Positions 1 to 64,000 of a DNA stretch of 64,000 nt are shown piece by piece. Below the pieces are notes generated by a model, which was not told the origin of the DNA, searched no databases, and saw nothing but the letters and a program-made list of their open reading frames with translations. This stretch comes from Atopobium sp. oral taxon 416. GTDB taxonomy: Bacteria > Actinomycetota > Coriobacteriia > Coriobacteriales > Atopobiaceae. The stretch covers positions 2,170,001 through 2,234,000 of the forward strand of contig NZ_CP072380.1 of NCBI RefSeq assembly GCF_018128285.1, in the 5' to 3' direction. The position numbers and the translations under genes were made by a program. The first letter of the stretch is position 1. Every line of letters begins with the position of its first letter.

Positions 1-704
1 ATTCCAATCCCTATGACTGGAGAAACCTCGAGTGGAACAAATACAATAATCTCGCCTATGAGAAAGACGGCAAGACTCTCTCCCGGGAGGGCATCGATGT
101 CTCGCAGCACAACGGGGAGATTGACTGGAATGCTGTCAAAAAGGAAGGAATCGACTTCGCGATGGTCCGTGTAGGTGCACGCGCCAAAGATGCAGATGTG
201 ATCATTGAAGACTCTGTCTTAGAGCAGAATTTGGAAGGCGCAAAACGAAATAATATCGCCGTCGGGGCCTATTTCTATTCACAGGCAACCAACGCCGATG
301 AAGCACGAAACGAGGCCGAGTTTGTGCTCAGCAAGTTATCGGGTGAGGAACTTGATTACCCAATAGTCTTCGACTTTGAGCCGGAAAAAGGAGACAGAGC
401 CTATACCCTTTCAACCGAGCAACGCACCGATATCGCAAAGGCGTTCTGCTCGACCATCAAGGGCGCCGGGTACAACTCAGCAATCTACAGCAGTTCCTCT
501 GACTTAACCTGTCTCTACAATCTTGATGAGCTGGCACCCTATGGTTTCTGGTTGGCAGAGTATAATTACAAGCCTACCGCCGACATCGCCTTCGCCGTGT
601 GGCAGTACACCAATCAAGGCACACTTAAGGGCATCGACGGAGCAGTCGACCTCAACATTGATTTAACTCCTGCTTTACAAGCAGGTAAAGGAGATAATTC
701 ATGA
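1..704 (+). CDS. GH25 family lysozyme (muramidase), 5' end outside window
   Basis: The reading frame is open from base 3, so the gene starts before the window. The visible part carries a complete GH25 barrel: GIDVSQHNG near base 100, with the first catalytic-region Asp; the strand VGAYFYSQA; FDFEPEKG, with the acidic catalytic pair; and WQYTNQG followed by DLNID near the end. GH25 enzymes hydrolyse the beta-1,4 bond between N-acetylmuramic acid and N-acetylglucosamine in peptidoglycan. They usually act outside the cell or as phage or autolytic muramidases. The N-terminus is missing, so a signal peptide or wall-binding repeats cannot be judged. The stop codon overlaps the next gene's start (ATGA), suggesting translational coupling with the NUDIX gene. 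An internal ATG at 162 falls inside the barrel and is not a credible start. Confidence 0.88.
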   Translation, partial: SNPYDWRNLEWNKYNNLAYEKDGKTLSREGIDVSQHNGEIDWNAVKKEGIDFAMVRVGARAKDADVIIEDSVLEQNLEGAKRNNIAVGAYFYSQATNADEARNEAEFVLSKLSGEELDYPIVFDFEPEKGDRAYTLSTEQRTDIAKAFCSTIKGAGYNSAIYSSSSDLTCLYNLDELAPYGFWLAEYNYKPTADIAFAVWQYTNQGTLKGIDGAVDLNIDLTPALQAGKGDNS

Positions 705-1222
705 GCGAAATGATGGACCTGTACCTAAAGGACGGAATTAAAGCCGGCAAGGTGATTGAACGCCACGACGTTCGTCCACCCGGCTGCTATATCCTCTATG
801 TGTTAGCCATCCTCGAGAACCAGGATGGTTGTTTTCTGATCACCAAACGTGCAGAGGACAAGCAGTGGGCCGCAGGTCAGTGGGAAATCCCTGGTGGTGG
901 TGTCAGAGCCGGAGAAGGCTCAGAGCAGGCACTGCGCCGCGAAGTCTTTGAAGAGACCTCGCTCACGCTCGATTGCAACCAGTCACTCACCCCGGTCTAT
1001 CACTACCTCAATACTGATGAGGAACACCACGACAACTACCAGGTGGACATCTACCACCTGCGTCTGAGTCTCAATCTCTCCGATATCAAAATCGCCCACC
1101 GTGAGGTAACCGATGTACGGCTTGCCACGAAAGAAGAGATCTGCCGGCTCAATGCACAGGGGCAATTCCTTCACTATCAGCGCATCCAGGAAGCCTTGCA
1201 ACACGAGCAGGAAAGCAAATAA
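701..1222 (+). CDS. NUDIX hydrolase
   Basis: This 173-residue protein has a complete Nudix box: a Gly, five residues, Glu, seven residues, then REVFEETSL, matching GX5EX7REUXEEXGU. The box binds the divalent cation and catalyses hydrolysis of nucleoside diphosphates linked to another moiety. The exact substrate (a damaged or sugar-linked nucleotide) cannot be read from the sequence. The ATG overlaps the lysozyme stop by 4 bases, so the two genes are probably co-transcribed. The stop lies just before a stretch of transposon debris, so this is the last intact gene of the left block. Confidence 0.88.
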   Translation: MSEMMDLYLKDGIKAGKVIERHDVRPPGCYILYVLAILENQDGCFLITKRAEDKQWAAGQWEIPGGGVRAGEGSEQALRREVFEETSLTLDCNQSLTPVYHYLNTDEEHHDNYQVDIYHLRLSLNLSDIKIAHREVTDVRLATKEEICRLNAQGQFLHYQRIQEALQHEQESK

Positions 1223-1639
1223 GTCTCAGCGTCTTCCACAATGATATGAAAAGGAGACTGCCTGTCATTCCGGTGTACGGAGATGGTAGGCAGTACTCAT
1301 CAAGGTGTTAGATAAGCAATCAGTCCATATCAGTAGCATATTCACCATTCAATATTCACCATTCATGTAGTCAGCAATTTCTGCCGAATCATTGCACTTA
1401 GTAACGAATGCCTGAAAAAATCCCTTCTTACAGTGCGCTGATATCTGTCCTGCTTAAGGGCCAGCTAGGCTATAACTGGATACGAGGCTTGACTACCATA
1501 CGAGAGCACGATGGCAAGCAGCGATGTTCTCGCGATGTGGTAGTCCTTGGCGGTGTTGCTAACTAGCGCAGTAAGGACCTACCACCCATCTCTGGAAGAT
1601 GGAGGGCACTCGCAGTGTCCATCACGCCCAGAGGCGGTA

Positions 1640-1905
1640 CTGGTAAGTCTTTACTCACGCCTGCTTGAAGGCTCACGGTGGGATGGCAAAGGAAACACTA
1701 CGAAAGGCTGCACTGGCAGGGTGGAGAGGCCGAGGCGGCGCTCTTCGATGCCTTGGGGCACAGCTCTTGCCCGAGGTGCAGCTTGGGGAGAATAGCGATG
1801 TTCGGCCGTGAGCTTCAAAGGGTGCGCTGCTGGCGCTGCAATGCGTGCGGGTGCACCTTCATACCGACCAGCAAGACGATCTTCAAGGTGAGCCATAATC
1901 TTTAA
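1640..1905 (+). pseudogene. Transposase fragment with zinc-ribbon N-terminus
   Basis: A short open stretch (ATG/GTG-like start near 1678) encodes CPRC, about 20 residues, CWRCNACG, and then the run FIPTSKTIF. This is the zinc-ribbon start of InsA/IS1595-type transposases, where a Cys-x2-Cys pair is followed by a second pair and a TxTIF-like motif. The frame runs out right after it, and no catalytic domain follows. Between 1223 and 1640 I see no gene, only a short direct repeat (attcaccattcaatattcaccattc, split at about 1340-1366). It is a dead remnant; the family assignment is tentative. Confidence 0.5.
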
Positions 1906-2272
1906 CTCTGTTAGACCACTGTGGATATGAGGTCATGTCGCCTGCTCCCAGTTACTTAGGAAACGCAATCGGCATGCCCACGTAGCCTCTTCTGGTGGTC
2001 TGGTAGACGCCGTCGTGCCTGGTGGACTCAGGACATCCGCAGTGTGGGCATGTGGCGGACTTGCTGGCCTGCGATGCCAGCTTCTCGGCTATCATCTGCT
2101 TGAGGCCGGCGGTAAGTGCGACCCTCTCCTCGCAGGTCAGCTACTTTGCTAGTTGTCGTATCATGTCGAGCATGTGGGACCTTCTTCAGGTCGGTTTCTT
2201 GGTCGAACCCGATTGTAGGGTGATCCCGTGACATCTTTTCGCTTCCCTATATCTACAGTGGTCTAACAGGGT
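1906..2272. mobile_element. 365-bp MITE-like element with 26-27 bp terminal inverted repeats
   Basis: The left end reads CTCTGTTAGACCACTGTGGA from 1906. The right end, read on the minus strand from about 2271, gives CCCTGTTAGACCACTGTAGA. The match continues for about 27 bases with only a few mismatches. Inside, the minus strand holds a short frame with CPHCGCPESTRHDG, another zinc-ribbon fragment, but no DDE domain. The structure fits a miniature element or an internally deleted insertion sequence. No clear target duplication was identified. Confidence 0.55.
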
Positions 2273-2279
2273 CAAAGAG

Positions 2280-3475
2280 AACCCGCACAGTGTGCACAAG
2301 CACGCAAAGCAAGGCTTGTGAATGCCGAAGGGAAAGCCGCGCCCCGCCGAGTTCAAGGCGAGGGTCACAATCGAGGTCATGCACGCAAAGAAGACCGTCA
2401 ACGAGCTTACCTTTGAGCACGACCTAAAACCCCAACCTGGTCAAGAACTAGGTCTCAAAGGCTACCTTTGAGATAGCGTGTGTTCACGGCGTCCGAGGAC
2501 GAGCGGGAGTGCGACGAGCACCGGGAGGAGGTCGGCGAGCACGACCATCTTCAACACTGCCTGCTTAAGCGCTACAGCATCGACATAAAAGACATTCCTG
2601 GTCGATCCAAGAAACGCTGATATCAACGTGGTCAGGTAGCTCCAGCAGCTGTAGATCCCCAGGTTCACCTACTACTACAAGGCCAAGGGCCGCGCAGGCG
2701 CTCTTTTGAGGGATCTAATCGCAAGCGCGCCATGCGCATCGTAGATAACGTCCACCTAAAGCAGCCCTTATGCAGGTGTGGGAAGGATAAGCCGCACGCT
2801 CGAGGCATCGAGGTGCTGGGCGCGAAGGCTCATAGAGAAGATGGGTGTGTGCTCGATCTGTCCCAAGCCGGCCAGAAGCTCGGTAAAGCACCCCTGCCTG
2901 CTGAAGAACAAGGCGATACGCTTCCCCAACCAGGTAGCGTCGAGATCGCCTACATTTCGATAGGGGGCTTGTACCTGTATCTGATCTGTGTGATCGGCTG
3001 GTTCTTCCGCTGTGTCATGGGCCGGAAGGACTTCATCCGGCATGGGCGCCGCAGGTGTGTGCGAGTGCATGCACCAGGCACTGGAGGAGCACGGGAAAGC
3101 CTTCCTGCGCCAACTTCGACCAGGGATCGCTCTTCTCCGCCGCAACGTATAAGGGCCTGCTGGCTTGCTGAAACATCTGCCAGAGTATGGACGGCAAGGC
3201 CAAGTGGGTCGACAACACTATCGTAAAAGAGATGATCTAGAAGCCTCAAGAGTGAGTGTGTAAGGATCAACGAGTACAAAGCGTCCACCGAGCTCAAGAA
3301 GGCTCATCGCGGGCTTACGCTAAGCAGTACAACAACGAGCGGCTCCACCAGCTACTTAGCTACGAGACGCCCCTCAAACTGGTATCATTTAGGGCTGATG
3401 ACAGCTTAAGACCGCGGATTGAAGGAGGCAGGCACTCTTTCGGGGTTGATTTCAGTGTCGAATCAGCTGGGCCAC
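2280..3475 (+). pseudogene. IS3-family element, orfA and orfB heavily frameshifted
   Basis: An orfA start at 2322 encodes MPKGKPRPAEFKARVTIEV, the helix-turn-helix start typical of IS3 OrfA, then runs into stops. Pieces of the OrfB integrase follow in changing frames: an Ile-Asp-like IVDNVH and MGVCSICPKP near 2740-2860; EIAYISIGGLYLYLICVIG near 2940-3000 (first catalytic Asp region); FDQGS near 3120 (second Asp); and SMDGKAKWVDN, then QYNNERLHQLLSYETP, near 3180-3370 (around the catalytic Glu and the C-terminal tail). The order and content match one complete IS3 copy that has decayed through many indels. Confidence 0.75.
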
Positions 3476-3482
3476 TTTAATC

Positions 3483-3584
3483 AGATACAGCAATGGCAAT
3501 CAGACTGAGGCCGCCAAAAAGCTCGGTATCAGCCGAACGACCTTGTGGCGCATATTGAAAAAGCATGAAGGAAAAACTTCTTAG
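3483..3584 (+). pseudogene. Fis-type helix-turn-helix C-terminal fragment
   Basis: One frame reads NGNQTEAAKKLGISRTTLWR followed by ILKKHEGK and a stop at 3582-3584. This is the classic HTH_8 C-terminus of sigma-54-type or PrpR-type activators. Nothing upstream in this frame belongs to such a regulator, because the IS3 remnant abuts it. It is therefore the severed 3' end of a regulator gene destroyed by the IS insertion. The frame lies just downstream of trpA on the opposite strand, and the two genes converge. Confidence 0.65.
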
Positions 3585-3659
3585 CCTCCCCTCATGCTTT
3601 CAAACGTGTTTACTTATAATTGCAGGACTCAGTGCAATGCTTCGAGCCTTTGCTCGCTT

Positions 3660-4436
3660 CTATACTGCGTGTACCGCGTCCGCCATGGACTTCACGAACT
3701 CCCCGACCGGGCCTGCTGCATCCTCGCCGTACTTCGCAATGATCTTGACGATCGCGCTGCCGACGATGGCGCCGTCGGACAGTGATGTCATCTTCGCCGC
3801 CTGCTGCGGGCTGGAGATACCGAAGCCGACTGCACAGGGAATGTCCGTTGCAGACTTCACCAGTTTTGTCATCGCTGCGATATCGGTGGTGATCGCGCTT
3901 CTGGTACCGGTGACACCCAATGAGGACACCATGTAGACGAAGCCGTTGGCTTCCTTTGCGATCATCGTAATACGGTCCTGTGAAGTCGGAGCAATCATGG
4001 AGATCAGATCCATACCGCGCTCGGCAAAGGCTCCATCGAAGTCCGCTTTCTCCTCGTACGGTACATCCGGTAGGATCAGTCCGTCGATACCAGCCTCCTG
4101 GGCCTTCTGTGCAAACTTCTCGGTCCCATAGGAGAAGACCACGTTTGCATAGGTCATATATACCATCGGTACCGTGATCGTCTTACGTAATTCATGGGTG
4201 AGCGCAAAGACCTTGTCAGTCGTCGTACCCGCTGAAAGCGCGCGGTTGTCCGCCTCCATAATGACTGGGCCTTCTGCAGTCGGATCAGAGAATGGAATGC
4301 CCAACTCTACAAGATCCGCACCGTTGTCGACCGCAGCCTGCACAACCTTTTTAGTTGTCTGCAGGTCAGGGTCTCCGACTGTGATGAACGGTATAAACGC
4401 TTTATGATTCTCAAACGCCTTATGGATATTGCTCAT
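3660..4436 (-). CDS. trpA: Tryptophan synthase alpha chain
   Basis: This 258-residue TIM-barrel protein cleaves indole-3-glycerol phosphate to indole and glyceraldehyde-3-phosphate, and passes indole to TrpB. The catalytic Glu44 sits in LVELGIPFSDP, with Asp51 after it, in the usual family positions. The phosphate-binding GFGIS and GAIVGSA motifs are near the C-terminus. The ATG at 4436 was chosen over one five codons upstream because a GAGGGGGAG ribosome site precedes it. It is the last gene of the trp operon, 11 bases after trpB. Confidence 0.96.
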   Translation of the reverse strand: MSNIHKAFENHKAFIPFITVGDPDLQTTKKVVQAAVDNGADLVELGIPFSDPTAEGPVIMEADNRALSAGTTTDKVFALTHELRKTITVPMVYMTYANVVFSYGTEKFAQKAQEAGIDGLILPDVPYEEKADFDGAFAERGMDLISMIAPTSQDRITMIAKEANGFVYMVSSLGVTGTRSAITTDIAAMTKLVKSATDIPCAVGFGISSPQQAAKMTSLSDGAIVGSAIVKIIAKYGEDAAGPVGEFVKSMADAVHAV

Positions 4437-4447
4437 TGGTCTCCCCC

Positions 4448-5638
4448 TCACTCATGAATGTCGATACCGCGATAGCGGGCAACGGAGGCGCAGTCCTTGT
4501 CTCCTCTGCCAGAGAGCGTGACCACGATGATCTTGTCTTCTGACATCGTTGGCGCGAGCTTCATCGCATAGGCGAGAGCGTGCGCACTCTCAATTGCCGG
4601 GATGATGCCCTCGGTACGGCTCAGGTATTCAAAAGCATTCACTGCCTCGTTATCGGTGATTGCGACATACTGTGCGCGGCCGATATCGTGGAGGTAGGCG
4701 TGCTCAGGGCCGACGCCTGGATAGTCGAGGCCTGCAGAGATGGAGTAGACTGGAGCGATCTGGCCGTACTCATCCTGGCAGAAGTAGGACTTCATACCGT
4801 GGAAGATGCCGAGCCGACCGGTATTAATCGTAGCCGCTGTCTCCTTGGTGTGGATGCCACGTCCCGCAGCCTCGCAGCCGATGAGCTGTACGTCCTTATC
4901 GTGAATGAAGTGATAGAAGGAACCGATTGCATTGGAGCCGCCACCAACGCAGGCGATCACCGCGTCCGGCAGCCGTCCTTCCTTCTCATAGAGCTGAGCT
5001 TTGATCTCTTTTGAGATGACCGACTGGAAGTCACGCACCATCGTCGGGAAGGGGTGCGGTCCCATAACGGATCCCAGGCAGTAATGGGTGTCCGAGATAC
5101 GTGAGGTCCACTCACGCATCGCCTGTGAGACGGCGTCCTTGAGGGTGCCCGTACCGGTGGTAATCGGCACAACATTGGCACCCAAGAGCTTCATCTTGTA
5201 GACGTTGAGTGCCTGGCGCTCGCAGTCCACTTTGCCCATAAACACGACACACTCCATGCCCATGAGTGCAGCGACGGTAGCGGTCGCGACACCGTGCTGT
5301 CCGGCGCCGGTCTCCGCGATCAGACGGGTCTTCCCCATCTTCTTTGCCAGCAATGCCTGCCCTAAGCAATTGTTGATCTTGTGGGCGCCGGTGTGGTTCA
5401 GATCCTCACGTTTGAGGTAGATCTTGGCGCCACCCAGATCCTCGGTCATTTTCTTAGCGTAGTATAACCGGCTTGGACGGTTTGCATAGTCATGATAGAG
5501 CGTCTGCAGCTCTGCATTGAACTCAGGATCGTCCTTGTATTTGTTGTAGGCTTCTTCGAGTTCGATGACGGCATTCATCAGCGTTTCAGGGATATACTGC
5601 CCACCGTGTATACCGAAACGCCCCTTTGTGTTTGTCAT
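4448..5638 (-). CDS. trpB: Tryptophan synthase beta chain
   Basis: This 396-residue PLP enzyme condenses indole with L-serine to give L-tryptophan. The PLP-binding lysine is Lys87 in HTGAHKINN. The phosphate-cup motif GGGSNAIG and the C-terminal SGRGDKD are present. Length is normal for TrpB1. It lies between trpF (73 bases upstream) and trpA (11 bases downstream) and should form the alpha2-beta2 complex with TrpA. Confidence 0.97.
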
Positions 5639-5711
5639 GATCTCCCTTTCATATTTAAGCTATTGCTCAAGCGTGTAAGCGCTTGTTGCTATCTATATGT
5701 ACTTGCTCCGC

Positions 5712-6353
5712 TCACCCCCGTGCAAGCTCACGATCCGTATCGTGAACCGCCTGCACAAACGCACGCATCTTCTGCGGATCCTTGAAGCCGTCGGTCTCAA
5801 GCGAAGAGCTCGCATCCACTGCAAGGGGCTTCGTTAAGCGTATAGCCTCTCCGACATTCTCCGGCGTCAGTCCTCCTGCCAAGAAGAAATCGCGCTTGAG
5901 GTTCTGGATGAGGCTCCAATCGAAGGACTCCCCGGTCCCTCCACCTCCGTGGTCGACGAGGACCAGATCGGCGTGGCTCTTCTCGACCGGGTCAACATCC
6001 TCAGCCGAGGCGATCGAGAATGCACGAATGATCGTTAGCGGTTTAGAGTCTTTCACAATGAGGGTATGGATCGCATCGACACGTGCGTCACCCTTGTCTT
6101 TGTGAAGCTGCGCCGCACCCAAGCCACAGGAGCGGGCGATATCAACCACAGCCTGAGCATCCATATCGTTCACAAAGACGCCGACCGCTTTGATGCTAGG
6201 AGCGAGACGTTGAATCAGCTGCTTTGCCTGATCGGGTCTGACATAGCGACGGCTCTTCTGCACAAAGATAAAGCCCACATAGTCCGGCTTCAGTTCATTG
6301 ACGACCTCGATGTCCTCAAGCCTTCTCATGCCGCACAGCTTGATCCTTGTCAT
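5712..6353 (-). CDS. trpF: Phosphoribosylanthranilate isomerase
   Basis: This 213-residue TIM-barrel isomerase converts N-(5-phosphoribosyl)anthranilate to the carboxyphenylamino-deoxyribulose phosphate. It starts TRIKLCGMRR, with the catalytic Cys in KxCG. It also has DYVGFIFVQKSRR, the second catalytic Asp in LVDHGGGGTG, and the phosphate-binding FFLAGGLTPENV. The start overlaps the trpC stop (ATGA), indicating coupled translation. It is a stand-alone gene, unlike the TrpC-TrpF fusions of enterobacteria. Confidence 0.95.
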   Translation of the reverse strand: MTRIKLCGMRRLEDIEVVNELKPDYVGFIFVQKSRRYVRPDQAKQLIQRLAPSIKAVGVFVNDMDAQAVVDIARSCGLGAAQLHKDKGDARVDAIHTLIVKDSKPLTIIRAFSIASAEDVDPVEKSHADLVLVDHGGGGTGESFDWSLIQNLKRDFFLAGGLTPENVGEAIRLTKPLAVDASSSLETDGFKDPQKMRAFVQAVHDTDRELARG

Positions 6354-7165
6354 GGCTCTCTCCTCCCTCTGTATTGCGATGCTGTCTGACCTTTGAGCCG
6401 CCTCAGCTCCGCTCCGGGATCCGCCGCACGCATCAGCTGCTCTCCCACGAGTAGCGCGTCTACACCGGCATCCTGCAACTCTTTCACGTCCTCAGGCGTG
6501 TGGATTCCACTCTCTGCGACGAAGATCACATTGTCAGGGGTCAACGCTCTCAGGCGCATGCTGTTGTGAATGTCCACGCTGAAGTCCCTGAGATCCCGAT
6601 TGTTGCAGCCGATGATACGGGCTCCTGCAGCGATCGCCATCTTCAGCTGTTCCCCGTCGTGAGCCTCAACCAACGCGGAGAGCCCAAGCTTATTGCAGAG
6701 TTTGATACCAGAGGCGAGCTCCTCTTGATCCATCAGGGCAACGATCAGCAGGACTGCCGAAGCACCCAATAGCTTCGCCTGATAGATCATGTACGGATCC
6801 ACTGTGAAGTCTTTGCGGAGTACTGGGATGGACACCGTACTGGCAATCTCGTTCAGATACTGGTCTGAGCCCTGGAACCACTTTGGTTCGGTTAACACGG
6901 AGATAGCCGCAGCCCCTGCCTTCTCATAGGCTTTCGCAATATCCAGATACGGAAACTCTGGTGCGATGAGGCCTTTGGAGGGGGAAGCTTTCTTGCACTC
7001 GCAGATGAAGCTCATACCCTCTGCCTTTAGGGCACGCTCGAAAGGAAAGTCGGTGTCACGGGGCAGCGCCAGCGCTTCGTCTTGTAGCTGATCGAGCGGC
7101 TTTTCCCGCTTGGCCTGCGCTACACGCTCACGGGCGTGTCCTGCCAGCTGATCCAAGATGTTCAC
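6350..7165 (-). CDS. trpC: Indole-3-glycerol phosphate synthase
   Basis: This 271-residue enzyme closes the indole ring to form indole-3-glycerol phosphate. Family hallmarks are visible: FICECKKASPSKG (catalytic Lys), VLTEPKWFQGS, PVLRKDF, GCNNRDL and VAESGI. The N-terminal helix (MNILDQLAGHARERV) is present, so it is full length. Its 3' end overlaps trpF by 4 bases. It follows trpD by about 43 bases on the same strand. Confidence 0.96.
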   Translation of the reverse strand: MNILDQLAGHARERVAQAKREKPLDQLQDEALALPRDTDFPFERALKAEGMSFICECKKASPSKGLIAPEFPYLDIAKAYEKAGAAAISVLTEPKWFQGSDQYLNEIASTVSIPVLRKDFTVDPYMIYQAKLLGASAVLLIVALMDQEELASGIKLCNKLGLSALVEAHDGEQLKMAIAAGARIIGCNNRDLRDFSVDIHNSMRLRALTPDNVIFVAESGIHTPEDVKELQDAGVDALLVGEQLMRAADPGAELRRLKGQTASQYRGRREP

Positions 7166-7208
7166 CGATACTCTCCTCCTCGCGTGTCTGGTTATTGATT
7201 CACAGATT

Positions 7209-8240
7209 TCAGTACACCGAGCGGTTCGATTCCTCGATTACGTTCTCCATGGTCTTCAATGCCTTGCCGGAATCGATCAGATCAGCGGCCATCTTGACAC
7301 CATCTGCCATGTTCTGGGTCTTTCTCGCTACAAAGAGCCCAGCTCCGGCATTGAGCAGGACAGAGTTCCGCTTGGGTCCCTGGATCTTCCCGGAGAGAAT
7401 ATCGCGGGTAATCTGTGCATTCTCTTGGGGGGTGTCACCCACGAGGTCTCCCTTCTTACCGGGCGTCATGCCGAAATCTTCCGGCTTGATCTTGGAGGTA
7501 CGGTAGTAGCCGTCGCGCAGCTCGCAAACCGTGGTCGGACCACAGGAACTGATCTCGTCGAGCTTCTCCATACCATAGACGACCATCGCGCGCTTCACGC
7601 CGAGGGAGTCAAGTACCTTTACGAGCGGCTCTACCAGGTACTCGTCGTAGACGCCAAGCACGAACATCTCCGGCTTTGCAGGGTTAGTCAAGGGTCCCAG
7701 GATATTGAAGACTGTTCTGAAGCCGAGTTCCTTACGGATCGGCCCGACGTACTTCATTGCTGCATGGTACTTCTGGGCAAACAGGAAGCAGAAGTTCGTC
7801 TTCTTGAGCATATCGAGAGCCTTGTCCGGATCCATGTTGATATTGACGCCCAGCGCCTCCAGGCAGTCTGCAGTGCCGGACAGCGAGGATGCCGCACGGT
7901 TGCCGTGCTTTGCGACCTTCACGCCGCTTGAAGCGATTACAAAGGCAGAGGTGGTGGAGATATTGAAGGAGTGCGCGCCATCGCCACCGGTGCCCACGAT
8001 CTCGAGGACTTCCATGCCGGGATGCGGTACCGGGGTCGCGAGGGATCGCATGGCCTCTGCACAGCCGGAGATCTCGTTGATCGTCTCAGCCTTGGTCGAC
8101 TTGGTGGAGAGGGCCGCCAAGAATGCTGCATTCTGCGTCGGGGTGGTCTTACCTTCCATGATCTCGCTCATCACGGTGTACGCCTCGTCGTAGGTTAAGT
8201 CCTCTTTGTCGACGATCTTCATGATTGCTTCTTTAATCAT
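7209..8240 (-). CDS. trpD: Anthranilate phosphoribosyltransferase
   Basis: This 343-residue enzyme transfers phosphoribose from PRPP to anthranilate. The PRPP and Mg-binding motif GTGGDG is followed by [12 protein letters not shown] and KHGNRAASS. The anthranilate-site stretch [19 protein letters not shown] is also intact. The ATG at 8240 has a good AAGGAG ribosome site, 7 bases away. It is 10 bases downstream of trpG, and the two are encoded separately. Confidence 0.97.
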
Positions 8241-8250
8241 TGTGTTCTCC

Positions 8251-8850
8251 TTAATCTTTAACAGTTGCCTGTTTCGCTTGCCTCGTTATGTCCAAGAAGT
8301 TCTTGAGTATCTCTTCGCCCCTCGGTGTCATGATCGATTCCGGATGGAACTGCACCCCGTAGATCGGAAGCTCCTTGTGTTCCACCGCCATGACCTCCCC
8401 ATCGTCTGCCACCGCAGTGACCTTGAGGCAATCCGGAATGGTATCCGCCTCGACGGCAAGGGAATGGTAACGGGCAACCTCGATCTGCTTGGGCAATCCC
8501 TTAAAGAGTGGGCTTGTGGTGTCGAGCGTGGCGATCGAGCTCTTCCCGTGCATCAGGGTCTTCGCGTAACCGATTGTGGCACCGAAGGCCTCACAGATCG
8601 CCTGCTCACCGAGACATACACCCAGAAGCGGGATCTTGGTTCCGAGCTCTTTCACCACATCCTCACAGATACCTGCATCCCTAGGCCTGCCCGGACCGGG
8701 AGAGATGATGATACCTTCAGGGTACATAGCCGCGATCTCCTCGGTCGTCTTTGCGTCATTGCGCCTGACCTGGATATCAGGATTGAGGCTTCCCACCAAC
8801 TGGTAGAGGTTGTAGGAAAAGCTGTCGTAGTTATCAATCAGTAGGATCAT
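8251..8850 (-). CDS. trpG: Anthranilate synthase component II (glutamine amidotransferase)
   Basis: This 199-residue class I glutamine amidotransferase supplies ammonia to TrpE. The nucleophilic Cys is in [11 protein letters not shown], and the His-x-Glu pair is in VQFHPESI. The oxyanion motif SPGPGRP is present. It starts within the last codons of trpE (4-base overlap), as expected for a two-subunit complex. A role shared with para-aminobenzoate synthesis (PabA) is possible, but the operon context favours TrpG. Confidence 0.95.
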
Positions 8851-10325
8851 GCGTCCTCCTTCTTAGTCGTCTCAGAGGACTCTTCAAGTGCTTCCACGAC
8901 CGCGGCGGCTTTGTTGATGCATTCCTGGTACTCGTGTTCCGGGTTGCTGTCTGCCACGATGCCGGCACCGCTACGGACAAAGACGGTCCCGTTCTTCTTG
9001 TAGGCGATACGGATCCCAATGCAGGTATCCATGTTGCCAGTGAAGTCGAGGTAGCCGATTGCGCCGCCATAGATGCCTTGTTTGTTATCTTCCAGGTCAT
9101 TGATCAACTGGCAGGCACGGATCTTCGGGGCACCGGAGAGGGTTCCGGCGGGCAGCAGGGAGGCGATTACGTCGAGGGCGTCGAGTCCCTCTCTGAGCTC
9201 TCCGCGCACGGTGGAGCCGATGTGCATCACATGGGAGAACTTGAGGATCTGGTGGTACTTTTCTACCCTGACGCTGCCGAACTTTGCGACACGGCCGATA
9301 TCGTTACGGCCGAGGTCGACGAGCATGTTGTGCTCCGCCAGTTCCTTCTCATCTTTCAGCAGTCCCCGCTCAAGCTCCGCATCCTCCTCAGGGGTCTTGC
9401 CTCTGGGACGGGTTCCCGCCAAGGGGAAGGTATGAAGCACACCGTCCTCCAACCTGACTAACGTCTCCGGTGAGGCGCCAGCGACTTCCACATCGGTGCC
9501 GGAGAGATAGAACATGTAGGGGGAGGGATTGAGCTTACGCAGGACCTGATAGGTATTGAGCAGGCTTCCCTCGTAGGTGGCAGACAGGCGGTTGGAGAGG
9601 ACGATCTGGAAGATGTCCCCTTCCCAAATGTGGCGCTTCGCCTTCTCGACCATTGCGATATAGCTGTCGTGGTCAAAATAAGGTTTGATCTCAGAGGTCA
9701 GCTTCCCTGCCGGCTCCTCCTCGTATTCTCCGTTGAACACTAGGTCCTGCATCTCTGCCAGCTCACGCTCGGCTAACCGATAGGCGTGCTCCCCTTCTGA
9801 GAGTGGAGCATCGACGATCAGGACCACAGTGTGGCGGGCGTTGTCAAAGGCGATTACCTTATCGAACAGCATCAAGTCGACATCCTGGAAGCCTTCAGTA
9901 TCCTGTGCATCCAGCCGAAGTGTCAGTTCCGCATACTGGATATAGTCGTAAGAGAAGTAACCCATGAGGCCACCAGCAAAGGGTGGCAGATAATCGAAAT
10001 GCGGCGCCTTGTGGTTGGCCAACACCTGACGGATGTACTTCGCCGGATTGTCCGTCGTGAATTCCAAGGATCCCACGTGCATCTTTCCCGCACGGCAGTT
10101 GATCAACAGCGTCGGGTCATATCCCAAAAAGGTGTAGCGGCCCCACTTCTTCTGAGCCTCAGCGCTCTCAAGCAGATAGCAATGGTTGGAGACACGTTTC
10201 AGGCGTTTGAGCACCTGTAAGGGCTCAAGGTCGCCTGAGGGAATCTCACAGCTGACCGGTACCCGACGGTACTCACCCGTGTCTGCAAGGCTCCTTACCT
10301 CCTCTAGGCTTGGTCTGATCTCCAT
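8847..10325 (-). CDS. trpE: Anthranilate synthase component I
   Basis: This 492-residue chorismate-using enzyme makes anthranilate. The N-terminal regulatory region has LLESAE, where tryptophan usually binds (LLES motif). The catalytic C-terminal half has FPLAGTRPRGKT, DLGRNDIGRV, LPAGTLSGAPK and GGAIGYLDF. The ATG at 10325 replaces a TTG 48 bases upstream because the protein then begins at the family's usual MEIRPSLEEV. It is the first gene of the trp operon, immediately after the T-box leader. Confidence 0.96.
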   Translation of the reverse strand: MEIRPSLEEVRSLADTGEYRRVPVSCEIPSGDLEPLQVLKRLKRVSNHCYLLESAEAQKKWGRYTFLGYDPTLLINCRAGKMHVGSLEFTTDNPAKYIRQVLANHKAPHFDYLPPFAGGLMGYFSYDYIQYAELTLRLDAQDTEGFQDVDLMLFDKVIAFDNARHTVVLIVDAPLSEGEHAYRLAERELAEMQDLVFNGEYEEEPAGKLTSEIKPYFDHDSYIAMVEKAKRHIWEGDIFQIVLSNRLSATYEGSLLNTYQVLRKLNPSPYMFYLSGTDVEVAGASPETLVRLEDGVLHTFPLAGTRPRGKTPEEDAELERGLLKDEKELAEHNMLVDLGRNDIGRVAKFGSVRVEKYHQILKFSHVMHIGSTVRGELREGLDALDVIASLLPAGTLSGAPKIRACQLINDLEDNKQGIYGGAIGYLDFTGNMDTCIGIRIAYKKNGTVFVRSGAGIVADSNPEHEYQECINKAAAVVEALEESSETTKKEDA

Positions 10326-10391
10326 GGTGGCTTTTGCCTCTCTTCCTCGCTGATGTGCCACGTTCTGTTCCAACGGTTCTGCCCGAGGTAA

Positions 10392-10439
10392 TAAAAAATC
10401 GCCCCAACAGCAGAACAGAAGTCCTACTGCAAGGGCGAT
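10392..10439 (-). terminator. Intrinsic terminator of the trp T-box leader
   Basis: On the minus strand ATCGCCC pairs with GGGCGAT, enclosing a loop that begins TTGCAGTAGG, and six T residues follow directly. The left arm lies next to the T-box, so it can form either the antiterminator or this terminator. Confidence 0.85.
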
Positions 10440-10700
10440 GAATACTGCTATTCAGCGCGGTACCACCTTGCTTCACGAAAATGAGTTTCCTCACTTCGTG
10501 ATCTCATCGGCATGCAACCACATCCCCGGGCGATTACGATGCCCTCCCCGTCACAGAATACTTGCGGCACCTGCTGCCACTTTGACTGTGCCCTCAGCGG
10601 TCCATTTGCATCAGGGTGTTACTGCCGGAATCACACCGCCGCCGGCTCTCTCGAAGTTCCTTCTGGTACGTTATCTCCGCTTCATCGGTTTATCCACTAT
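10392..10700 (-). promoter_or_regulatory. tRNA-Trp T-box leader of the trp operon
   Basis: On the minus strand the T-box sequence GGTGGTACCGCG lies at 10456-10467. Further upstream are the Stem I purine-rich GAGAGAGCCGG (near 10645) and a specifier loop with TGG (10602-10604) followed by ACCGCTGAGG. TGG is the Trp codon. Uncharged tRNA-Trp should bind the specifier and T-box bulge and stabilise the antiterminator, letting RNA polymerase pass the terminator at 10392-10439. The leader sits directly before trpE, so tryptophan starvation should raise transcription of all seven genes. Confidence 0.9.
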
Positions 10701-10939
10701 TCAATTTATAAGCATCATAGGGATTCAAGTAGAACGTAATACAGCACAGTCGGCATTGTTTAACGACCTGTAACATTTATTTCAGGATTATTGCTCATGT
10801 GGAGAGGAACAATATGGTACGCCTCTCATGTTATGGAGCGCAGCGAAGTTCAGACCGTGATGGACAACCTCTACAGGGCACTGGAAACCGCTTGGCGGTG
10901 AGCTTACTGACCCCCTGCCCCGCGTAGAGTTCACCTCAG

Positions 10940-12600
10940 CCCAAACCACGATGTATGCGACCCAGAGCTGTGAAAATTGCACCCCCGCACAGAATCCGGG
11001 CTCAACGACCTCAAAGGGCTCTTCGATGATACCCTCGAAGGCCATGCAACCCTCGACACGATCGATCTGATAGAAAAGACCGCAGAGAATATCTACCTGT
11101 CCGCAGATTGCGCAATCGGCTATGAAACGGCAGCCACGGCATTAACGGCGATCCAGGCCTTCCGGGATGATTCTGAGAGCCACCTCCTGCACCACACCTG
11201 CAGATTCAAGTAGTCCCAGCGCGTCCCCTGCGCCTCCGGCCGCCCTGCCGGTGTCGATATCCCCGGCTACATCTCACTGGTGGAAGCCGGCTGCTACACC
11301 GACGCGGTGCACCTGACCCGCAAGGACAATCCGCTACCGTTGGTCTGCGAGCATCCCGGCGAGATATACTGCCACCATGGCATGGTCGACGACCCGATGA
11401 ACATCAGAGACTTCAAGCGCTATGCGGCCGATCACCAGGAGAAGGACTACCGTCCCTGGATTGCAAAGGCTATCCACAAGAGGATTGCAATCATCGGTGG
11501 TGGCCTGACAGACCTCTTCGCAGCCTACCGCTTGGCGATCATGGATCACGACGCGACGATCTTCGAAACCCGTAAGCACTTAGGCAGCATACTCCGGTAT
11601 GGCATCCCCAACTATCGGCTGCCTAACGATCTGCTTGAGAAAGAGATCCAGTGGATCCTGGACTGCGGCATCAAAGTCCACCGCAATACCCCTGTGAGAG
11701 ATCTCGATAAGCTGCGCAGGGAGTACAACGTGGTCTACATTGCAATCGGCGCCCAGAGCAACAACGCCCTGAAGCTCGAAGGCTAAGACACTAACGGCGT
11801 CCTTTCTGCAATCAAGATGCTGCGTGACATCGGAGGCGACGAAGGGCCGGACTTCACCGACAAGTGTGTTGCAATTATCGGCAGCGGTAACGTCACAATA
11901 GATACCACACGCTCTTCCGTGCAGCTGAGTGCCGACAAAAGTCACGACCATCTACCACCGCCGTGTCGCGGACATGATCGCGCAGAACGAAGAGATCATC
12001 GGTACCGCCGCTGAAGGCTGTGAGCTCCTGGAGCTCCATACTCCGGTACACATCGCCACCAACGAGGATAATACCGTCAGAGGCGTCGTCGTGCAGATCC
12101 AGATTATTGACTGACCCAAGCGAGGACACCCGGCGCCCCGTTCGGCACAGGCGGACGAAGAGCTCGTCCCCTGCGACGTCGTCGTGGTTGCAATCGGCCA
12201 GACTATCCAGAGTGGGGGCTTTGCCAAACAGGGTATCCTCACCAAGCGTGGCCGTATTCGAGCCGATGAAGATGGCTCAATCGATGGGATTCCCCGGCGT
12301 CTTTGCCGGCGGCAACTGTTACAGCGGTCCTGCCACGGTGATTCGCGCGATCAATGCAAGCAACATCAACAACTGCCTCAGCTACAACCATATCGTGCTG
12401 AACGAGATTGAGCTCCCCCATGTCACGCTTAAGGGCAGAACCAAATACATGCGGTGTGAGATGATGGAGAGGGAAACGTCTAAGCGTATCCACGACTTCA
12501 ACCTGATCGAGAAGAGACTCGCTGAGGAGGAAGTACGCCAGAAAGTCGCCCGCTGCCTGCGTTGTAATCACTTCGGCTACGGCGCATTCCGCGGAGGGAG
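10940..12600 (+). pseudogene. Decayed NuoF-like / GltD-like flavoprotein subunit gene
   Basis: The first part shows the C-terminus of a NuoF/HydB-type NADH-binding subunit: SCENCTPAQNPG for the 4Fe-4S site, then TIDLIEKTAENIY and AFRDDSESHL. The same gene region continues as a GltD-like FAD/NAD module: RIAIIGGGLTDLFAAYRLA, GIPNYRLPNDLLEKEI, IGAQSNN, CVAIIGSGNV and VVAIGQTIQ. At least four frame changes and in-frame stops break it (for example after KLEG near 11786). The intact ancestor probably passed electrons between NAD(P)H and the hydrogenase or a formate dehydrogenase encoded next. It is non-functional as it stands. Confidence 0.75.
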
Positions 12601-12609
12601 AATCAACCA

Positions 12610-14315
12610 ATGGCAAGAGCACTCAAAACACAGATGGCTCAAGCCACGAAGAAACCGATTAAACTCACAGTCGATAACAAACAGGCCACCACCCCTGACG
12701 GCGCCACCATCCCCAATGCCTGCAAAGCCGCCGGGGCCTACGTCCCCACCCTCTGCTATCTGAAAGATATCAATGAGATCGGTACCTGCCACATCTGCCT
12801 GGTAGAGATGGAAGGCTACAACCAGTTAGTTGCCGCTTGCGACAACATCACATTGAGGGGTATGGCCGTCCACACCAACACCGCTAAGATGCGTGAGATG
12901 CGCAAGACCAATCTGCAGTTTATGCTCACACACCACGACACCAGCTGCACGAGTTGCCTACGCTCCGGCAACTGCACCCTGCAGACCTTAGCCCAGCAGT
13001 TCGGGATCCACACCCAACCCTACAAGAAAGAACTGACCGGTAACGGATGGAACCAGGACTTCCCCCTGATCCGTGAGCCGGACAAGTGGTGCAGTGCCTG
13101 AGGCGCATCCAGATCTGCAACAAGGTCCCCAATAGCTCCATCTGGAACCTTAAGAACCGCACAAGCCACACCGCCGTCGGCACGACTGGAGGCGCCAACA
13201 TCGAAGAGACCGACCGCACTCTTTGACGCCCTAGCTGATCCCACCAACACCGTCGTAGTCCAGGTTGCCCCCTCCGTCCATACCGCCTGGGGAGAGCCCT
13301 TAGGGGCTTACCCATGAGCAGACAGACATCCAACGCCTCTACACCGCGCTCAAACAACTCGGTATCGGCTATGTCTTCAATATCTTCTGGAGCGCCGATC
13401 TCACCATAATGGAAGAGGACTCTGAGCTCCTCGAGAAGCTCAGGCTCGAAGCTTCAGGCAAACCGCAGCTGTAAGCTGACCGGTTCCTGCTCTTCACGAG
13501 CTGCTACCCCGGTTGGATCCGCTACGCGAAGGCACACCACCCTGAGATCGTCGACAGGATCTCAACCGCAAAGTCCCCCCCGCCAGATGTTTGGGTCCGT
13601 CGCTAAGAGCTGGTTTGCAAAGACCCGGGGAACCGACCCACACAGCATCTATTCAGTGGAGATCATACCCTGTGTCGCAAAGAAGGCCGAAGTCGACCAC
13701 AAGCCAATGAATGATGCCTGCGGGGATCAGGACATCGACCTCGCAATCATCACCCGTAAGTTAAGCCGCATGACCGCCGCTGCTCTTATCGTTGTGGATG
13801 ATCTGGAAGAAACCCTGCTCAATCAACCCTTGGGCACCTTCAGCGGCACCGGTGTGATCTTCGGCACCACCGGCGGCGTGATGGAGGCGGCATTCAGAAC
13901 TGTTCACCATATCGCAACCAGTGAGGACAGCAACGCGGACGTCTTCAAAGAGGTCCGCGGCATGGACGGCTAGAAAGAGTGCACCTTCACCGTAGACGAT
14001 AAGAAACTGTCAGTCGCTGTCGTCAGCGACCTTAAGAACGCTGAGCGCCTCATCACTGCCCTTAACAAGAGCGAGATCCACTACCACTTCGTGGGGGTCA
14101 TGGCATACCCGGGAGGCGGCGCCGGTGGCGGCGGACAGCCGATCCACGACGGAAAAGAGCTCGCAGACGAGCGCGGAGATGTGCTGTGAGGGCCGGACCA
14201 TTCCATGAAGTTAAGAGAGTCCTATGAGAATCCCATCATCCAGGAGATCTATAAGAGCTATCTGGGAGCACCGTTAAGTGAGTGCGCGAGAAACTCCTGC
14301 ACACCGGCTAGCACG
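12610..14315 (+). pseudogene. Decayed [FeFe]-hydrogenase large subunit gene
   Basis: The 5' part (12610-13101) encodes a NuoG-like 2Fe-2S domain (VPTLCYLKDINEIGTC, CLVEMEGYN) and the His/Cys cluster domain (CTSCLRSGNCTLQ), then stops. The H-cluster domain continues in other frames: SVEIIPCVAKKAEVD, FSGTGVIFGTTGGVMEAAFR and VRGMDG near 13600-13970. The motif normally read as MACPGGCxxGGGQP appears near 14100 as MAYPGGGAGGGGQP, so both cysteines are gone. The final REKLLHTG-like tail is frameshifted at about 14300. Loss of H-cluster ligands, together with the frameshifts, shows that hydrogen metabolism by this enzyme is lost. Confidence 0.82.
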
Positions 14316-14367
14316 CCTGGGAGATGCCCAATGAGCAATAACTCAGTTTGCCTTCCCTTATGGGCAG

Positions 14368-14405
14368 GGCAGCCCCGGGTGCATACACGCGGGGCTGCCT
14401 TTTTT
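14368..14405 (+). terminator. Intrinsic terminator
   Basis: GGCAGCCCC pairs with GGGGCTGCC around a 14-base loop, and six T residues follow. It lies after the hydrogenase pseudogene and between convergent genes, so it ends plus-strand transcription before mnmA. Confidence 0.88.
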
Positions 14406-14425
14406 CCATCGCTCTATAGGTCCTC

Positions 14426-15529
14426 TCAGTTCTGCGGTGGATCCGCTACGGGGTCCTTCATAATGAAGCCGCCACCGAGGCAGGTAAGCCCCTCGTAGAG
14501 TACCGCAGATTGTCCCGCGGCAACAGTACGGACCGGTTCCCTGAACGTGATCTGCACCCGTGAGGGTGACTCTCCCAGCGCCAGCTCAACCTCACGCAGT
14601 GCGCCGGTGTGGCGCGCCCGCACGACGTAGTTGCCCGGCTTTGGTTCTGCCCCACTGATCCAGTGACAATCTTCTAGTTGCATCTGCTGGGTCCATAAGC
14701 CCGGGCACTGTTTGTCGGAAGTGACGTAGACGACGTTGTTCTCGACGTCGGTCTTCACCACATAGTGGGCAGGTCCTCCGCCGACGTTCAGTCCTTTGCG
14801 CTGGCCCACCGTAAAGAGGAAGGCTCCGTCGTGCTTTCCGAGTACCTTACCGGTCTCCCATTCGACAATGTCCCCGGACTTCTTCGGTAAGTTGTCCAGC
14901 AGGAAAGTGCGGATGCCGACCGGCCCGATAAAGCAGATACCATCGGAGTCCGGCTTGTTCTCGATACCGAGACCACGCTTCGCGCACTCTTCCCGCACCG
15001 TCTTCTTATCCGAATAATCCCCGATCGGAAACAGTACACGGTTGAAGATGTGTCCGTCAACGCGCCACAGGAAATAGGTCTGATCCTTGTGCTCATCCGC
15101 CGAGCGAAGCAGCTGGGCTGGTCGCTTCGGGTCCTTCGCATGGATCGTGCGGGCATAGTGACCAGTGGCGATCAGATCTGCCCCCGTCTTGAAGGCACGG
15201 TCTGCAAAGGTACCGAACTTCACGGTCTGGTTGCACATCACATCCGGGTTCGGCGTATGGCCCTTCGCGTAGGCATCGACGAGATAGTCCGCCACAGTCT
15301 CCTTATATTCTTTTTCACAATCCCAGGTTAAGAGGTCGATACCGAGCTTAACCGCGACACGCTCCGCATCCGCCAAATCCTGTGCCCAAGGACATTTGAA
15401 ACCGGGGAGATCGCGTGACCAATTCCGCATATAGACGCCCACGACGTCATACCCCTGCTCCTGTAACAGTGCTGCAGAGAGCGCTGAATCAACGCCCCCA
15501 CTCATTCCTAAATAGACTGTCTGACCCAC
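14426..15529 (-). CDS. mnmA: tRNA-specific 2-thiouridylase
   Basis: This 367-residue enzyme adds sulfur to C2 of the wobble uridine (U34) of tRNA-Lys, -Glu and -Gln. The PP-loop GMSGGVDSALS, which activates the base as an adenylate, is at the N-terminus. The two catalytic cysteines sit in VMCNQTVKFG and SDGICFIG. The GTG start at 15529 lies one base after the stop of the cysteine desulfurase gene, so the sulfur donor and acceptor enzymes are co-expressed. Length is normal. Confidence 0.95.
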   Translation of the reverse strand: MGQTVYLGMSGGVDSALSAALLQEQGYDVVGVYMRNWSRDLPGFKCPWAQDLADAERVAVKLGIDLLTWDCEKEYKETVADYLVDAYAKGHTPNPDVMCNQTVKFGTFADRAFKTGADLIATGHYARTIHAKDPKRPAQLLRSADEHKDQTYFLWRVDGHIFNRVLFPIGDYSDKKTVREECAKRGLGIENKPDSDGICFIGPVGIRTFLLDNLPKKSGDIVEWETGKVLGKHDGAFLFTVGQRKGLNVGGGPAHYVVKTDVENNVVYVTSDKQCPGLWTQQMQLEDCHWISGAEPKPGNYVVRARHTGALREVELALGESPSRVQITFREPVRTVAAGQSAVLYEGLTCLGGGFIMKDPVADPPQN

Positions 15530-15530
15530 G

Positions 15531-16727
15531 TTACTTGTGCTCCCCTGTTGCTGGATCGAGGCCTAACCGCTGCGCTTCTTGTTCGACTGCCTCGGTAATC
15601 GCCTGTGCTGCAGCATGAATGTCTTCCTCAGTCGTCGATGCTCCCAATGTGATACGCAGACTGCCCGTCGCAACCTCTTCAGGCGCACCGATCGCTTTCA
15701 ACACATGGCTCACCCGCATGCGGCTTGCTGCACAGGCGCTGCCAGTTCCGACGAACACCCCCCACTCTTCCAAGAGAATCACAAGGCGCCGTGCCTCGAT
15801 TCCCGGGAAGGAGATATGGAGCAGTCCGGGCAGCCGCATCTTATCCTTCTTAGGCCCTGAGACAACCGCCCAGGGGAACCGCTGTGTCAGTAACCGCTGC
15901 AACTCATTGCGCAGTCCCCGCAGGCGTTTCGCCTCCTTGCTGCGCCATTCACTGGCAGTCTCAAAAGCTTTGGCAAAGCCGATGACACCCGCGACATTCT
16001 CAGTGCCAGAGCGGACACCCGACTCCTGTCCTCCGCCCTCGATCAGCGGTTTCAGGGGGATTCCCTCACGCGTCCACAGCATGCCGACCTGCTTAGGTCC
16101 GTAGATCTTCGCAGCTGATACGGTCATCATATCCACTTTGAGCGAGGAGATATTGAGTGCCAGGGCACTTGCCGCCTGTGAGGCATCCGTATGCAGATAG
16201 AGCGGCCGTGTCTCCCCTGCGGCGAGTCTCCGTTCACGCTCTTTATCCACCAACTCCGCAACCTCACGCACCGGCTGTATCGTGCCAATCTCACCGTTGG
16301 CAAGTGAGACACTGACCAGTCCTACGTCCGAGGTCAGTAACTTTTCAAAGGCTGTCATATCGAGACGACCATCTGCATGGACCGGAATAATGGAGCAACC
16401 ATGCGCCCGCGCACAGGCAAGGATACTTTCATGTTCGATAGCGGGAACCAGGATCTTCCCTTCGGTAGCGTGCAGCGCGATGTTGTTTGCCTCCGTCGCA
16501 CCAGCGCAGAGGGTGATCGTATCCGGCTTGGCGCCGATCAGACGTGCAAGCGTTGCACGCGCTCCCTCTAAGTCAGCGCGCACTTCACGGGCGACGCTAT
16601 ACGGCGCTGAAGGGTTGTAAAACCGCTCGGTAAAATACGGTTCCATTGCCTGTACCGCTTCCGGCAGCATGGGAGTCGCTGCTGCATAATCTAAATAGAT
16701 GGTGTGTGGTGTGTGTTCGACACGCAT
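15531..16727 (-). CDS. Cysteine desulfurase (NifS/IscS family)
   Basis: This 398-residue PLP enzyme removes sulfur from cysteine as an enzyme persulfide. It starts YLDYAAATPM. The PLP lysine is in SAAKIYGPKQVG, the preceding THTDASQA-like stretch is conserved, and the persulfide Cys is in VGTGSACAASR, a short active-site loop. With mnmA directly downstream, its main visible job is tRNA thiolation; Fe-S assembly is possible too. No IscU or SufU gene is in the window. The promoter region is shared divergently with the flavoprotein gene at 16827. Confidence 0.92.
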   Translation of the reverse strand: MRVEHTPHTIYLDYAAATPMLPEAVQAMEPYFTERFYNPSAPYSVAREVRADLEGARATLARLIGAKPDTITLCAGATEANNIALHATEGKILVPAIEHESILACARAHGCSIIPVHADGRLDMTAFEKLLTSDVGLVSVSLANGEIGTIQPVREVAELVDKERERRLAAGETRPLYLHTDASQAASALALNISSLKVDMMTVSAAKIYGPKQVGMLWTREGIPLKPLIEGGGQESGVRSGTENVAGVIGFAKAFETASEWRSKEAKRLRGLRNELQRLLTQRFPWAVVSGPKKDKMRLPGLLHISFPGIEARRLVILLEEWGVFVGTGSACAASRMRVSHVLKAIGAPEEVATGSLRITLGASTTEEDIHAAAQAITEAVEQEAQRLGLDPATGEHK

Positions 16728-16826
16728 TGCGTGTGAGCCTCAATTCTTTCTCCGCTCAGGCTTACTCAAACCTCTATAGTTAACGTGTTAACGTGGCTAT
16801 TCTACCAAACATGGATCGGATTGCGT

Positions 16827-18356
16827 ATGCCTAGCTCATGCCTCCAGCTGGTACCTTCATATATATGTGATGTCCTCGTTATCGGTTCAGGCCTCGCAGG
16901 AGCATGCGCAGCCCTCAGCGCCCGCCAACAGGGCGCTGAGGTCATGCTGCTCTCCGAAGGCTCCACCTTCTCCGGATCGAGCTTCTCAGGTGACACCTGG
17001 GGATTAGGGACCATCGGCCCACAAGATGCAGCGGATGCACAGGACCTCGAAGACACCATCTTGAAGGTCGGTAGCGGCGTCGCTGATCCAACCCTCGTGC
17101 ATACCCTTGTCTCCCAGATCAGACCGACATGGGGATGGCTAGAGCAGGCAGATTTCCACCTCTGTCATCCCCAGAGTCCCGAGCAACAGGAATACATCCC
17201 CTGCTTCGATCACACTGTAAGGGAGTGGAGAGGGATTGAACGGGACAGTTTCAAACAGGGCTTTGCCACACAATTTGACAAACTCCATCTCACCTGCTTG
17301 CCCCACCGTCTCCTTGTCGACCTCATCTGCGAAGACCATCGTATTGAGGGTGCTATAGTCTTCGACACTCACCGTAAGCGCCTTGAACTCATTGCCGCAC
17401 CGGCAATCGTCTTAGCTACCGGTGGGGTAGCCGGCTTATATGGGCATCATCTCGGTTCCGACACGCAGCGTGGCATCGCTCATGTGCTTGCCCACAAGGC
17501 AGGAGCACATTTAGTCAATCTGGAATCCATCCAGTTGATGGAAGGCTTTGTCGCACCGAAGAAAAATCTTGTCTTCAGCGAGAAGACCTTCCGCTATCTC
17601 AGCCTCGATACAGAATCTGGCAAGCAGCTATCCCAAGAACTTCTCGAGCAGCGCTCCACGCACGGACCAATCAGTGCCCGTACCGGAGATAGTGAGGTGG
17701 ATAAGGTCATCGCAAAAGAGGGAAAGCACGGCTGCCTCGGACACTATGCAAATCTGCCTGCCCAACTTCCCGAACTCGATGCACACTACTTCCAATGGCT
17801 TAAAGAAACAACCGGTATCACTACTTCGGATCGCTTCAGACTCGGCATCTATGCCCATGCTGAAAACGGTGGTATCCTGATCGATTCCTATGCATCAACT
17901 GGTGTAGATGGTCTCTATGCTGCCGGAGAATGTACCGGTGGCATGCACGGTGTAGACCGGCTAGGCGGCCTCTCCAGCGCAAACTGTATGGTCTTCGGCC
18001 GTATTGCAGGAATGAATGCAGCTACCTGGGCACAGAAGCACCGTACCGATAACAGGCTTTCCTATGAGTCCCCGATGTACTGCTACCCCAAAGCGTCAAC
18101 CGCCCTCCCGCTCATTCAAGACAATCTTGATCGATATGCCCTACTCAACCGGAACAGAGAAGGATTGCAGATCTGTATGAGTAGCTTTACAGACCTCTGG
18201 GACCAACTTAACGCTAAACAAGTCACAACGGATAACATAGAGGAGGTAGTCGAGACACGCATCGCCTATCTTGAACTCACCTGTGCAATATTCCTGGTCA
18301 GTACAATGGACAAACGCACGAGTGGCTTTGGAGCACATATCATACCTGACAGATAG
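16827..18356 (+). CDS. FAD-dependent oxidoreductase, fumarate reductase / L-aspartate oxidase type
   Basis: This protein of about 509 residues has the FAD-binding VLVIGSGLAGACAALSAR near its N-terminus. It also has the second FAD motif IVLATGGVAGLY and the C-terminal LYAAGECTGGMHGVDRLGGL typical of succinate dehydrogenase/fumarate reductase flavoproteins and NadB. It carries no Tat signal and no haem motifs, so it should be cytoplasmic. The ATG at 16827 was preferred to a GTG at 16785, because the extra 14 residues resemble no family member. The substrate is not determined. No nadA or nadC lies beside it, so L-aspartate oxidase is only one option. Confidence 0.78.
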   Translation: MPSSCLQLVPSYICDVLVIGSGLAGACAALSARQQGAEVMLLSEGSTFSGSSFSGDTWGLGTIGPQDAADAQDLEDTILKVGSGVADPTLVHTLVSQIRPTWGWLEQADFHLCHPQSPEQQEYIPCFDHTVREWRGIERDSFKQGFATQFDKLHLTCLPHRLLVDLICEDHRIEGAIVFDTHRKRLELIAAPAIVLATGGVAGLYGHHLGSDTQRGIAHVLAHKAGAHLVNLESIQLMEGFVAPKKNLVFSEKTFRYLSLDTESGKQLSQELLEQRSTHGPISARTGDSEVDKVIAKEGKHGCLGHYANLPAQLPELDAHYFQWLKETTGITTSDRFRLGIYAHAENGGILIDSYASTGVDGLYAAGECTGGMHGVDRLGGLSSANCMVFGRIAGMNAATWAQKHRTDNRLSYESPMYCYPKASTALPLIQDNLDRYALLNRNREGLQICMSSFTDLWDQLNAKQVTTDNIEEVVETRIAYLELTCAIFLVSTMDKRTSGFGAHIIPDR

Positions 18357-18450
18357 CTTTCGTTACTCTGTCCGAAGCTGGAGCTGTAAATCAGCACCCT
18401 ATAGTCTGCTCTATTCATTCTTTTACCGAAATAGGTAATTTAATTATGAC

Positions 18451-18479
18451 TTGCAGAAGGACTATACATAAGCTATTCT
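18451..18479 (+). promoter_or_regulatory. Sigma-70-type promoter of tRNA-Gly
   Basis: A -35 TTGCAG (18451-18456) and a -10 TATTCT (18474-18479) are separated by 17 bases, 13 bases upstream of the tRNA. Confidence 0.6.
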
Positions 18480-18491
18480 AAACAAGCATTC

Positions 18492-18567
18492 GCGGGCTTG
18501 GCGCAGTTGGTAGCGCGCAACCTTGCCAAGGTTGAGGTCGCGGGTTCGAACCCCGTAGCCCGCTCCA
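18492..18567 (+). tRNA. tRNA-Gly (GCC)
   Basis: This 76-base cloverleaf includes an encoded CCA. The acceptor GCGGGCT pairs with AGCCCGC. The anticodon loop CTTGCCAAG gives GCC, and the T-loop TTCGAAC is standard. An almost identical copy lies on the minus strand at 28401-28476. Confidence 0.96.
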
Positions 18568-18608
18568 TTGATTTTTGAGATCGTCCTTTCAAAGAGGGGT
18601 CGATTTTT

Positions 18609-20809
18609 GGCTCTTCGAAACTTCTGTTGGGTAGCATAGCCTCCCCGCATTGAGCGCGTCTTGTCCGAAAGGTAGGATTCTCACAGAGGGTGGCAACGCA
18701 ATGGGTAGGTTTGGGTGGGCGCGCACGCGAGCATGCTGGCACAGCTCTTTAAGTGGTCCCAGGGGGCTTAGCGACGAGTGGAGGGTCTTGTAACGTCTGG
18801 TTTAAGGAGCACGACGGCTCCCCCCGACGAGCTCCACGTCCGCGGCAGGGTCGTCGAGTGCCCGGCGTGCCAGCGCCACTGCAGTGTGTACGACACCCGC
18901 GAGAGGACCTTATGGCACCTCGACATCTGGCAGCACGATACGATCGTGCACTGCGCCGTCCCCAGGGCGGGCTGCCCCAAGGACGGCGTCCACACGTGCA
19001 GGATACCCTGAGAGGTGTACCCGAACTCCCACTTCACGGCGCTCTTTAAGGCCCAGGTGCTGCTCTAGGGAAACGATGATTAATTCGGCTCGATGAGGGG
19101 TGGAGCCGCACGCTGTATGCCGCCGGCTTAAAATGTCTCGAACCACACAGTGCCCATACCCACATAAATGCCTATCTGCCTGCGGATATGTTATAATTAC
19201 AGCAACGTATTCCAGCATATCCAAAAGGAAGATATGGGCAGACAGATGAGCTTTTAAGACCTTAAATCCTAAGGTCAAAGGAAGAAGATTCGGCGAGAGG
19301 CATTCCTGGAGCGGATGGATGCGATCGTGCCATGGGATAGCTGGATTGCACTGGTAGAACCCAGCTACCATTCTCAGGCGCGTGGCAGGCATGTGCGCGG
19401 TGCGGAGACGATGCTTAGGATGTATCTGTTGCAGGTCATGTTTGGGCTCTCAGACGAGGGAACCGAAGATGCTATCCTGGATTCCCGGTCCTGGCAGCGC
19501 TTCATGCACTTGGACCTCATGTCTGAGCAGGTGCCAGATGCAACGACACTTGCGAAATTCCGTCATAGCCTCGAGCGGCGGGGACTCGGTAAAGCTATGC
19601 TTCACGACCTGAATTCAGAGCTCGAGAAGGCAGGGATCATGATGCGGGGCGGCTCTATTGTGGACGCGACCTTCATCGAGGCTCCGAGCTCCACGAAGAA
19701 CCACGACCATGCGCGCGACCCTTAAAGCGCACCAGCCCAAGAAAGGGGGAGCCTGGCGTATCTGATACAAGGCGCATATCGGCGTGGATGCCGCAGGTGG
19801 CCTTGTGCATGGTGTGGAGACGAGCGCTGCGAATGTATCTGACATATCCCAGACATATGCACTCGTAAGGGAAGATGATAGGTTCTGCTATGCAGATTCC
19901 GGCTATACCGGTATAGCGAAGCGCCCTTAAGGTCACAGCAGACCCACACCTCTCATCTATGCGCTGGAGTATCGCAAGGAAACCTTCGACCATAAAGGGT
20001 CTTAACTGTGCACTCTTTTCCGAGAAGGGCATCGAGTCCAGGAAGGCATCCGTTCGCTCAAAGGTAGAGCATCCCTTCCTTATCGTGAAGCAGCGCTTCT
20101 GCCCCTTAAGGAAGCGCTACTAGGGGATAGAGAAGAACTCCTGTATGCTCAATGTCTCCTTCGCCCTTGCAAACCTTACCATGTGCATCTTTGCCGGCAG
20201 GCTGCACCTCCCGGCTCCCAGCTTCGCTTGATCCGTCTTGGAGCCTTATTGCGGTGCATGGGGCAGGACAGATGTAAGGATGGTGGCTCCTGCACGTGCT
20301 AGATGAGCATCCTTCCCTGCCTTTCCCGCATGCCGGCCCAGAAAAGTCGTGTGGTCGGTCCCCTCTGACACGTTATGGGGCATTAATCATCGTTTCCCTA
20401 GGCCCTCTGTGGCATGAGCGTAAGCGCGATAGCGCTACAGGTCCGTAAGTCCGACTTACGCGTCTGGGAGATCTTGGAACAGGGCCGTCTTTAAGGCCAA
20501 GGGTGCCGCCGACTACTCGGGTGTCAGCTGCGTGGGGATCGACGACACGCCCCACAGGCGCAACCAGACCTACATCAGCTCGATGGCAGACCTCGACGGT
20601 CAGAAGGGTCCTTGCCGTCACGCAGGGCAAGGACAAGGAGGCGCTCTGCAGGCTCTGCGACCAGCTTAAGGAGCACCTCGCTGTCCGCGGTGCCGTCGCC
20701 GAGCTCACCTGTGACATGGCTTAAGGCGTACTCTTTCGGCGTCGCCTTCGAGATGCCGCAGGCCGCCCAGAGCGTAGAGCGCTTCCACGCGATGCAGCTT
20801 TTCGCCAAG
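18609..20809 (+). mobile_element. ISL3-family element (copy 1), truncated and interrupted by IS5
   Basis: The left inverted repeat GGCTCTTCG begins at 18609, as in copy 2 at 47338-48745. The transposase zinc finger is visible (VVECPACQRHCSVYDTRER, then RTLWHLDIWQ) near 18850-18930. The gene is interrupted at 19065 by an IS5 element and resumes after 20401: SVSAIALQVRKSDLRVWEIL, then the DDE start CVGIDDTPHRR and a dispersed LTCDMA, up to VERFHAMQLFAK. There the IS3 copy at 20810 cuts it off, and the rest of the ISL3 C-terminus is missing. Frameshifts occur in both halves. Confidence 0.75.
19069..20397 (+). mobile_element. IS5-family insertion sequence inside the ISL3 copy, inactivated
   Basis: Terminal inverted repeats GGAAACGATGATTAAT (from 19069) and its complement (ending 20397) bound a 1329-bp element. 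It is flanked by the duplicated target CTAG (19065-19068 and 20398-20401), matching the YTAR rule of IS5. The transposase gene begins at 19315: DAIVPWDSWIALVEPSY, a TMLRMYLLQ stretch, QVPDATTLAKFRHSLERRGL, then GSIVDATFIEAPSSTKN with the first catalytic Asp. It then stops at 19723-19725, and later pieces are out of frame. A broken end of a second copy is at 47131-47337. Confidence 0.82.
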
Positions 20810-22217
20810 TGAGCTGTAATCTTTTGGTGGACAGTAGGATTCAGGGACTAGCAACAGATATGCTCTGTCCAGATACCCACCTACCAACACCAGCAGATTG
20901 AAGAGATGAGATGTCGCTAAGCGCAAGCGAGATAGAGAAGGCAAAGTCCCGCACGAAGCCGGAAACACCCAAACACTACACTGAGGAAGTATTGCCTTGA
21001 GGCTATCGACTACTACAGCAAGGCACGTAAGGCCAACCCGAAGAAGAGCATCAAAGGATGCGCCGCGAAGCTTGGAATCAACGACAAGACCTTAAACGAC
21101 TGGATCATCAAGCACTCAAAGACCAAAAGGGTGACCCAGGAAAGGATCGAGGAGCACAAGCAGCTCGACGCAGTGAACAGACGCATACACGAGCTCGAGA
21201 GCGAGAATAAGTTCCTAAAAAAGAGGCAGCCTTCTTCGCCGGAAGCCTCTGGCTAAGGACAGGTTTTAGCTCATGCTGGAGAAGAGGGCAACCTACAGCG
21301 TCTCGATGATGGAGCGCGTACTGGAGGTGAGCAGGGCTCACTTCTACAGATGGCTCAAGGCCAAAGGCGGTGAGGACCCGTGGGGTCCTATCAAGGAAGC
21401 CATCATCTAGATATGGGAGGAAAGCGACAGGCGCTTTAGCTTTTGCAAGGTATGGACCAAGCTCACAGGAGATCCAAAGTTACGCAAAATTTACAGGCAC
21501 GACCCGCTACCGCGTGCGCAGGTGCATGGCTAAGCTTGGGCATCTGCGGCATCTGATCCAATGCATCGAAGAAGACGACGGTGCCCGCACCTGATACCCC
21601 CGAGCGCCCCGCCCTCACCCGGCGCGGCTTCTCGTGTCTTGTGCCGACAGCCAAGCTCGTGGGAGACACAACCTATCGCAGGACCACGGCAGGCTTTATA
21701 TATCTCGCCGTCGCACACGATCTGTGCACACACATGGTGGTGGGCTGAAGCATACAGGACAACATGAGGGCAGGGCTTGTCGTCTTTGCCCTGAAGATGG
21801 CATATTCGCGCGGATACGTGGCCGGAGGGGCCATATTCTAAGCAGCCCAGGCAGCCAGTACATAAGCTCAAAGCTAGCCGCCTGCTCAGCCGCGCACGAC
21901 GTGAGGCTCTCCGTGGGGAGAACCGGAAGCTGCCACGACAATACGGTCGCCGAATCGCTTTTCGCCACGCTCAAGAACGAGTGGTACTACCATAAGCGCC
22001 TCTTAGACGCATCCACGACCAAGCACAAGGCACACGAGTTTAATCGAGTCGTACTACAACCGCTTCCGCCCGCATAAGTCCATAGGAGATCGCGTACCGG
22101 CAGAGGTGATGCAGGAGTTCTTCGAGCGCCTCGAGAGAGGCCTTGCGTCCCGATCCAAAGGCGATGCAGACCGCATAGAATCTGAGATTTCTCTGTCCAT
22201 TATATTGACAGGGCTCA
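20810..22217 (+). mobile_element. IS3-family element, copy A (inactivated)
   Basis: The ends TGAGCTGTAATC (from 20810) and GACAGGGCTCA (to 22217) form imperfect inverted repeats, each starting TGAGC. The element is 1408 bp. OrfA pieces include KANPKKSIKGCAAKLGI and NDKTLNDWIIKHSK. OrfB has SVSMMERVLEVSRAHFYRWL and later SVGRTGSCHDNTVAESLFAT around the catalytic Glu. Stops occur near 21254 and 21408. A one-base insertion (GAGTTTAATCG near 22040) destroys the C-terminus. Copies B (33622) and C (45209) are the same element. There is no 3-bp target duplication at this site. Confidence 0.82.
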
Positions 22218-22224
22218 ATACATC

Positions 22225-23050
22225 CCCGTCCGCTCTGTCGTACTCCCTTTAGACGAGCCCGCAAAACGAAGAGAGGCCGGCAAGCTTTGCCGCTCCAGCC
22301 ATCCGCCCTTATCTTCGATGTATGGCAGAGCTGGTCATGCCCCACCTGGCGCCAGCAATCTTTCGAGCACCCCTTCTGCGCAGCGCAGGGGGCAGGAGCT
22401 CTGCCTGCCGCTGTAAGCATCGGCTGCTGCTTTGTGCCGCGCCCGCTTTTGCCTGCTGCCTTGGCGCCGATATAGAAGTCGTCCACCTCGTGTGTGTCAG
22501 CTGCAAGGACGCTGAACGCACTGCGATCTGACCCAGGCGAGTATATCCTTAAAAGGACCCGCCCTGCCGTCTTTAAGCTGCAGCCTATCTGCCTTCTGCA
22601 GGGCGCAGGCACTGATCCTTGCCTTCTGGGCGGACATGAGCCATATCGCCCACGAACCACTTCCTGAGCTCGAGGTGGGTCCCCTCCATCAATAGTTTCT
22701 GCGCTCACGCTCACCTGGTGCGAGCACTTCGTGCACTGCCACTTGTGTGCGCGGCCTCAGACCTTCGAGCAGGACGTATTGGCGCACACCGGGCAGACAA
22801 AGCCGCCGGAGACCTTCTCCTCGAGCAGCCTCCCCTCGCACGACTCCTCGTCTGAGAACCTCTCCAAAAGGCCCATCAATGTCTCTTTGCTCTCGCATTC
22901 GCGCCTACTCAGAGCGCCTGCATGCCCCTTTACCATCTCTTTCTTTGCCCTCTCGGATGCATCAACCTTGTATCCTCATTGTACGGTTTGGAGGCGACAG
23001 GAACTCCTGCGGTTATGCTGGAGGTCCTCAGTCATTTCAGCCAATTTGGG
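22225..23050 (-). pseudogene. IS1595-family transposase remnant
   Basis: On the minus strand a zinc ribbon reads CPVCANTSC, then WQCTKCSHQVSVSAETI near 22700-22800. The following frames contain DDFYIGAKAAGKSGRGTKQQ, the ISXO2-type catalytic region (family consensus V-D-E-T-Y-x-G-G-K). Several frame changes separate the pieces, and the 3' end is overwritten by IS3 copy A. The right edge near 23018-23050 carries a short sequence (TATGCTGGAGGT) that recurs near 46797, possibly an element end. Confidence 0.6.
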
Positions 23051-23064
23051 ATTAAGGAGTCCAT

Positions 23065-24842
23065 ATGGCTATGCAACTTTCTCGTCGCTCATTCTTAGGG
23101 CTGTCCGGTAGCAGCGCCGCACTTTTGGCAGGCTTAGGTCTTACCGGCTGCGGCCCGAGCGACAATTCTAAAGGCTCTTCCAGCTCTGACAACAACTCTG
23201 AGCCTCCTCAGGGATCTCCGGCCTCGACACCGCTTGATCAGCTGCCACTTCCTGAAAAGGGTCAGGTCTACGATAACCCGCAGGACTATGACAACGTGCA
23301 GGACGGTGGAATCGTCACCCTTCCAGCAGGCGAAGTTGGGCCGAACTGGAACTATCTCTCCGTTGAGGGAAATACGCTTGAGATGCACAACTACTGGCTG
23401 CTCTATATGCCTGAAGCGATCAAGTCTGATGCAACGCTCACGAGCTTCACGCCGGATCCTGACCTTATCTCTAACCTGAGTTCCTCCACGGACTCTGGCA
23501 AGCTCGTTGTTACCGTTGATATCAACGACAAAGCACAGTTCAACGACGGTACCCCGATCGACTACCGCGCGCTTCAGCCCGTTTGGACCGTTATGAACGG
23601 CCAGAGTGATGCTTACACCCCGTCCGCAACCGATGGCTACGACAAGATCGAGTCCGTTGAGCAGGGAGACAATCCCAAGCAGGCAGTCATTACCTTCTCC
23701 GAACCGGTGTTCCCGTATGAGCCGATCGTGACCCAGTTCCTACACCCTGATGCAGTTGATCCTGACACCTATCAGACCGGCTGGAACACAATCCGCACGC
23801 GGAGTGGGGCTATGGCCCGTACACGATCCAGGATTGCTTCACGAGCCAAGTCACCTTTGTTCCGAACCCCAACTGGTGGGGCCGGAAGCCGAAGCTGAAT
23901 CCCATCATCTATAAGCAGATGGAATCCCAGGTGCTCTTCAACGCCTTTAAGAACGGTGAAGTTGATGCTACCGGTGAGTCACAGGCAGGCTCTCAGGAGA
24001 TACTCTCCAATTTCTCCGATATGAGTGACGTGACGATCCGCCGTGCAAACAGCCTATCTATCTCCAACATCGAGATCAACATGACCCGTCCGGTTGTTAA
24101 CGATATCGCTGTCCGTAAGGCGCTCTATCAGTGTATCGATTCGGCTACCGTTCGCAACGTTATTTGGCAGGGCGTCAACTGGGACGAGGAGACCCCGGGT
24201 TCGCTGCTGTCACCAGCTTGGGCAGATGGCTATGAGGACAACAGACCTGACGACGTCAAGAACCTGAACTCCGCCGATGACCGTATTGCTGCAGCAAAGC
24301 AGACGCTCGAGGATGCCGGCTATATGCAGAACGACGACGGCATCTACGAGAAGGATGGCCAGCCGGTCACCTTCGGCTTCACGACATTTGGTGACTCCAA
24401 CACCGTGAAGAACCGCTCCGCAGCTATCCAGAAGATGGCTAAGGATGCCGGCATGGATATCGAGATCGATTCCAAGCCTCCCTCTGAGTTCTCAAAGACC
24501 CTGACCAGCGGGGATTGGGATATCGTTCTGTTCGGCTGGGTCGCTTCCAACACCTATCTGTGGAATGCGCCTCAGATCTACGGCAGCACCTCTGCGTCCA
24601 ACTTCACCCATGCGGGCTCTGAAGAGCTGGATGAAGAGCTTTCCAAAATCATCACGATTGAAGACCATGCAGAGCAGTGCAAGGCACTGAACGAGGTAGA
24701 GAAGAAGTGCCAGCAGTCCTATGCCTTCATTCCTATCTTCTCCGGCCCAGATGTTGTCGTGACCAAGGCTAACCTGGCCAACTACGGCCCAGCACTGTTT
24801 CAATCACTCGAGCCTACCGCGATCGGTTGGCAAAACAGCTAG
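23065..24842 (+). pseudogene. Oligopeptide-binding lipoprotein gene with one frameshift (second oppA copy)
   Basis: This gene parallels the intact oppA at 48918-50693 over its whole length. It starts with a Tat-like signal (SRRSFLGLSGSSAALLAG) and a lipobox LTGC, then has the SBP_bac_5 fold. At about 23788 one base is missing in the codons for Asn-Asn-Asn-Pro-His, so the frame is lost and a stop follows at 23896-23898. The other frame carries the rest, to QNS at 24842. With one extra base the protein would be about 592 residues. A sequencing error cannot be excluded. No permease or ATPase genes accompany it. Confidence 0.85.
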
Positions 24843-24861
24843 GCTGTTTTCAAAATGGGTG

Positions 24862-24891
24862 TTGAACATACAGGCTTGCGCGTGGTACTAT
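24862..24891 (+). promoter_or_regulatory. Sigma-70-type promoter of tRNA-Leu
   Basis: A -35 TTGAAC (24862-24867) and a -10 TACTAT (24886-24891) are 18 bases apart, 18 bases before the tRNA. Confidence 0.6.
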
Positions 24892-24909
24892 TACCTCTGC
24901 GTGTTATGA

Positions 24910-25000
24910 GTCGGAGTGGCGGAATTGGCAGACGCGCTAGCTTGAGGTGCTAGTGACTAACTAAACGGTCATGCGGGTTCAAGTCCCGCCTCCGACACCA
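24910..25000 (+). tRNA. tRNA-Leu (GAG)
   Basis: This is a long-variable-arm tRNA of 91 bases including CCA. The acceptor GTCGGAG pairs with CTCCGAC. The anticodon stem CTAGC/GCTAG holds loop TTGAGGT, so the anticodon is GAG. The T-loop GGTTCAAGTCC is standard. A terminator follows at 25010. Confidence 0.95.
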
Positions 25001-25009
25001 GAACGTGAG

Positions 25010-25035
25010 GGGGAGCTCTTCGGGGCTCCCTTTTT
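25010..25035 (+). terminator. Intrinsic terminator after tRNA-Leu
   Basis: GGGAGC pairs with GCTCCC around a TCTTCGGG loop, followed by five T residues. It separates the tRNA from the phosphatase gene. Confidence 0.8.
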
Positions 25036-25096
25036 CATACCGCTATACTTAACGGCAGAGCTTATATCTTTTGATGAAAGCAATGAGGGGTGTGGG

Positions 25097-27400
25097 ATGG
25101 CAAAGAAGGCTATTGGGCCCAGTATCGACCGGTTAGGGAGAACTTTGATTCCGGCGACATTCGGATCGGTGCTGGCGCTCACGAGTGACGCGGTGATAGC
25201 CTTCGATGAACGGGGATGTATCATCCTGTTCAATGAAGAGGCGGAGCACCTCTTTCATCATCCCGCCTCAGGCCTCTTTGGCCAGCCAATCACCACAATC
25301 TTCTCGACAGGCGCCTCACGCGGCTGGCTGAATATTCCCGATAAGGATGGGGATAGGAGCCAGTTGGCGCTCCCGTTTCCGCTGGATGGGTCCACGACGC
25401 TTGTCAGTTGTCAGGACACCAACAGAAAGACGTGTGAGCTGTGGGTCCGCTGTGAGAAGACGAATGCGGTGAGCGACACCTACGTGTGTGTGGCACATCG
25501 GGCGGATCCTCAGGCGAACGTAGAGCACGAACAGGAACGTTCGGTACAGGAACTGCAGCGGGCTAACCGGCGCCTCTCAGGGACGCTGAGAATCGTGCTC
25601 GATACCCTTGACTGCGATGATTTAGGTGAGCTGATCGGGGGAGTGCTTGAGGAGATCGCGGATACGATGGAGGCGGCAGGCTCTGTCATCTATATCGCAG
25701 AGCCTGATGGCCTTCACCTTCGTGGCAGAACGGCGTCACTGAAGAACGCTTTCGTGCCGCAGTTTCTCTCGACAAAGCGTGGATTAGCTCAGGTGTTGCT
25801 CCGCTCGATCCAGGCTCTGCGCCTAAGGGTCCTTCCTCCGGATACCGAAAGCCTGCGTGCCGGCAAGCATGCTAAACGCGCCTTGCTCAATGAGGAGACC
25901 CACGAGGTCTATCAGATGGAGCGTAACCTGCTTCCACCCTTTACCTCCCTGATTGGGGTTCCCATTTGGTTTGGCGGCTATGTCGTCGGCATCATCGAAG
26001 TCGGATGGGAGAATCTCTATCCCACGACCAAACAAGATGCGCAGATGCTTGAGGCCGTCGGTAACTATCTCTCGGTGCAGCTGATGGGCGCCTTTACGCA
26101 GATGAGGACCGAACATGTGCGGTGGCTTGAAACGGCGGAAAATGAGCTGAGGGAAAAGCTCTATGCCACAGGCGAACCGACCGACGACGATGTGAAGGCC
26201 TTCCTCTCAGGTGTCGCAGCGGCGCTCAGAGGTCTGTACGCTGAGGTCGAGGTCAACGAGTACGGTCCTACTGTTATCGCCCATCTTCCTCATATGGGGA
26301 TGCGTGCGATCCCGGTGAATCTTGAAAAGATTGCCCAGCGGCACAACAATGGGGAAATTTCGGTCGTCGCAATCAGCTATGGCTCTAACTTAAACCAGTG
26401 GCTCACCGATATCGGGGAATTCTCCTTAGGCGTCTTGGCGGATGCCGGGAAGATCAGTGAGAAGCCGATGACATTCATGATCCTGCGCCCGCAGGATGCA
26501 GAGCCGCTGGATTCCGACGAGATCGGCTTTGTCCATCGCTGCACCGAGGATCTGGTCGAGATTATGACCGGCACCGCCAAACGGATGCAGGACAAACATA
26601 TCTTACAGGCTCTGCAGCTCGGGATGAAAAACGAACTACAACATGTGGATGGGTTGTCTGCCGACGGGATTTATTCCTCTGCCACGAAGGATGCCTTCGT
26701 CGGGGGAGACTTCTACGATCTGATCCGCCTGCCTGGCCGTAAAGCTGCCGTCATTATGGGCGATGTGTCCGGCAAAGGCGTGGAGGCTGCCTCAGTTTCT
26801 GCGGCGGTGAAGACGGCGCTCGGGGCGTATGCCTGGGAAGGCCTGTCTCCGGCGCGGATGGTGCGGTCACTCAATGATTTCCTGCTCGGTTTCAGCCGTA
26901 TCGAGACCTTTGCGACCCTCTTTATCGGCCTTATCGATCTAGACCATGCAAAGCTGACCTACTGCAATGCCGGGCATCCACCTGCGATCTTCTATCGGGC
27001 TTCCACCAAAGAGCTGGAGATGCTCAATGTGCAGTCCGGCGTAGTCGGCGCCTTTGAGGATATGGATTACCGCAACGGCCATGTCCACATCGGCAAGGAC
27101 GATTTCCTGCTGCTGTACACCGACGGGACCACCGAGGCGCGCGATCCCCAGGGGAACTTCTTTGGGGAGGACGGCCTGAGGGATGCGGTGATGGCGCAGG
27201 TACCGCTTGGCTTTGATGGCATCCTCCACCGGTTGCTCGAAGGGCTCGATACCTTTACCGATCGCAACCTCGACGACGACGTGGCAATGGTGGCGGTGCG
27301 CTTTGACGATCCTAAGGAACAGAGTGGACTGACAGACAAAAAGTCAGACACTACCTCCCGCAAAGGGAAACGGTCGAAAAAGAGCGGTGCTACGCAATAG
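25097..27400 (+). CDS. PAS-GAF-PP2C (RsbU/SpoIIE-type) serine phosphatase
   Basis: This 767-residue soluble protein has a PAS-like sensor near residues 20-110 (DAVIAFDERGCIILFNEEAE). A linker helix follows, then a GAF-like domain around 150-350. A PP2C SpoIIE domain lies at about 560-735, with metal-binding Asp residues in GGDFYDL and GDVSGKGVEA, then YCNAGHPP and LDDDVAMVAV. Such enzymes dephosphorylate STAS anti-sigma antagonists. The ATG at 25097 with GAGGGG upstream was chosen; an earlier frame start lies inside tRNA-Leu. The tail is Lys/Ser-rich. The STAS-kinase gene 100 bases downstream is its likely partner. Confidence 0.88.
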   Translation: MAKKAIGPSIDRLGRTLIPATFGSVLALTSDAVIAFDERGCIILFNEEAEHLFHHPASGLFGQPITTIFSTGASRGWLNIPDKDGDRSQLALPFPLDGSTTLVSCQDTNRKTCELWVRCEKTNAVSDTYVCVAHRADPQANVEHEQERSVQELQRANRRLSGTLRIVLDTLDCDDLGELIGGVLEEIADTMEAAGSVIYIAEPDGLHLRGRTASLKNAFVPQFLSTKRGLAQVLLRSIQALRLRVLPPDTESLRAGKHAKRALLNEETHEVYQMERNLLPPFTSLIGVPIWFGGYVVGIIEVGWENLYPTTKQDAQMLEAVGNYLSVQLMGAFTQMRTEHVRWLETAENELREKLYATGEPTDDDVKAFLSGVAAALRGLYAEVEVNEYGPTVIAHLPHMGMRAIPVNLEKIAQRHNNGEISVVAISYGSNLNQWLTDIGEFSLGVLADAGKISEKPMTFMILRPQDAEPLDSDEIGFVHRCTEDLVEIMTGTAKRMQDKHILQALQLGMKNELQHVDGLSADGIYSSATKDAFVGGDFYDLIRLPGRKAAVIMGDVSGKGVEAASVSAAVKTALGAYAWEGLSPARMVRSLNDFLLGFSRIETFATLFIGLIDLDHAKLTYCNAGHPPAIFYRASTKELEMLNVQSGVVGAFEDMDYRNGHVHIGKDDFLLLYTDGTTEARDPQGNFFGEDGLRDAVMAQVPLGFDGILHRLLEGLDTFTDRNLDDDVAMVAVRFDDPKEQSGLTDKKSDTTSRKGKRSKKSGATQ

Positions 27401-27498
27401 GCGACACTGGATTGAAGTTCTACCGTTTAATAGACAGAATGTAACGTTTTTGAGCGTTGCCAAGTTACAAGTTCTCGCAGGTGGGAACAAGTAATTAT

Positions 27499-28239
27499 AT
27501 GCAACGTTCATGTGATATAGCAGTGATTCCGGTTGAGGGGGACCTGGACGTAACGTCCGTCCCACGCCTGTACGCCTCGATTTCGTATCTGATCGATACG
27601 GGGTGCCGGCGCATCATCCTGAATTTAGGTAAGGCACAATTTATTGATTCAGCAGGCATGGCACTGATTCTATGCTCTATTAGAGCCATGAGGAAAACAG
27701 GAGGGCTGCTCTCCCTCACGAATGTGGGGGATCAGGCTTACCGTACTCTGTGTCGCATTAAGGCGGTTGATTTCGCTCCAGTATCGCGTGCAGGGGTGTC
27801 CAAACAAGTCCCTGTACTTGATCCTCGTACCGAACCCATCTGGTGGCATGTCCTGCGCTGTGACTCATGCTCGATGTCCGTATCCCGGCACAGAGTCAAA
27901 GACCTCTTGGTGCAGACACCGCTTACCTCAGATGAGACGTTTGACATGACGCTGGCGTGTGGCGAAGCCTTAGGTAATGCCTTTGACCACGCTAAATCGA
28001 GACTGACGCTTGTAACCGTATGCTATTACCCGGATCGGGTGATCGTGCAGGTGAGCGACAATGGCTGTGGCTACCAACTGAGGGCCAATGAGAAGCCGAA
28101 GACGTCCACCGATATGAAGCTGGAACGGGGACGCGGCATCAAGCTGATGCGGATGCTGGCCGATGAGGTGTCGATATCCATGAAATCAGGGGGCAAGGGC
28201 ACCGCAGTAAGTCTCACTAAGATGATCGATAATAAATAG
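27499..28239 (+). CDS. STAS domain fused to HATPase (anti-sigma antagonist plus RsbW-like kinase)
   Basis: This is a 246-residue two-domain protein. Residues 1-100 form a STAS domain with the phosphorylatable Ser51 in FIDSAGMAL. Residues 115-246 form a GHKL ATPase with the N box EALGNAFDHA (Glu156, Asn160), DNGCGYQ, and a G2-type GRGIKLM. In classic partner switching, RsbV (STAS) and RsbW (kinase) are separate proteins; here both are in one chain. ATG 27499 was preferred over TTG 27457; GTG 27481 is also possible. The PP2C phosphatase lies upstream. No sigma factor is nearby, so the downstream target is unknown. Confidence 0.87.
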   Translation: MQRSCDIAVIPVEGDLDVTSVPRLYASISYLIDTGCRRIILNLGKAQFIDSAGMALILCSIRAMRKTGGLLSLTNVGDQAYRTLCRIKAVDFAPVSRAGVSKQVPVLDPRTEPIWWHVLRCDSCSMSVSRHRVKDLLVQTPLTSDETFDMTLACGEALGNAFDHAKSRLTLVTVCYYPDRVIVQVSDNGCGYQLRANEKPKTSTDMKLERGRGIKLMRMLADEVSISMKSGGKGTAVSLTKMIDNK

Positions 28240-28246
28240 TAAGCAA

Positions 28247-28277
28247 AAAGGTGAACTGCTTTGAGCAGTTCACCTTT
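28247..28277. terminator. Strong hairpin between convergent genes, probable bidirectional terminator
   Basis: A perfect 14-bp stem (AAAGGTGAACTGCT and its complement) encloses a 3-base TTG loop. It lies between the STAS-kinase gene and the convergent tRNA-Gly/tRNA-Cys pair. Short T or A tracts flank both sides. Confidence 0.75.
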
Positions 28278-28285
28278 GACATTTC

Positions 28286-28359
28286 TGGAGGCGAGACCCG
28301 GATTCGAACCGGGGATAGGGGCTTTGCAGGCCCATGCCTTACCACTTGGCCATCTCGCC
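28286..28359 (-). tRNA. tRNA-Cys (GCA)
   Basis: This tRNA is 74 bases with CCA on the minus strand. The acceptor GGCGAGA pairs with TCTCGCC. The anticodon loop CCTGCAAAG gives GCA. It follows tRNA-Gly by about 41 bases and shares its promoter. Confidence 0.95.
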
Positions 28360-28400
28360 GAGTATAAGAAGCTACCTGATAGGATAGCTGGGAAAATTAC

Positions 28401-28476
28401 TGGAGCGGGCTACGGGGTTCGAACCCGCGACCTCAACCTTGGCAAGGTTGCGCGCTACCAACTGCGCCAAGCCCGC
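28401..28476 (-). tRNA. tRNA-Gly (GCC)
   Basis: The mature sequence matches the plus-strand copy at 18492-18567, with the same GCC anticodon and encoded CCA. It is transcribed with tRNA-Cys from the promoter at 28489-28517. Confidence 0.96.
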
Positions 28477-28488
28477 AAGTGATTGTTA

Positions 28489-28517
28489 AGAATAACCTAA
28501 ATCCCACATTTCCGCAA
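28489..28517 (-). promoter_or_regulatory. Sigma-70-type promoter of tRNA-Gly/tRNA-Cys
   Basis: On the minus strand a -35 TTGCGG and a -10 TATTCT are separated by 17 bases, about 13 bases upstream of tRNA-Gly. The layout is the same as at the plus-strand tRNA-Gly. Confidence 0.6.
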
Positions 28518-28559
28518 GCCACATTTATCATTTTTGGTGAAAGGATGGGGTCATATTGC

Positions 28560-29170
28560 GAAGGGGTAGATTTCTACCTCTGATATGTAGAACTTCCTGT
28601 CAAGAGGCATGGTAGCCCCATCCCGGATTCTGCTCCGGGATGGGACTGGCTCTATATCGTCCTTTGGAGGCCCTGCGCCTTTATGGTGTATCTGATTCGA
28701 TGCACGACTGCGACTCTGATATCCGCGCATTGGGTAGCACATTTTGATGCTTTCGGCTGGGGAGTTTTAGCGTGTCTAGGATCGCGCATGGCCTGAAGGC
28801 TGCACACAGAGGTCTCACGGATTGCCCCACGCGCCATCGAGCCAGGCACGGGCTTTCTAGGGAGGACTTTTGTGTCAGGCCGCAGTGGCATCATCCGCCC
28901 ATCCTGGTGAGCGCCCAGACGAACCCTGCAAGCTCTCGGGCGATGGCGGTGTCCACGACGTTGGCAGGCTTGAGGCGGCCCCTCAGATGGACGGAGCGGT
29001 CGTGAAGCCTGCGGCTCTCCCGGCACAGGCAGCCTGTGCGCGACATCTGCCCATGGCTGGCGCCGACACTACAGGCGCCATGTCCTCCCCGGCAGCCACG
29101 CTCCTCTCAGGCCCGCTCGAGCCTTGCGCGCCTGAACTCGAGCGATTTTATGCCTTCGAGCTATTCCCTA
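28560..29170 (-). pseudogene. IS110-family transposase C-terminal remnant
   Basis: The minus strand contains KPANVVDTAIARELAGFVW near 28910-28970. This matches the conserved end of IS110/IS116 transposases, where a vAvARELagFvWa stretch follows the catalytic Ser region. The surrounding frames are broken and the N-terminal RuvC-like half is absent. No ends were recognised. The block is bounded by the tRNA genes and by more IS debris. Confidence 0.55.
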
Positions 29171-29249
29171 AAGACGAGTGACCTGTATCATTTTTTCGGA
29201 CAGTGCGGCTTGAGGAATTATGAGGCTCCTCTTAACTGCAAGACAAGCC

Positions 29250-29400
29250 GACCGAAAAGACTACAGGTAACAAACAATCCCGCTACCAAATACAGCGATG
29301 AGTAGCGCCTGAAAACAGCTGAGTGTGCTATCTCCACCGGCAAGCCGATAGCCCACCTCGCCACCGAATTAGGGCGGCGGATTAGCATTCTAAGTGCAAC
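29250..29400 (+). pseudogene. IS3-type orfA scrap
   Basis: In one frame KYSDE, a stop, then RLKTAECAISTGKPIAHLAT matches the start of an IS3-group OrfA helix-turn-helix. Nothing else of that element follows directly; the IS30 remnant begins shortly after. Confidence 0.45.
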
Positions 29401-29479
29401 AGGATGACCCGCTGGATGCAAGCGTGGCACACTCCGGAAGGCTACGATGTTGGTTGTCTAGTCAACGTCGCAAGCTAGA

Positions 29480-30465
29480 AGGAATGTGCCACTACAAGCA
29501 TCTCAAGCCTACAGGAGAGGGACTGCATAGCCACGCTGCATGCAGAGGGAAGGTCAATTGCCTATATCGCGGCAGAGATCGGCAGGGACAGCTCCAGCGT
29601 CTGCCGCAAGCTCAAGAGGAATGGCCGGCACGGACGCTTTAGGGCATGCGCTGCCCAAAAGGAGGGCGGATGAGCGCCGCAGGAGATGCAGGGCGAAAAG
29701 GCGGCTTTCAGACCCTGCGCTTACGCAGAAGGTGCGCTTACTCATCATGGACAGACACTGGTCCCTGGAGGAGATAGACGACATCTCAGGCTCGAGGGTG
29801 GCGGCAGGTGCGTCGTTGAGCCTGCCGACTATTCTACCGTGAGGTCCATAGCCGCCACGCTCGAGCTGCCGGGATCCGGCCCGGAAGGCAAGATGCGGCA
29901 CCACCTGCGCAGGAAGGGGAAGCAGGTCTGCAGCAAGAGGCCTAAGACCAAAGGTAAGATCGAGATCTCACACAGCGTAAAGGAAAGGCCCAAGAGGCCG
30001 ATGCGAGGTCTCGTCTCGGAGAGGGGGCAGACGACACGCTCGTGGCAGCGGGGCCCATGTGCCTGCTCGTGCTTGCCGACAGGGCAGTGAGGCTGCTTGC
30101 CGCGAAGAGAGCCAGCACGTCAGCGGGAGCGTCTCTAAGGCCGAGGTCGGGCTGCTGCAGGGATGTCCCCTTGAGACGCTCACTTCCGGATAGGGGCAAG
30201 CAGTTCGCAGGGCATACAGATGTCACAAAGGCCTTGGGAGGCGTGCAGTTCTACTTCTGCGACCCCCACCATCTATGGCAGAAGCTAACAGTTAAGAACA
30301 CCAACGGGCTCCTGCGAAAGTTCTTCCCCTAAGGGCAGCGACTTCGGCAAGGTCACAAACGAGGAGGTGCAGCATGCAGTGGAGCTGATCTGTGACAGGG
30401 CGAGGAAGGTCTTGAAATATAGGACAGCCAACGAGGTCTTTAGGGAGATGGTGCACTCAGCTTGA
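29480..30465 (+). pseudogene. IS30-family transposase, multiply frameshifted
   Basis: The N-terminal helix-turn-helix is recognisable across frames: YKHLKPT, then IAAEIGRDSSSVCRKLKRNG. Middle pieces include MRHHLRRKGKQ, then KIEISHSVKERPKRP. The catalytic C-terminus shows DRGKQFAGH, QFYFCDPHH, NTNGLLRKFFP and KVTNEEVQHAVELI, matching the IS30 DDE domain and its NGLIRQFFPKG signature. At least five indels or stops interrupt it. It is not functional. Confidence 0.72.
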
Positions 30466-30479
30466 CAATCTGCCGGCTT

Positions 30480-33020
30480 AAATCCCAAAACACTAAAGCC
30501 GCTGGGTAAAAGAGCACAGAGATAGGCTATCAGCTGCTTAAGTGCAGCGAGGCTAAAGAGGAAAAGCTCAAAAGCCTTATGCCAGGCGCAACAGAGAGCT
30601 TGAGATGGAAAATGCCTTCTTAAAGAAGTCATCTGCACAATGTGTGAACCGATATGTGAGCACTAGGCCCTCCCCAGCAGCGGTACCTTCACCCCCAAGC
30701 ATCTGAGCATCACCATCGCGAAGAGGTTGTCGAGGCTGCGAAAGCTATAGGCTATCCTAACGGTCAGCTTGATCTTGTTGTTGATGGTCTCCACGCGTGC
30801 GTTGGACAGGCCGCTCTCCAAGGTGGCGACTGTGGCATCCAGATGCCTTCTGATCTTCTTTTAGAGCTCGACGAACTTAGGGGATCCTCGAGCGCTAGGC
30901 CCTGCCCCTCTACTTCTCGATGCCCTCCCTGATCTTGTTAGCAGGCAGCTTCAGGGCAAGCCTTATCCCTTCCTTCAGCAGATATGCCCTGTGGAGCTGC
31001 AGCTGTGAGATCGTGGTGAGCTGAAGCGCCGCCTTCTGCCTTCGGTCAGGCTCTCTGGGTTCTTGAAGGAGGGGATAGCTTGGGCCCTTCACGGATGCAG
31101 CGGCCTTCCTTTCGGGGCTCGCCTCCTCCCCCTTCCTGGGGCGGGCGCGCCTCCCCTTCGGTGCTGCCTTGGCCTTCTGCACAGCCGCCCTCCATGACTG
31201 GCGGCACAGCCCGTCGAGCAGCTCCGTTGCCTACTGGACGATGTGGAAGGTGTCTGTGCAGCGCAGCGCATACGGTACCCACTCCTTCATCGCATCGTCC
31301 ACCCAACGCACCCCGTCCGCACTCACAAGGTCGATGGATGAGCTTCCCTTAACGGCGATCTGCTTGAAGAAGGCGTCGAAGACCTTGCGTCCATGGCCGT
31401 CATGTAGCTGTGGCCCTTCTTGTAGCTTGTCTCGTCCACACCTATCCACCTGAGGTCTGCCGTCTTTGGCGGCTGCCCCTGTTCGAGCCTTGCCAGCACG
31501 CGCGAGCATATCGCGCCCACCCACCTCCACAAGATGCGCAGAAGCTTTTGACAGGCAAGCTTGCTCATCGACAGCTCAAGCCAGCAGCAGCTGTCCTCAA
31601 AGGCACGGGGGAGCCAGCTACCATGGTCTGCCCAGGGGATCTGACGCACCGCGCAGTACCGCATTTTGGGCACCTCATCCTGAATGTATCCGCCTGGATA
31701 TACACCTTCGTGCCGACGACATTGGGGCATCTCCAGAGCCTGGTTCCCCTGCCTGCATCGTAGCAGGGGGGCCTTCTGCCCGCACTTGCCGCATCTGCAG
31801 GAGTGGGGCCTGTAGGGCCTTGGCGTCGATCACGATCGCCTGTGCGTCCTCGTCGAAGGACACATCCTCGACGCTGATCATAATCTTGACTAAGTTTGAG
31901 ATGCGCACGGTGCACTCCTTCTGCCGGGTCTTTACTTCGCAACTAAAAACCTACAGGAGAATGTGCCATGCCATCTGCGCATTCGCATATTCTTCATTCA
32001 CACATCGTGTCGAAGAGCCTCTTAAAGGCAGCTGTTAAGCCTTCTTTACAAAGGATCTTAAGTGCAATAGATTGTTACAAGCAGAAGCTTAAGGAGAAGG
32101 AAAACTTCCCGATCAAGATACAGGCTTTACTCCTTAAGGCATTACACTCAAGCTTTTATTCATGGGTGTTCTTTAGGAGCACCAGAAAACGGGTGCAGTG
32201 AGCTTACAGAGGCTATCGGGCGGGTGTGGGTGGACTCTGACAGAGGTTTTGGGGCTAGGTTCACACCCACTGCTATCTAGCTGATGAGTTTTCCAACACT
32301 ACCCTCTACAGGGTAGGAAAATGCATGCGCGAGCTTAAGAATAAAGGGCTCACTCCCTTTACAGATCAGAAGAGAACCACTGTCCCTGACAGATATGCCA
32401 AACCAAAGCCTGATCTTATACATTGTGACCTCATAAAGCCCTGACTCCACCTATAAGCTTGTTGGAGATATTACCTATCTCTTCACAGAAAAGGGCTGGT
32501 TCTATCTTTCTTGCTGTGTGAGACTTAAACACCTACATGGTGGTAGGCTTGATCGCTGTTGGATAGAACGGGAGCCGATAGTGTGCTAGATACACTGCAA
32601 GTGGCTAGGTGTCGAGGATATGTGGCAGAAAATGCAGCCTTTCATTCAGACAAAGGTGTCCAATACACCTCTTAGGTTTGTCTGCTCTGTGGGCTTAAGA
32701 TAAACGATGTGAGGCTCTCCTGCAGCCGCTGGGGTAACTACCACGATAGTGCCGTAGAGAGGTCTTTCTTTCCACTCTTAAAGGCGAGATGTACTAGCGA
32801 GAAGGCTTTGCAACAAGAAAGGATGCCATACATGCGCTAGCTGAATTCATTGAGGGCTACTACAACAGAAAACGTCCCCACTCAACGATCAACAACAAAA
32901 TTCCAGCGAAGGTAGTAGATGCTTTCTTTGAAAGAACGAAACCTATATCAGAAGAGGACCAGATATCACCATCCAATGCAGCTTAAAGATCTCAAGTTTT
33001 TGTGTCCGAAATATTGACAC
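30480..33020 (+). mobile_element. Second IS3-type element, split by an ISL3 insertion
   Basis: The end of an OrfA (LEMENAFLKKSSAQCV) is visible at about 30600-30650. The matching OrfB resumes at about 32000 after the ISL3 remnant: PIKIQALLLKALHSSFYSWV; TYKLVGDITYLFTEKGWFYL (first catalytic Asp); GNYHDSAVERSFF (catalytic Glu region); and GYYNRKRPHSTINNKIPAKV. The right end near 32999-33020 reads TGTCCGAAATATTGACACAGG. Many stops are present. It differs from copies A-C, so it is a separate IS3 lineage. Confidence 0.68.
30663..31950 (-). pseudogene. ISL3-family transposase (copy 3), frameshifted
   Basis: Read on the minus strand, the pieces run in order. First comes the N-terminal ISNLVKIMISVEDVSFDEDA, then GTKVYIQADTFRMRCPKCG for the zinc finger. 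RWIGVDETSYKKGHSY follows with the first catalytic Asp, then DLVSADGVRWVDDAMKEW for the second acidic region. Near 30700-30850 come RRHLDATVATLESG and the closing INNKIKLTVRIAYSFRS. Frame changes separate each block. It sits inside the second IS3-type element, an example of nesting. Confidence 0.72.
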
Positions 33021-33067
33021 AGGTCATCCCTCGCTCTCGATCGCACGGACGAGGAGGGCGGTGCCTG

Positions 33068-33624
33068 ATGGCAGACGACTACGGCGACGACTCCGGGCAG
33101 AAGATCCTGGACGACCTCACGCGCTTCGCGGAGCGCATGGGTGCCGCCGCCATGATCCGGCGCGCCGATGGCCTTCATGCCGCCCTTGAGCACGCGAAGG
33201 CGACAACCCACCAAGAGAAAACAAAAGACGGCGCGGAGCCCGTTGAGTACGCCAAGCTCGACATGCACGAGTTCCGCGCGCTCGACGACTACGACGGCAT
33301 CAAGAAGATCATCGAGGCGAACCATGCGGTGCCCACGGCGTGGACACCGCATGGTTCGCCGACGAGCAGCTAGGCAAGGAGTACCTGCTCTTCCACGTCT
33401 CGGACGCCCAGGAGGTCTGGCAGGGGCTCGACGAGCTCTCACGCGAGACCGAGGCCGCCAAGGCGAAGGCCCTGGAGAGGCTCGGGCGCGAAGCCGAGAA
33501 GGTCCGCGACGAGCGGCCCCTGGAAGAGCGCGCCAAGGAGGCGTGCAAGGCATCCGAGGCATTGGAGAACGATCGCGGGCACGCGCGCGTGCGCGAGAGG
33601 CCGGCTCCCGACCGGGAGAAGTGA
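33068..33624 (+). pseudogene. Conjugative-element PcfB-like (DUF3801-type) gene, frameshifted
   Basis: An ATG at 33068 begins a frame of about 100 codons (FAERMGAAAMIRRADG, EYAKLDMHEFRALDDYDGIK). Its sense shifts at about 33330-33345, where the bases form a short GC-rich palindrome. The second frame continues TAWFADEQLGKEYLLFHVSD and a charged tail ending DREK. In conjugative elements of this kind a small PcfB/DUF3801-like protein is encoded just before the VirD4-type coupling protein, and a coupling-protein fragment follows here at 35035. The family call is tentative. IS3 copy B cuts in at 33622. Confidence 0.5.
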
Positions 33625-35030
33625 GCTGTAATCTTTTGGTGGACAGTGGGATTCAGGGACTGGCAACAGATATGCTCTGTTTAGATGCCCACCTACCAAC
33701 ACCAGCAGATTGAAGCGATGAGATGTCGCTAAGCGCAAGCGAGATAGAGAAGGCAAAGTCCCGCACGAAGCCGGAAACACCCAAACACTACACTGAAGAA
33801 GTATTGCCTTAAGGCTATCGAGTACTACAGGAAGGCACGTAAGGCCAACCCGAAGAAGAGCATCAGAGAATGCGCCGCGAAGCTTGAGGCCAACGACAAG
33901 ACCTTAAACGACTGGATCATCAAGCACTCAAAGACCAAAAGGGTGACCCAGGAAAGGACTGACGAGCACAAGCAGCTCGACGCAGTGAACAGGCGTATAC
34001 ACGAGCTCGAAAGCGAGAATGAGTTCCTAAAAAAGAGGCAGCCTTCTTCGCCGGAAGCCTCTGTTGAAGGACAGGTTTTAGCTCATGCTGGAGAAGAGGG
34101 CAACCTACAGCGTCTCGATGATGGCGCGCGTACTGGAGGTGAGCAGGGCTCACTTCTACAGATGGCTCAAGGCCAAAGGCGGTAAGGACCCGTGGGGTCC
34201 CCTCAAGCAGGCCATCTGCGCGATATGGGAGGAAAGCGACAGGCGCTTTAGCTCCTGCTAGGTCTGATCCAAGCTCACAGGAGATCCGAAGTTACGCAAA
34301 ATTTACAGGCACGACCCGCTACCGCGTGCGCAGGTGCATGGCTAAGCTGGAGATAGGCGGCATCTGATCCAATGCCTCCAAGAGAACGATACTGCCCGCA
34401 CCTGATACCCCCGAGCGCCCCGACCTCACCCGGCGCGGCTTCTCGTGTCTTGTGCCGACAGCCAAGCTCGTGGGAGACACAACCTATCGCAGGACCACGG
34501 CAGGCTTTATATATCTCGCCGTCGCACACGATCTGTGCACACACATGGTGGTGGGCTGAAGCATACAGGACAACATGAGGGCAGGGCTTGTCGTCTTTGC
34601 CCTGAAGATGGCATATTCGCGCGGATACGTGGCCGGAGGGGCCATATTCTAAGCAGCCCAGGCAGCCAGTACATAAGCTCAAAGCTAGCCGCCTGCTCAG
34701 CCGCGCACGACGTGAGGCTCTCCGTGGGGAGAACCGGAAGCTGCCACGACAATACGGTCGCCGAATCGCTTTTCGCCACGCTCAAGAACGAGTGGTACTA
34801 CCATAAGCGCCTCTTAGACGCATCCACGACCAAGCACAAGGCACACGAGTTTAATCGAGTCGTACTACAACCGCTTCCGCCCGCATAAGTCCATAGGAGA
34901 TCGCGTACCGGCAGAGGTGATGCAGGAGTTCTTCGAGCGCCTCGAGAGAGGCCTTGCGTCCCGATCCAAAGGCGATGCAGACCGCATAAAAAATCTGAGA
35001 TTCCTCTGTCCATTATATTGACAGGGCTCA
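33622..35030 (+). mobile_element. IS3-family element, copy B (inactivated), with 3-bp target duplication
   Basis: The ends are the same as copy A (TGAGCTGTAATC and GACAGGGCTCA), about 1409 bp. It is flanked by direct AAG repeats at 33619-33621 and 35031-35033, as expected for IS3. The 3' half (about 34440-35000) matches copy A and carries the same one-base insertion at the OrfB C-terminus. OrfA and the first half of OrfB have their own substitutions and stops (for example near 34258). The insertion separates the pcfB-like gene from the coupling-protein fragment. Confidence 0.83.
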
Positions 35031-35034
35031 AAGC

Positions 35035-36904
35035 GCGCGCTTCAGGTGGGTCAGGGTGGCAGAGCCCGTCGCCGTGGAGGACGACTTCTGCCTTCTGCAC
35101 TACAAGATGTTCAAGGACGCGGCGGGGCGCACCGCCAAGTCCATCCTGGTCTCCTGCAACACGCGCATGGAGCCCTTCGCGATACCCCAGGTGCGCGAGC
35201 TCGTCTCCTACGACGAGATGGAGCTCGACAAGCTCGGCGACGCGGACTGCCGCCGCGCCATCTTCGCCATCGTGAGCGACACGAGCGGGCTCTGCTCGTT
35301 CCTCCTCGCGATCATGATGTGGCAGGCGGTGAACGTCCTCTGCCGCCGGGCGCTCTCACGCTACGGCGGGGCGCTTCCCACCCACGTGAGCTTCCTGCTC
35401 GACGAGTTCGCAAACATCGGGCGGCTCCCGGACATCGAGAGGACCATCGCTGTCGTCAGGAGCCGCAACGTGTCGGTGACCGTCTACCTGCAGTCGATGT
35501 CACAGCTCAAGAGCCGCTACAAGGACGACGCCGCGACCATCGTGGACTGCTGCGACACCACGGTCTTTTTGGGCGGCAAGTCCACCGACACCGTGCGCGA
35601 GATATCGGAGGCCGTGGGTAAGGAGACGGCAGGGTTACTGGGTTCAAGAGAGACGGCGCGCGGCATCGAGGAGTTCGATCGGGCTGCGCTCGTAGGGTGC
35701 GAGCCCGCACCCGAGGTCTACCCCGTGCGCATTCCCGTGACCAACTTGCGAGGAGAAGAAGACTGTATCCTCGTGCTTGAGATAGGTCCCTCATCGGGCC
35801 ATGTCATCTCCAGGCGCAGCGACAGGGCGGTCTTCCTGCGCCAGAAGGACAGCAGCGTCGAGCTCGAGCGCGATCCGGTGCTGGCGCTCGAGTACGACAA
35901 GAACCAACGCCGCTACGAGGACGAGGTGCAGGAGCGCTCCTCGATGGGGGACGTGGACCCCGAGGTGATGTCTCGCTACAAGACCGAGCTTGGCACGGAG
36001 GCGAGCGACGAGCTGGTCCTTCGGAGCTGCGGCTTCCTCCAGGATGGTCACCTCACCAACGCGGGGGTACTCCTCTTCTCGGAGAACCCCGCCAGGTTCA
36101 TGCCATGGGCTCGGGTGCGCGTCATCCGCCTCGACGGCAGCAAGATGGAGACGGGTCGCAGGCTCAACATCGTAAAGGATCGGACCTTCGACGGGCCGCT
36201 CCCCAAGACGATCGAGGGTGCGAAGGAGTTCATCTCGAGCCAGCTGAGGGAGTTCCAGTACCTCGGGGCCGACGACAGGTTCAAGGTCATACCGGAGTAC
36301 CCGGAGTTCGCCTGGTTTGAGGGGCTCGTGAACGCGGTCACGCACCGCGACTACGCGATGAGTGGCGACCATATCCGCGTGATGATGTACGACGACCACC
36401 TCGAGATAACGAGCCCGGGCAAGCTCCCCAACATCGTGACGCTCGAGAACATGAAGTATACCCGCCGGTCGCGCAATCCCACGATCGCGCGCACCCTGGT
36501 GGAGTTCGGCTGGGTCAGGGAGCTCAACGAGGGCGTGCAGCGCATTTACGATGAGATGGCGAGCTTCTTCCTGAGGGAGCCCACCTTCTCGGAGCCAAAC
36601 GGCGCCTCGGTGCGGCTTACGCTCGAGAACAGTGCGACTTCGCGCGTCCTGCGCCGGGGCGATTCGATTGCGAGTGACCTCGGCGAGGACGTGGTCGGCG
36701 CCCTGGGCGAGTACGAGCGTGCCGCCCTCCAGTACGTGTACGGGAGGGGAAGGGTGACGGTCAAGGAGCTGGTCGGCCATCTGGGTCGTAGCGCCAAGGG
36801 TGGCACGCGCGGCGCTGAAGTCGCTCTCGAAGAAGGGTATCCTCGGCTGGCACGGCACGAGTCCGACGGACCCATCCCAGTACTATGACCTCTACAGGGC
36901 ATAG
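35035..36904 (+). pseudogene. Chimera: VirD4/TraG coupling-protein fragment fused to AlbA_2/ATP-binding regulator
   Basis: One open frame from about 35056 to 36888 joins two unrelated proteins. The first ~190 residues are the C-terminal half of a type IV coupling protein (AAGRTAKSILVSC, VSFLLDEFANIGRLPD, SQLKSRYKDDA, FLGGKSTDTVREISEAVGKE). Its Walker A half is missing. The frame then enters a Schlafen AlbA_2 domain lacking its start (RAVFLRQKDSSVEL) and an ATP-binding half (GLVNAVTHRDYAMSGDH, VEFGWVRELNEGVQRIY). A one-base insertion near 36798 breaks the end; without it the protein would end WHGTSPTDPSQYYDLYRA at 36904. Conjugation function is lost. Confidence 0.75.
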
Positions 36905-37242
36905 TAGGGCAGAGCTCGGTCATAGCTTCCGGGCGTTTCGCAGGTAAGGGCAGGCGCAGGGCTATTACCAGAAGGGCATAGTGGGTTAGAGTAAAAACGG
37001 CCCGCCCGAGGGGCCCGCAGGTCCGGTAGCCCACGGAGGTCGAACCTCGGGTTCGAGCAGGTTCAAGTAGGTTCGAGCAGAAGCCTGGTTGCATGAACTT
37101 GAGCGCTATGCGCGCGACGGCCTTCAGCAACTGCAGCAGTGCTCTAAGCGCTCTCATGGTCGGCTTCCCTCCACTTGGCTTCGGCGAGCATGGCCTCAAG
37201 CTGCCCAACGGTGAACGTGGGGCCCTCCAGCTCGGCGACTGG

Positions 37243-37372
37243 CTATGCAGCCTGCGGTCCCCAGAGCGCCGTCGAGCTCATGTCAATGCCGAAGCTCTCG
37301 TCCGCCTTGCCCACGGCGGCGTGCTTGGCCTCCGAATCAAAGCCTGCGTATATGTCGAGCGTCAGTATTACC
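37243..37372 (-). pseudogene. Tyrosine integrase C-terminal tail
   Basis: On the minus strand the frame reads TLDIYAGFDSEAKHAAVGKA, then DESFGIDMSS and a stop at 37243-37245. This is the extreme C-terminus of a phage/ICE-type tyrosine recombinase, with the catalytic Tyr region in T-x-D-x-Y. The rest of the gene is missing, because the flippase fragment begins here on the other strand. The stretch from 36905 to 37243 holds a GC-rich hairpin near 36990-37015 and no gene I can support. Confidence 0.55.
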
Positions 37373-37749
37373 TCAGGGTTTTTGCGCTTATTGTGGTAGT
37401 GGTTGTTGCAATGATTGTGGTGCTCTCGTTTGTAGGAGCGCTCCTTCTCCGGTTTGTCTATGGTACGAGCATCGAGGAATACACCTACCTCTTCCCTTTG
37501 GTGATGGTGAGCACAGGTGAGATTGCCCTTGTCTGGTTCCTTACCGATTCTCTGGTCATTGCCCGTTGCATGCGTGGGGTTCTTATAATGAACGCTGGTG
37601 CCTTTGTTGTCTGTCTGGTATCGATGGTGCCGCTTGAGACAAGCTTTGGCATGAACGGCATCAATAGTACCGTTATCATATCGGTGCTTGTGGGGATTGG
37701 GCTGGGTGTATGCTTCCTTCGGGCGTCTATCGATGCATCGCTGGAGTAA
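37352..37749 (+). pseudogene. Polysaccharide flippase-like C-terminal fragment
   Basis: About 130 codons encode four hydrophobic segments (FALIVVVVVAMIVVLSF, LFPLVMVSTGEIALVWF, IMNAGAFVVCLVSMV, STVIISVLVGIGLGVCF), with a short polar end. The pattern resembles the last helices of Wzx/MATE-type membrane flippases. There is no start codon with a ribosome site, and the upstream part of the frame is unrelated. It is the severed end of a membrane protein gene. The family call is weak. Confidence 0.4.
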
Positions 37750-37846
37750 ACGTCAGCCCGGCGATAGGACCTTTAGCCACGGTAAGAAGAACAATGGAGG
37801 ACACTTTACCCAAGGTTGCCATCGGAAATTTATAGGTAGCCTAAAA

Positions 37847-38476
37847 TTATTTCAATTTATGTATTCCCTGAGAAGCACGACATGTACGTATGGCGTCACG
37901 AAGGGACTTTTGCAAGTGTTGCCCATCCGAATATCCTGTAGGTAGCAGGTTGACGAGGGCGAGTCCGAAATTCACCGCTGCTGTCTCCCCACAGATAAGT
38001 CGGATGACAGCCATTAGAAGCTCGCTGTGTACTAGAGCGTAGATGTCCGCTAGACTTTCCATTACTAAGATGGCAATACAAAGTAGCATGACATTCGCGC
38101 TAGGACCCGCGAAGTAAAAGAAGACACGCTCCCATCCCCCACGTCGCAGGGGTGGTGTTCTTACTGAGATGGGATGGCCGATACGGTCGAGCGAAACGAT
38201 CAGTTCAATGTGTTCTGCTCCTGCGAGCTTAGCTGCAGCAGCATGAAAGAGTTCATGTATGATGACACTAAGTAGCACCAGGGGAATGCACAAGACCCCT
38301 GCGACGACAGGCCCCAACTTCCGCGCGGTTGCGACGAAGCCATATGCAAGCTCTGTCCACGGAGTTGTGGGTACGAGCACAAAAAAAAGAACCCAGCCTA
38401 CGATAGAGGCCAAAAGTGCGGACATTCCCGCAATGCGGGGGATATGAAGGTTAACCTGTCTCTCCCCAGACCCCAC
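37847..38476 (-). CDS. M50-type (site-2-protease-like) intramembrane metalloprotease of the peptide operon
   Basis: This 209-residue integral membrane protein has hydrophobic segments near residues 19-37, 57-73, 120-140 and 150-178. The zinc motif HELFH is at 74-78, and the second metal motif NLLPTGYSDG is at 176-185. Together they define peptidase family M50 (HExxH plus NxxPxxxxDG). These enzymes cut substrates within or near the membrane. The GTG start has a GGAGGG site, 5 bases away. It is the last gene of the YcaO operon, 17 bases after the permease. Leader removal from the peptide, or processing of a membrane regulator, are the likely roles (inference). Confidence 0.85.
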   Translation of the reverse strand: MGSGERQVNLHIPRIAGMSALLASIVGWVLFFVLVPTTPWTELAYGFVATARKLGPVVAGVLCIPLVLLSVIIHELFHAAAAKLAGAEHIELIVSLDRIGHPISVRTPPLRRGGWERVFFYFAGPSANVMLLCIAILVMESLADIYALVHSELLMAVIRLICGETAAVNFGLALVNLLPTGYSDGQHLQKSLRDAIRTCRASQGIHKLK

Positions 38477-38493
38477 GGAGTCCCTCCTTGTGT

Positions 38494-39213
38494 CTAATCG
38501 GTTAGTCGCCGCATACGGAAGAGCACGAGGAACAGCACGACGAGTGCCATCGCGTTGACGGCGACCACCATGGCCTCCCGGGAGGTCATGGTGGTGCTGG
38601 CGAGGTCGGAGAACTGCTCATACGCTGGCTGGGTGTAGGTCCAGCGTGCAAAGGCTTCAAGCCTGTCGTTCAGCGATGACAGCATGGGGAGCATACCCAG
38701 CGCCATCGAAACGGGAGCTGAGATGGGCGCCGCATTGACCTGCCGCTTGGCCACGAGCGCTATGGCAAGGCCAATGAGCAGGGAGCACGCCACACACGCC
38801 GCATTCGTCATGAGGAATCTCTCCACCATGCCCGCATTGAGTCCGTCGATGCAGGGGAGGAAGAGCAGCGACGAGAGGATTGACGCCACGCCGATGGTGC
38901 CGGCAACACCACACAGGTAGGAAAGCGGCCCCACGCCGGACATCGTGAGCATGCGCAGCGTGCCTGCCTCCTTCTCCTCTGCGACAACGCTTGAGGTGTA
39001 GATGATGGGCACGATCAGTACATGCATCGTCATGAACATGGGCAGGGCACTTGCAAGCTGGGTCTCGGTCATGGCGTTCTTGAAGATAAGGGCAACCAGC
39101 GGGAACATGAGAAACATCATGAGCGCTGATTTGTTGCGTAGCGAGTCGACCACCTGCTTGTAAAAGACGGCGTCCACTCCATTTGGGCCACTGCCCGGCC
39201 GTGTTCCGCTCAT
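38494..39213 (-). CDS. ABC-2 type permease of the peptide operon
   Basis: This 239-residue protein has about six membrane segments: ALMMFLMFPLVALIF, ALPMFMTMHVLIVPIIY, LCGVAGTIGVASILSSLLF, AACVACSLLIGLAIALVA, MALGMLPML and VVAVNAMALVVLFLVLF. EEKEAGTLRMLTMSG is the conserved ABC-2 stretch between helices 2 and 3. The ATG at 39213 overlaps the ATPase stop (ATGA), so translation is coupled; an in-frame ATG 96 bases upstream would lie inside the ATPase gene. With the ATPase it should export the mature peptide or confer self-immunity. Which of the two cannot be told from the sequence. Confidence 0.88.
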   Translation of the reverse strand: MSGTRPGSGPNGVDAVFYKQVVDSLRNKSALMMFLMFPLVALIFKNAMTETQLASALPMFMTMHVLIVPIIYTSSVVAEEKEAGTLRMLTMSGVGPLSYLCGVAGTIGVASILSSLLFLPCIDGLNAGMVERFLMTNAACVACSLLIGLAIALVAKRQVNAAPISAPVSMALGMLPMLSSLNDRLEAFARWTYTQPAYEQFSDLASTTMTSREAMVVAVNAMALVVLFLVLFRMRRLTD

Positions 39214-40076
39214 TCCAGCTCCCTTCCCGTCAGCTGCAGAAAGACGGCCTCGAGGTTTGGGCTCTCGGTCGAAATCGAGGTGACGTTGCCTGCCTTCAGG
39301 ATAGCGCATATCTTGTCCGCATCTTTATTGATGTCTGAGAACCTGAAGCTCCGTTTGCCTTGAATCACTGTGACGCAGTGCTCCTTGCTATGGCGCGCGC
39401 ATATCTCGCGTGGGGCTCCTGCCTCGACGATCCTGCCCTCATTGAGGAGGATGACCCTGTCACAGATTTTTGTAGCCTCCTCCATGTTGTGGGTGGTAAG
39501 AAAGATCGTCACGCCGGTGGCCCGCCGCTTGAGGAGCAGTGCGTGGATATCCTCTGCGGTGCCAGGGTCAAGACCGCTTGTAGGTTCATCCAGGAAGAGG
39601 AGTTCGGGATCATGCATGAGCGCCCGCGCAAGGCTCAGGCGCTGCCGCATGCCCTTGGAGAGGTCCTGCGCACAGACCGAGCGGCTCTTGTCCAGGCCCA
39701 CGCGCTTCAGAATCTTGTCTGCGCATCCCATGTCTTTGATCCCGCGTGCCTTGAGGAACACCTTGAGGTTTTCCGTACAGGTAAGGCGCTCGTAGAGGCA
39801 AGGATCATCCAGAACGACGCCAATCCTCTTGCTGGCATCCGAAGAAAACGCCCGGGGTGGGTGTGAGAAGACGGAGACCTCTCCGGCATCGGGGGCGAGA
39901 AGCCCGAGCATGATCTTGATGAGGGTCGTCTTGCCGGCGCCCGAAGGCCCAAGGAGCCCGAGTATCTCCCCGTGCTGTACCCCCAGCGAGATGTCATCCA
40001 ACACGACATGGCTGCCGAACGCCTTCCTCACGTTGCCGAGCTCTATAACGTCCTCTGTAGTTCTGGGATCGTCCAC
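39210..40076 (-). CDS. ABC transporter ATP-binding protein of the peptide operon
   Basis: This 288-residue ATPase has Walker A GPSGAGKTT (43-51), signature LSKGM (139-143), Walker B LLFLDEP (159-165) and the H-loop in LTTHNMEEA. This is the CcmA/DrrA type that pairs with ABC-2 permeases. The GTG start at 40076 was chosen because AGGAGG lies 5 bases upstream. The longer frame back to 40298 would run across the hairpin and the end of the precursor gene and encodes no family sequence. It follows the precursor gene by 137 bases and overlaps the permease gene. Confidence 0.92.
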   Translation of the reverse strand: MDDPRTTEDVIELGNVRKAFGSHVVLDDISLGVQHGEILGLLGPSGAGKTTLIKIMLGLLAPDAGEVSVFSHPPRAFSSDASKRIGVVLDDPCLYERLTCTENLKVFLKARGIKDMGCADKILKRVGLDKSRSVCAQDLSKGMRQRLSLARALMHDPELLFLDEPTSGLDPGTAEDIHALLLKRRATGVTIFLTTHNMEEATKICDRVILLNEGRIVEAGAPREICARHSKEHCVTVIQGKRSFRFSDINKDADKICAILKAGNVTSISTESPNLEAVFLQLTGRELE

Positions 40077-40177
40077 GATGCCTCCTGATGTGGTTGCTAT
40101 CTGAAGGAATGAGATGATGGATGGTGATGAATAGGCAGGCCAGCGTGGCCGCCCAAACACACTGGACCCACGATACA

Positions 40178-40205
40178 CCCCTGGCAGTGTAACGGCTGCC
40201 AGGGG
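40178..40205 (-). promoter_or_regulatory. Hairpin between precursor gene and ABC genes
   Basis: A perfect 10-bp stem (CCCCTGGCAG with CTGCCAGGGG) has an 8-base loop and starts 9 bases after the precursor stop. No T-tract follows, so it is unlikely to be a full terminator. It could stabilise the precursor mRNA or reduce expression of the downstream genes, as happens after precursor genes in other ribosomal-peptide operons. Confidence 0.6.
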
Positions 40206-40213
40206 TAGGGGCG

Positions 40214-40366
40214 TTACGCTGCGAAGGAAGCTGCTACGGCGCAGCCAATAGCAGCGGCACCCGCAGACGCACTTGTCGCTTCCTCGTAGGTCTCGCAAAT
40301 CTCTTCGCCCAGGATAGTCGCATTATCGAGTTCCTCCTGGAGCATCAAGCCATACTTCTTCTCCAT
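40214..40366 (-). CDS. Putative RiPP precursor peptide (50 residues)
   Basis: This small gene has a strong site (GGAGGGAGGAG) ahead of ATG 40366 and a TAA stop at 40214. The leader-like part begins MEKKYGLMLQEELDN and continues acidic, with Glu/Asp-rich ILGEEICETYEEA to residue 30. The last 20 residues, starting TSASAGAAAIGC, contain ten Ala, two Gly, three Ser, one Thr and one Cys, and end SFAA. An acidic leader with a small-residue tail fits a ribosomally made, post-translationally modified peptide. It lies between the YcaO and ABC genes on the same strand. The tail holds few Cys/Ser/Thr residues for azoline formation. I recognise no named family. An alternative is a secreted signal peptide processed by the M50 protease. 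Confidence 0.75.
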   Translation of the reverse strand: MEKKYGLMLQEELDNATILGEEICETYEEATSASAGAAAIGCAVAASFAA

Positions 40367-40441
40367 TGTCTCCTCCCTCCTTTATATCCGCATCTTTAAG
40401 TCCCATCCCCAATCGCAGAGAAGTAGGACTCATTGCCATAG

Positions 40442-42262
40442 TTAAGCGAGGGGATCTCGCTGGGATATGTCAGCACTGATCTCTGTTTGCTTGAGCGTGT
40501 AGAAGATATTGGAGATGCGGTCATAGATGTCCCGATAGCGTTCGTAAGGCGTTTCGCCATCACGTACTACGCCAGGGTATTGCTTCATCACGATTTGGGC
40601 CGGATTTACAAAGACCCTATCAAGTCGATCGCAGATGTCTGAGGTAAAAAACATTCTAAGGTATCCGATGACTTCATCATGGTCACCCATAGCTCCCATC
40701 GCTTCGGCATATTTCAGAACAGCGCGATACCATGGTGCGTCTGGAGAGTCTAGTTTGTCTGCGTGTTTCACTACTACTTTAAGTGATGGTACAGACTTTT
40801 CATACTCGCATTTAGATAGATGGCACATAGCAATCATGTACATACAGCCGCCATTGATACTTTCGGCGGGAAGATCTTCTTCCCGGGCGATACCGTAATA
40901 AGATGCCATGGTGTTCTCAAATGCATTGCCCAAAAAGTAGTTCATAACACCGATGACGTAATCTGCATTTCTACCATGAATTTCTTCAGGCTTATTGTTA
41001 AGCAAATTTGCCACGAAATAACGTGTGTTTGTTGCCCTGAACTGGGCATCCGTTACCTTCTGCATCTCAGATAGGCCAGGGATAATGATATGATAGGAGG
41101 GGAAGCCGAAGTACGAGACATCGCGGATAAGTACATCCCAACCCTGTGCTAGTAGACTATCAATCATATGACGCGCCTGTTTCTCATTGGACAATCTTGA
41201 TACATCCACAGGTTCATCGAACTCGAAGGAGGGACATCGCCTGAAGAGCTGGTAGGGATACTTTCCCATACCAAACTTGAAGCTGTTGTAGATATTGAGA
41301 GAACTCCTCACATTCTCGTTCGAGAAGTCGAGAGTCGATCGATCGGTGTAATCGAAGAAGTCTTGGCCCTGGGTAGCCTCAGTCATACAACGTTCCATGG
41401 CAATGCCAAAGTCGGGGTGACAGCCAAGCTTAATGCCAAATCTTCCTGTATTAAGTTCGGTAACGACAAGGCCGGCTACCGGGTATTTCCGTGAACAGAG
41501 CTTCATTGATACACGATAATCCTTGTTATTCTCAGCTAAGGAGAGCCTTTCATCAATCTCGGGGAATCGTTTGATATAGGCTCGTGGAACATCTGGAAGT
41601 GATGGCATGTTGACAAAGAGATTGGTCTGCACAACACGTTCCAAAATCTCGGATATACCTTGAACAATCGCTTCGGCGCTCGTGTTGCCTGCGCACATCC
41701 CGTTACTTCCGTAGTATACGTTGTAGGTGCTCTTGGGCAGGTAAACAACCTTATGGTTCCGCATACTGTAGAAGGGAAGAGTGACGTACGAATCCTCTAA
41801 GCCATAGACCATGCTGTCGACCTTCTGGAGATTGCGGAATGCTTGCGCCTTCTTTGATACAGAAGAGCCGTCTATTCCTCGTTGGCTGAAATACATATGC
41901 ATAAAGGCATTGTCCTGTGAGGCAATCTCCTTTGAAGACATGATGCGTTCATCCGCTGCATATAAGAAAGGAAGTTTGTCACCATAAGTCACACGTGGAC
42001 CCATCATATCGTTTTGATACCGCTCGAACAGCTCTGCGTAGCCGCTTGCACGAGCGAATTCCTTTGAGACTCCCTTGCCATTAGCACCTAGGCCAGTACC
42101 CTTGAACTCCACACGCAACGCGTTGGTTTTGATTGAACTGGTCTCCTGCCACGACTCCGTAACGGGAATGTTGTTCTCTGCTAAAATAGTATGAAGTCGT
42201 TCCACGGTAGCGACGGGTGACGCCTCTTTGTAGTGGGCTCGCTGTGCTTCTGATCCAACCAT
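40442..42262 (-). CDS. Stand-alone YcaO-family protein
   Basis: This 606-residue YcaO enzyme keeps the ATP/Mg-binding acidic motifs ELFER (77-81), EILER (205-209) and TEATQGQ (294-300), plus SNGMCAGNT (186-194). YcaO enzymes activate backbone amides with ATP to form azolines, amidines or thioamides. This sequence reads like E. coli YcaO in the SNGMxAGNT and SExxER stretches. It has a long C-terminal helical region (about 450-606) and no PxPxP tail. No E1-like, TfuA or dehydrogenase partner is encoded nearby. ATG 42262 follows TGGAGG by 6 bases; a TTG 21 bases upstream is weaker. It heads an operon with the precursor, ABC transporter and protease. Base composition looks less GC-rich than the flanks, suggesting transfer. 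Confidence 0.9.
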   Translation of the reverse strand: MVGSEAQRAHYKEASPVATVERLHTILAENNIPVTESWQETSSIKTNALRVEFKGTGLGANGKGVSKEFARASGYAELFERYQNDMMGPRVTYGDKLPFLYAADERIMSSKEIASQDNAFMHMYFSQRGIDGSSVSKKAQAFRNLQKVDSMVYGLEDSYVTLPFYSMRNHKVVYLPKSTYNVYYGSNGMCAGNTSAEAIVQGISEILERVVQTNLFVNMPSLPDVPRAYIKRFPEIDERLSLAENNKDYRVSMKLCSRKYPVAGLVVTELNTGRFGIKLGCHPDFGIAMERCMTEATQGQDFFDYTDRSTLDFSNENVRSSLNIYNSFKFGMGKYPYQLFRRCPSFEFDEPVDVSRLSNEKQARHMIDSLLAQGWDVLIRDVSYFGFPSYHIIIPGLSEMQKVTDAQFRATNTRYFVANLLNNKPEEIHGRNADYVIGVMNYFLGNAFENTMASYYGIAREEDLPAESINGGCMYMIAMCHLSKCEYEKSVPSLKVVVKHADKLDSPDAPWYRAVLKYAEAMGAMGDHDEVIGYLRMFFTSDICDRLDRVFVNPAQIVMKQYPGVVRDGETPYERYRDIYDRISNIFYTLKQTEISADISQRDPLA

Positions 42263-42313
42263 GTAATGCCTCCAGGTATCCAACTTCTGGTTTACGCGCT
42301 ACCTTCAAGGCGG

Positions 42314-42337
42314 TTCAATACAGTATAACATTCAATA
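42314..42337 (-). promoter_or_regulatory. Candidate promoter/operator of the YcaO operon
   Basis: On the minus strand an extended -10, TGTTATACT (42322-42330), is bracketed by two direct TATTGAA repeats (42331-42337 and 42314-42320). The start codon is about 50 bases downstream. No good -35 is visible, which fits an activator-dependent or extended -10 promoter. The repeats may be an operator. Between 42338 and 42690 I see no other gene. Confidence 0.4.
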
Positions 42338-42695
42338 GTGCGATATCGTAGAGCGGTTATTTAGAGTTTAGAGTAACGCTTACATTTCTATTGTGCTCCA
42401 TATCTCTGCAATCAAAAACCAGCTGCATTTCAAGATTTTTATGGCACTGCATCACTTTTTGATGGCTTCGCCGACCTTGTATTTTATTTCACGTCCATTC
42501 TTCGATCATTAACGCCCCGTTTAGTCTGAATCAGTTTCGCTTCGTCTTTGTACAAGTAATGTGGCTGCCAGTTTCTAGACACATTTGCACCTGACTTTGC
42601 GAAAGCCTGACAATGTGCAGCGATGCACGGAAGGGGTCCTTGCCCGGCTGCGTGGGGTTGCAGGGGGTGGCTCTCCGGCTCCTGCGTCTCCAGGA

Positions 42696-43340
42696 TCAGG
42701 GGTCGCACTTGAGGCCGAACTCAGCCATCTGCGCCCGCGACTCGGCGCGCATGCGCCTGAGGGCCTGAAAGGTGTGCTTCGCGAGCGGAATCGTGGGCGC
42801 CGAGCTCTGGATCTTGGGTTCTTTGACGTAGAAGCCGCCGCCGTTTCCCAGGGCGTGGCTCACGGCTATAGTGCCGCCGTCGGAGAGGTCGGACCACCTG
42901 GGGGCACAGGCCTCGCCGCGCCGCATGACCGTGGTGAGGGCTATCTCCACCGCAAAGTCAAAGGGCTGGAGCTCCGCCTCCATGACGAGGCGCAGCATTC
43001 GCGTGCGCTCCTCGCGCGAGAGGGCGTCTATCGGCGTCTTCACGCGTTTGAGCGGCTTGCAGAAGTCGCGGTGGTCTTGAACTGAGGTTCTGCGCCATGG
43101 CTCACTTGAGCAGGCGGAAGGCCTTCGAGCAGCTTTTGAGCACGTAGCCGACGGCGGTCGTGTCGTGTATCCATCCGGAGACGTCCGGTATGGAGAGCTC
43201 GGCGAGCTTCATGTTGCCGAGGTGGCGGCAGATGATGCGCGTCTCGGCGTGGTGGCCGCGCACCGTGGAGGGCTCTATGGTGCCCGAACCCTCCCCGTGG
43301 CGCATGAAATTAGAGAAACTACAGGTCAGACGCATATCGG
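42696..43340 (-). pseudogene. Tyrosine integrase, truncated and frameshifted
   Basis: The N-terminal core-binding domain is at about 43110-43320 (GTIEPSTVRGHHAETRI, HLGNMKLAELSIPDV). After a frame change near 43100 the catalytic domain begins: LSREERTRMLRLVMEAE, with the first catalytic Arg in MRRGEACAPRWSDL, then VKEPKIQSSAPTIPLAKHT. It ends without the HxLR and Tyr boxes. The arm-binding N-terminus is also missing, and the gene's 5' edge lies about 50 bases from the tRNA-Met core at 43388. It is inactive. Confidence 0.75.
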
Positions 43341-43387
43341 CTGTGCTGTGGATTGGCAAGATTTACGGTGAAACGGCCTCTGACGCC

Positions 43388-43432
43388 CTCATAACCCGGA
43401 GGTCGTTGGTTCAAATCCAGCCCCCGCGACCA
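43388..43432 (+). other. Attachment-site core: 3' half of tRNA-Met (CAT)
   Basis: These 45 bases run from the anticodon loop CTCATAA through the T-arm (GTTGG TTCAAAT CCAGC) and acceptor CCCCGCG to ACCA. The bases left of the loop do not pair with the anticodon stem, so identity to a tRNA starts exactly at the anticodon loop. That is a usual crossover point for tyrosine integrases. A short hairpin with a T-rich tail follows (43440-43476). Confidence 0.78.
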
Positions 43433-43475
43433 AAACTTATACCCTGGCCTGCGAAAACAGGTCGGGGTTTTCTTT

Positions 43476-43518
43476 TGACCGACATCTGACCGCCAACCTG
43501 ACCGACATTTTACCGCCA
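43476..43518 (+). repeat. Four phased direct repeats TGACCG(A/C)CA beside the attachment core
   Basis: TGACCGACA starts at 43476 and 43499, TGACCGCCA at 43487, and TTACCGCCA at 43510. The starts are 11, 12 and 11 bases apart, about one helical turn each. This placement and phasing are typical of arm-type integrase or excisionase binding sites. Confidence 0.65.
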
Positions 43519-43565
43519 AAAACTTTTCGCGGGTAGCCAAAAACGCCGTGAAAACCGCCCTCTGG

Positions 43566-43688
43566 TTGCGGCGTGGCGCAAGCAGCAGTTGTTAACATGC
43601 GCGCCGGCGCAAATATGGTTGCGGTACAAAGAAACCTCTTCTGCGCTCCAGCGCAAGCAACTAAGGGTGAATTTGCGCCCTGGCGCAA
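43566..43688. repeat. Four dyad repeats of the form TGCG-N6-CGCAA
   Basis: The sites are 43566-43581 (TTGCGGCGTGGCGCAA), 43597-43612 (ATGCGCGCCGGCGCAA), 43641-43656 (CTGCGCTCCAGCGCAA) and 43673-43688 (TTGCGCCCTGGCGCAA). The starts are 31, 44 and 32 bases apart. They fill the gap between the attachment core and the excisionase-like gene and could bind a dimeric regulator or replication protein. Confidence 0.65.
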
Positions 43689-43898
43689 CCGTTCTGAACT
43701 TATCTTTGAATTTTTATAAAAGAAATGGCCCGAGAAGGGCTCAAACCGCCCGAGTTTTCAACAGACGTCGCAATCCCCCATCGCATCACCTCGAAGCGCT
43801 TCCACTCGAACTTGCGGTGACTTCCGCCCAACGATCGCCTTCCGGCATAGCGTGCCCACTAGAGACGAATCAGAAGCAACGGAGGCGGGAGGATTCCC

Positions 43899-44135
43899 AT
43901 GGAGGAGAAGAGCGAAGCAAGGACAAGCCCAGAGGGGGAGATTTTCACCCTGGCTCAGGCGGCGGAGTACTTGAACGCCTCCCTTTCCACGGTGCTCAGG
44001 CTGGTCAACAGTGGCGAGTTGCGGGCATTTAGGATCCGAAAGGCCTGGCGAACGAGCAGCGGCGCATGCGATGAGTTCGTAAAGCGGCAATTCGCGGACC
44101 AGGCCGTGGTATGCAAGTCGGTAGACGAGGGCTAA
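43899..44135 (+). CDS. Excisionase-type helix-turn-helix protein
   Basis: This 78-residue protein has a MerR-like HTH_17 fold: IFTLAQAAEYLNASLSTVLR, then LVNSGELRAFRI. Such proteins act as recombination directionality factors or small regulators of mobile elements. The ATG follows GGAGGATTCCC. It stands 200 bases after the dyad repeats and overlaps the next gene by 25 bases. It probably belonged to the element that used the tRNA-Met core. Confidence 0.78.
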   Translation: MEEKSEARTSPEGEIFTLAQAAEYLNASLSTVLRLVNSGELRAFRIRKAWRTSSGACDEFVKRQFADQAVVCKSVDEG

Positions 44136-44533
44136 GTGGGGCGAGGAAGGAAAGCACCTTCGCCCTGTACGCCAAGCAGAGCTTCACGATCCTGCCCGAT
44201 GCCCTCGTGGGCGTCCTCGTCGCGCGGCAGGTCGGCAGGAACGGCTGGGCGGTCATGGCGGCGCTCTGCCATGCGATCTTTTCCGACGGCAGGATAGGCG
44301 TCATGTCGAGCAACGAGGTCTGCGCGCGTACGGGACTCACGAAGTACCAGGTGGCGCGTGGCATGACGGAGCTGCGTGACAAGGGAATCATCGCACCCGT
44401 GATCAGGACTAATGCCGAAGGCTACCGCCATCCGGACCGCTCGAACTACGGCCACGTCGCGCGCTACTGCATCTGCCGCGACATCTGGGCACTCGTGGAG
44501 CTCAAGGAAACGGGAGATCCGCCCCTCGGATAG
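44111..44533 (+). CDS. Winged-helix replication-initiator-like protein (RepL type)
   Basis: This 140-residue protein has a central winged helix (IGVMSSNEVCARTGLTKYQV, then ARGMTELRDKGIIAPV). The context of excisionase, this protein and an XRE regulator suggests an integrative plasmid, in which RepL-like proteins start replication; other DNA-binding roles are possible. Its start overlaps the excisionase gene. Between 44534 and 44819 there is no gene. The call rests on fold and neighbourhood, not on a clear family signature. Confidence 0.5.
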   Translation: MQVGRRGLSGARKESTFALYAKQSFTILPDALVGVLVARQVGRNGWAVMAALCHAIFSDGRIGVMSSNEVCARTGLTKYQVARGMTELRDKGIIAPVIRTNAEGYRHPDRSNYGHVARYCICRDIWALVELKETGDPPLG

Positions 44534-44819
44534 AATTTTCTCGAGCACCCTCGCACGGGGGCTCCCAGACGCACGTCGAACCGCCGTGAAGCGGCACCCA
44601 GGGCGCGCGCCAGGGGCCTTCAGCGGAGCAAGACGAAAAGCCCGTGGCCGAGCCTGGTCACTCTGACTCCGAGCGGGAACCCTCGAATCGAAGGTGGAAT
44701 TCGCACGGGACCCCTGCGAGCCGCTACCTTCCTGCCATCCGACCGGGAGGCTGCAGCGACATAGACGCTCCAAGCCGTGACCGGCACGACGCCGTGCGGT
44801 CGGAAGGCAGGAGTGAACC

Positions 44820-45119
44820 ATGGAACTCAACAGGTACATCGCGAGCAAGATCGCGCTCGCCCGGGAGATGTCGGGCATGTCCATAGCGACGCTGGCACGC
44901 CGCGCGGGCATGACCCCCAACGCCCTGAGCGAGAGCCTGCGCGGCAACCGCACGCTCACGGCGGCCGAGCTCGTTGAGCTCGCGCTGGTCCTGGATATCG
45001 ACCTCGTCTGCTTCGTCGAGAAGGAGCGCTTCGACGAGATCGTCGAGCGCCGCCAACAGGTGATCGATGAGTTCGGCTCCGGTGCCGGCATGTCCGACCT
45101 CAGGCAGGTGCGCAGGTGA
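44820..45119 (+). CDS. XRE-family helix-turn-helix regulator
   Basis: This 99-residue protein has a Cro/CI-type HTH near residues 12-55 (MSIATLARRAGMTPNALSES, LRGNRTLTAAELVELALVLD). The C-terminal part is charged. The ribosome site GGCAGGAG precedes the ATG. It overlaps the next, truncated frame by one base (TGATG). It probably controls the mobile element's own genes. Confidence 0.82.
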   Translation: MELNRYIASKIALAREMSGMSIATLARRAGMTPNALSESLRGNRTLTAAELVELALVLDIDLVCFVEKERFDEIVERRQQVIDEFGSGAGMSDLRQVRR

Positions 45120-45211
45120 TGGGGAAAGCGCCGGGTGACGAGGCGCACGCGACCGCGCGCGAGGTGGCCCTGTGCCTTTTGAAGCACAGGAGCAAGGAGA
45201 TCATGGACTGA
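45119..45211 (+). pseudogene. 5' fragment of a gene truncated by IS3 copy C
   Basis: Thirty codons (MGKAPGDEAHATAREVALCL, then LKHRSKEIMD) end at a TGA that belongs to the IS3 end itself. The start overlaps the XRE stop, so the gene was coupled to the regulator. The missing part cannot be found on the other side of the IS. The product is unknown. Confidence 0.5.
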
Positions 45212-46615
45212 GCCCTGTCAATATAATGGACAGAGGAATCTCAGATTTTTTATGCGGTCTGCATCGCCTTTGGATCGTATGCAAGGCCTCTCTCGAAACG
45301 CTCGAAGAACTCCTGCATCACCTCTGCCGGTACGCGATCTCCTATGGACTTATGCGGGCGGAAGCGGTTGTAGTATGACTCGATAAACTCGTGTGCCTTG
45401 TGCTTGGTCGTGGATGTATCCGAGAGGCGCTTGTGGTAGTACCATTCGTTCTTGAGCGTGGCGAAGAGCGATTCGGCGAGCGCATTGTCGTGGCAGCTTC
45501 CGGTTCTCCCCACGGAGAGCCTCACGTCGTGTGCAGCTGAGCAGGCGGCCAGCTTTGAGCTTATGTACTGGCTGCCTGGGCTGCTTAGAATATGGCCCCT
45601 CCGGCCACGTATCCGCGCGAATATGCCATCTTCAGGGCAAAGACGACAAGGCCTGCCCTCATGTTGTCCTGTATGCTTCAGCCCACCACCATGCGCGTGC
45701 ACAGATGGTGCGCGACGGTAAGATATATAAAGCCTGCCGTGGTCCTGCGATAGGTTGTATCGCCCACGAGCTTGGCTGTCGGGACGGGGCACGAAAAGTC
45801 GCGCCGGGTGAGGGCAGCGCGCTCGGGGGTATCAGGTGCGGGCAGCGTCGTTCTCTTGGAGGCATTGGATCAGATGCCGCAGATGCCAAGCTCGACCATG
45901 CACCTCCGTACGCGGTAGCGGGTCGTGCCTGTAAATTTTGCGTAACTTTGGATCTCCTGTGAGCTTGGTCCATACCTTGCGAAAGCTAAAGCGCCTGTCG
46001 CTTTCCTCCCATATCGCGCAGATGGCCTCCTTGATAGGACCCCACGGGTCCTCACCGCCTTTGGCCTTGAGCCATCTGTAGAAGTGAGCCCTGCTCACCT
46101 CCAGTACGCGCGCCATCATCGAGACGCTGTAGGTTGCCCTCTTGGCCAGCATGAGCTAAAACCTGTCCTTCAACAGAGGCTTCCGGCGAAGAAGGCTGCC
46201 ACTTTTTTAGGAACTTATTTTCGCTTGCGAGCTCGTGCATGCGCCTGTTCACTGCGTCGAGCTGCTTGTGCTCGTCGATCCTTGCCTGGGTCACCCTTTT
46301 GGTCTTTGAGTGCTTGATGATCCAGTCGTTTAAGGTCTTGTCGTTGGCCTCAAGCTTTGCGGCGCATTCTCTGATGCTCTTCTTAGGGTTGGCCTTACGT
46401 GCCTTCCTGTAGTACTCAACAGCCTCAAGGCAATACTTCTTCAGTGTAGTGTTTGGGTGTCCCCGGCTTCGTGCGGGACTTTGCCTTCTCTATCTCGCTT
46501 GCGCTTAGCGACATCTCATCGCTTCAATCTGCTGGTGTTGGTAGGTGGGTATCTGGACAGAGCATATCTGTTGTTAGTCCCTGAATCCCCCTGTCCACCA
46601 AAAGATTACAGCTCA
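45209..46615 (-). mobile_element. IS3-family element, copy C
   Basis: This 1407-bp element has the same ends as copies A and B, in reverse orientation. Its OrfB C-terminus is in frame over the DDE region (SCHDNALAESLFATLKNEWY, then FIESYYNRFRPHKSIGDRV). It therefore lacks the one-base insertion present in A and B. OrfA and the OrfB N-terminus still have frame breaks (for example around 45830-45970 and 46150), so it is probably inactive. There is no target duplication (flanks GAC and CCT). Confidence 0.82.
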
Positions 46616-47130
46616 CCTTGCGGACTCGTTCAGCTAAAGATACAGCCACAGGAATGTAAGGGATGGCTGCATGGAGCTGCTGCACGAGATGTGTCTCATC
46701 CATGTCACGCTCTTCGGCATCGCAGCCACCGCGACGGTCCCGCCGAAGATGCCTTCGATCTTGCCTTAAGCCGCTTACAGTTCAGGGAGCCTAACTATGC
46801 TGGAGGTACTCAGCTATTTTGGCTGAAAAACATGTTTTCAGGATAGGTTAGTATTAGGTTCGTTTGATTTCTAATCTATTTCCAATTAATTACGGCCTGT
46901 GAGTGGTCAAATATTGCTGAATCTAACAGTCTGGATAACGGGTGATAGTGTATCTTTGTCGGACTGCAGAAACTGGCCTCGGCCATCATCATATGGTGAA
47001 CCACTCTTGCAGTTTCAGGCCACCTATCACGGGCTTGGTTGGCCCGGAAGAGGTAGATCTACTAGTTGAGATAGCCCTGCATGCTAACCATCGGCATGTC
47101 TGTGAAGCGCCAGACCCACCCGTTATCTAG
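46616..47130. other. Stretch without a recognisable gene
   Basis: I find no supported gene here. TATGCTGGAGGTACTCAG near 46797 echoes the end of the IS1595 remnant near 23020, so part may be an element end. The remainder is short frames without family features. Confidence 0.4.
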
Positions 47131-47337
47131 GGAAACGATGATTAATTCCCTATAACGTACCAGAGAGGACCGACCACACGGCTTTTTGCGGCCAGCATGC
47201 GGGAAAGGCAGGGAAGGATGCTCATACAGCACATGCAGAAACCGCCGTCCTGCCCCATGCACCGCATCCGGCAAAAGGCTCCAAGACAGATCAGGCGACC
47301 CTGGGAGCCGGGAAGCGCAGCCTGCCGGCAAAAGATG
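47131..47337 (-). mobile_element. IS5 end fragment
   Basis: GGAAACGATGATTAATTC starts at 47131, preceded by CTAG. About 200 bases resemble the right part of the IS5 at 19069-20397 in reverse. The rest was removed where the ISL3 element begins at 47338. Confidence 0.65.
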
Positions 47338-48745
47338 GGCTCTTCGCTGTTTCTAGTGGGTAGCGCATGCGAGCTTCTTCTGGGCTGTGAAGTCCAGACG
47401 GCCTAGCCTGAGGAAGATCATCGTCCTGAAGTAGGTGATGCTTCTGAAGCCCCTGGCGATGCTGCGGGCGGACTGGACGACCGAGTTGAGGCCTTCCAGG
47501 AACGAGTTGGTAGATCCCCTCTTCCACCAGTTGAGGATGCCTTCTCGCTCCTTCCTGAGCGTCCTCGCCACGCTCTTCATCTCGGCCACGGCAGAGTGCG
47601 CCATCCACGAGTAGAGGCGCTCCAGGGCCCTGGCTGCCGATTTTCTGTCTGCGCATGAGTAGACGTCCTGCAGCGCCTCTCCCATCTGGCATGCGCGTGC
47701 CGTCCTGAGATGGGTCTTCGCAGGGTCGAGCTCCTCCCTCTTCGCGAGCTGGCGCTTTGTGAGGGTCTCCCTCCTCTTGAGCCATACGTACTTCGTCCCT
47801 GCGAGCTGCCGGCGCTTCTCCGCCGACTCGCGCCGCTCTTGGCACCTCACAGGGTCTGTCGCCCTCATCAGGAGCTGCACCACATGGAAGCTGTCCCACG
47901 CTCTGTGCGGCCTGGGGCATCTTGGCGCCGCCCCCCAACGAGTATGCCTTAAGCCATGTCGCGCGTGACCTCTAAGACCTTCGTGCGGTCCCCTCCTGTG
48001 CTCCTTAAGCTCGTCTCAGAGCCTGCCTAAGGCCCCCTTGTCTCTGCCCTGCGTGACGGCTATGGCACGCTGACAGTCGAGGTTGGCCATGATGCTGATG
48101 TAGCTCTGGTTGCGCTTGCGGGCGGTGTCGTCTATCCCTACGCGCACGACACCGGAGTAGTCAGCGGCATCCCTCGCCTCCGATACCGCCTTCATGAGCA
48201 GCCGCCATATGCGCGTGGGCTGTCTCGTGCACCAGATGCGCTATTGCCGTCACGCTCATTCCCGAGAGCGCCATCACTTATCACCTGCGCCTTAAAGAGC
48301 GCCGTGAAGTGCGTCTTCGGCCACACCTTTCAGGGCATCCTTGTGGCATGCACGCCGTCTTTGGGACAGTCGGCCCTTAGCAGCGCGCAGTGCACGATTG
48401 TCTCGTATTGCCAGATGCTAAGATGCCACAAGGTCCTCTCGCGCGTGTCACAGGTGCCGCACCTCCTGTGGCAGACGGGGCACTCGACCGCCTGGCCCTT
48501 CCTGTAGGCCACCCTCACATGGAGCTTATCTTGCGCTCCCTCGCGCTCCTTAAACCAGACATCGCAGAGCTCCCACTCGTCCCTGAGCCCCATGGACCTC
48601 TTAAAGAGCCTTGCTAGCATCCCTGCCTTAAACATCCATATCGCACCTTAGGAACGCAGCTTCCTGTCGGGGAAAATCCTACCGTTTAAAGGCCACATGC
48701 TCAAGGGGATGCAGATATGCTACCCACCATAAGTAGCGAAGAGCC
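47338..48745 (-). mobile_element. ISL3-family element (copy 2), frameshifted
   Basis: Inverted repeats GGCTCTTCGCT at 47338 and 48745 bound a 1408-bp element. Read on the minus strand, the transposase starts near 48635: LARLFKRSMGLRDEW, then the zinc finger VECPVCHRRCGTCDTRER and LWHLSIWQYETIV. It has breaks near 48300-48000. The C-terminal DDE part is intact at 47353-47883 (WKRGSTNSFLEGLNSVVQSA, ARGFRSITYFRTMIFLRLG). It is inactive because of the central breaks. This copy shows the full extent of the element that is truncated at 18609. Confidence 0.78.
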
Positions 48746-48900
48746 ATTAAATAGTGGGTCAACCGAAGCGCTTCCAATAGCAGCGCCGGCGCGCTCAAGA
48801 GCTGCGCCGGCGTACACATCCATACTGTCGTCTGCGATACTGACAACGACGCCTAGATCACGCCTAGATCGTGTGTAGTCAGGACGACCTGGGCGCTTGT
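48746..48900 (-). pseudogene. oppD fragment
   Basis: On the minus strand the frame reads DLGVVVSIADDSMDVYAGAA, then LERAGAAIGSASVDPLFN. The intact OppDF protein has the parallel [20 protein letters not shown] stretch followed by [10 protein letters not shown]. It is therefore a scrap of a second oppD, with a small internal duplication (Ala/Gly-rich) near 48780-48815. It lies directly downstream of oppA. Confidence 0.65.
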
Positions 48901-48917
48901 CCTCTTTTAATAGGAAA

Positions 48918-50693
48918 CTATTTTTGGAAGCCGACGTTCTTGTAGTCAGTACTCTCAAATAGAGCTGGGCCCCAGTTAGCAAGCTTCGCCTTGGTGACAA
49001 TTACGTCAGGGCCGGAGAACAGCGGAAGAAATGCATATGACTGCATGCATTTCTTCTCTGCGTCGTTAAGAGCCTTCCTCTGATCTCCCTTATCGGAGAT
49101 CGTGATGATCTTCTCGAGCTCTTTGTCCAGGTCAGCGTCACCGGTATGGGTGAAGTTGGAAGCGGAAGTGCTGCCATAGAGCTGCGGCGCATTCCAGACG
49201 TAGGCAGGAACACTGACCCAACGGAACAGGCAGACATCCCAGTTGCCGGAGGCAAGGACCTTTGAGAAGTCAGAGGATGGATGAGAGTCGATCTCGACAT
49301 CCATGCCAGCATCCTTAGCCATCTTCTGAATAGCTGCAGAGCGATTCTTGACCGTGTTAGAGTCGCCGAAGGTGGTGAAGCCGAAGGTGACCGGCTGGCC
49401 ATCCTTCTCGTAGATGCCACTGTCGTTCTGCGTGTAGCCCGCATCCTCAAGCGTCTGCTTTGCGGCGTTGGTTCTATCCTCAGCGGAGTTCAGATTCTTG
49501 ATGTCGTCAGGTCTGTTGTCCTCATAGCCGTCTGCCCAATACGGGACCAACAGTGAGCCCGGGGTATCCTCGTCCCAGTTGACGCCCTGCCAGATGACTG
49601 AACGGATGGTTGCCGGATCGATGCACTGCCAGAAGGCCTTACGGACATTGATATCCTGCAGCATACCGTGCTCAGTATTGACCTCGATGCAGGCAATACC
49701 CAGAGAGTTGCCACGACGGATGGTCGTATCGTCCATACCTTCAAAGTTAGAGAGCATCTCCTGTGAGCCAGAGGCGGCAAAGCCGGTGGTGTCAACCTCG
49801 CCGTTCTTGAAGGCGTTGTAGGTTGCCTGAGCGTCCATCTGCTTGTACTGGACGGTGTCGAGCATCGGAGCATCGCCCCACCACTCTGGGTTCGGCTTGA
49901 AGGTAACCTGTGTGTTATCCACGGAGTCGACCGTGAACGGGCCGGCGCCCCACTCGGGGTGCGGATTGTTATTCCAGCTGTTCCAAGCATCCGGATTTGC
50001 GGCATCAGGATGCAGCAGTGAGCTGACAATCGGTTCGTACGGATAGACCGGATCGGAGAAGGTGAGGATGGCCTCTTTGTCAGAAGAGCCTGGCTCGATA
50101 GACTCAACCTTATCATAACCGTCGGTTGAAGCCGGTGTATATGCGTCATTGGTACCGTTGCAGACGGTCCAGACTGCCTGCAGTGCACGGTAGTCGATCG
50201 GGGTACCATCGTTGAAATGAGCATTCTCGTTGAAGTCAACCGTGACGACCTCTTTGCCGGAGTCCATAGATGAGCTCAGTGACGTGATGAAATTCGGATC
50301 CGGGGTATAGGCGGTGATGGTTGCATCGGTCGTGATCGTGGAGGGCATATACCAGCTCCAGAGCTCCTGCATCGTTGCGGTGTTGCCCTCGGTGGAGAAT
50401 ACATTCCAGTTCGGGCCGACCTCACTTGCCGGAAGCGTCAGCGTGCCACCCTGCTGAATATTGTCACGGGGCTGCGGGTTGTCGTAGGTCTTGTCCTTCT
50501 CAGGCAGCGGTAGCTGATCCAGCGGAGTCGTTGCCGGAGAACCTGACTGTGGCTCAGCACCTGTGTTTTGAGCACCGTTGTTATTCCCGGAGCCACTGTT
50601 GGAGTTGCCGCAACCGGCTAATCCCAAGCCGGCAGCTACTGCTGCGGCTCCACCTGAAAGCTCAAGAAATGAGCGGCGTGTTACGTTCACCAT
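48918..50693 (-). CDS. oppA: Oligopeptide-binding lipoprotein
   Basis: This 591-residue SBP_bac_5 family protein captures peptides outside the cell for the OppBCDF importer. A Tat-like twin Arg (residues 6-7, TRRSFLELSG), a hydrophobic stretch and the lipobox LAGC with Cys28 indicate a lipid-anchored exported protein. A Gly/Asn/Ser linker follows. Fold motifs include FNDGTPIDYRAL, NPEWWG and KNGEVD. It is the last gene of the opp operon, 240 bases after oppDF, with a hairpin between them. A frameshifted relative lies at 23065. Confidence 0.92.
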   Translation of the reverse strand: MVNVTRRSFLELSGGAAAVAAGLGLAGCGNSNSGSGNNNGAQNTGAEPQSGSPATTPLDQLPLPEKDKTYDNPQPRDNIQQGGTLTLPASEVGPNWNVFSTEGNTATMQELWSWYMPSTITTDATITAYTPDPNFITSLSSSMDSGKEVVTVDFNENAHFNDGTPIDYRALQAVWTVCNGTNDAYTPASTDGYDKVESIEPGSSDKEAILTFSDPVYPYEPIVSSLLHPDAANPDAWNSWNNNPHPEWGAGPFTVDSVDNTQVTFKPNPEWWGDAPMLDTVQYKQMDAQATYNAFKNGEVDTTGFAASGSQEMLSNFEGMDDTTIRRGNSLGIACIEVNTEHGMLQDINVRKAFWQCIDPATIRSVIWQGVNWDEDTPGSLLVPYWADGYEDNRPDDIKNLNSAEDRTNAAKQTLEDAGYTQNDSGIYEKDGQPVTFGFTTFGDSNTVKNRSAAIQKMAKDAGMDVEIDSHPSSDFSKVLASGNWDVCLFRWVSVPAYVWNAPQLYGSTSASNFTHTGDADLDKELEKIITISDKGDQRKALNDAEKKCMQSYAFLPLFSGPDVIVTKAKLANWGPALFESTDYKNVGFQK

Positions 50694-50882
50694 GATTTTG
50701 TTTCCTCTCCTACACTGTGAGGTTCCCCTATTGCGCCCACTTTAGCGCGATAGACTATATGTACATAAGTATACTAAATCTTTGAGTTTTGTAGCATTTT
50801 TCTTTTCAACAAAGGTCTGTAGGCCCCTAATTTCCTGGCATATAGCTGTCTTCATTCAGTATGGCTGTATCTATACAAGCAA

Positions 50883-50908
50883 GGGCACGCCACTCACGCG
50901 ACGTGCCC
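50883..50908 (-). terminator. Hairpin after oppDF, weak terminator
   Basis: GGGCACG pairs with CGTGCCC, followed on the minus strand by a T-poor TTGCTTG. It may partly separate oppBC-oppDF from oppA. Confidence 0.4.
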
Positions 50909-50933
50909 CGGACATATCGTTGAGGTTTTATCC

Positions 50934-52964
50934 CTACAGCTTGATCTTGAGCAGGCTTTCTGCTGGGATCAGCCTTCCGTCCTTGTAGACCAAACGCGTG
51001 CGAGTACGCTCGATCTTCGGGTCCGGAATCGGAATCGCAGAGAGCAGCGCCTGCGTGTACGGGTCCTTCGGATGCGTAAAGACCTCTTCGGTGTCACCGT
51101 ACTCCACGATCTTACCCAGGTGCATAACGGCAACCGAGTCGGAGATGTGGCGGATAACCGCCAGGTCGTGTGCGACGAACAGATAGGAGATCTTAAGCTC
51201 TGCCTGCAGGTCCTCGAGCAGATTGATGATACCGGCCTGAATGGAGACGTCCAGTGAGGCGATCGGCTCATCGAGCAGCAGGATCTTCGGGTTGGTCGCA
51301 AGGGCGCGCGCGATTGCGATACGCTGACGCTGACCCCCGGAGAACTGTGACGGGAAGCGGTCCACATAGTCGGGGTTGATACCGACCAGATACATCAGCT
51401 CGCCGATACGCTTGTTAATATCAGCGTCGCTCCACTTCTGTGCACGCATAGGCTCTGCCAACACATCGTAGATCGGCATACGCGGATCCAGGGAGCTCAT
51501 CGGGTCCTGGAAGATGATCTGTACGTTCTGGCGCATCTTTCTGCGGTCCGTAGACTTTTTGATATCAGAGACATCTTGTCCTAAGACCTTTATGGTGCCG
51601 CTCTCAGGCTTCTGGAGCTCGATGATCTGAGTCAGGGTCGTGGACTTACCGGAGCCAGACTCACCGACCAGCGCCAAGGTCTCACCCTCATGGATCTGGA
51701 AGGAGACATGGTCGACGGCGGTCATGGTTCCCTTATTGCGGCGGATCAGACCTTTGCCCTGAATCGGGAAGGTCTTCACCAAATCTTTGACCTCGAGCAC
51801 GACCGGACGCTGGTCACGGGGAACATCCGCCCACTTTGCAGGCAGGGGCTCCATCTCGGGATAGACGTCCTTGAACGTCATGTTCTTAGTCTTGATCTCC
51901 TGCCATCTGTGACATGCGACCAAATGTCCTTCAGATGTGTCATAGGGCTCCAGGTGTGGCTCAATCTCGTGGCATATCTTGAGCGCCATCGGGCAACGCG
52001 GCGAAAAGGGGCAGCCGGACGGAATTGCCGCCATTGAAGGCGGATTGCCCTTGATCGGGACCAGACGGTGATCCGCAGCCATATGCGGCTGTGGGACAGC
52101 GCCAAGTAAGCCCATCGTGTACGGCTGTGATGGGTGATCAAACAGTGAGTCAACTGAGGCGCGTTCAATCGCGGCACCGGCGTACATAACCATAATGTCA
52201 TCCGCAATACCCGCGACGACGCCCAGGTCGTGTGTGATCAGAACAACCGCAGCGCCCGTCTTCTTCTGGGCGACTTTCAGGACGTCCAGAATCTGCGCCT
52301 GAATCGTCACATCGAGAGCCGTAGTCGGCTCGTCAGCGATAATGATATCGGGGTTGTTAGCGATAGCGATAGCGATAACGACACGCTGGCGCATACCGCC
52401 GGAGAACTCGTGCGGATAGGCATCCAGGCGCTCTTCAGGCCTGTCGATACCGACAGTCTCAAGAAGCTCGATACAGCGCTGGTGTACCTCATCTTTCGGC
52501 ATATCTGGATTGTGCACCAGAAGCGCCTCTGCCAGTTGCTCGCCGATCGTAAACATTGGGGTCAGAGCGGACAGCGGGTCCTGGAAGATCATGGAGATCT
52601 CTGAGCCGCGCAGCGGCGCCATCTCCTCATCGGTCTTCCCCAAGAGCTCCTCGCCACGCAACTTTACGGAGCCCTCGACGTGTGCGTTGTCGTCCAGAAG
52701 TCCGATCAGTGCCAGCGCGGTGACGGACTTACCGGAACCGGACTCACCGACGATACCGAGGGTACGTCCACCCCACAGGTCAAAGTTCACGCCACGGACT
52801 GCGTCAACACGGCCTGCTTCAGTCGCGAAGGACACACGCAGATCGCGGGCTGACAGGACCGGCTCACCCTTCGGGCAGCCTTTCGGTCCGTTGCCTTCCA
52901 ACATCTCATAGCGCAGAACCTCATCGTAGTGCACCGACTCGTTTTTATCATCAGCCATATACAA
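50934..52964 (-). CDS. Fused oligopeptide ABC ATPase (OppD-OppF)
   Basis: This 676-residue protein has two complete ATPase domains. Domain 1 (about 25-330) has Walker [13 protein letters not shown] and Walker [13 protein letters not shown], and ends with the OppD-type Cys motif CPFSPRCP that may hold a 4Fe-4S cluster. Domain 2 (about 365-655) has [13 protein letters not shown] and [12 protein letters not shown]. Most bacteria encode OppD and OppF separately; here they are one chain, so subunit stoichiometry is fixed. It follows oppC by 11 bases. Confidence 0.93.
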
Positions 52965-52975
52965 GCTCTCCTGAT

Positions 52976-54010
52976 CTAGCGTCTCATACTGATGGTTGAA
53001 GCAGCTGCATCAGCGGTATCCTTGCTGTCTTCATCTTTCTGGTCACCGACGGAACCGGCAGCACGTGAATACGGATCGAAGGCGTCACGCAACCCGTCAC
53101 CGATCAGCTGCATGCTCACGCACAGGACAATCAGGACTGCAGACGGGATCAGAACGATCCACGGCGCGGACAGCATTGCTGAAGAGCCCTGGCTCAGCAG
53201 ATAGCCCAGTGAAGTATCAGGTGCCTTGATGCCGAGGCCCAAGAAGGAGTAGGCGGTCTCGGAATTAATACCGGAAATGACGCCCAACACCGTATCGATG
53301 ATGAGGATTGAGCCCAGGTTCGGGATCAGGTGGCGCATGATGATCTTGAACGGGGCGACGCCCATGTACTTTGCGGCACGCACGTAGTCGCGCTCACGCA
53401 GAGACAGCGCCATCGTTCTCAGCGTACGGGCGTAGCCGATCCAGCCGAAGGCCGTCAGTCCTATGATCAGGATGATCCATCCTTGGGTGCCGGAAGCCGC
53501 ACGTACGATGATTGCGACGAGCAGGAAGGAAGGAATGACCATCAGCATATCCAGAAGCCACATGCAGATCTTCTCGGGGATGCCGCGCACATAGGCAATA
53601 CCAGTACCGACAATAGCTGCGATGATGGTCGTAAGTACTGAGTAGATGATGCCGATCGTGAGCGAGCGGCCCAAGCCGTGGACCACGCAGGCGAACAGAT
53701 CGAATCCGCCACCGTCGGTGCCGAACCAATGCTTGGCGTTCGGTGCCATATTCAGTGCGGTGAAGTCAGGCTCAGTGTAGTTATACTGGCACATGAAGGG
53801 ACCAAAGATCGCGATCAAGATCATCACGATCAAAATGATGAGCCCTACAACAGCGGAAGGCTGCCTCATAAAGCGGCGACCGATCAAACGCCAGTAGGAA
53901 ATACGCTTGACCTCAGTAGGGCCTTGGGAATCCGCTTTCAGCTCAAGTTCGGCATTGGTGAGCTTTCTCTCTTCTTGTCTGTTGTCTTGATTCTGCTCTT
54001 CCATCGCCAT
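52976..54010 (-). CDS. oppC: Oligopeptide ABC permease OppC
   Basis: This 344-residue inner-membrane permease has an N-terminal cytoplasmic stretch and one anchor helix (VVGLIILIVMILIAIFGPF). The BPD_transp_1 core has five more helices. The ATPase-contact (EAA) loop is around RERDYVRAAKYMGVAPFKII. The tail is Asp/Ala-rich. It forms the transmembrane pore with OppB and sits 4 bases from the oppB stop. Confidence 0.92.
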   Translation of the reverse strand: MAMEEQNQDNRQEERKLTNAELELKADSQGPTEVKRISYWRLIGRRFMRQPSAVVGLIILIVMILIAIFGPFMCQYNYTEPDFTALNMAPNAKHWFGTDGGGFDLFACVVHGLGRSLTIGIIYSVLTTIIAAIVGTGIAYVRGIPEKICMWLLDMLMVIPSFLLVAIIVRAASGTQGWIILIIGLTAFGWIGYARTLRTMALSLRERDYVRAAKYMGVAPFKIIMRHLIPNLGSILIIDTVLGVISGINSETAYSFLGLGIKAPDTSLGYLLSQGSSAMLSAPWIVLIPSAVLIVLCVSMQLIGDGLRDAFDPYSRAAGSVGDQKDEDSKDTADAAASTISMRR

Positions 54011-54014
54011 CTCC

Positions 54015-55007
54015 TCAGCTCATCTGAATACGCGGATCGAGGGCTGCTGCAAAGAGGTCTGCGAGCAGTGCGCCGATTAAGGTGCACGCGCCTGAGAAGG
54101 CGGCGACGGCAACCGCGCCATTGATATTGTTGGTATTGATGCAGTTGATGAAGTACTCACCGAGTCCGTGGATTGCGAAGATCTTCTCGGTCATAACAGC
54201 GCCAGTGAAGATGGAAGCGATGGAAAATGCCACGGAAACTGCAGTCGGGATGAGCGATGCGCGCAGTGCATGCTTTCTGATGGCCTGACGCTTGGTGAGG
54301 CCCTTAGCACGGGCGGTACGCACATAGTCTGCGTGCATCTCATCGAGCAGGTAGGTGCGCTGGCTCAGGTGGTAGCCCACAGCGGAGATGATCGTGAGAA
54401 CCACCGTCGGCAGGAAAATGTGCTGCAGGAAGTCAAAGAACGCTATGAACACATTGCCGCCTGAATAGCTTGAAAGCCCGGTGACATAGAAGATTCGTGT
54501 CCCCGCCGCCTGGTTTATCTCAATAGCGAAGAACACGATCAGAATCGCCAAGACGACCGTAGGTATGACCATGAATACAGAGGCGATGCCACTCCAGAAC
54601 CTATCCTGCCACTGGTACTGTCGCTGTGCGGTATAGACACCCAGGGAGACACCGATAACGATGGAAAGCACGGTTGCCAGCAACATCAGCTCGACGGAAG
54701 CACCGATACGGTTTGAGACCTCAGCGTTGACAGAGTCGCCCTCCGGAGACATGCCCCAGTCCCACGTGGTCACGATATCACCCAGCCAACGCTGATAGCG
54801 CTGAAAGACCGGCGTCTTATCGTTCATATTCGTACGGTCGAGGGAGGCCTCAATGGATTCCTGAGGAGGACGAGGCGTCCTGGACTCGAAGTTAGAGCGT
54901 GGGTTCATGAATGCGCACGCCAGGAAATACGTCAGCGACGTTGCGACGAAGATCATCACAATGTAGGCCAATATCCTTTTTATGATGTACTGGATAAATC
55001 GTGCCAT
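54015..55007 (-). CDS. oppB: Oligopeptide ABC permease OppB
   Basis: This permease of about 330 residues starts MARFIQYIIKRILAYIVM, the usual first helix of OppB/DppB. ATG 55007 follows AAGGAGAGG; the open frame extends 64 codons further upstream but has no family sequence there. The EAA loop reads DYVRTARAKGLTKRQAIRKH. It is the first gene of the opp operon. Between 55008 and 55296 there is no gene. Confidence 0.92.
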   Translation of the reverse strand: MARFIQYIIKRILAYIVMIFVATSLTYFLACAFMNPRSNFESRTPRPPQESIEASLDRTNMNDKTPVFQRYQRWLGDIVTTWDWGMSPEGDSVNAEVSNRIGASVELMLLATVLSIVIGVSLGVYTAQRQYQWQDRFWSGIASVFMVIPTVVLAILIVFFAIEINQAAGTRIFYVTGLSSYSGGNVFIAFFDFLQHIFLPTVVLTIISAVGYHLSQRTYLLDEMHADYVRTARAKGLTKRQAIRKHALRASLIPTAVSVAFSIASIFTGAVMTEKIFAIHGLGEYFINCINTNNINGAVAVAAFSGACTLIGALLADLFAAALDPRIQMS

Positions 55008-55296
55008 TGACCTCTCCTTAATTTCCAGCCTTGTTTTATATGAGCAAGGATTACGGTATGGCAAACCGGACAAAACCTGATAGTGCTCGCACATGACGCG
55101 CACTACGTTGTGCACATAAACTATTATTTTACCATGATAAAAACCTGGAAAAGGATGTATAGGCCCTTCACTCGAGACCCTACACCCGCTGCTTCCCACC
55201 CTTACAGCAGAGAGCAGACATACTACCTGCTATGGACTTTTCTCATAGCGACACATGATATGTTTCCATGGCTCTGTTAAATTCTTGTTACATCCC

Positions 55297-55545
55297 CTAA
55301 ATGGTGCCAAGGGGGAAGGTAAGCGCCATAATCAGAATGGTTACAACAAAGATAATCGAGGTGATGACCGTGAGATGGTCGAGGTTCTTTTCCCAAACAC
55401 CAGAGCCTGCGGATGCGTTATACATCGAAGAAGCAATGAGCTCAGAGACACCGGTTCCCTTTCCTGAGTGCATCAGGATCAGAATGACGGTGAAAATACC
55501 TGATAGAGCCCAGATAATCAACAAGACGGTATTAAGTACACCCAC
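55297..55545 (-). CDS. secG: Preprotein translocase subunit SecG
   Basis: This 82-residue protein has two membrane helices (LLIIWALSGIFTVILILM and VITSIIFVVTILIMALTF) joined by the conserved HSGKGTGVSE loop. It assists the SecYE channel. It ends the gap-pgk-tpiA cluster, 139 bases after tpiA, behind a hairpin. Confidence 0.9.
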   Translation of the reverse strand: MGVLNTVLLIIWALSGIFTVILILMHSGKGTGVSELIASSMYNASAGSGVWEKNLDHLTVITSIIFVVTILIMALTFPLGTI

Positions 55546-55614
55546 GCTTTAACACCTTCCGCGTATGGTAAGACACACATTGTTAACAGATACAGTTATT
55601 CATAGTAACACATA

Positions 55615-55649
55615 ATGCGCTCCCCCACCTTAACGGCAGAGGAGCGCAT
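55615..55649 (-). terminator. Hairpin between tpiA and secG
   Basis: A perfect 9-bp stem (ATGCGCTCC/GGAGCGCAT) has a 17-base loop but no T tract. It may be a processing or attenuation structure between tpiA and secG. Confidence 0.45.
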
Positions 55650-55684
55650 CAAAAACTTATGTATACAGCATTCGGCATACAGAA

Positions 55685-56452
55685 CTAGTTCATTGCGGCT
55701 TTAACCATAGCGGCAAAGGAATCAGCCTTCAGCGATGCCCCGCCGACCAGCGCACCGTCGACATCCTCCTCGGTGAGGAAGCCCGCGATGTTGTCCGGCT
55801 TTGCGGAGCCGCCATACAGGACACGGATAGTGTCTGCAAGATCCTTGCCGAAGAGGGAAGCCAGGGTCTCACGGATTGCTCCGCAGACTTCCTGTGCGTC
55901 ATCAGCGGTTGCAGTCTTGCCGGTGCCGATAGCCCAGATCGGCTCATAGGCGATCACGTACTGATTAGGATCCTTGAGCTCGATGCCGTCGGTATCCTTC
56001 TTGATCTGCTCGACTACGAAGGAGACGTGCTTTCCAGCTTCGCGTACCTCAAGAGACTCACCACAGCAGTTGATCGGGATGATGTTGTGAGCCAGCAGAG
56101 CCTTAGCCTTGCGGTTGACATCCTCATCCGTCTCGTGGAAATAGCCACGACGCTCAGAGTGTCCGATGATGCAGTACTTGGCACCGATATTCGTCAGCAT
56201 ATTCGGAGCGGTTTCGCCAGTGTAGGCACCAGACTCCTCCCAATACACATCCTGAGCACCCAGGGCGAAAGGAGCCTTCTTCTGCTCAATAACCTCAGCT
56301 ACGCCTTTGAGATCTACGGCAGGGGGGCATACGACAACGTCAACTGAACCAGTGCCATCTTTGAGCTCGTCAGCCAGACCCGTTGCCAGCTCGACGGCCT
56401 CATCGTAGGTCTTGTTCATTTTCCAGTTGCCGGCGATCATTCTGCTACGCAT
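55685..56452 (-). CDS. tpiA: Triosephosphate isomerase
   Basis: This 255-residue TIM barrel interconverts dihydroxyacetone phosphate and glyceraldehyde-3-phosphate. It has the start RSRMIAGNWKMNK (substrate Lys), the catalytic His in CIIGHSERR, the catalytic Glu in YEPIWAIGTGKTA and the phosphate loop LYGGSAKP. The ATG at 56452 overlaps the pgk stop by 8 bases; a longer frame to 56509 has no family sequence. It is translationally coupled to pgk. Confidence 0.95.
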   Translation of the reverse strand: MRSRMIAGNWKMNKTYDEAVELATGLADELKDGTGSVDVVVCPPAVDLKGVAEVIEQKKAPFALGAQDVYWEESGAYTGETAPNMLTNIGAKYCIIGHSERRGYFHETDEDVNRKAKALLAHNIIPINCCGESLEVREAGKHVSFVVEQIKKDTDGIELKDPNQYVIAYEPIWAIGTGKTATADDAQEVCGAIRETLASLFGKDLADTIRVLYGGSAKPDNIAGFLTEEDVDGALVGGASLKADSFAAMVKAAMN

Positions 56453-57644
56453 CGAGAAGCGCCTCCACTCCCGGGAGTTTCTTACCTTCGACGAGCTCCA
56501 TGGATGCACCGCCGCCGGTGGAGATCCAGCTCATCTTGTCAGCAAGCTTGAACTTGTTGATAGCTGCCACGGAGTCGCCGCCACCGATGATGGAGGTGCC
56601 GCCGTTAGCCTTGACCTCACCGACTGCACGGGCAACTGCCTCGGTACCGTGAGAGAACTGATCAAACTCGAAGACGCCCATAGGTCCGTTCCAGAAGACG
56701 GTCTTCGCGCTCTTAATTGCGTCGGCGAAGAGCTTCTCAGTCTTTGGACCGATGTCCATACCCATACGGTCATCGGGAATATTGTCGGAGTCGACAACCT
56801 CTCCCGTTGCGTCCTCGCCGAAGTGATCGGCGAGGACGTTGTCGATCGGGAGCAGGACTTTGACGCCCTTCTTCCGTGCCTTGTCGAGCATCTCGCGAGC
56901 ACGGTCGACCCAGTCCTCTTCCTTGAGGGAGGTGCCCACGGTGTGGCCCTGTGCCAGGAAGAAGGTGTATGCCATGCCGCCACCGATAATCAGGGTGTCA
57001 GCGGAGTCAATCAGGTGATCGAGGACACCGATCTTAGAGGAGACTTTGGAGCCGCCGACGATTGCGACGAATGGACGCTTCGGGTCTGCAAAGATCGAAG
57101 TCAAAGTATCGACCTCTTTCTCAAGCAAGAAACCTGCTACTGCCGGGATGTAGGCAGCCGGTCCCACGACGGAGCCCTGTGAACGGTGTGCGGTGCCGAA
57201 GGCATCGAGTACGAAGATGTCACCGTAAGAAGCGAGCTTCTTTGCGATCTCAGGATCGTTCTTCTTCTCACGCTTGTCGAAGCGGACATTCTCAAGGACC
57301 AAGATGTCGCCCGGCTTGACAGCCTGAACAGCCTTGGTTGCCTTCTCGCCGTAGGTATCGTCGACGAACTTGACGTCGTAACCAGTCAGCTCCGCCAAAC
57401 GCTCAGCAGCCGGCTTCAGAGAGAGCTCAGACTCCGGTCCGTCTCCCTTAGGACGGCCGAGGTGTGACATCAAAACGATGCCCGCGCCGTGCTCTTTCAG
57501 ATACTTGATCGTCGGGATTGCAGCGCGAATACGCGTATCGTCTGCAACCTTGCCATCCTTCAGAGGTACGTTGAAGTCAACGCGCTCGAGGACACGCTTG
57601 CCCTTCACATCAATATCGCGAACCGTCTTCTTCGTAAAAGCCAT
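56445..57644 (-). CDS. pgk: Phosphoglycerate kinase
   Basis: This 399-residue enzyme makes ATP from 1,3-bisphosphoglycerate. It has VLERVDFNVPLKDG at the N-terminus, SHLGRPKG, the inter-domain FWNGPMGVFE and GGGDSVAAI near the nucleotide site. ATG 57644 was chosen because MAFTKKTVRDID is the normal start. It lies 92 bases after gap, with a GC-rich hairpin and T-run between them, and overlaps tpiA. Confidence 0.95.
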   Translation of the reverse strand: MAFTKKTVRDIDVKGKRVLERVDFNVPLKDGKVADDTRIRAAIPTIKYLKEHGAGIVLMSHLGRPKGDGPESELSLKPAAERLAELTGYDVKFVDDTYGEKATKAVQAVKPGDILVLENVRFDKREKKNDPEIAKKLASYGDIFVLDAFGTAHRSQGSVVGPAAYIPAVAGFLLEKEVDTLTSIFADPKRPFVAIVGGSKVSSKIGVLDHLIDSADTLIIGGGMAYTFFLAQGHTVGTSLKEEDWVDRAREMLDKARKKGVKVLLPIDNVLADHFGEDATGEVVDSDNIPDDRMGMDIGPKTEKLFADAIKSAKTVFWNGPMGVFEFDQFSHGTEAVARAVGEVKANGGTSIIGGGDSVAAINKFKLADKMSWISTGGGASMELVEGKKLPGVEALLDA

Positions 57645-57667
57645 GTTCACTCCTAACAATCTCGTGT

Positions 57668-57712
57668 AAAAAATGAGACACGGCCGCGGCTCGAAAGCTG
57701 CAACCGCGCCTC
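57668..57712 (-). terminator. Possible attenuating hairpin between gap and pgk
   Basis: On the minus strand a CGCGG/CCGCG-containing stem-loop is followed by TCATTTTTTA. The stem is imperfect, so it may only partly reduce read-through into pgk. Confidence 0.35.
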
Positions 57713-57736
57713 AACGCTCATCTAAGCTATGCGACT

Positions 57737-58762
57737 TTAAGCGACGAACTTCTCGAAGTACTTAATCGTACGGACCATCTGGGAGGTGTAGGAGTTCTCG
57801 TTGTCGTACCAAGAGACTACCTGGACCAGATACTCGTCGCCGCTGACCGGCAGAACTGCGGTCTGGGTTGCGTCGAAGAGTGAGCCATAGGTCATGCCGA
57901 TGATGTCGCTAGAGACGATCTGCTCGTCGTTGTAGCCGAAGGTCTCAGGATCAGAAGCAGCCTTCATTGCAGCGTTGATGGAATCAACACTGACAGGATC
58001 CTTGGAGGTAACGACCGCATAGAGCAGGGTCGTGGAGCCATCAGGTACAGGAACACGCTGTGCTGCGCCGATCAGCTTGCCGTCGAGCTCAGGCAGAACC
58101 AGTCCAATAGCCTTTGCTGCGCCAGAGGAGGTCGGGACGATGTTTGCTGAAGAGGTGCGGCTACGACGGAAGTTGCCCTTGCGCTGCGGACCATCAAGTG
58201 CCATCTGGTCGCCGGTGAAGGCGTGAATGGTCTGCATGATGCCGGACTTAATAGGATAAGCATCATTCAGTGCCTTGGCCATCGGTGCCAGGCAGTTGGT
58301 GGTGCAGGAAGCAGCAGAGATGATGTCGTCTTCTGCGGTCAGCGTCTCATGGTTGACGTTGTAGACGATGGTCTTGAGGTCCTTGCCTGCAGGAGCAGAG
58401 ATAACGACCTTCTTGGCGCCAGCGTTGATGTGCGCCATAGCCTTTGCCTTGGAGGTATAGAAGCCCGTGCACTCGAGTACTACGTCTACGCCCAGCTTGC
58501 CCCAAGGAAGCTTGCTTGCATCCGGCTCCTTGTAGATCTTGATGGTCTTGCCGTCGACGGTGATGGAATCCTCGCCTGCGCTAACCTCGTGATCACGAGC
58601 ATAGTTTCCGTGAACCGTGTCGTACTTCAGAAGATATGCGAGCATATCAGGGCTGGTAAGATCGTTGATCGCAACGACCTCAGAGCCCTCGTGCGCGAAC
58701 ATCTGGCGGAATGCCAAACGACCAATACGCCCAAAGCCGTTAATAGCAACCTTAACTGCCAT
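57737..58762 (-). CDS. gap: Glyceraldehyde-3-phosphate dehydrogenase, type I
   Basis: This 341-residue NAD-dependent enzyme has the dinucleotide fold start [12 protein letters not shown], the catalytic Cys153 in [11 protein letters not shown] and the C-terminal [17 protein letters not shown] 58762 was preferred over an upstream in-frame start because [11 protein letters not shown] is the family start. It opens the gap-pgk-tpiA glycolysis run, 274 bases downstream of whiA. Confidence 0.96.
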
Positions 58763-59035
58763 CTTTTCTCCTTTCGCGAGGCCGTACCGAGGCGAATCCC
58801 CGGAACTAACCTGTATCGTCTCCTTGAATCTTACCGCGAATCTGCGCATTTATGCACATTATCTTCTCAGCGCACCAATTTTTGGATCAGTGAGCTGGCC
58901 CCTGTCTAGCGATCAGCGGTCGTTGATCGCGCAAAAACGCGCATTACATGCATGTTCCCGCAGGTTGGAACACTTGTGTACACTCCATGAAGACACAGGG
59001 TAGAGGCTCTGAAAACTGTGGAGCCGCTCACCCGT

Positions 59036-60013
59036 TCACCGAATTCTCTCATTCTCGTTTTTCTCACTTTTGGCTGCGCTTGCTTGTTCTTGCGCTTCTT
59101 TGACCAAATTCTGCAATCTGAGAACCCGGTGGAAGAGTGCGGACTTCGAAGCGGTGGGATTGCAGTGCTCCCCAAGCGCCGAAAGTGAGAGTTCCGGGTA
59201 CTTTCGGCGCAACCGGCAGAACTCCCGGAGCGCCGGAGGCAGATTTTCAACCCCGATCAGACGCTGCGCTTTCCCGATCAGGATGAGCTGCTGGACCGCG
59301 GCATCAGAAGAGCGGTTAGAGTTGGCGATCTCCGCATTCACTTTGCGGTTTACGTCATTCTTAACCGATTTCATCTTCCGGATTGTCTCAACAGTGTGAG
59401 CCGAACGCGTCGCCCCCATTGCCTTGAGCAGCTGCACGATATCCTCGTAGCTCTTGAGATAGATCGCAAAGAGCCCCCGCCGATGGTTGAGCCGCGCAGT
59501 CACCCCTTGGTCCTTCATCAACCGAAGGATGCCCTGGGCCAGACCTTCGCCGGCGACCGCAATCTCAAGGTGGAAGTCACCCCGCGGGTCAGCGATGAAG
59601 CCTCCAGCCATAAAGGCCCCGCGCAGGAAGGCACGCTGCGCCTCGTCGGTCTTCAGCAGCTGTTCGGGGATGCCTGAAGCCAACCCTTTGCCCGGCACCA
59701 GGATCCCCAATTGGATGAGATCCTCGGCAAGCTTGGCCTGGTTCGGGATCTCGATCAGATAGTTTCTCGTCTTGTGCAGTACTGAGTGACGTGTCGTCAG
59801 CGTCGTCTCGAGGTTAAGGAGCTCATGGGTGTACTTCAGCACAATACGGGCCACTGATCCAGTCTCAGTCGAAACGCGGATGGAATAGTGACCGCTGCCA
59901 GAAAATGAAAGCGACCCACAGATACGGATCAGCGCAGCAAGCTGCGCCACCTCCGCGATTGCGGGCCCATGCTTCCTTGAAAGTTCGTCTTTGACTTCTG
60001 CAGTAAATGACAT
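59036..60013 (-). CDS. whiA: WhiA sporulation/cell-division regulator homologue
   Basis: This 325-residue protein starts SFTAEVKDELSR, followed by the degenerate LAGLIDADG homing-endonuclease-like domain (residues about 20-190; AFLRGAFMAGGFIADP). It ends with a C-terminal helix-turn-helix of the DUF199 type (LPPALREFCRLRRKYPELSL, then LGEHCNP). WhiA controls division and growth genes in many Gram-positive bacteria. It lies 3 bases after rapZ. Confidence 0.92.
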   Translation of the reverse strand: MSFTAEVKDELSRKHGPAIAEVAQLAALIRICGSLSFSGSGHYSIRVSTETGSVARIVLKYTHELLNLETTLTTRHSVLHKTRNYLIEIPNQAKLAEDLIQLGILVPGKGLASGIPEQLLKTDEAQRAFLRGAFMAGGFIADPRGDFHLEIAVAGEGLAQGILRLMKDQGVTARLNHRRGLFAIYLKSYEDIVQLLKAMGATRSAHTVETIRKMKSVKNDVNRKVNAEIANSNRSSDAAVQQLILIGKAQRLIGVENLPPALREFCRLRRKYPELSLSALGEHCNPTASKSALFHRVLRLQNLVKEAQEQASAAKSEKNENERIR

Positions 60014-60016
60014 GCT

Positions 60017-60934
60017 TTACGCTGGCTTCACTGTGTTGGCGCGGGGAAGATCACGGTGCGTGATGCTCACCTGATATCCCTTGCCTTTGAGGTAGTGGGC
60101 GGTCGCCTCAGCGATCGCGACCGAGCGGTGTTGGCCACCGGTGCAGCCGATCCCGATCGAAAGCTGCGGCTTCCCTTCTTTGACGTAGCCGGGCATCACC
60201 ACATCGAGCAGCTGTTCCCAAGCCTGCATAAACTGTTTGGTCTTCGGGTTGTCCATCACGTAATCCCGGACGTCTTTGTCCAGCCCCGTCTGATAGCGCA
60301 TCTTCGGATCATAGAAGGGATTCGGCAAAAAGCGGACATCGATCATCAGATCCGACTCGGGCGACAGGCCATACTTGTACCCAAAGGAGAAGACACGCAC
60401 ATCCATCAGCTGCTGCTCGGAGAGCTCGGAATAGTTCGCCTGCAGCGTGGACTTCAAAAGCGAGGTGCGCATGTGGGACGTGTCGATCACGAGATCGGAG
60501 ATCGCCTTGATCGGCGCCAACTGTTTGCGCTCCCGTTCAATCGAGTGGCGGGGACTCTCCCCCGGGAGGGCAATCGGATGGCGACGGCGGTTCTCCTTAA
60601 AGCGGCAGATCAGCACCTCATCGCTGCAGTCCAAGAACAGGATGCTGTAGGTGAGCTCGTGATCCGTCAGATCCTTCAGCGTGCTCTTCAGCTCATCGAA
60701 GAGCCCCTGGCTCCTCAGATCGCAGGCGACCACCAGGTGGCGGTTGACGCCGGTGTTGATGCCGACCAGGTGGGCGAGCTGCAGGATCAGGCTGGGCGGC
60801 AGGTTATCGATGCAGAAGTAACCCATGTCCTCAAACGCATGGAGCGCCTGCGTTTTGCCCGATCCGCTCATTCCGGTGATGATCACGATATCAGGAATGT
60901 GGCGCTTTGCCTGTTGGGAGCCATTCTCTGCCAC
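60017..60934 (-). CDS. rapZ: RapZ/YvcJ-type nucleotide-binding protein
   Basis: This 305-residue P-loop protein has Walker A GMSGSGKT (21-28), FCIDNLPPSLI, DVRFLPNPFYDP and the C-terminal GCTGGQHRSVAIAE. In enterobacteria RapZ controls glucosamine-6-phosphate synthase through small RNAs; in Gram-positive bacteria the homologue YvcJ has nucleotide-binding activity of uncertain role. The start is GTG at 60934 with GAGAGGG upstream. yvcK, normally found between rapZ and whiA, is absent here. Confidence 0.93.
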   Translation of the reverse strand: MAENGSQQAKRHIPDIVIITGMSGSGKTQALHAFEDMGYFCIDNLPPSLILQLAHLVGINTGVNRHLVVACDLRSQGLFDELKSTLKDLTDHELTYSILFLDCSDEVLICRFKENRRRHPIALPGESPRHSIERERKQLAPIKAISDLVIDTSHMRTSLLKSTLQANYSELSEQQLMDVRVFSFGYKYGLSPESDLMIDVRFLPNPFYDPKMRYQTGLDKDVRDYVMDNPKTKQFMQAWEQLLDVVMPGYVKEGKPQLSIGIGCTGGQHRSVAIAEATAHYLKGKGYQVSITHRDLPRANTVKPA

Positions 60935-61030
60935 GTCAATACCCTCTCATCCTTGGGCCGCTCTCTGTACACGTACTTGTTATAGTACCCCATGCACCCG
61001 ACCTGATGGGGTCTCGCACCTATCGAACTG

Positions 61031-61062
61031 AAAAAGAGACCCCACATCTGTGTGAGGTCTCC
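61031..61062 (-). terminator. Intrinsic terminator of the nan operon
   Basis: On the minus strand GGAGACC and GGTCTC arms continue through CACA/TGTG around a short loop, followed by TTTTTC. It lies 23 bases after nanE and separates the nan genes from rapZ. Confidence 0.85.
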
Positions 61063-61084
61063 AGTCTCAAAGTCGAGGTGTTTT

Positions 61085-61780
61085 CTATCGGTTGAGGCCC
61101 ATCGCGGCACAGAACCACTCGGTCAGGCTCGTGGGGTGCGTGATGCCGGTTCCCACAACCACCGACCAGGCTCCCGCATCGCGGGCAGCCTTCGCGTCTG
61201 CCGGCGTGTGGACATGACCCTCACAGATGATCGGGAATCCCGGGAACTCCTGGACGGCCTGCTTGAGCAGCGCCATGTCCGGCCCCTCACCCATCGTCGT
61301 CTGGATCGCCGGCTTATTGTGGCTGAGCGTCGTCGAGGCGATGTCACAGCCACACGCCACAGCGTGCCTGATGTCCTCGATCGTCATGCAGTCCGCCATC
61401 ACCAGGGTGCCGGTCCGTCCCTTGAGTTCCTTCACGGTCCCCTCAACGCTCAACCCATCCGGACGCGGACGGTCCGTCGCGTCGAGCGCCACGATGTCGG
61501 CGCCCGCGTAGACACAGGCGAGGGCGTGACGCAGCGTCGGGGTGATGTAGACCCCTTCACTCCCTTCCTTCCAGATACCGATCACCGGGATCTGGACGCG
61601 GCCTTTGATCGCCGCAATATCGGAGAGGCCCTGGCAGCGGATCGCGGCGGCGCCACCTTGCTCTACAGCTTCAGCCATCTGTGCCATGGTCTCGGGATGA
61701 CGAAGGGGCTCTCCCGGATACGCTTGAACCGAAACGATCAGCTTACCCTTTAAAGACTGGATCAGCGGTGCTATCTCCAT
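61085..61780 (-). CDS. nanE: N-acetylmannosamine-6-phosphate 2-epimerase
   Basis: This 231-residue TIM barrel converts ManNAc-6-phosphate to GlcNAc-6-phosphate. Motifs are LIVSVQAYPGEPL, AAIRCQG, GADIVALDAT, ADCMTIED and VVGTGITHP. The ATG at 61780 was chosen because the protein then begins MEIAPLIQSLKGKL; the 23 codons upstream are within the gap. It lies 23 bases after nanK in the same operon. Confidence 0.93.
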   Translation of the reverse strand: MEIAPLIQSLKGKLIVSVQAYPGEPLRHPETMAQMAEAVEQGGAAAIRCQGLSDIAAIKGRVQIPVIGIWKEGSEGVYITPTLRHALACVYAGADIVALDATDRPRPDGLSVEGTVKELKGRTGTLVMADCMTIEDIRHAVACGCDIASTTLSHNKPAIQTTMGEGPDMALLKQAVQEFPGFPIICEGHVHTPADAKAARDAGAWSVVVGTGITHPTSLTEWFCAAMGLNR

Positions 61781-61802
61781 GGTGGTATCCCCTCTCTCTT
61801 TG

Positions 61803-62759
61803 TCACTGGATATCGATGTAGGCGCTGCGCAGAACATTCTGAGCCGCACCGATCAGCGGTGCGTTATCGCCCAAAGTCCCCTGCATAATCGGGGTGTTTG
61901 CCACCGGCGGCATCACGGTCTCCGCCCAGCCCTCCTTCAGGGCGTCGTGCCACACTCTCCCGCTCTTAGCCACAGAACCCGAGAGGATCACGCAGTTGGG
62001 GTCGAACATGTTCACCTGCGATCCCAGCACTTCTCCCAGTGCATGGCCGGAACGGTGCTCTGCCTCAATGGCTGCCTGGTCACCTCTGTCAGCCGCTTCA
62101 GAGATCGTCTTACCATCCGCGTTTGGCATCGCTTTGTCACCTGCAAGTTCCTCATAGTAGGAGATGATCCCCGGGCCACAGGCGATTGGCTCTAGGTGCC
62201 CTATCGCCCCACAGTTACAGGGGGTACCCTTCGCATCCGTGCAGGCGACATGCCCGATATGGCCCGCCTGTGAATGGGCCCCGAGCAGAATGTGTCCGTG
62301 GTCCACGAATGCGCCGCCGATACCGGTACCCACGGCACACACGAGACTGTACTCTTTGCCGGATCCGGCACCCCACATCGCTTCGCCGAAGGCGTGGGCA
62401 TGGACGTCGTTCATGACCCGTACAGGCAGGTTGAACCTGTTTCGCAGCTCCTGCCCCAGGTGGGTACCACCCCAACCGGGCATCATCTCGTTGGCGTAGG
62501 TGACGTCCCCAGTCTTGGGGTCGATCACGCCGCCGGAGGAAACCCCGATGCCCGCGATCTGGCCGGATGCAGCATCGATCACGCGCTGAGCGCTGTCGAG
62601 CGCGACCTGCAGGGTGTGCTTACCGCCCTGCTCCGCTCCGGTCGGGACCTTCTCATAGAGGCTCACCTGCGGCTTCTTGCCTTCCTCAAAGCTCACCAGT
62701 GCAGAGGCGATCTTTGTGCCTCCGATATCAAGCGCGACCACCTGTGCGATGTCTGCCAT
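61803..62759 (-). CDS. nanK: ROK-family kinase, probable N-acetylmannosamine kinase
   Basis: This 318-residue ROK kinase starts VVALDIGGTKIASALV (ATP site). It contains GTGIGGAFVDHGHILLGAHS and the zinc/substrate region HVACTDAKGTPCNCGAIGHLE. ROK kinases phosphorylate sugars. The position between nanA and nanE assigns it to ManNAc phosphorylation (inference from context). It overlaps nothing; gaps of 22-33 bases link it to its neighbours. Confidence 0.88.
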   Translation of the reverse strand: MADIAQVVALDIGGTKIASALVSFEEGKKPQVSLYEKVPTGAEQGGKHTLQVALDSAQRVIDAASGQIAGIGVSSGGVIDPKTGDVTYANEMMPGWGGTHLGQELRNRFNLPVRVMNDVHAHAFGEAMWGAGSGKEYSLVCAVGTGIGGAFVDHGHILLGAHSQAGHIGHVACTDAKGTPCNCGAIGHLEPIACGPGIISYYEELAGDKAMPNADGKTISEAADRGDQAAIEAEHRSGHALGEVLGSQVNMFDPNCVILSGSVAKSGRVWHDALKEGWAETVMPPVANTPIMQGTLGDNAPLIGAAQNVLRSAYIDIQ

Positions 62760-62791
62760 AGGATCGCTCCCTTCTCGTTTTGCAAAATGCT

Positions 62792-63715
62792 TTACAGGAC
62801 GTTATTCTCGACGAGGACCTTCTTGATCGCCTCACGGTTCGCACCCTGCAGCGACCTGACCGGATGCGGCATCGTGTCGTGGTCGAAGATACCCATCAGG
62901 TTCAAAGCAGTCTTGAAGGCGCCGACACCTCCCGCATAGCCCACGACACCTTTGGTCACGTCGAAGATGTGTGAGACCTCGTTGATCTGGTCCTGGAGCT
63001 CCTTGACCTTCACCCAGTCGCCGGCCTGGTACGCCTTCCACTGCGCCACATAGAGCTCAGGGATAACATTGGCCAGGCCCGGCACCGAGCCATCGGCACC
63101 GGAGAGGTACGCCCCGTCGACCACAATCTCGTGGCCAGTCAGAAGGCTCATCGGGTGCCCGATCTTGTTGTTGGCCTCCACCAGGTAACGAAAGCCTATA
63201 TCATCACCGGAGGAATCCTTCACGCCGGCGATGGTGCCTTCCTGTCCAAGCTCGATCGCGACCTTCCAGGGGATCTTCGTGTGGACACACGCGGGGATAT
63301 CGTAGGCAAAGATCGGCAGGTCGATCTCAGCATAGATGATGCGGAAGTGCTCCTTGAGCTCGTCGATCCCGCCCAACGCATAGAACGGCGCGGTGACGAC
63401 GATGCCGTCCGCGCCGAGCTCCTGGGCACGGCGCGCATGCTTGATCACACGGTCGGTCTCCGTATCGATGCAGCCAACCAGTACCGGCACACGCCCATCG
63501 ACAATGCGGATGCCCTCTGTCACGATCTGCTCACGGTGTCTGTCATCCGAGAAGGCAACCTCCCCGGTTGACCCCAGAAGGAAGAGCCCGTTAACGCCTG
63601 CATCGATCAGACGGTTGATCAGGCGCTCATACGATGGGATGTCCACCGTATGATCGGGCAGATCCGGGGTAACGACGGGAGGGACAACGCCCCTCAGCTT
63701 GAATTGATTGGACAT
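62792..63715 (-). CDS. nanA: N-acetylneuraminate lyase / dihydrodipicolinate synthase family
   Basis: This 307-residue class I aldolase has GSTGEVAFS, the catalytic Tyr138 in FAYDIPA and the Schiff-base Lys166 in GVKDSSG. NanA cleaves sialic acid to ManNAc and pyruvate. The family also includes DapA; nanK and nanE downstream make NanA the better call. ATG 63715 was chosen because MSNQFKLRGVVPP matches the family start. It follows the esterase gene by 42 bases. Confidence 0.85.
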   Translation of the reverse strand: MSNQFKLRGVVPPVVTPDLPDHTVDIPSYERLINRLIDAGVNGLFLLGSTGEVAFSDDRHREQIVTEGIRIVDGRVPVLVGCIDTETDRVIKHARRAQELGADGIVVTAPFYALGGIDELKEHFRIIYAEIDLPIFAYDIPACVHTKIPWKVAIELGQEGTIAGVKDSSGDDIGFRYLVEANNKIGHPMSLLTGHEIVVDGAYLSGADGSVPGLANVIPELYVAQWKAYQAGDWVKVKELQDQINEVSHIFDVTKGVVGYAGGVGAFKTALNLMGIFDHDTMPHPVRSLQGANREAIKKVLVENNVL

Positions 63716-63757
63716 GTGCTTGTGCCTTTCTCTGTAAACCAGATAGATATAAGACAA

Positions 63758-64000
63758 CTAGGAACAATAGGGTTGGAAGAATTCGAGTGTCGCATCCTCA
63801 AAATCATTGATCCGCTCATGGCACCACTTGGGATACGTGATGCGTTGGCAGTGCGGGATCACTTGAGCTAACCGATCCTGCGTCTCAGGCAGCGCGATCG
63901 TATCCATCTCAGAGGTTCCGAATTGAACCGGCGGTGTCAGCAGATTGTCGACCAGATTTGCCGGATCAGCGTAGTTGAGTGTCTCAAAGAGCTTGGTGGC
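63758..64000 (-). CDS. 3' end of a probable acetylxylan-esterase-type esterase gene
   Basis: Only the last 80 residues are visible: FETLNYADPANLVDNLLTPP, then QFGTSEMDTIALPETQD, and YPKWCHERINDFE close to the end at TAG 63758-63760. The LxYxDPANL, TPP and terminal yPxxxHE features fit the AXE1 (cephalosporin-C deacetylase/acetylxylan esterase) family, with the catalytic Asp and His present. Next to nan genes it could remove O-acetyl groups from sialic acid. That role is an inference. Confidence 0.55.
   Translation of the reverse strand, partial: ATKLFETLNYADPANLVDNLLTPPVQFGTSEMDTIALPETQDRLAQVIPHCQRITYPKWCHERINDFEDATLEFFQPYCS

Follow-up and report, generated by a model that had tools for sequence, protein, structure and literature searches.

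Several described systems resemble parts of the locus discussed here. The epeXEPAB operon of Bacillus subtilis encodes a precursor, a modifying enzyme (a radical-SAM epimerase), the peptidase EpeP, and the ABC pair EpeAB, with a terminator structure separating the precursor gene from the one that follows (PMC12871923); EpeP has been assigned to M50 (PMC10885120). Daptide clusters, found in Actinomycetota, combine a hydrophobic helical core ending in Thr with an oxidative decarboxylase, an aminotransferase, a methyltransferase, a PF02163 peptidase fused to an N-terminal RRE, ABC genes, and sometimes a YcaO, and both of the daptide YcaOs studied have the motif PxPxP (PMC10036551, PMC12670281). 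In streptamidine clusters, a standalone YcaO and ABC genes accompany a peptide that is not rich in Ser, Thr, or Cys and whose motifs A and B share ALV; the studied cluster requires amiB, amiC, amiE, and iron-transporter genes (PMC8442711). YcaO-TfuA systems for thioamidated RiPPs also place a YcaO beside a peptide (PMC8120280). Finally, the group represented by E. coli YcaO (EcYcaO), which thioamidates uL16, has neither RRE nor TfuA and is highly acidic. EcYcaO binds folded protein, not linear peptide, and a few of the group's members that are not acidic sit in contexts that suggest RiPPs (PMC13063428).

How does the present locus compare? The window, a 64,000-nt stretch of the Atopobium sp. 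oral taxon 416 genome, carries on its minus strand, from 42262 down to 37847, five genes that encode, in order, a YcaO enzyme, a 50-aa precursor-like peptide, an ABC ATPase, an ABC-2 permease, and an M50 protease (Table 1). ORFs and Pfam agree with an earlier note on genes, strand, order, and limits, and the gene content bears out its description of a cassette that combines a peptide gene with genes for modification, transport, and proteolysis; a short precursor gene beside these is one mark of a RiPP cassette. A purine-rich site lies directly 5' of the YcaO, peptide, ATPase, and M50 start codons, and the permease ATG overlaps the ATPase stop codon (ATGA). All five frames are open, with motifs and translation signals present. 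The M50 protein contains HExxH and, further on, an N-x2-P-x5-DG string, presumably the protease motifs of the family. Our preferred reading, at a probability of about 0.62, is that this is a small mobile RiPP cassette in which YcaO modifies, M50 cuts, and the ABC pair exports an Ala-rich peptide.

Table 1. Features of the cassette and its surroundings (window coordinates)
Feature	Position	Strand	Evidence or remark
YcaO enzyme, 606 aa, E. coli YcaO-type	40442..42262	-	PF02624, E 2.4e-44; intact frame
Precursor-like peptide, 50 aa	40214..40366	-	ORF, strong ribosome-binding site
Hairpin, 11-bp perfect stem, 8-nt loop, no T run	40177..40206	-	7 bases 3' of peptide stop codon
ABC transporter ATPase	39210..40076	-	PF00005, E 4e-33
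ABC-2 permease, 5 hydrophobic segments	38494..39213	-	PF12698, E 9.8e-8
M50 intramembrane metalloprotease, 209 aa	37847..38476	-	PF02163, E 6.1e-8; PF13398, E 2e-7
T tract, 8 bases on sense strand, inside M50 gene	38381..38388	-	7 bases in 3 other copies
Stretch recurring around second copy, same genome, 99.2% identity	35031..44811	.	Repeat comparison
Insertion-sequence-like repeat, left flank	33621..35030	.	Repeat; relative in L021 encodes rve_3 integrase-core frame
Insertion-sequence-like repeat, right flank	45205..46618	.	Repeat comparison; rve_3 frame in L021 relative
TraG/VirD4-like coupling-protein part, single frame with RecG-C-like domain	35056..36888	+	PF12696, E 5.2e-28; PF02534, E 1.1e-22; PF13749, E 6e-22

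By length alone, an ORF of 50 aa could have arisen by chance. Its residues 1 to 30 are acidic (charge -7) and open with MEKKYGL, and its final 20 residues are hydrophobic, 50% Ala, with T31, S32, S34, C42, and S47, and end in SFAA. Cys, Ser, and Thr are few in this core, a point against our preferred explanation. The peptide has no match in Pfam, NCBIfam, PHROGs, or PADLOC, a weak one among solved structures (E 0.29), and no relatives in viral_contigs. It is identical in all four cassette copies (described below), which counts for little alone because the copies are so alike. A probable relative occurs in a genome of another genus, G038: it opens in the same way (MEK[E]KYGL), and its gene lies immediately 5' of an M50-like gene and near ABC genes. 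The match (E 0.0025) came from one genome among 140, with about 0.35 such matches expected by chance, and an E cut-off of 1 gave matches in 42 of the 140; the relationship is probable and leans on gene context. A two-row profile already including the G038 peptide reached two further genomes (E 8e-4 and 0.0018); both matches fall in larger frames that have no M50 gene next to them. A search of plasmids with the G038 peptide gave no relatives. M50 relatives occur in three of the 140 genomes of the family, all from cassette copies, and the G038 M50-like protein is found in G038 itself only (1/140). Taken together, ribosome-binding site, 4/4 identity, and the G038 relative argue for a real gene.

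Does this peptide need the YcaO? No YcaO was found in the G038 genome, so the peptide family does not require one. The peptide, M50, and ABC proteins might then be the working unit, producing an unmodified Ala-rich bacteriocin or pheromone, with YcaO a passenger that acts on some other substrate. Eleven further YcaO loci of the family, all more distantly related, point the same way: none has such a peptide or an M50 gene, and one adjoins LanM genes. Against it, the operon begins with YcaO, the peptide gene starts 75 bp further on, and this adjacency, with the YcaO end directly 5' of the peptide gene, recurs in 4/4 copies; we consider a passenger role unlikely. Among other grounds, the earlier note would have given up its reading if YcaO homologs elsewhere lay by themselves next to rimO or ribosomal genes and never beside a peptide. 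Such a peptide is missing from the 11 distant loci, but all four near-identical cassettes keep it, and the pairing rests on one recently spread cassette.

Searches farther afield gave distant YcaO relatives. Plasmids yielded 25 records (none covering >80% of the query; identities 23.6 to 31.2% among the matches listed) and phages one, at 28.9%. The protein as query had no match in viral_contigs, and a 7-row alignment found 13 loci there, the best at 33%. The peptide/M50/ABC set was not seen around 11 of these 13, eight of them viewed only within about 4.5 to 13.5 kb of the locus; the 11 do not include L076 and L077, and L070 and L071 were covered from the locus downstream. In the YcaO tree the window enzyme groups with L070 and L071 (support 97/96), with long branches that leave its position unsure.

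The cassette, whole or in part, is present in four copies in three genomes, two of them in the window genome, at >99% DNA identity. This, with the identical peptide, indicates recent movement, and near-identical cassettes in two other species suggest, at the sequence level, transfer between bacteria. Judged by its domains, the frame at 35056..36888 places the cassette in a conjugative-element context. Cassette DNA matched 51 plasmid records, none covering >80% of the query (the best 10 of 51 cover 2 to 3%, all in the ATPase gene), and one phage record (2% of query). The M50 frame is broken in all three non-window copies. YcaO is broken in two of these and ended by a contig edge in the third; its frame is broken in the second copy of the same genome, and in G352 it is truncated beside unrelated DNA. 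Selection on the whole cassette may therefore be weak. Is it simply decaying mobile cargo, no longer productive in most hosts? The damage invites that view, but the window copy, with its five open frames, motifs, and translation signals, and the peptide unchanged in 4/4 make it a poor bet.

The YcaO itself consists of a YcaO domain and a TPR-like C-terminal part, without RRE at the level of Pfam and NCBIfam, which is the EcYcaO-type architecture, and it retains the nucleotide-site residues. Prediction from the single sequence was useless (pLDDT 34). A second prediction, from an alignment with the viral-contig loci (pLDDT 67.3), models as an E. coli YcaO-type fold along the whole length, and EcYcaO is the closest solved structure by sequence and by model, TPR-like part included (Foldseek matches re-ranked by VIA; residues 535-606 barely covered).

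YcaO enzymes of RiPP pathways commonly form azolines, and the peptide offers C42, S47, T31, S32, and S34. The cassette could thus be a reduced LAP/TOMM system whose YcaO cyclodehydrates Cys42 or Ser/Thr of a linear peptide. The enzyme, however, has no PxPxP, the motif of azoline-forming YcaOs, and scores 38.7 bits with the NCBIfam SagD model against a cut-off of 219.25, and the operon encodes neither an E1 partner nor a dehydrogenase, all of which makes this reading improbable. A housekeeping-type YcaO for uL16 thioamidation, beside the peptide by chance, would agree with the top solved match and with the top NCBIfam model, the EcYcaO equivalog NF040716, but it is very hard to credit given a score of 179 against a cut-off of 700, a pI of 5.88 rather than about 4.4 (EcYcaO 4.4; an enterobacterial YcaO locus 4.46; two phage YcaOs, likewise acidic, 4.75 and 4.93), a sporadic distribution, and a locus on repeated, mobile-looking DNA.

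How new, then, is the cassette? The earlier note proposed a new minimal type, lacking the E1-like and dehydrogenase genes of streptolysin S-type clusters and the TfuA of thioamide clusters. These absences stand: Pfam and NCBIfam found no E1-like or dehydrogenase gene among the operon genes, and a TfuA search of the whole window genome was negative (0/1; the control search was positive in 1/14 genomes), unlike YcaO-TfuA systems. The novelty stands less well, as the kit is the epeXEPAB parts list and EcYcaO-like enzymes in RiPP contexts are already in print (PMC13063428). The likeness to epeXEPAB is one of parts list (a precursor with a single modifying enzyme, an M50 peptidase, an ABC pair, and a hairpin where epeXEPAB has its terminator structure); gene order differs, YcaO replaces the epimerase, and Pfam found no radical-SAM epimerase gene in the operon. 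Daptides share the phylum, the kind of core, the PF02163 peptidase, and the ABC genes, but the daptide peptidase is set apart by its N-terminal RRE, the window peptide ends in Ala, its YcaO has no PxPxP, and Pfam found no decarboxylase, aminotransferase, or methyltransferase gene among the operon genes. As with streptamidine, a standalone YcaO and ABC genes attend a peptide not rich in Ser, Thr, or Cys, yet ALV is absent from the peptide and Pfam found no ami-type accessory or iron-transporter genes in the operon; some streptamidine-family relatives likewise are without amiB and amiE (PMC8442711). From the E. coli YcaO group, the window enzyme differs in being not highly acidic, sporadic, on repeated DNA, and paired with a peptide gene. 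Rfam gave 0 matches over 33000-47000, and a defence role was rejected, the PADLOC matches being ATPase models on the ABC protein only. The best reading is a variant on a known RiPP kit, with a new class not proven. A bolder proposal does make it a new class: an epipeptide-type kit whose lone EcYcaO-type enzyme, without E1, RRE, or TfuA, would thioamidate an Ala-rich helical peptide or otherwise alter its backbone. The product would be membrane-active, and the kit would be carried by mobile DNA of Atopobiaceae, with the T7/T8 tract in the protease gene perhaps serving as a switch. This proposal is tentative, and the odds lean against it.

How would the RiPP cassette work? (i) The peptide would be a precursor with an acidic leader (MEKKYGL...) and an Ala-rich hydrophobic core. 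(ii) YcaO, with no separate E1/RRE partner gene, would spend ATP activating at least one backbone amide of the core. A backbone thioamide, with sulfide as the sulfur source and no TfuA, is our first guess at the product, at a little under even odds; an azoline at Cys42, Ser, or Thr is the second, and distinctly less probable. (iii) The M50 protease would remove the leader at the membrane. (iv) The ABC pair may export the product and/or protect the producer. The product would most likely be a membrane-active bacteriocin or signal. The hairpin 3' of the peptide gene may allow an excess of precursor over transporter and protease. Its stability has a z of -2.72 (equally stable in 1/200 shuffles), and an 11-bp stem was reached in 0/2000 mononucleotide shuffles of the 134-nt gap.

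If this reading is true, the cassette would offer a minimal system in which to learn how enzymes of the EcYcaO type, lacking a recognition partner, select a linear peptide. It would serve equally for the origin of the sulfur or other nucleophile, a route that Rice et al. leave open for sulfur (PMC13063428). Because the pathway needs just one enzyme, a single 50-aa substrate, one protease, and one transporter, all of it could be rebuilt in laboratory E. coli. More broadly, it would tie a ribosomal-protein-modifying enzyme group to mobile peptide cassettes.

The cassette carries the same kit of genes as the epipeptides, with the modifying enzyme exchanged, and it shows neither the defining features of the daptide class nor those of streptamidine. 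That this makes it a new class is a tentative reading to which we give a probability of about one in three. The earlier note suggested a possible new minimal type; apart from the YcaO, the kit is known from epipeptides. In one open-access library, YcaO, precursor peptide, M50 protease, and ABC transporter came together as a RiPP only in a protease review, standalone YcaO with a precursor peptide and a metalloprotease only in a Pseudomonas pan-genome paper, and YcaO with Olsenella in none, which does not prove absence.

All five genes lie in the order given in the earlier note on the minus strand, with short gaps or overlaps, from 42262 to 37847 (window G000:C1:2170001-2234000; the genome is a single 3.0-Mb contig). 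Purine-rich ribosome-binding sites accompany the YcaO, peptide, ATPase, and M50 genes, and the ATG of the permease gene overlaps the stop codon of the ATPase gene. Transcription presumably starts upstream of YcaO, where a search found no consensus promoter; the 5-kb region has 3 promoter-like sites versus 4.6 expected. The 60 nucleotides around the hairpin fold at -28.4 kcal/mol (z -2.72; equally stable in 1 of 200 shuffles), and when the 134-nt gap was shuffled by mononucleotide 2000 times, an 11-bp stem never arose. Since it has no T run, we infer a processing, stabilising, or partial-stop element.

Features of the window operon and the insertion-sequence-like repeats
Feature	Position	Strand	Remark
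YcaO	42262-40442	minus	first in transcription order
Peptide, 50 aa	40366-40214	minus	second in transcription order
Hairpin, 11-bp perfect stem	40177-40206	minus	begins 7 bases past peptide stop codon
ABC ATPase	40076-39210	minus	third in transcription order
ABC-2 permease	39213-38494	minus	fourth in transcription order
M50 protease	38476-37847	minus	fifth in transcription order
Insertion-sequence-like repeat, three copies	20806-22217, 33621-35030, 45205-46618		93-96% identical

How widely is this cassette distributed? With the window's own genome counted, the YcaO protein search was positive in 6 of 150 relatives, 8 of 396 in the class, and, at E 1e-10, 1 of 376 in the phylum. The two named records whose YcaO is close to this one both come from Olsenella (family Atopobiaceae, phylum Actinomycetota). 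Near-identical cassettes occur in the window, at about 662,150-666,560 of the same genome (copy 2), in G030 (record JALCMG010000001.1), and in G352 (probably record NZ_LR027573.1). Over the portion present in each, identity to the window cassette is 99.8% for copy 2, 99.5% for G030, which starts at YcaO residue 271 at a contig end, and 99.7% and 99.8% for the two pieces of G352, present from YcaO residue 519 on. Of these four, only the window copy is fully intact. In copy 2 a one-base deletion splits YcaO into two open frames (141 and 501 aa). G352 retains only YcaO residues 519-606, next to a transposase-like frame of Mu/rve type (E 4.7e-6); its M50 gene is interrupted by about 1.75 kb of unrelated DNA, and a Mutator-family transposase (E 1e-94) is found farther along. 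In the window the M50 T tract at 38381-38388 counts 8 bases; the three other copies have 7, which puts the parts coding for M50 residues 1-37 and for residues 31-209 out of frame with each other. The tract may serve phase variation or slippage, or may simply reflect decay.

The cassette lies inside a 9.8-kb stretch (35031-44811) that recurs at 99.2% in the same genome, adjoins a TraG-like part, and lies between two of the insertion-sequence-like repeats (33621-35030 and 45205-46618), a relative of which, at locus L021, encodes an rve_3 integrase core. These features, together with the spread over two genera, suggest that it is mobile. The TraG-like C-terminal part (35056-36888) is joined in frame to a RecG-C-like HATPase domain, which may mark where a conjugative element suffered a deletion. 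Two short frames at 42696-43359 (115 and 85 aa) resemble tyrosine recombinase pieces by eye and had no Pfam match at 1e-3. Small frames at L021 (809-1108) and L014 (4505-4711) end in AGAGFEPTTSGL, an ending typical of read-through of a tRNA 3' end; they are possible attachment-site remnants.

Does the YcaO keep its peptide elsewhere? The neighbourhood search proposed earlier finds the pairing in all four near-identical cassettes but not at 11 more distant YcaO loci in 8 family genomes (G003, G079, G089, G073 twice, G375 twice, G385, G414 twice, and G426). None of the contigs bearing these loci has a peptide relative at E 1 or better (one weak match in G089 is on another contig), and no small frame with a ribosome-binding site at 7 of them looks like the window peptide by eye. 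An M50 motif scan was empty at 9 of the 11, and the matches at L016 and L049 are apparent antisense frames; at L015 and L099, where the DNA stops at or near the YcaO start, the neighbourhood was read on the downstream side. The evidence linking this YcaO lineage to the peptide thus comes from a single cassette that spread recently. At L015 (G003 C74, 440-9452), a YcaO of the same broad group sits next to a pair of LanM-like proteins (969 and 948 aa; DUF4135 plus LANC_like) and a 347-aa protein with no Pfam match, possibly a YcaO-modified lanthipeptide cluster. A 350-aa protein beside the YcaO at L097 (G414, 9397-10449) appears related by eye. On viral contigs L073 (about 8181-13326), L075 (8001-13651), and L078 (about 8178-10908), YcaO is followed by an Asn/Ser/Gly/His/Cys-repeat frame with units such as NTCSNGSHS, and by radical-SAM-like CxxxCxxC frames (two each in L073 and L075), all assigned by eye; the set suggests a modified repeat protein carried by phages. 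The nearest non-identical YcaOs, in viral-contig loci L070 and L071 (1-1827), lie right at the border of predicted phage regions, in which tail-like genes were recognised by eye.

The peptide (MEKKYGLMLQEELDNATILGEEICETYEEATSASAGAAAIGCAVAASFAA) is unchanged in all four cassette copies. Its residues 1-30 carry a charge of -7, and Ala makes up 50% of residues 31-50, whose charge is 0. Of 140 family genomes searched, 42 gave at least one match with E no higher than 1. Outside the three cassette genomes the best was in G038, with a per-genome E of 0.0025 (across all 140, about 0.35 such matches would be expected). That peptide (MEKEKYGLLTNEEIDEISLGG...) begins at its own ATG, is likewise Ala-rich, and is 52% identical over the first 21 residues. 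An M50-like gene follows on the same strand 84 bases past it (PF02163 E 0.00051; 19.9 bits, below the 27.2 cut-off), its product matching the window M50 protein at 30% over 76 residues (E 0.006), and ABC genes adjoin the pair in convergent orientation. Among the 19 non-self peptide matches scanned (17 separate places), an HE..H string occurs at 7 places, with M50-like context by eye at G038 only. PF02624 is found in 11 of the 140 genomes, and G038 is not one of them. The probable peptide and M50 pair is thus seen in two lineages, with YcaO in one of the two.

What might the operon make? YcaO would bind the leader or core and alter the backbone. A thioamide is favoured, since the enzyme is of the E. 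coli YcaO (EcYcaO) type without PxPxP, and EcYcaO forms a thioamide without TfuA or RRE; its requirement for a folded substrate counts against this reading (PMC13063428). A second YcaO structure model supports the assignment already assumed. The M50 protease may then trim the peptide, and the ABC pair may export the product or protect the producer; these steps are modelled on the Bacillus subtilis epipeptide operon epeXEPAB, for which trimming by EpeP has been proposed and self-immunity through EpeAB reported (PMC12871923, PMC10885120). Given the hydrophobic Ala-rich core and the gene kit, the product may be active as a bacteriocin or a signal.
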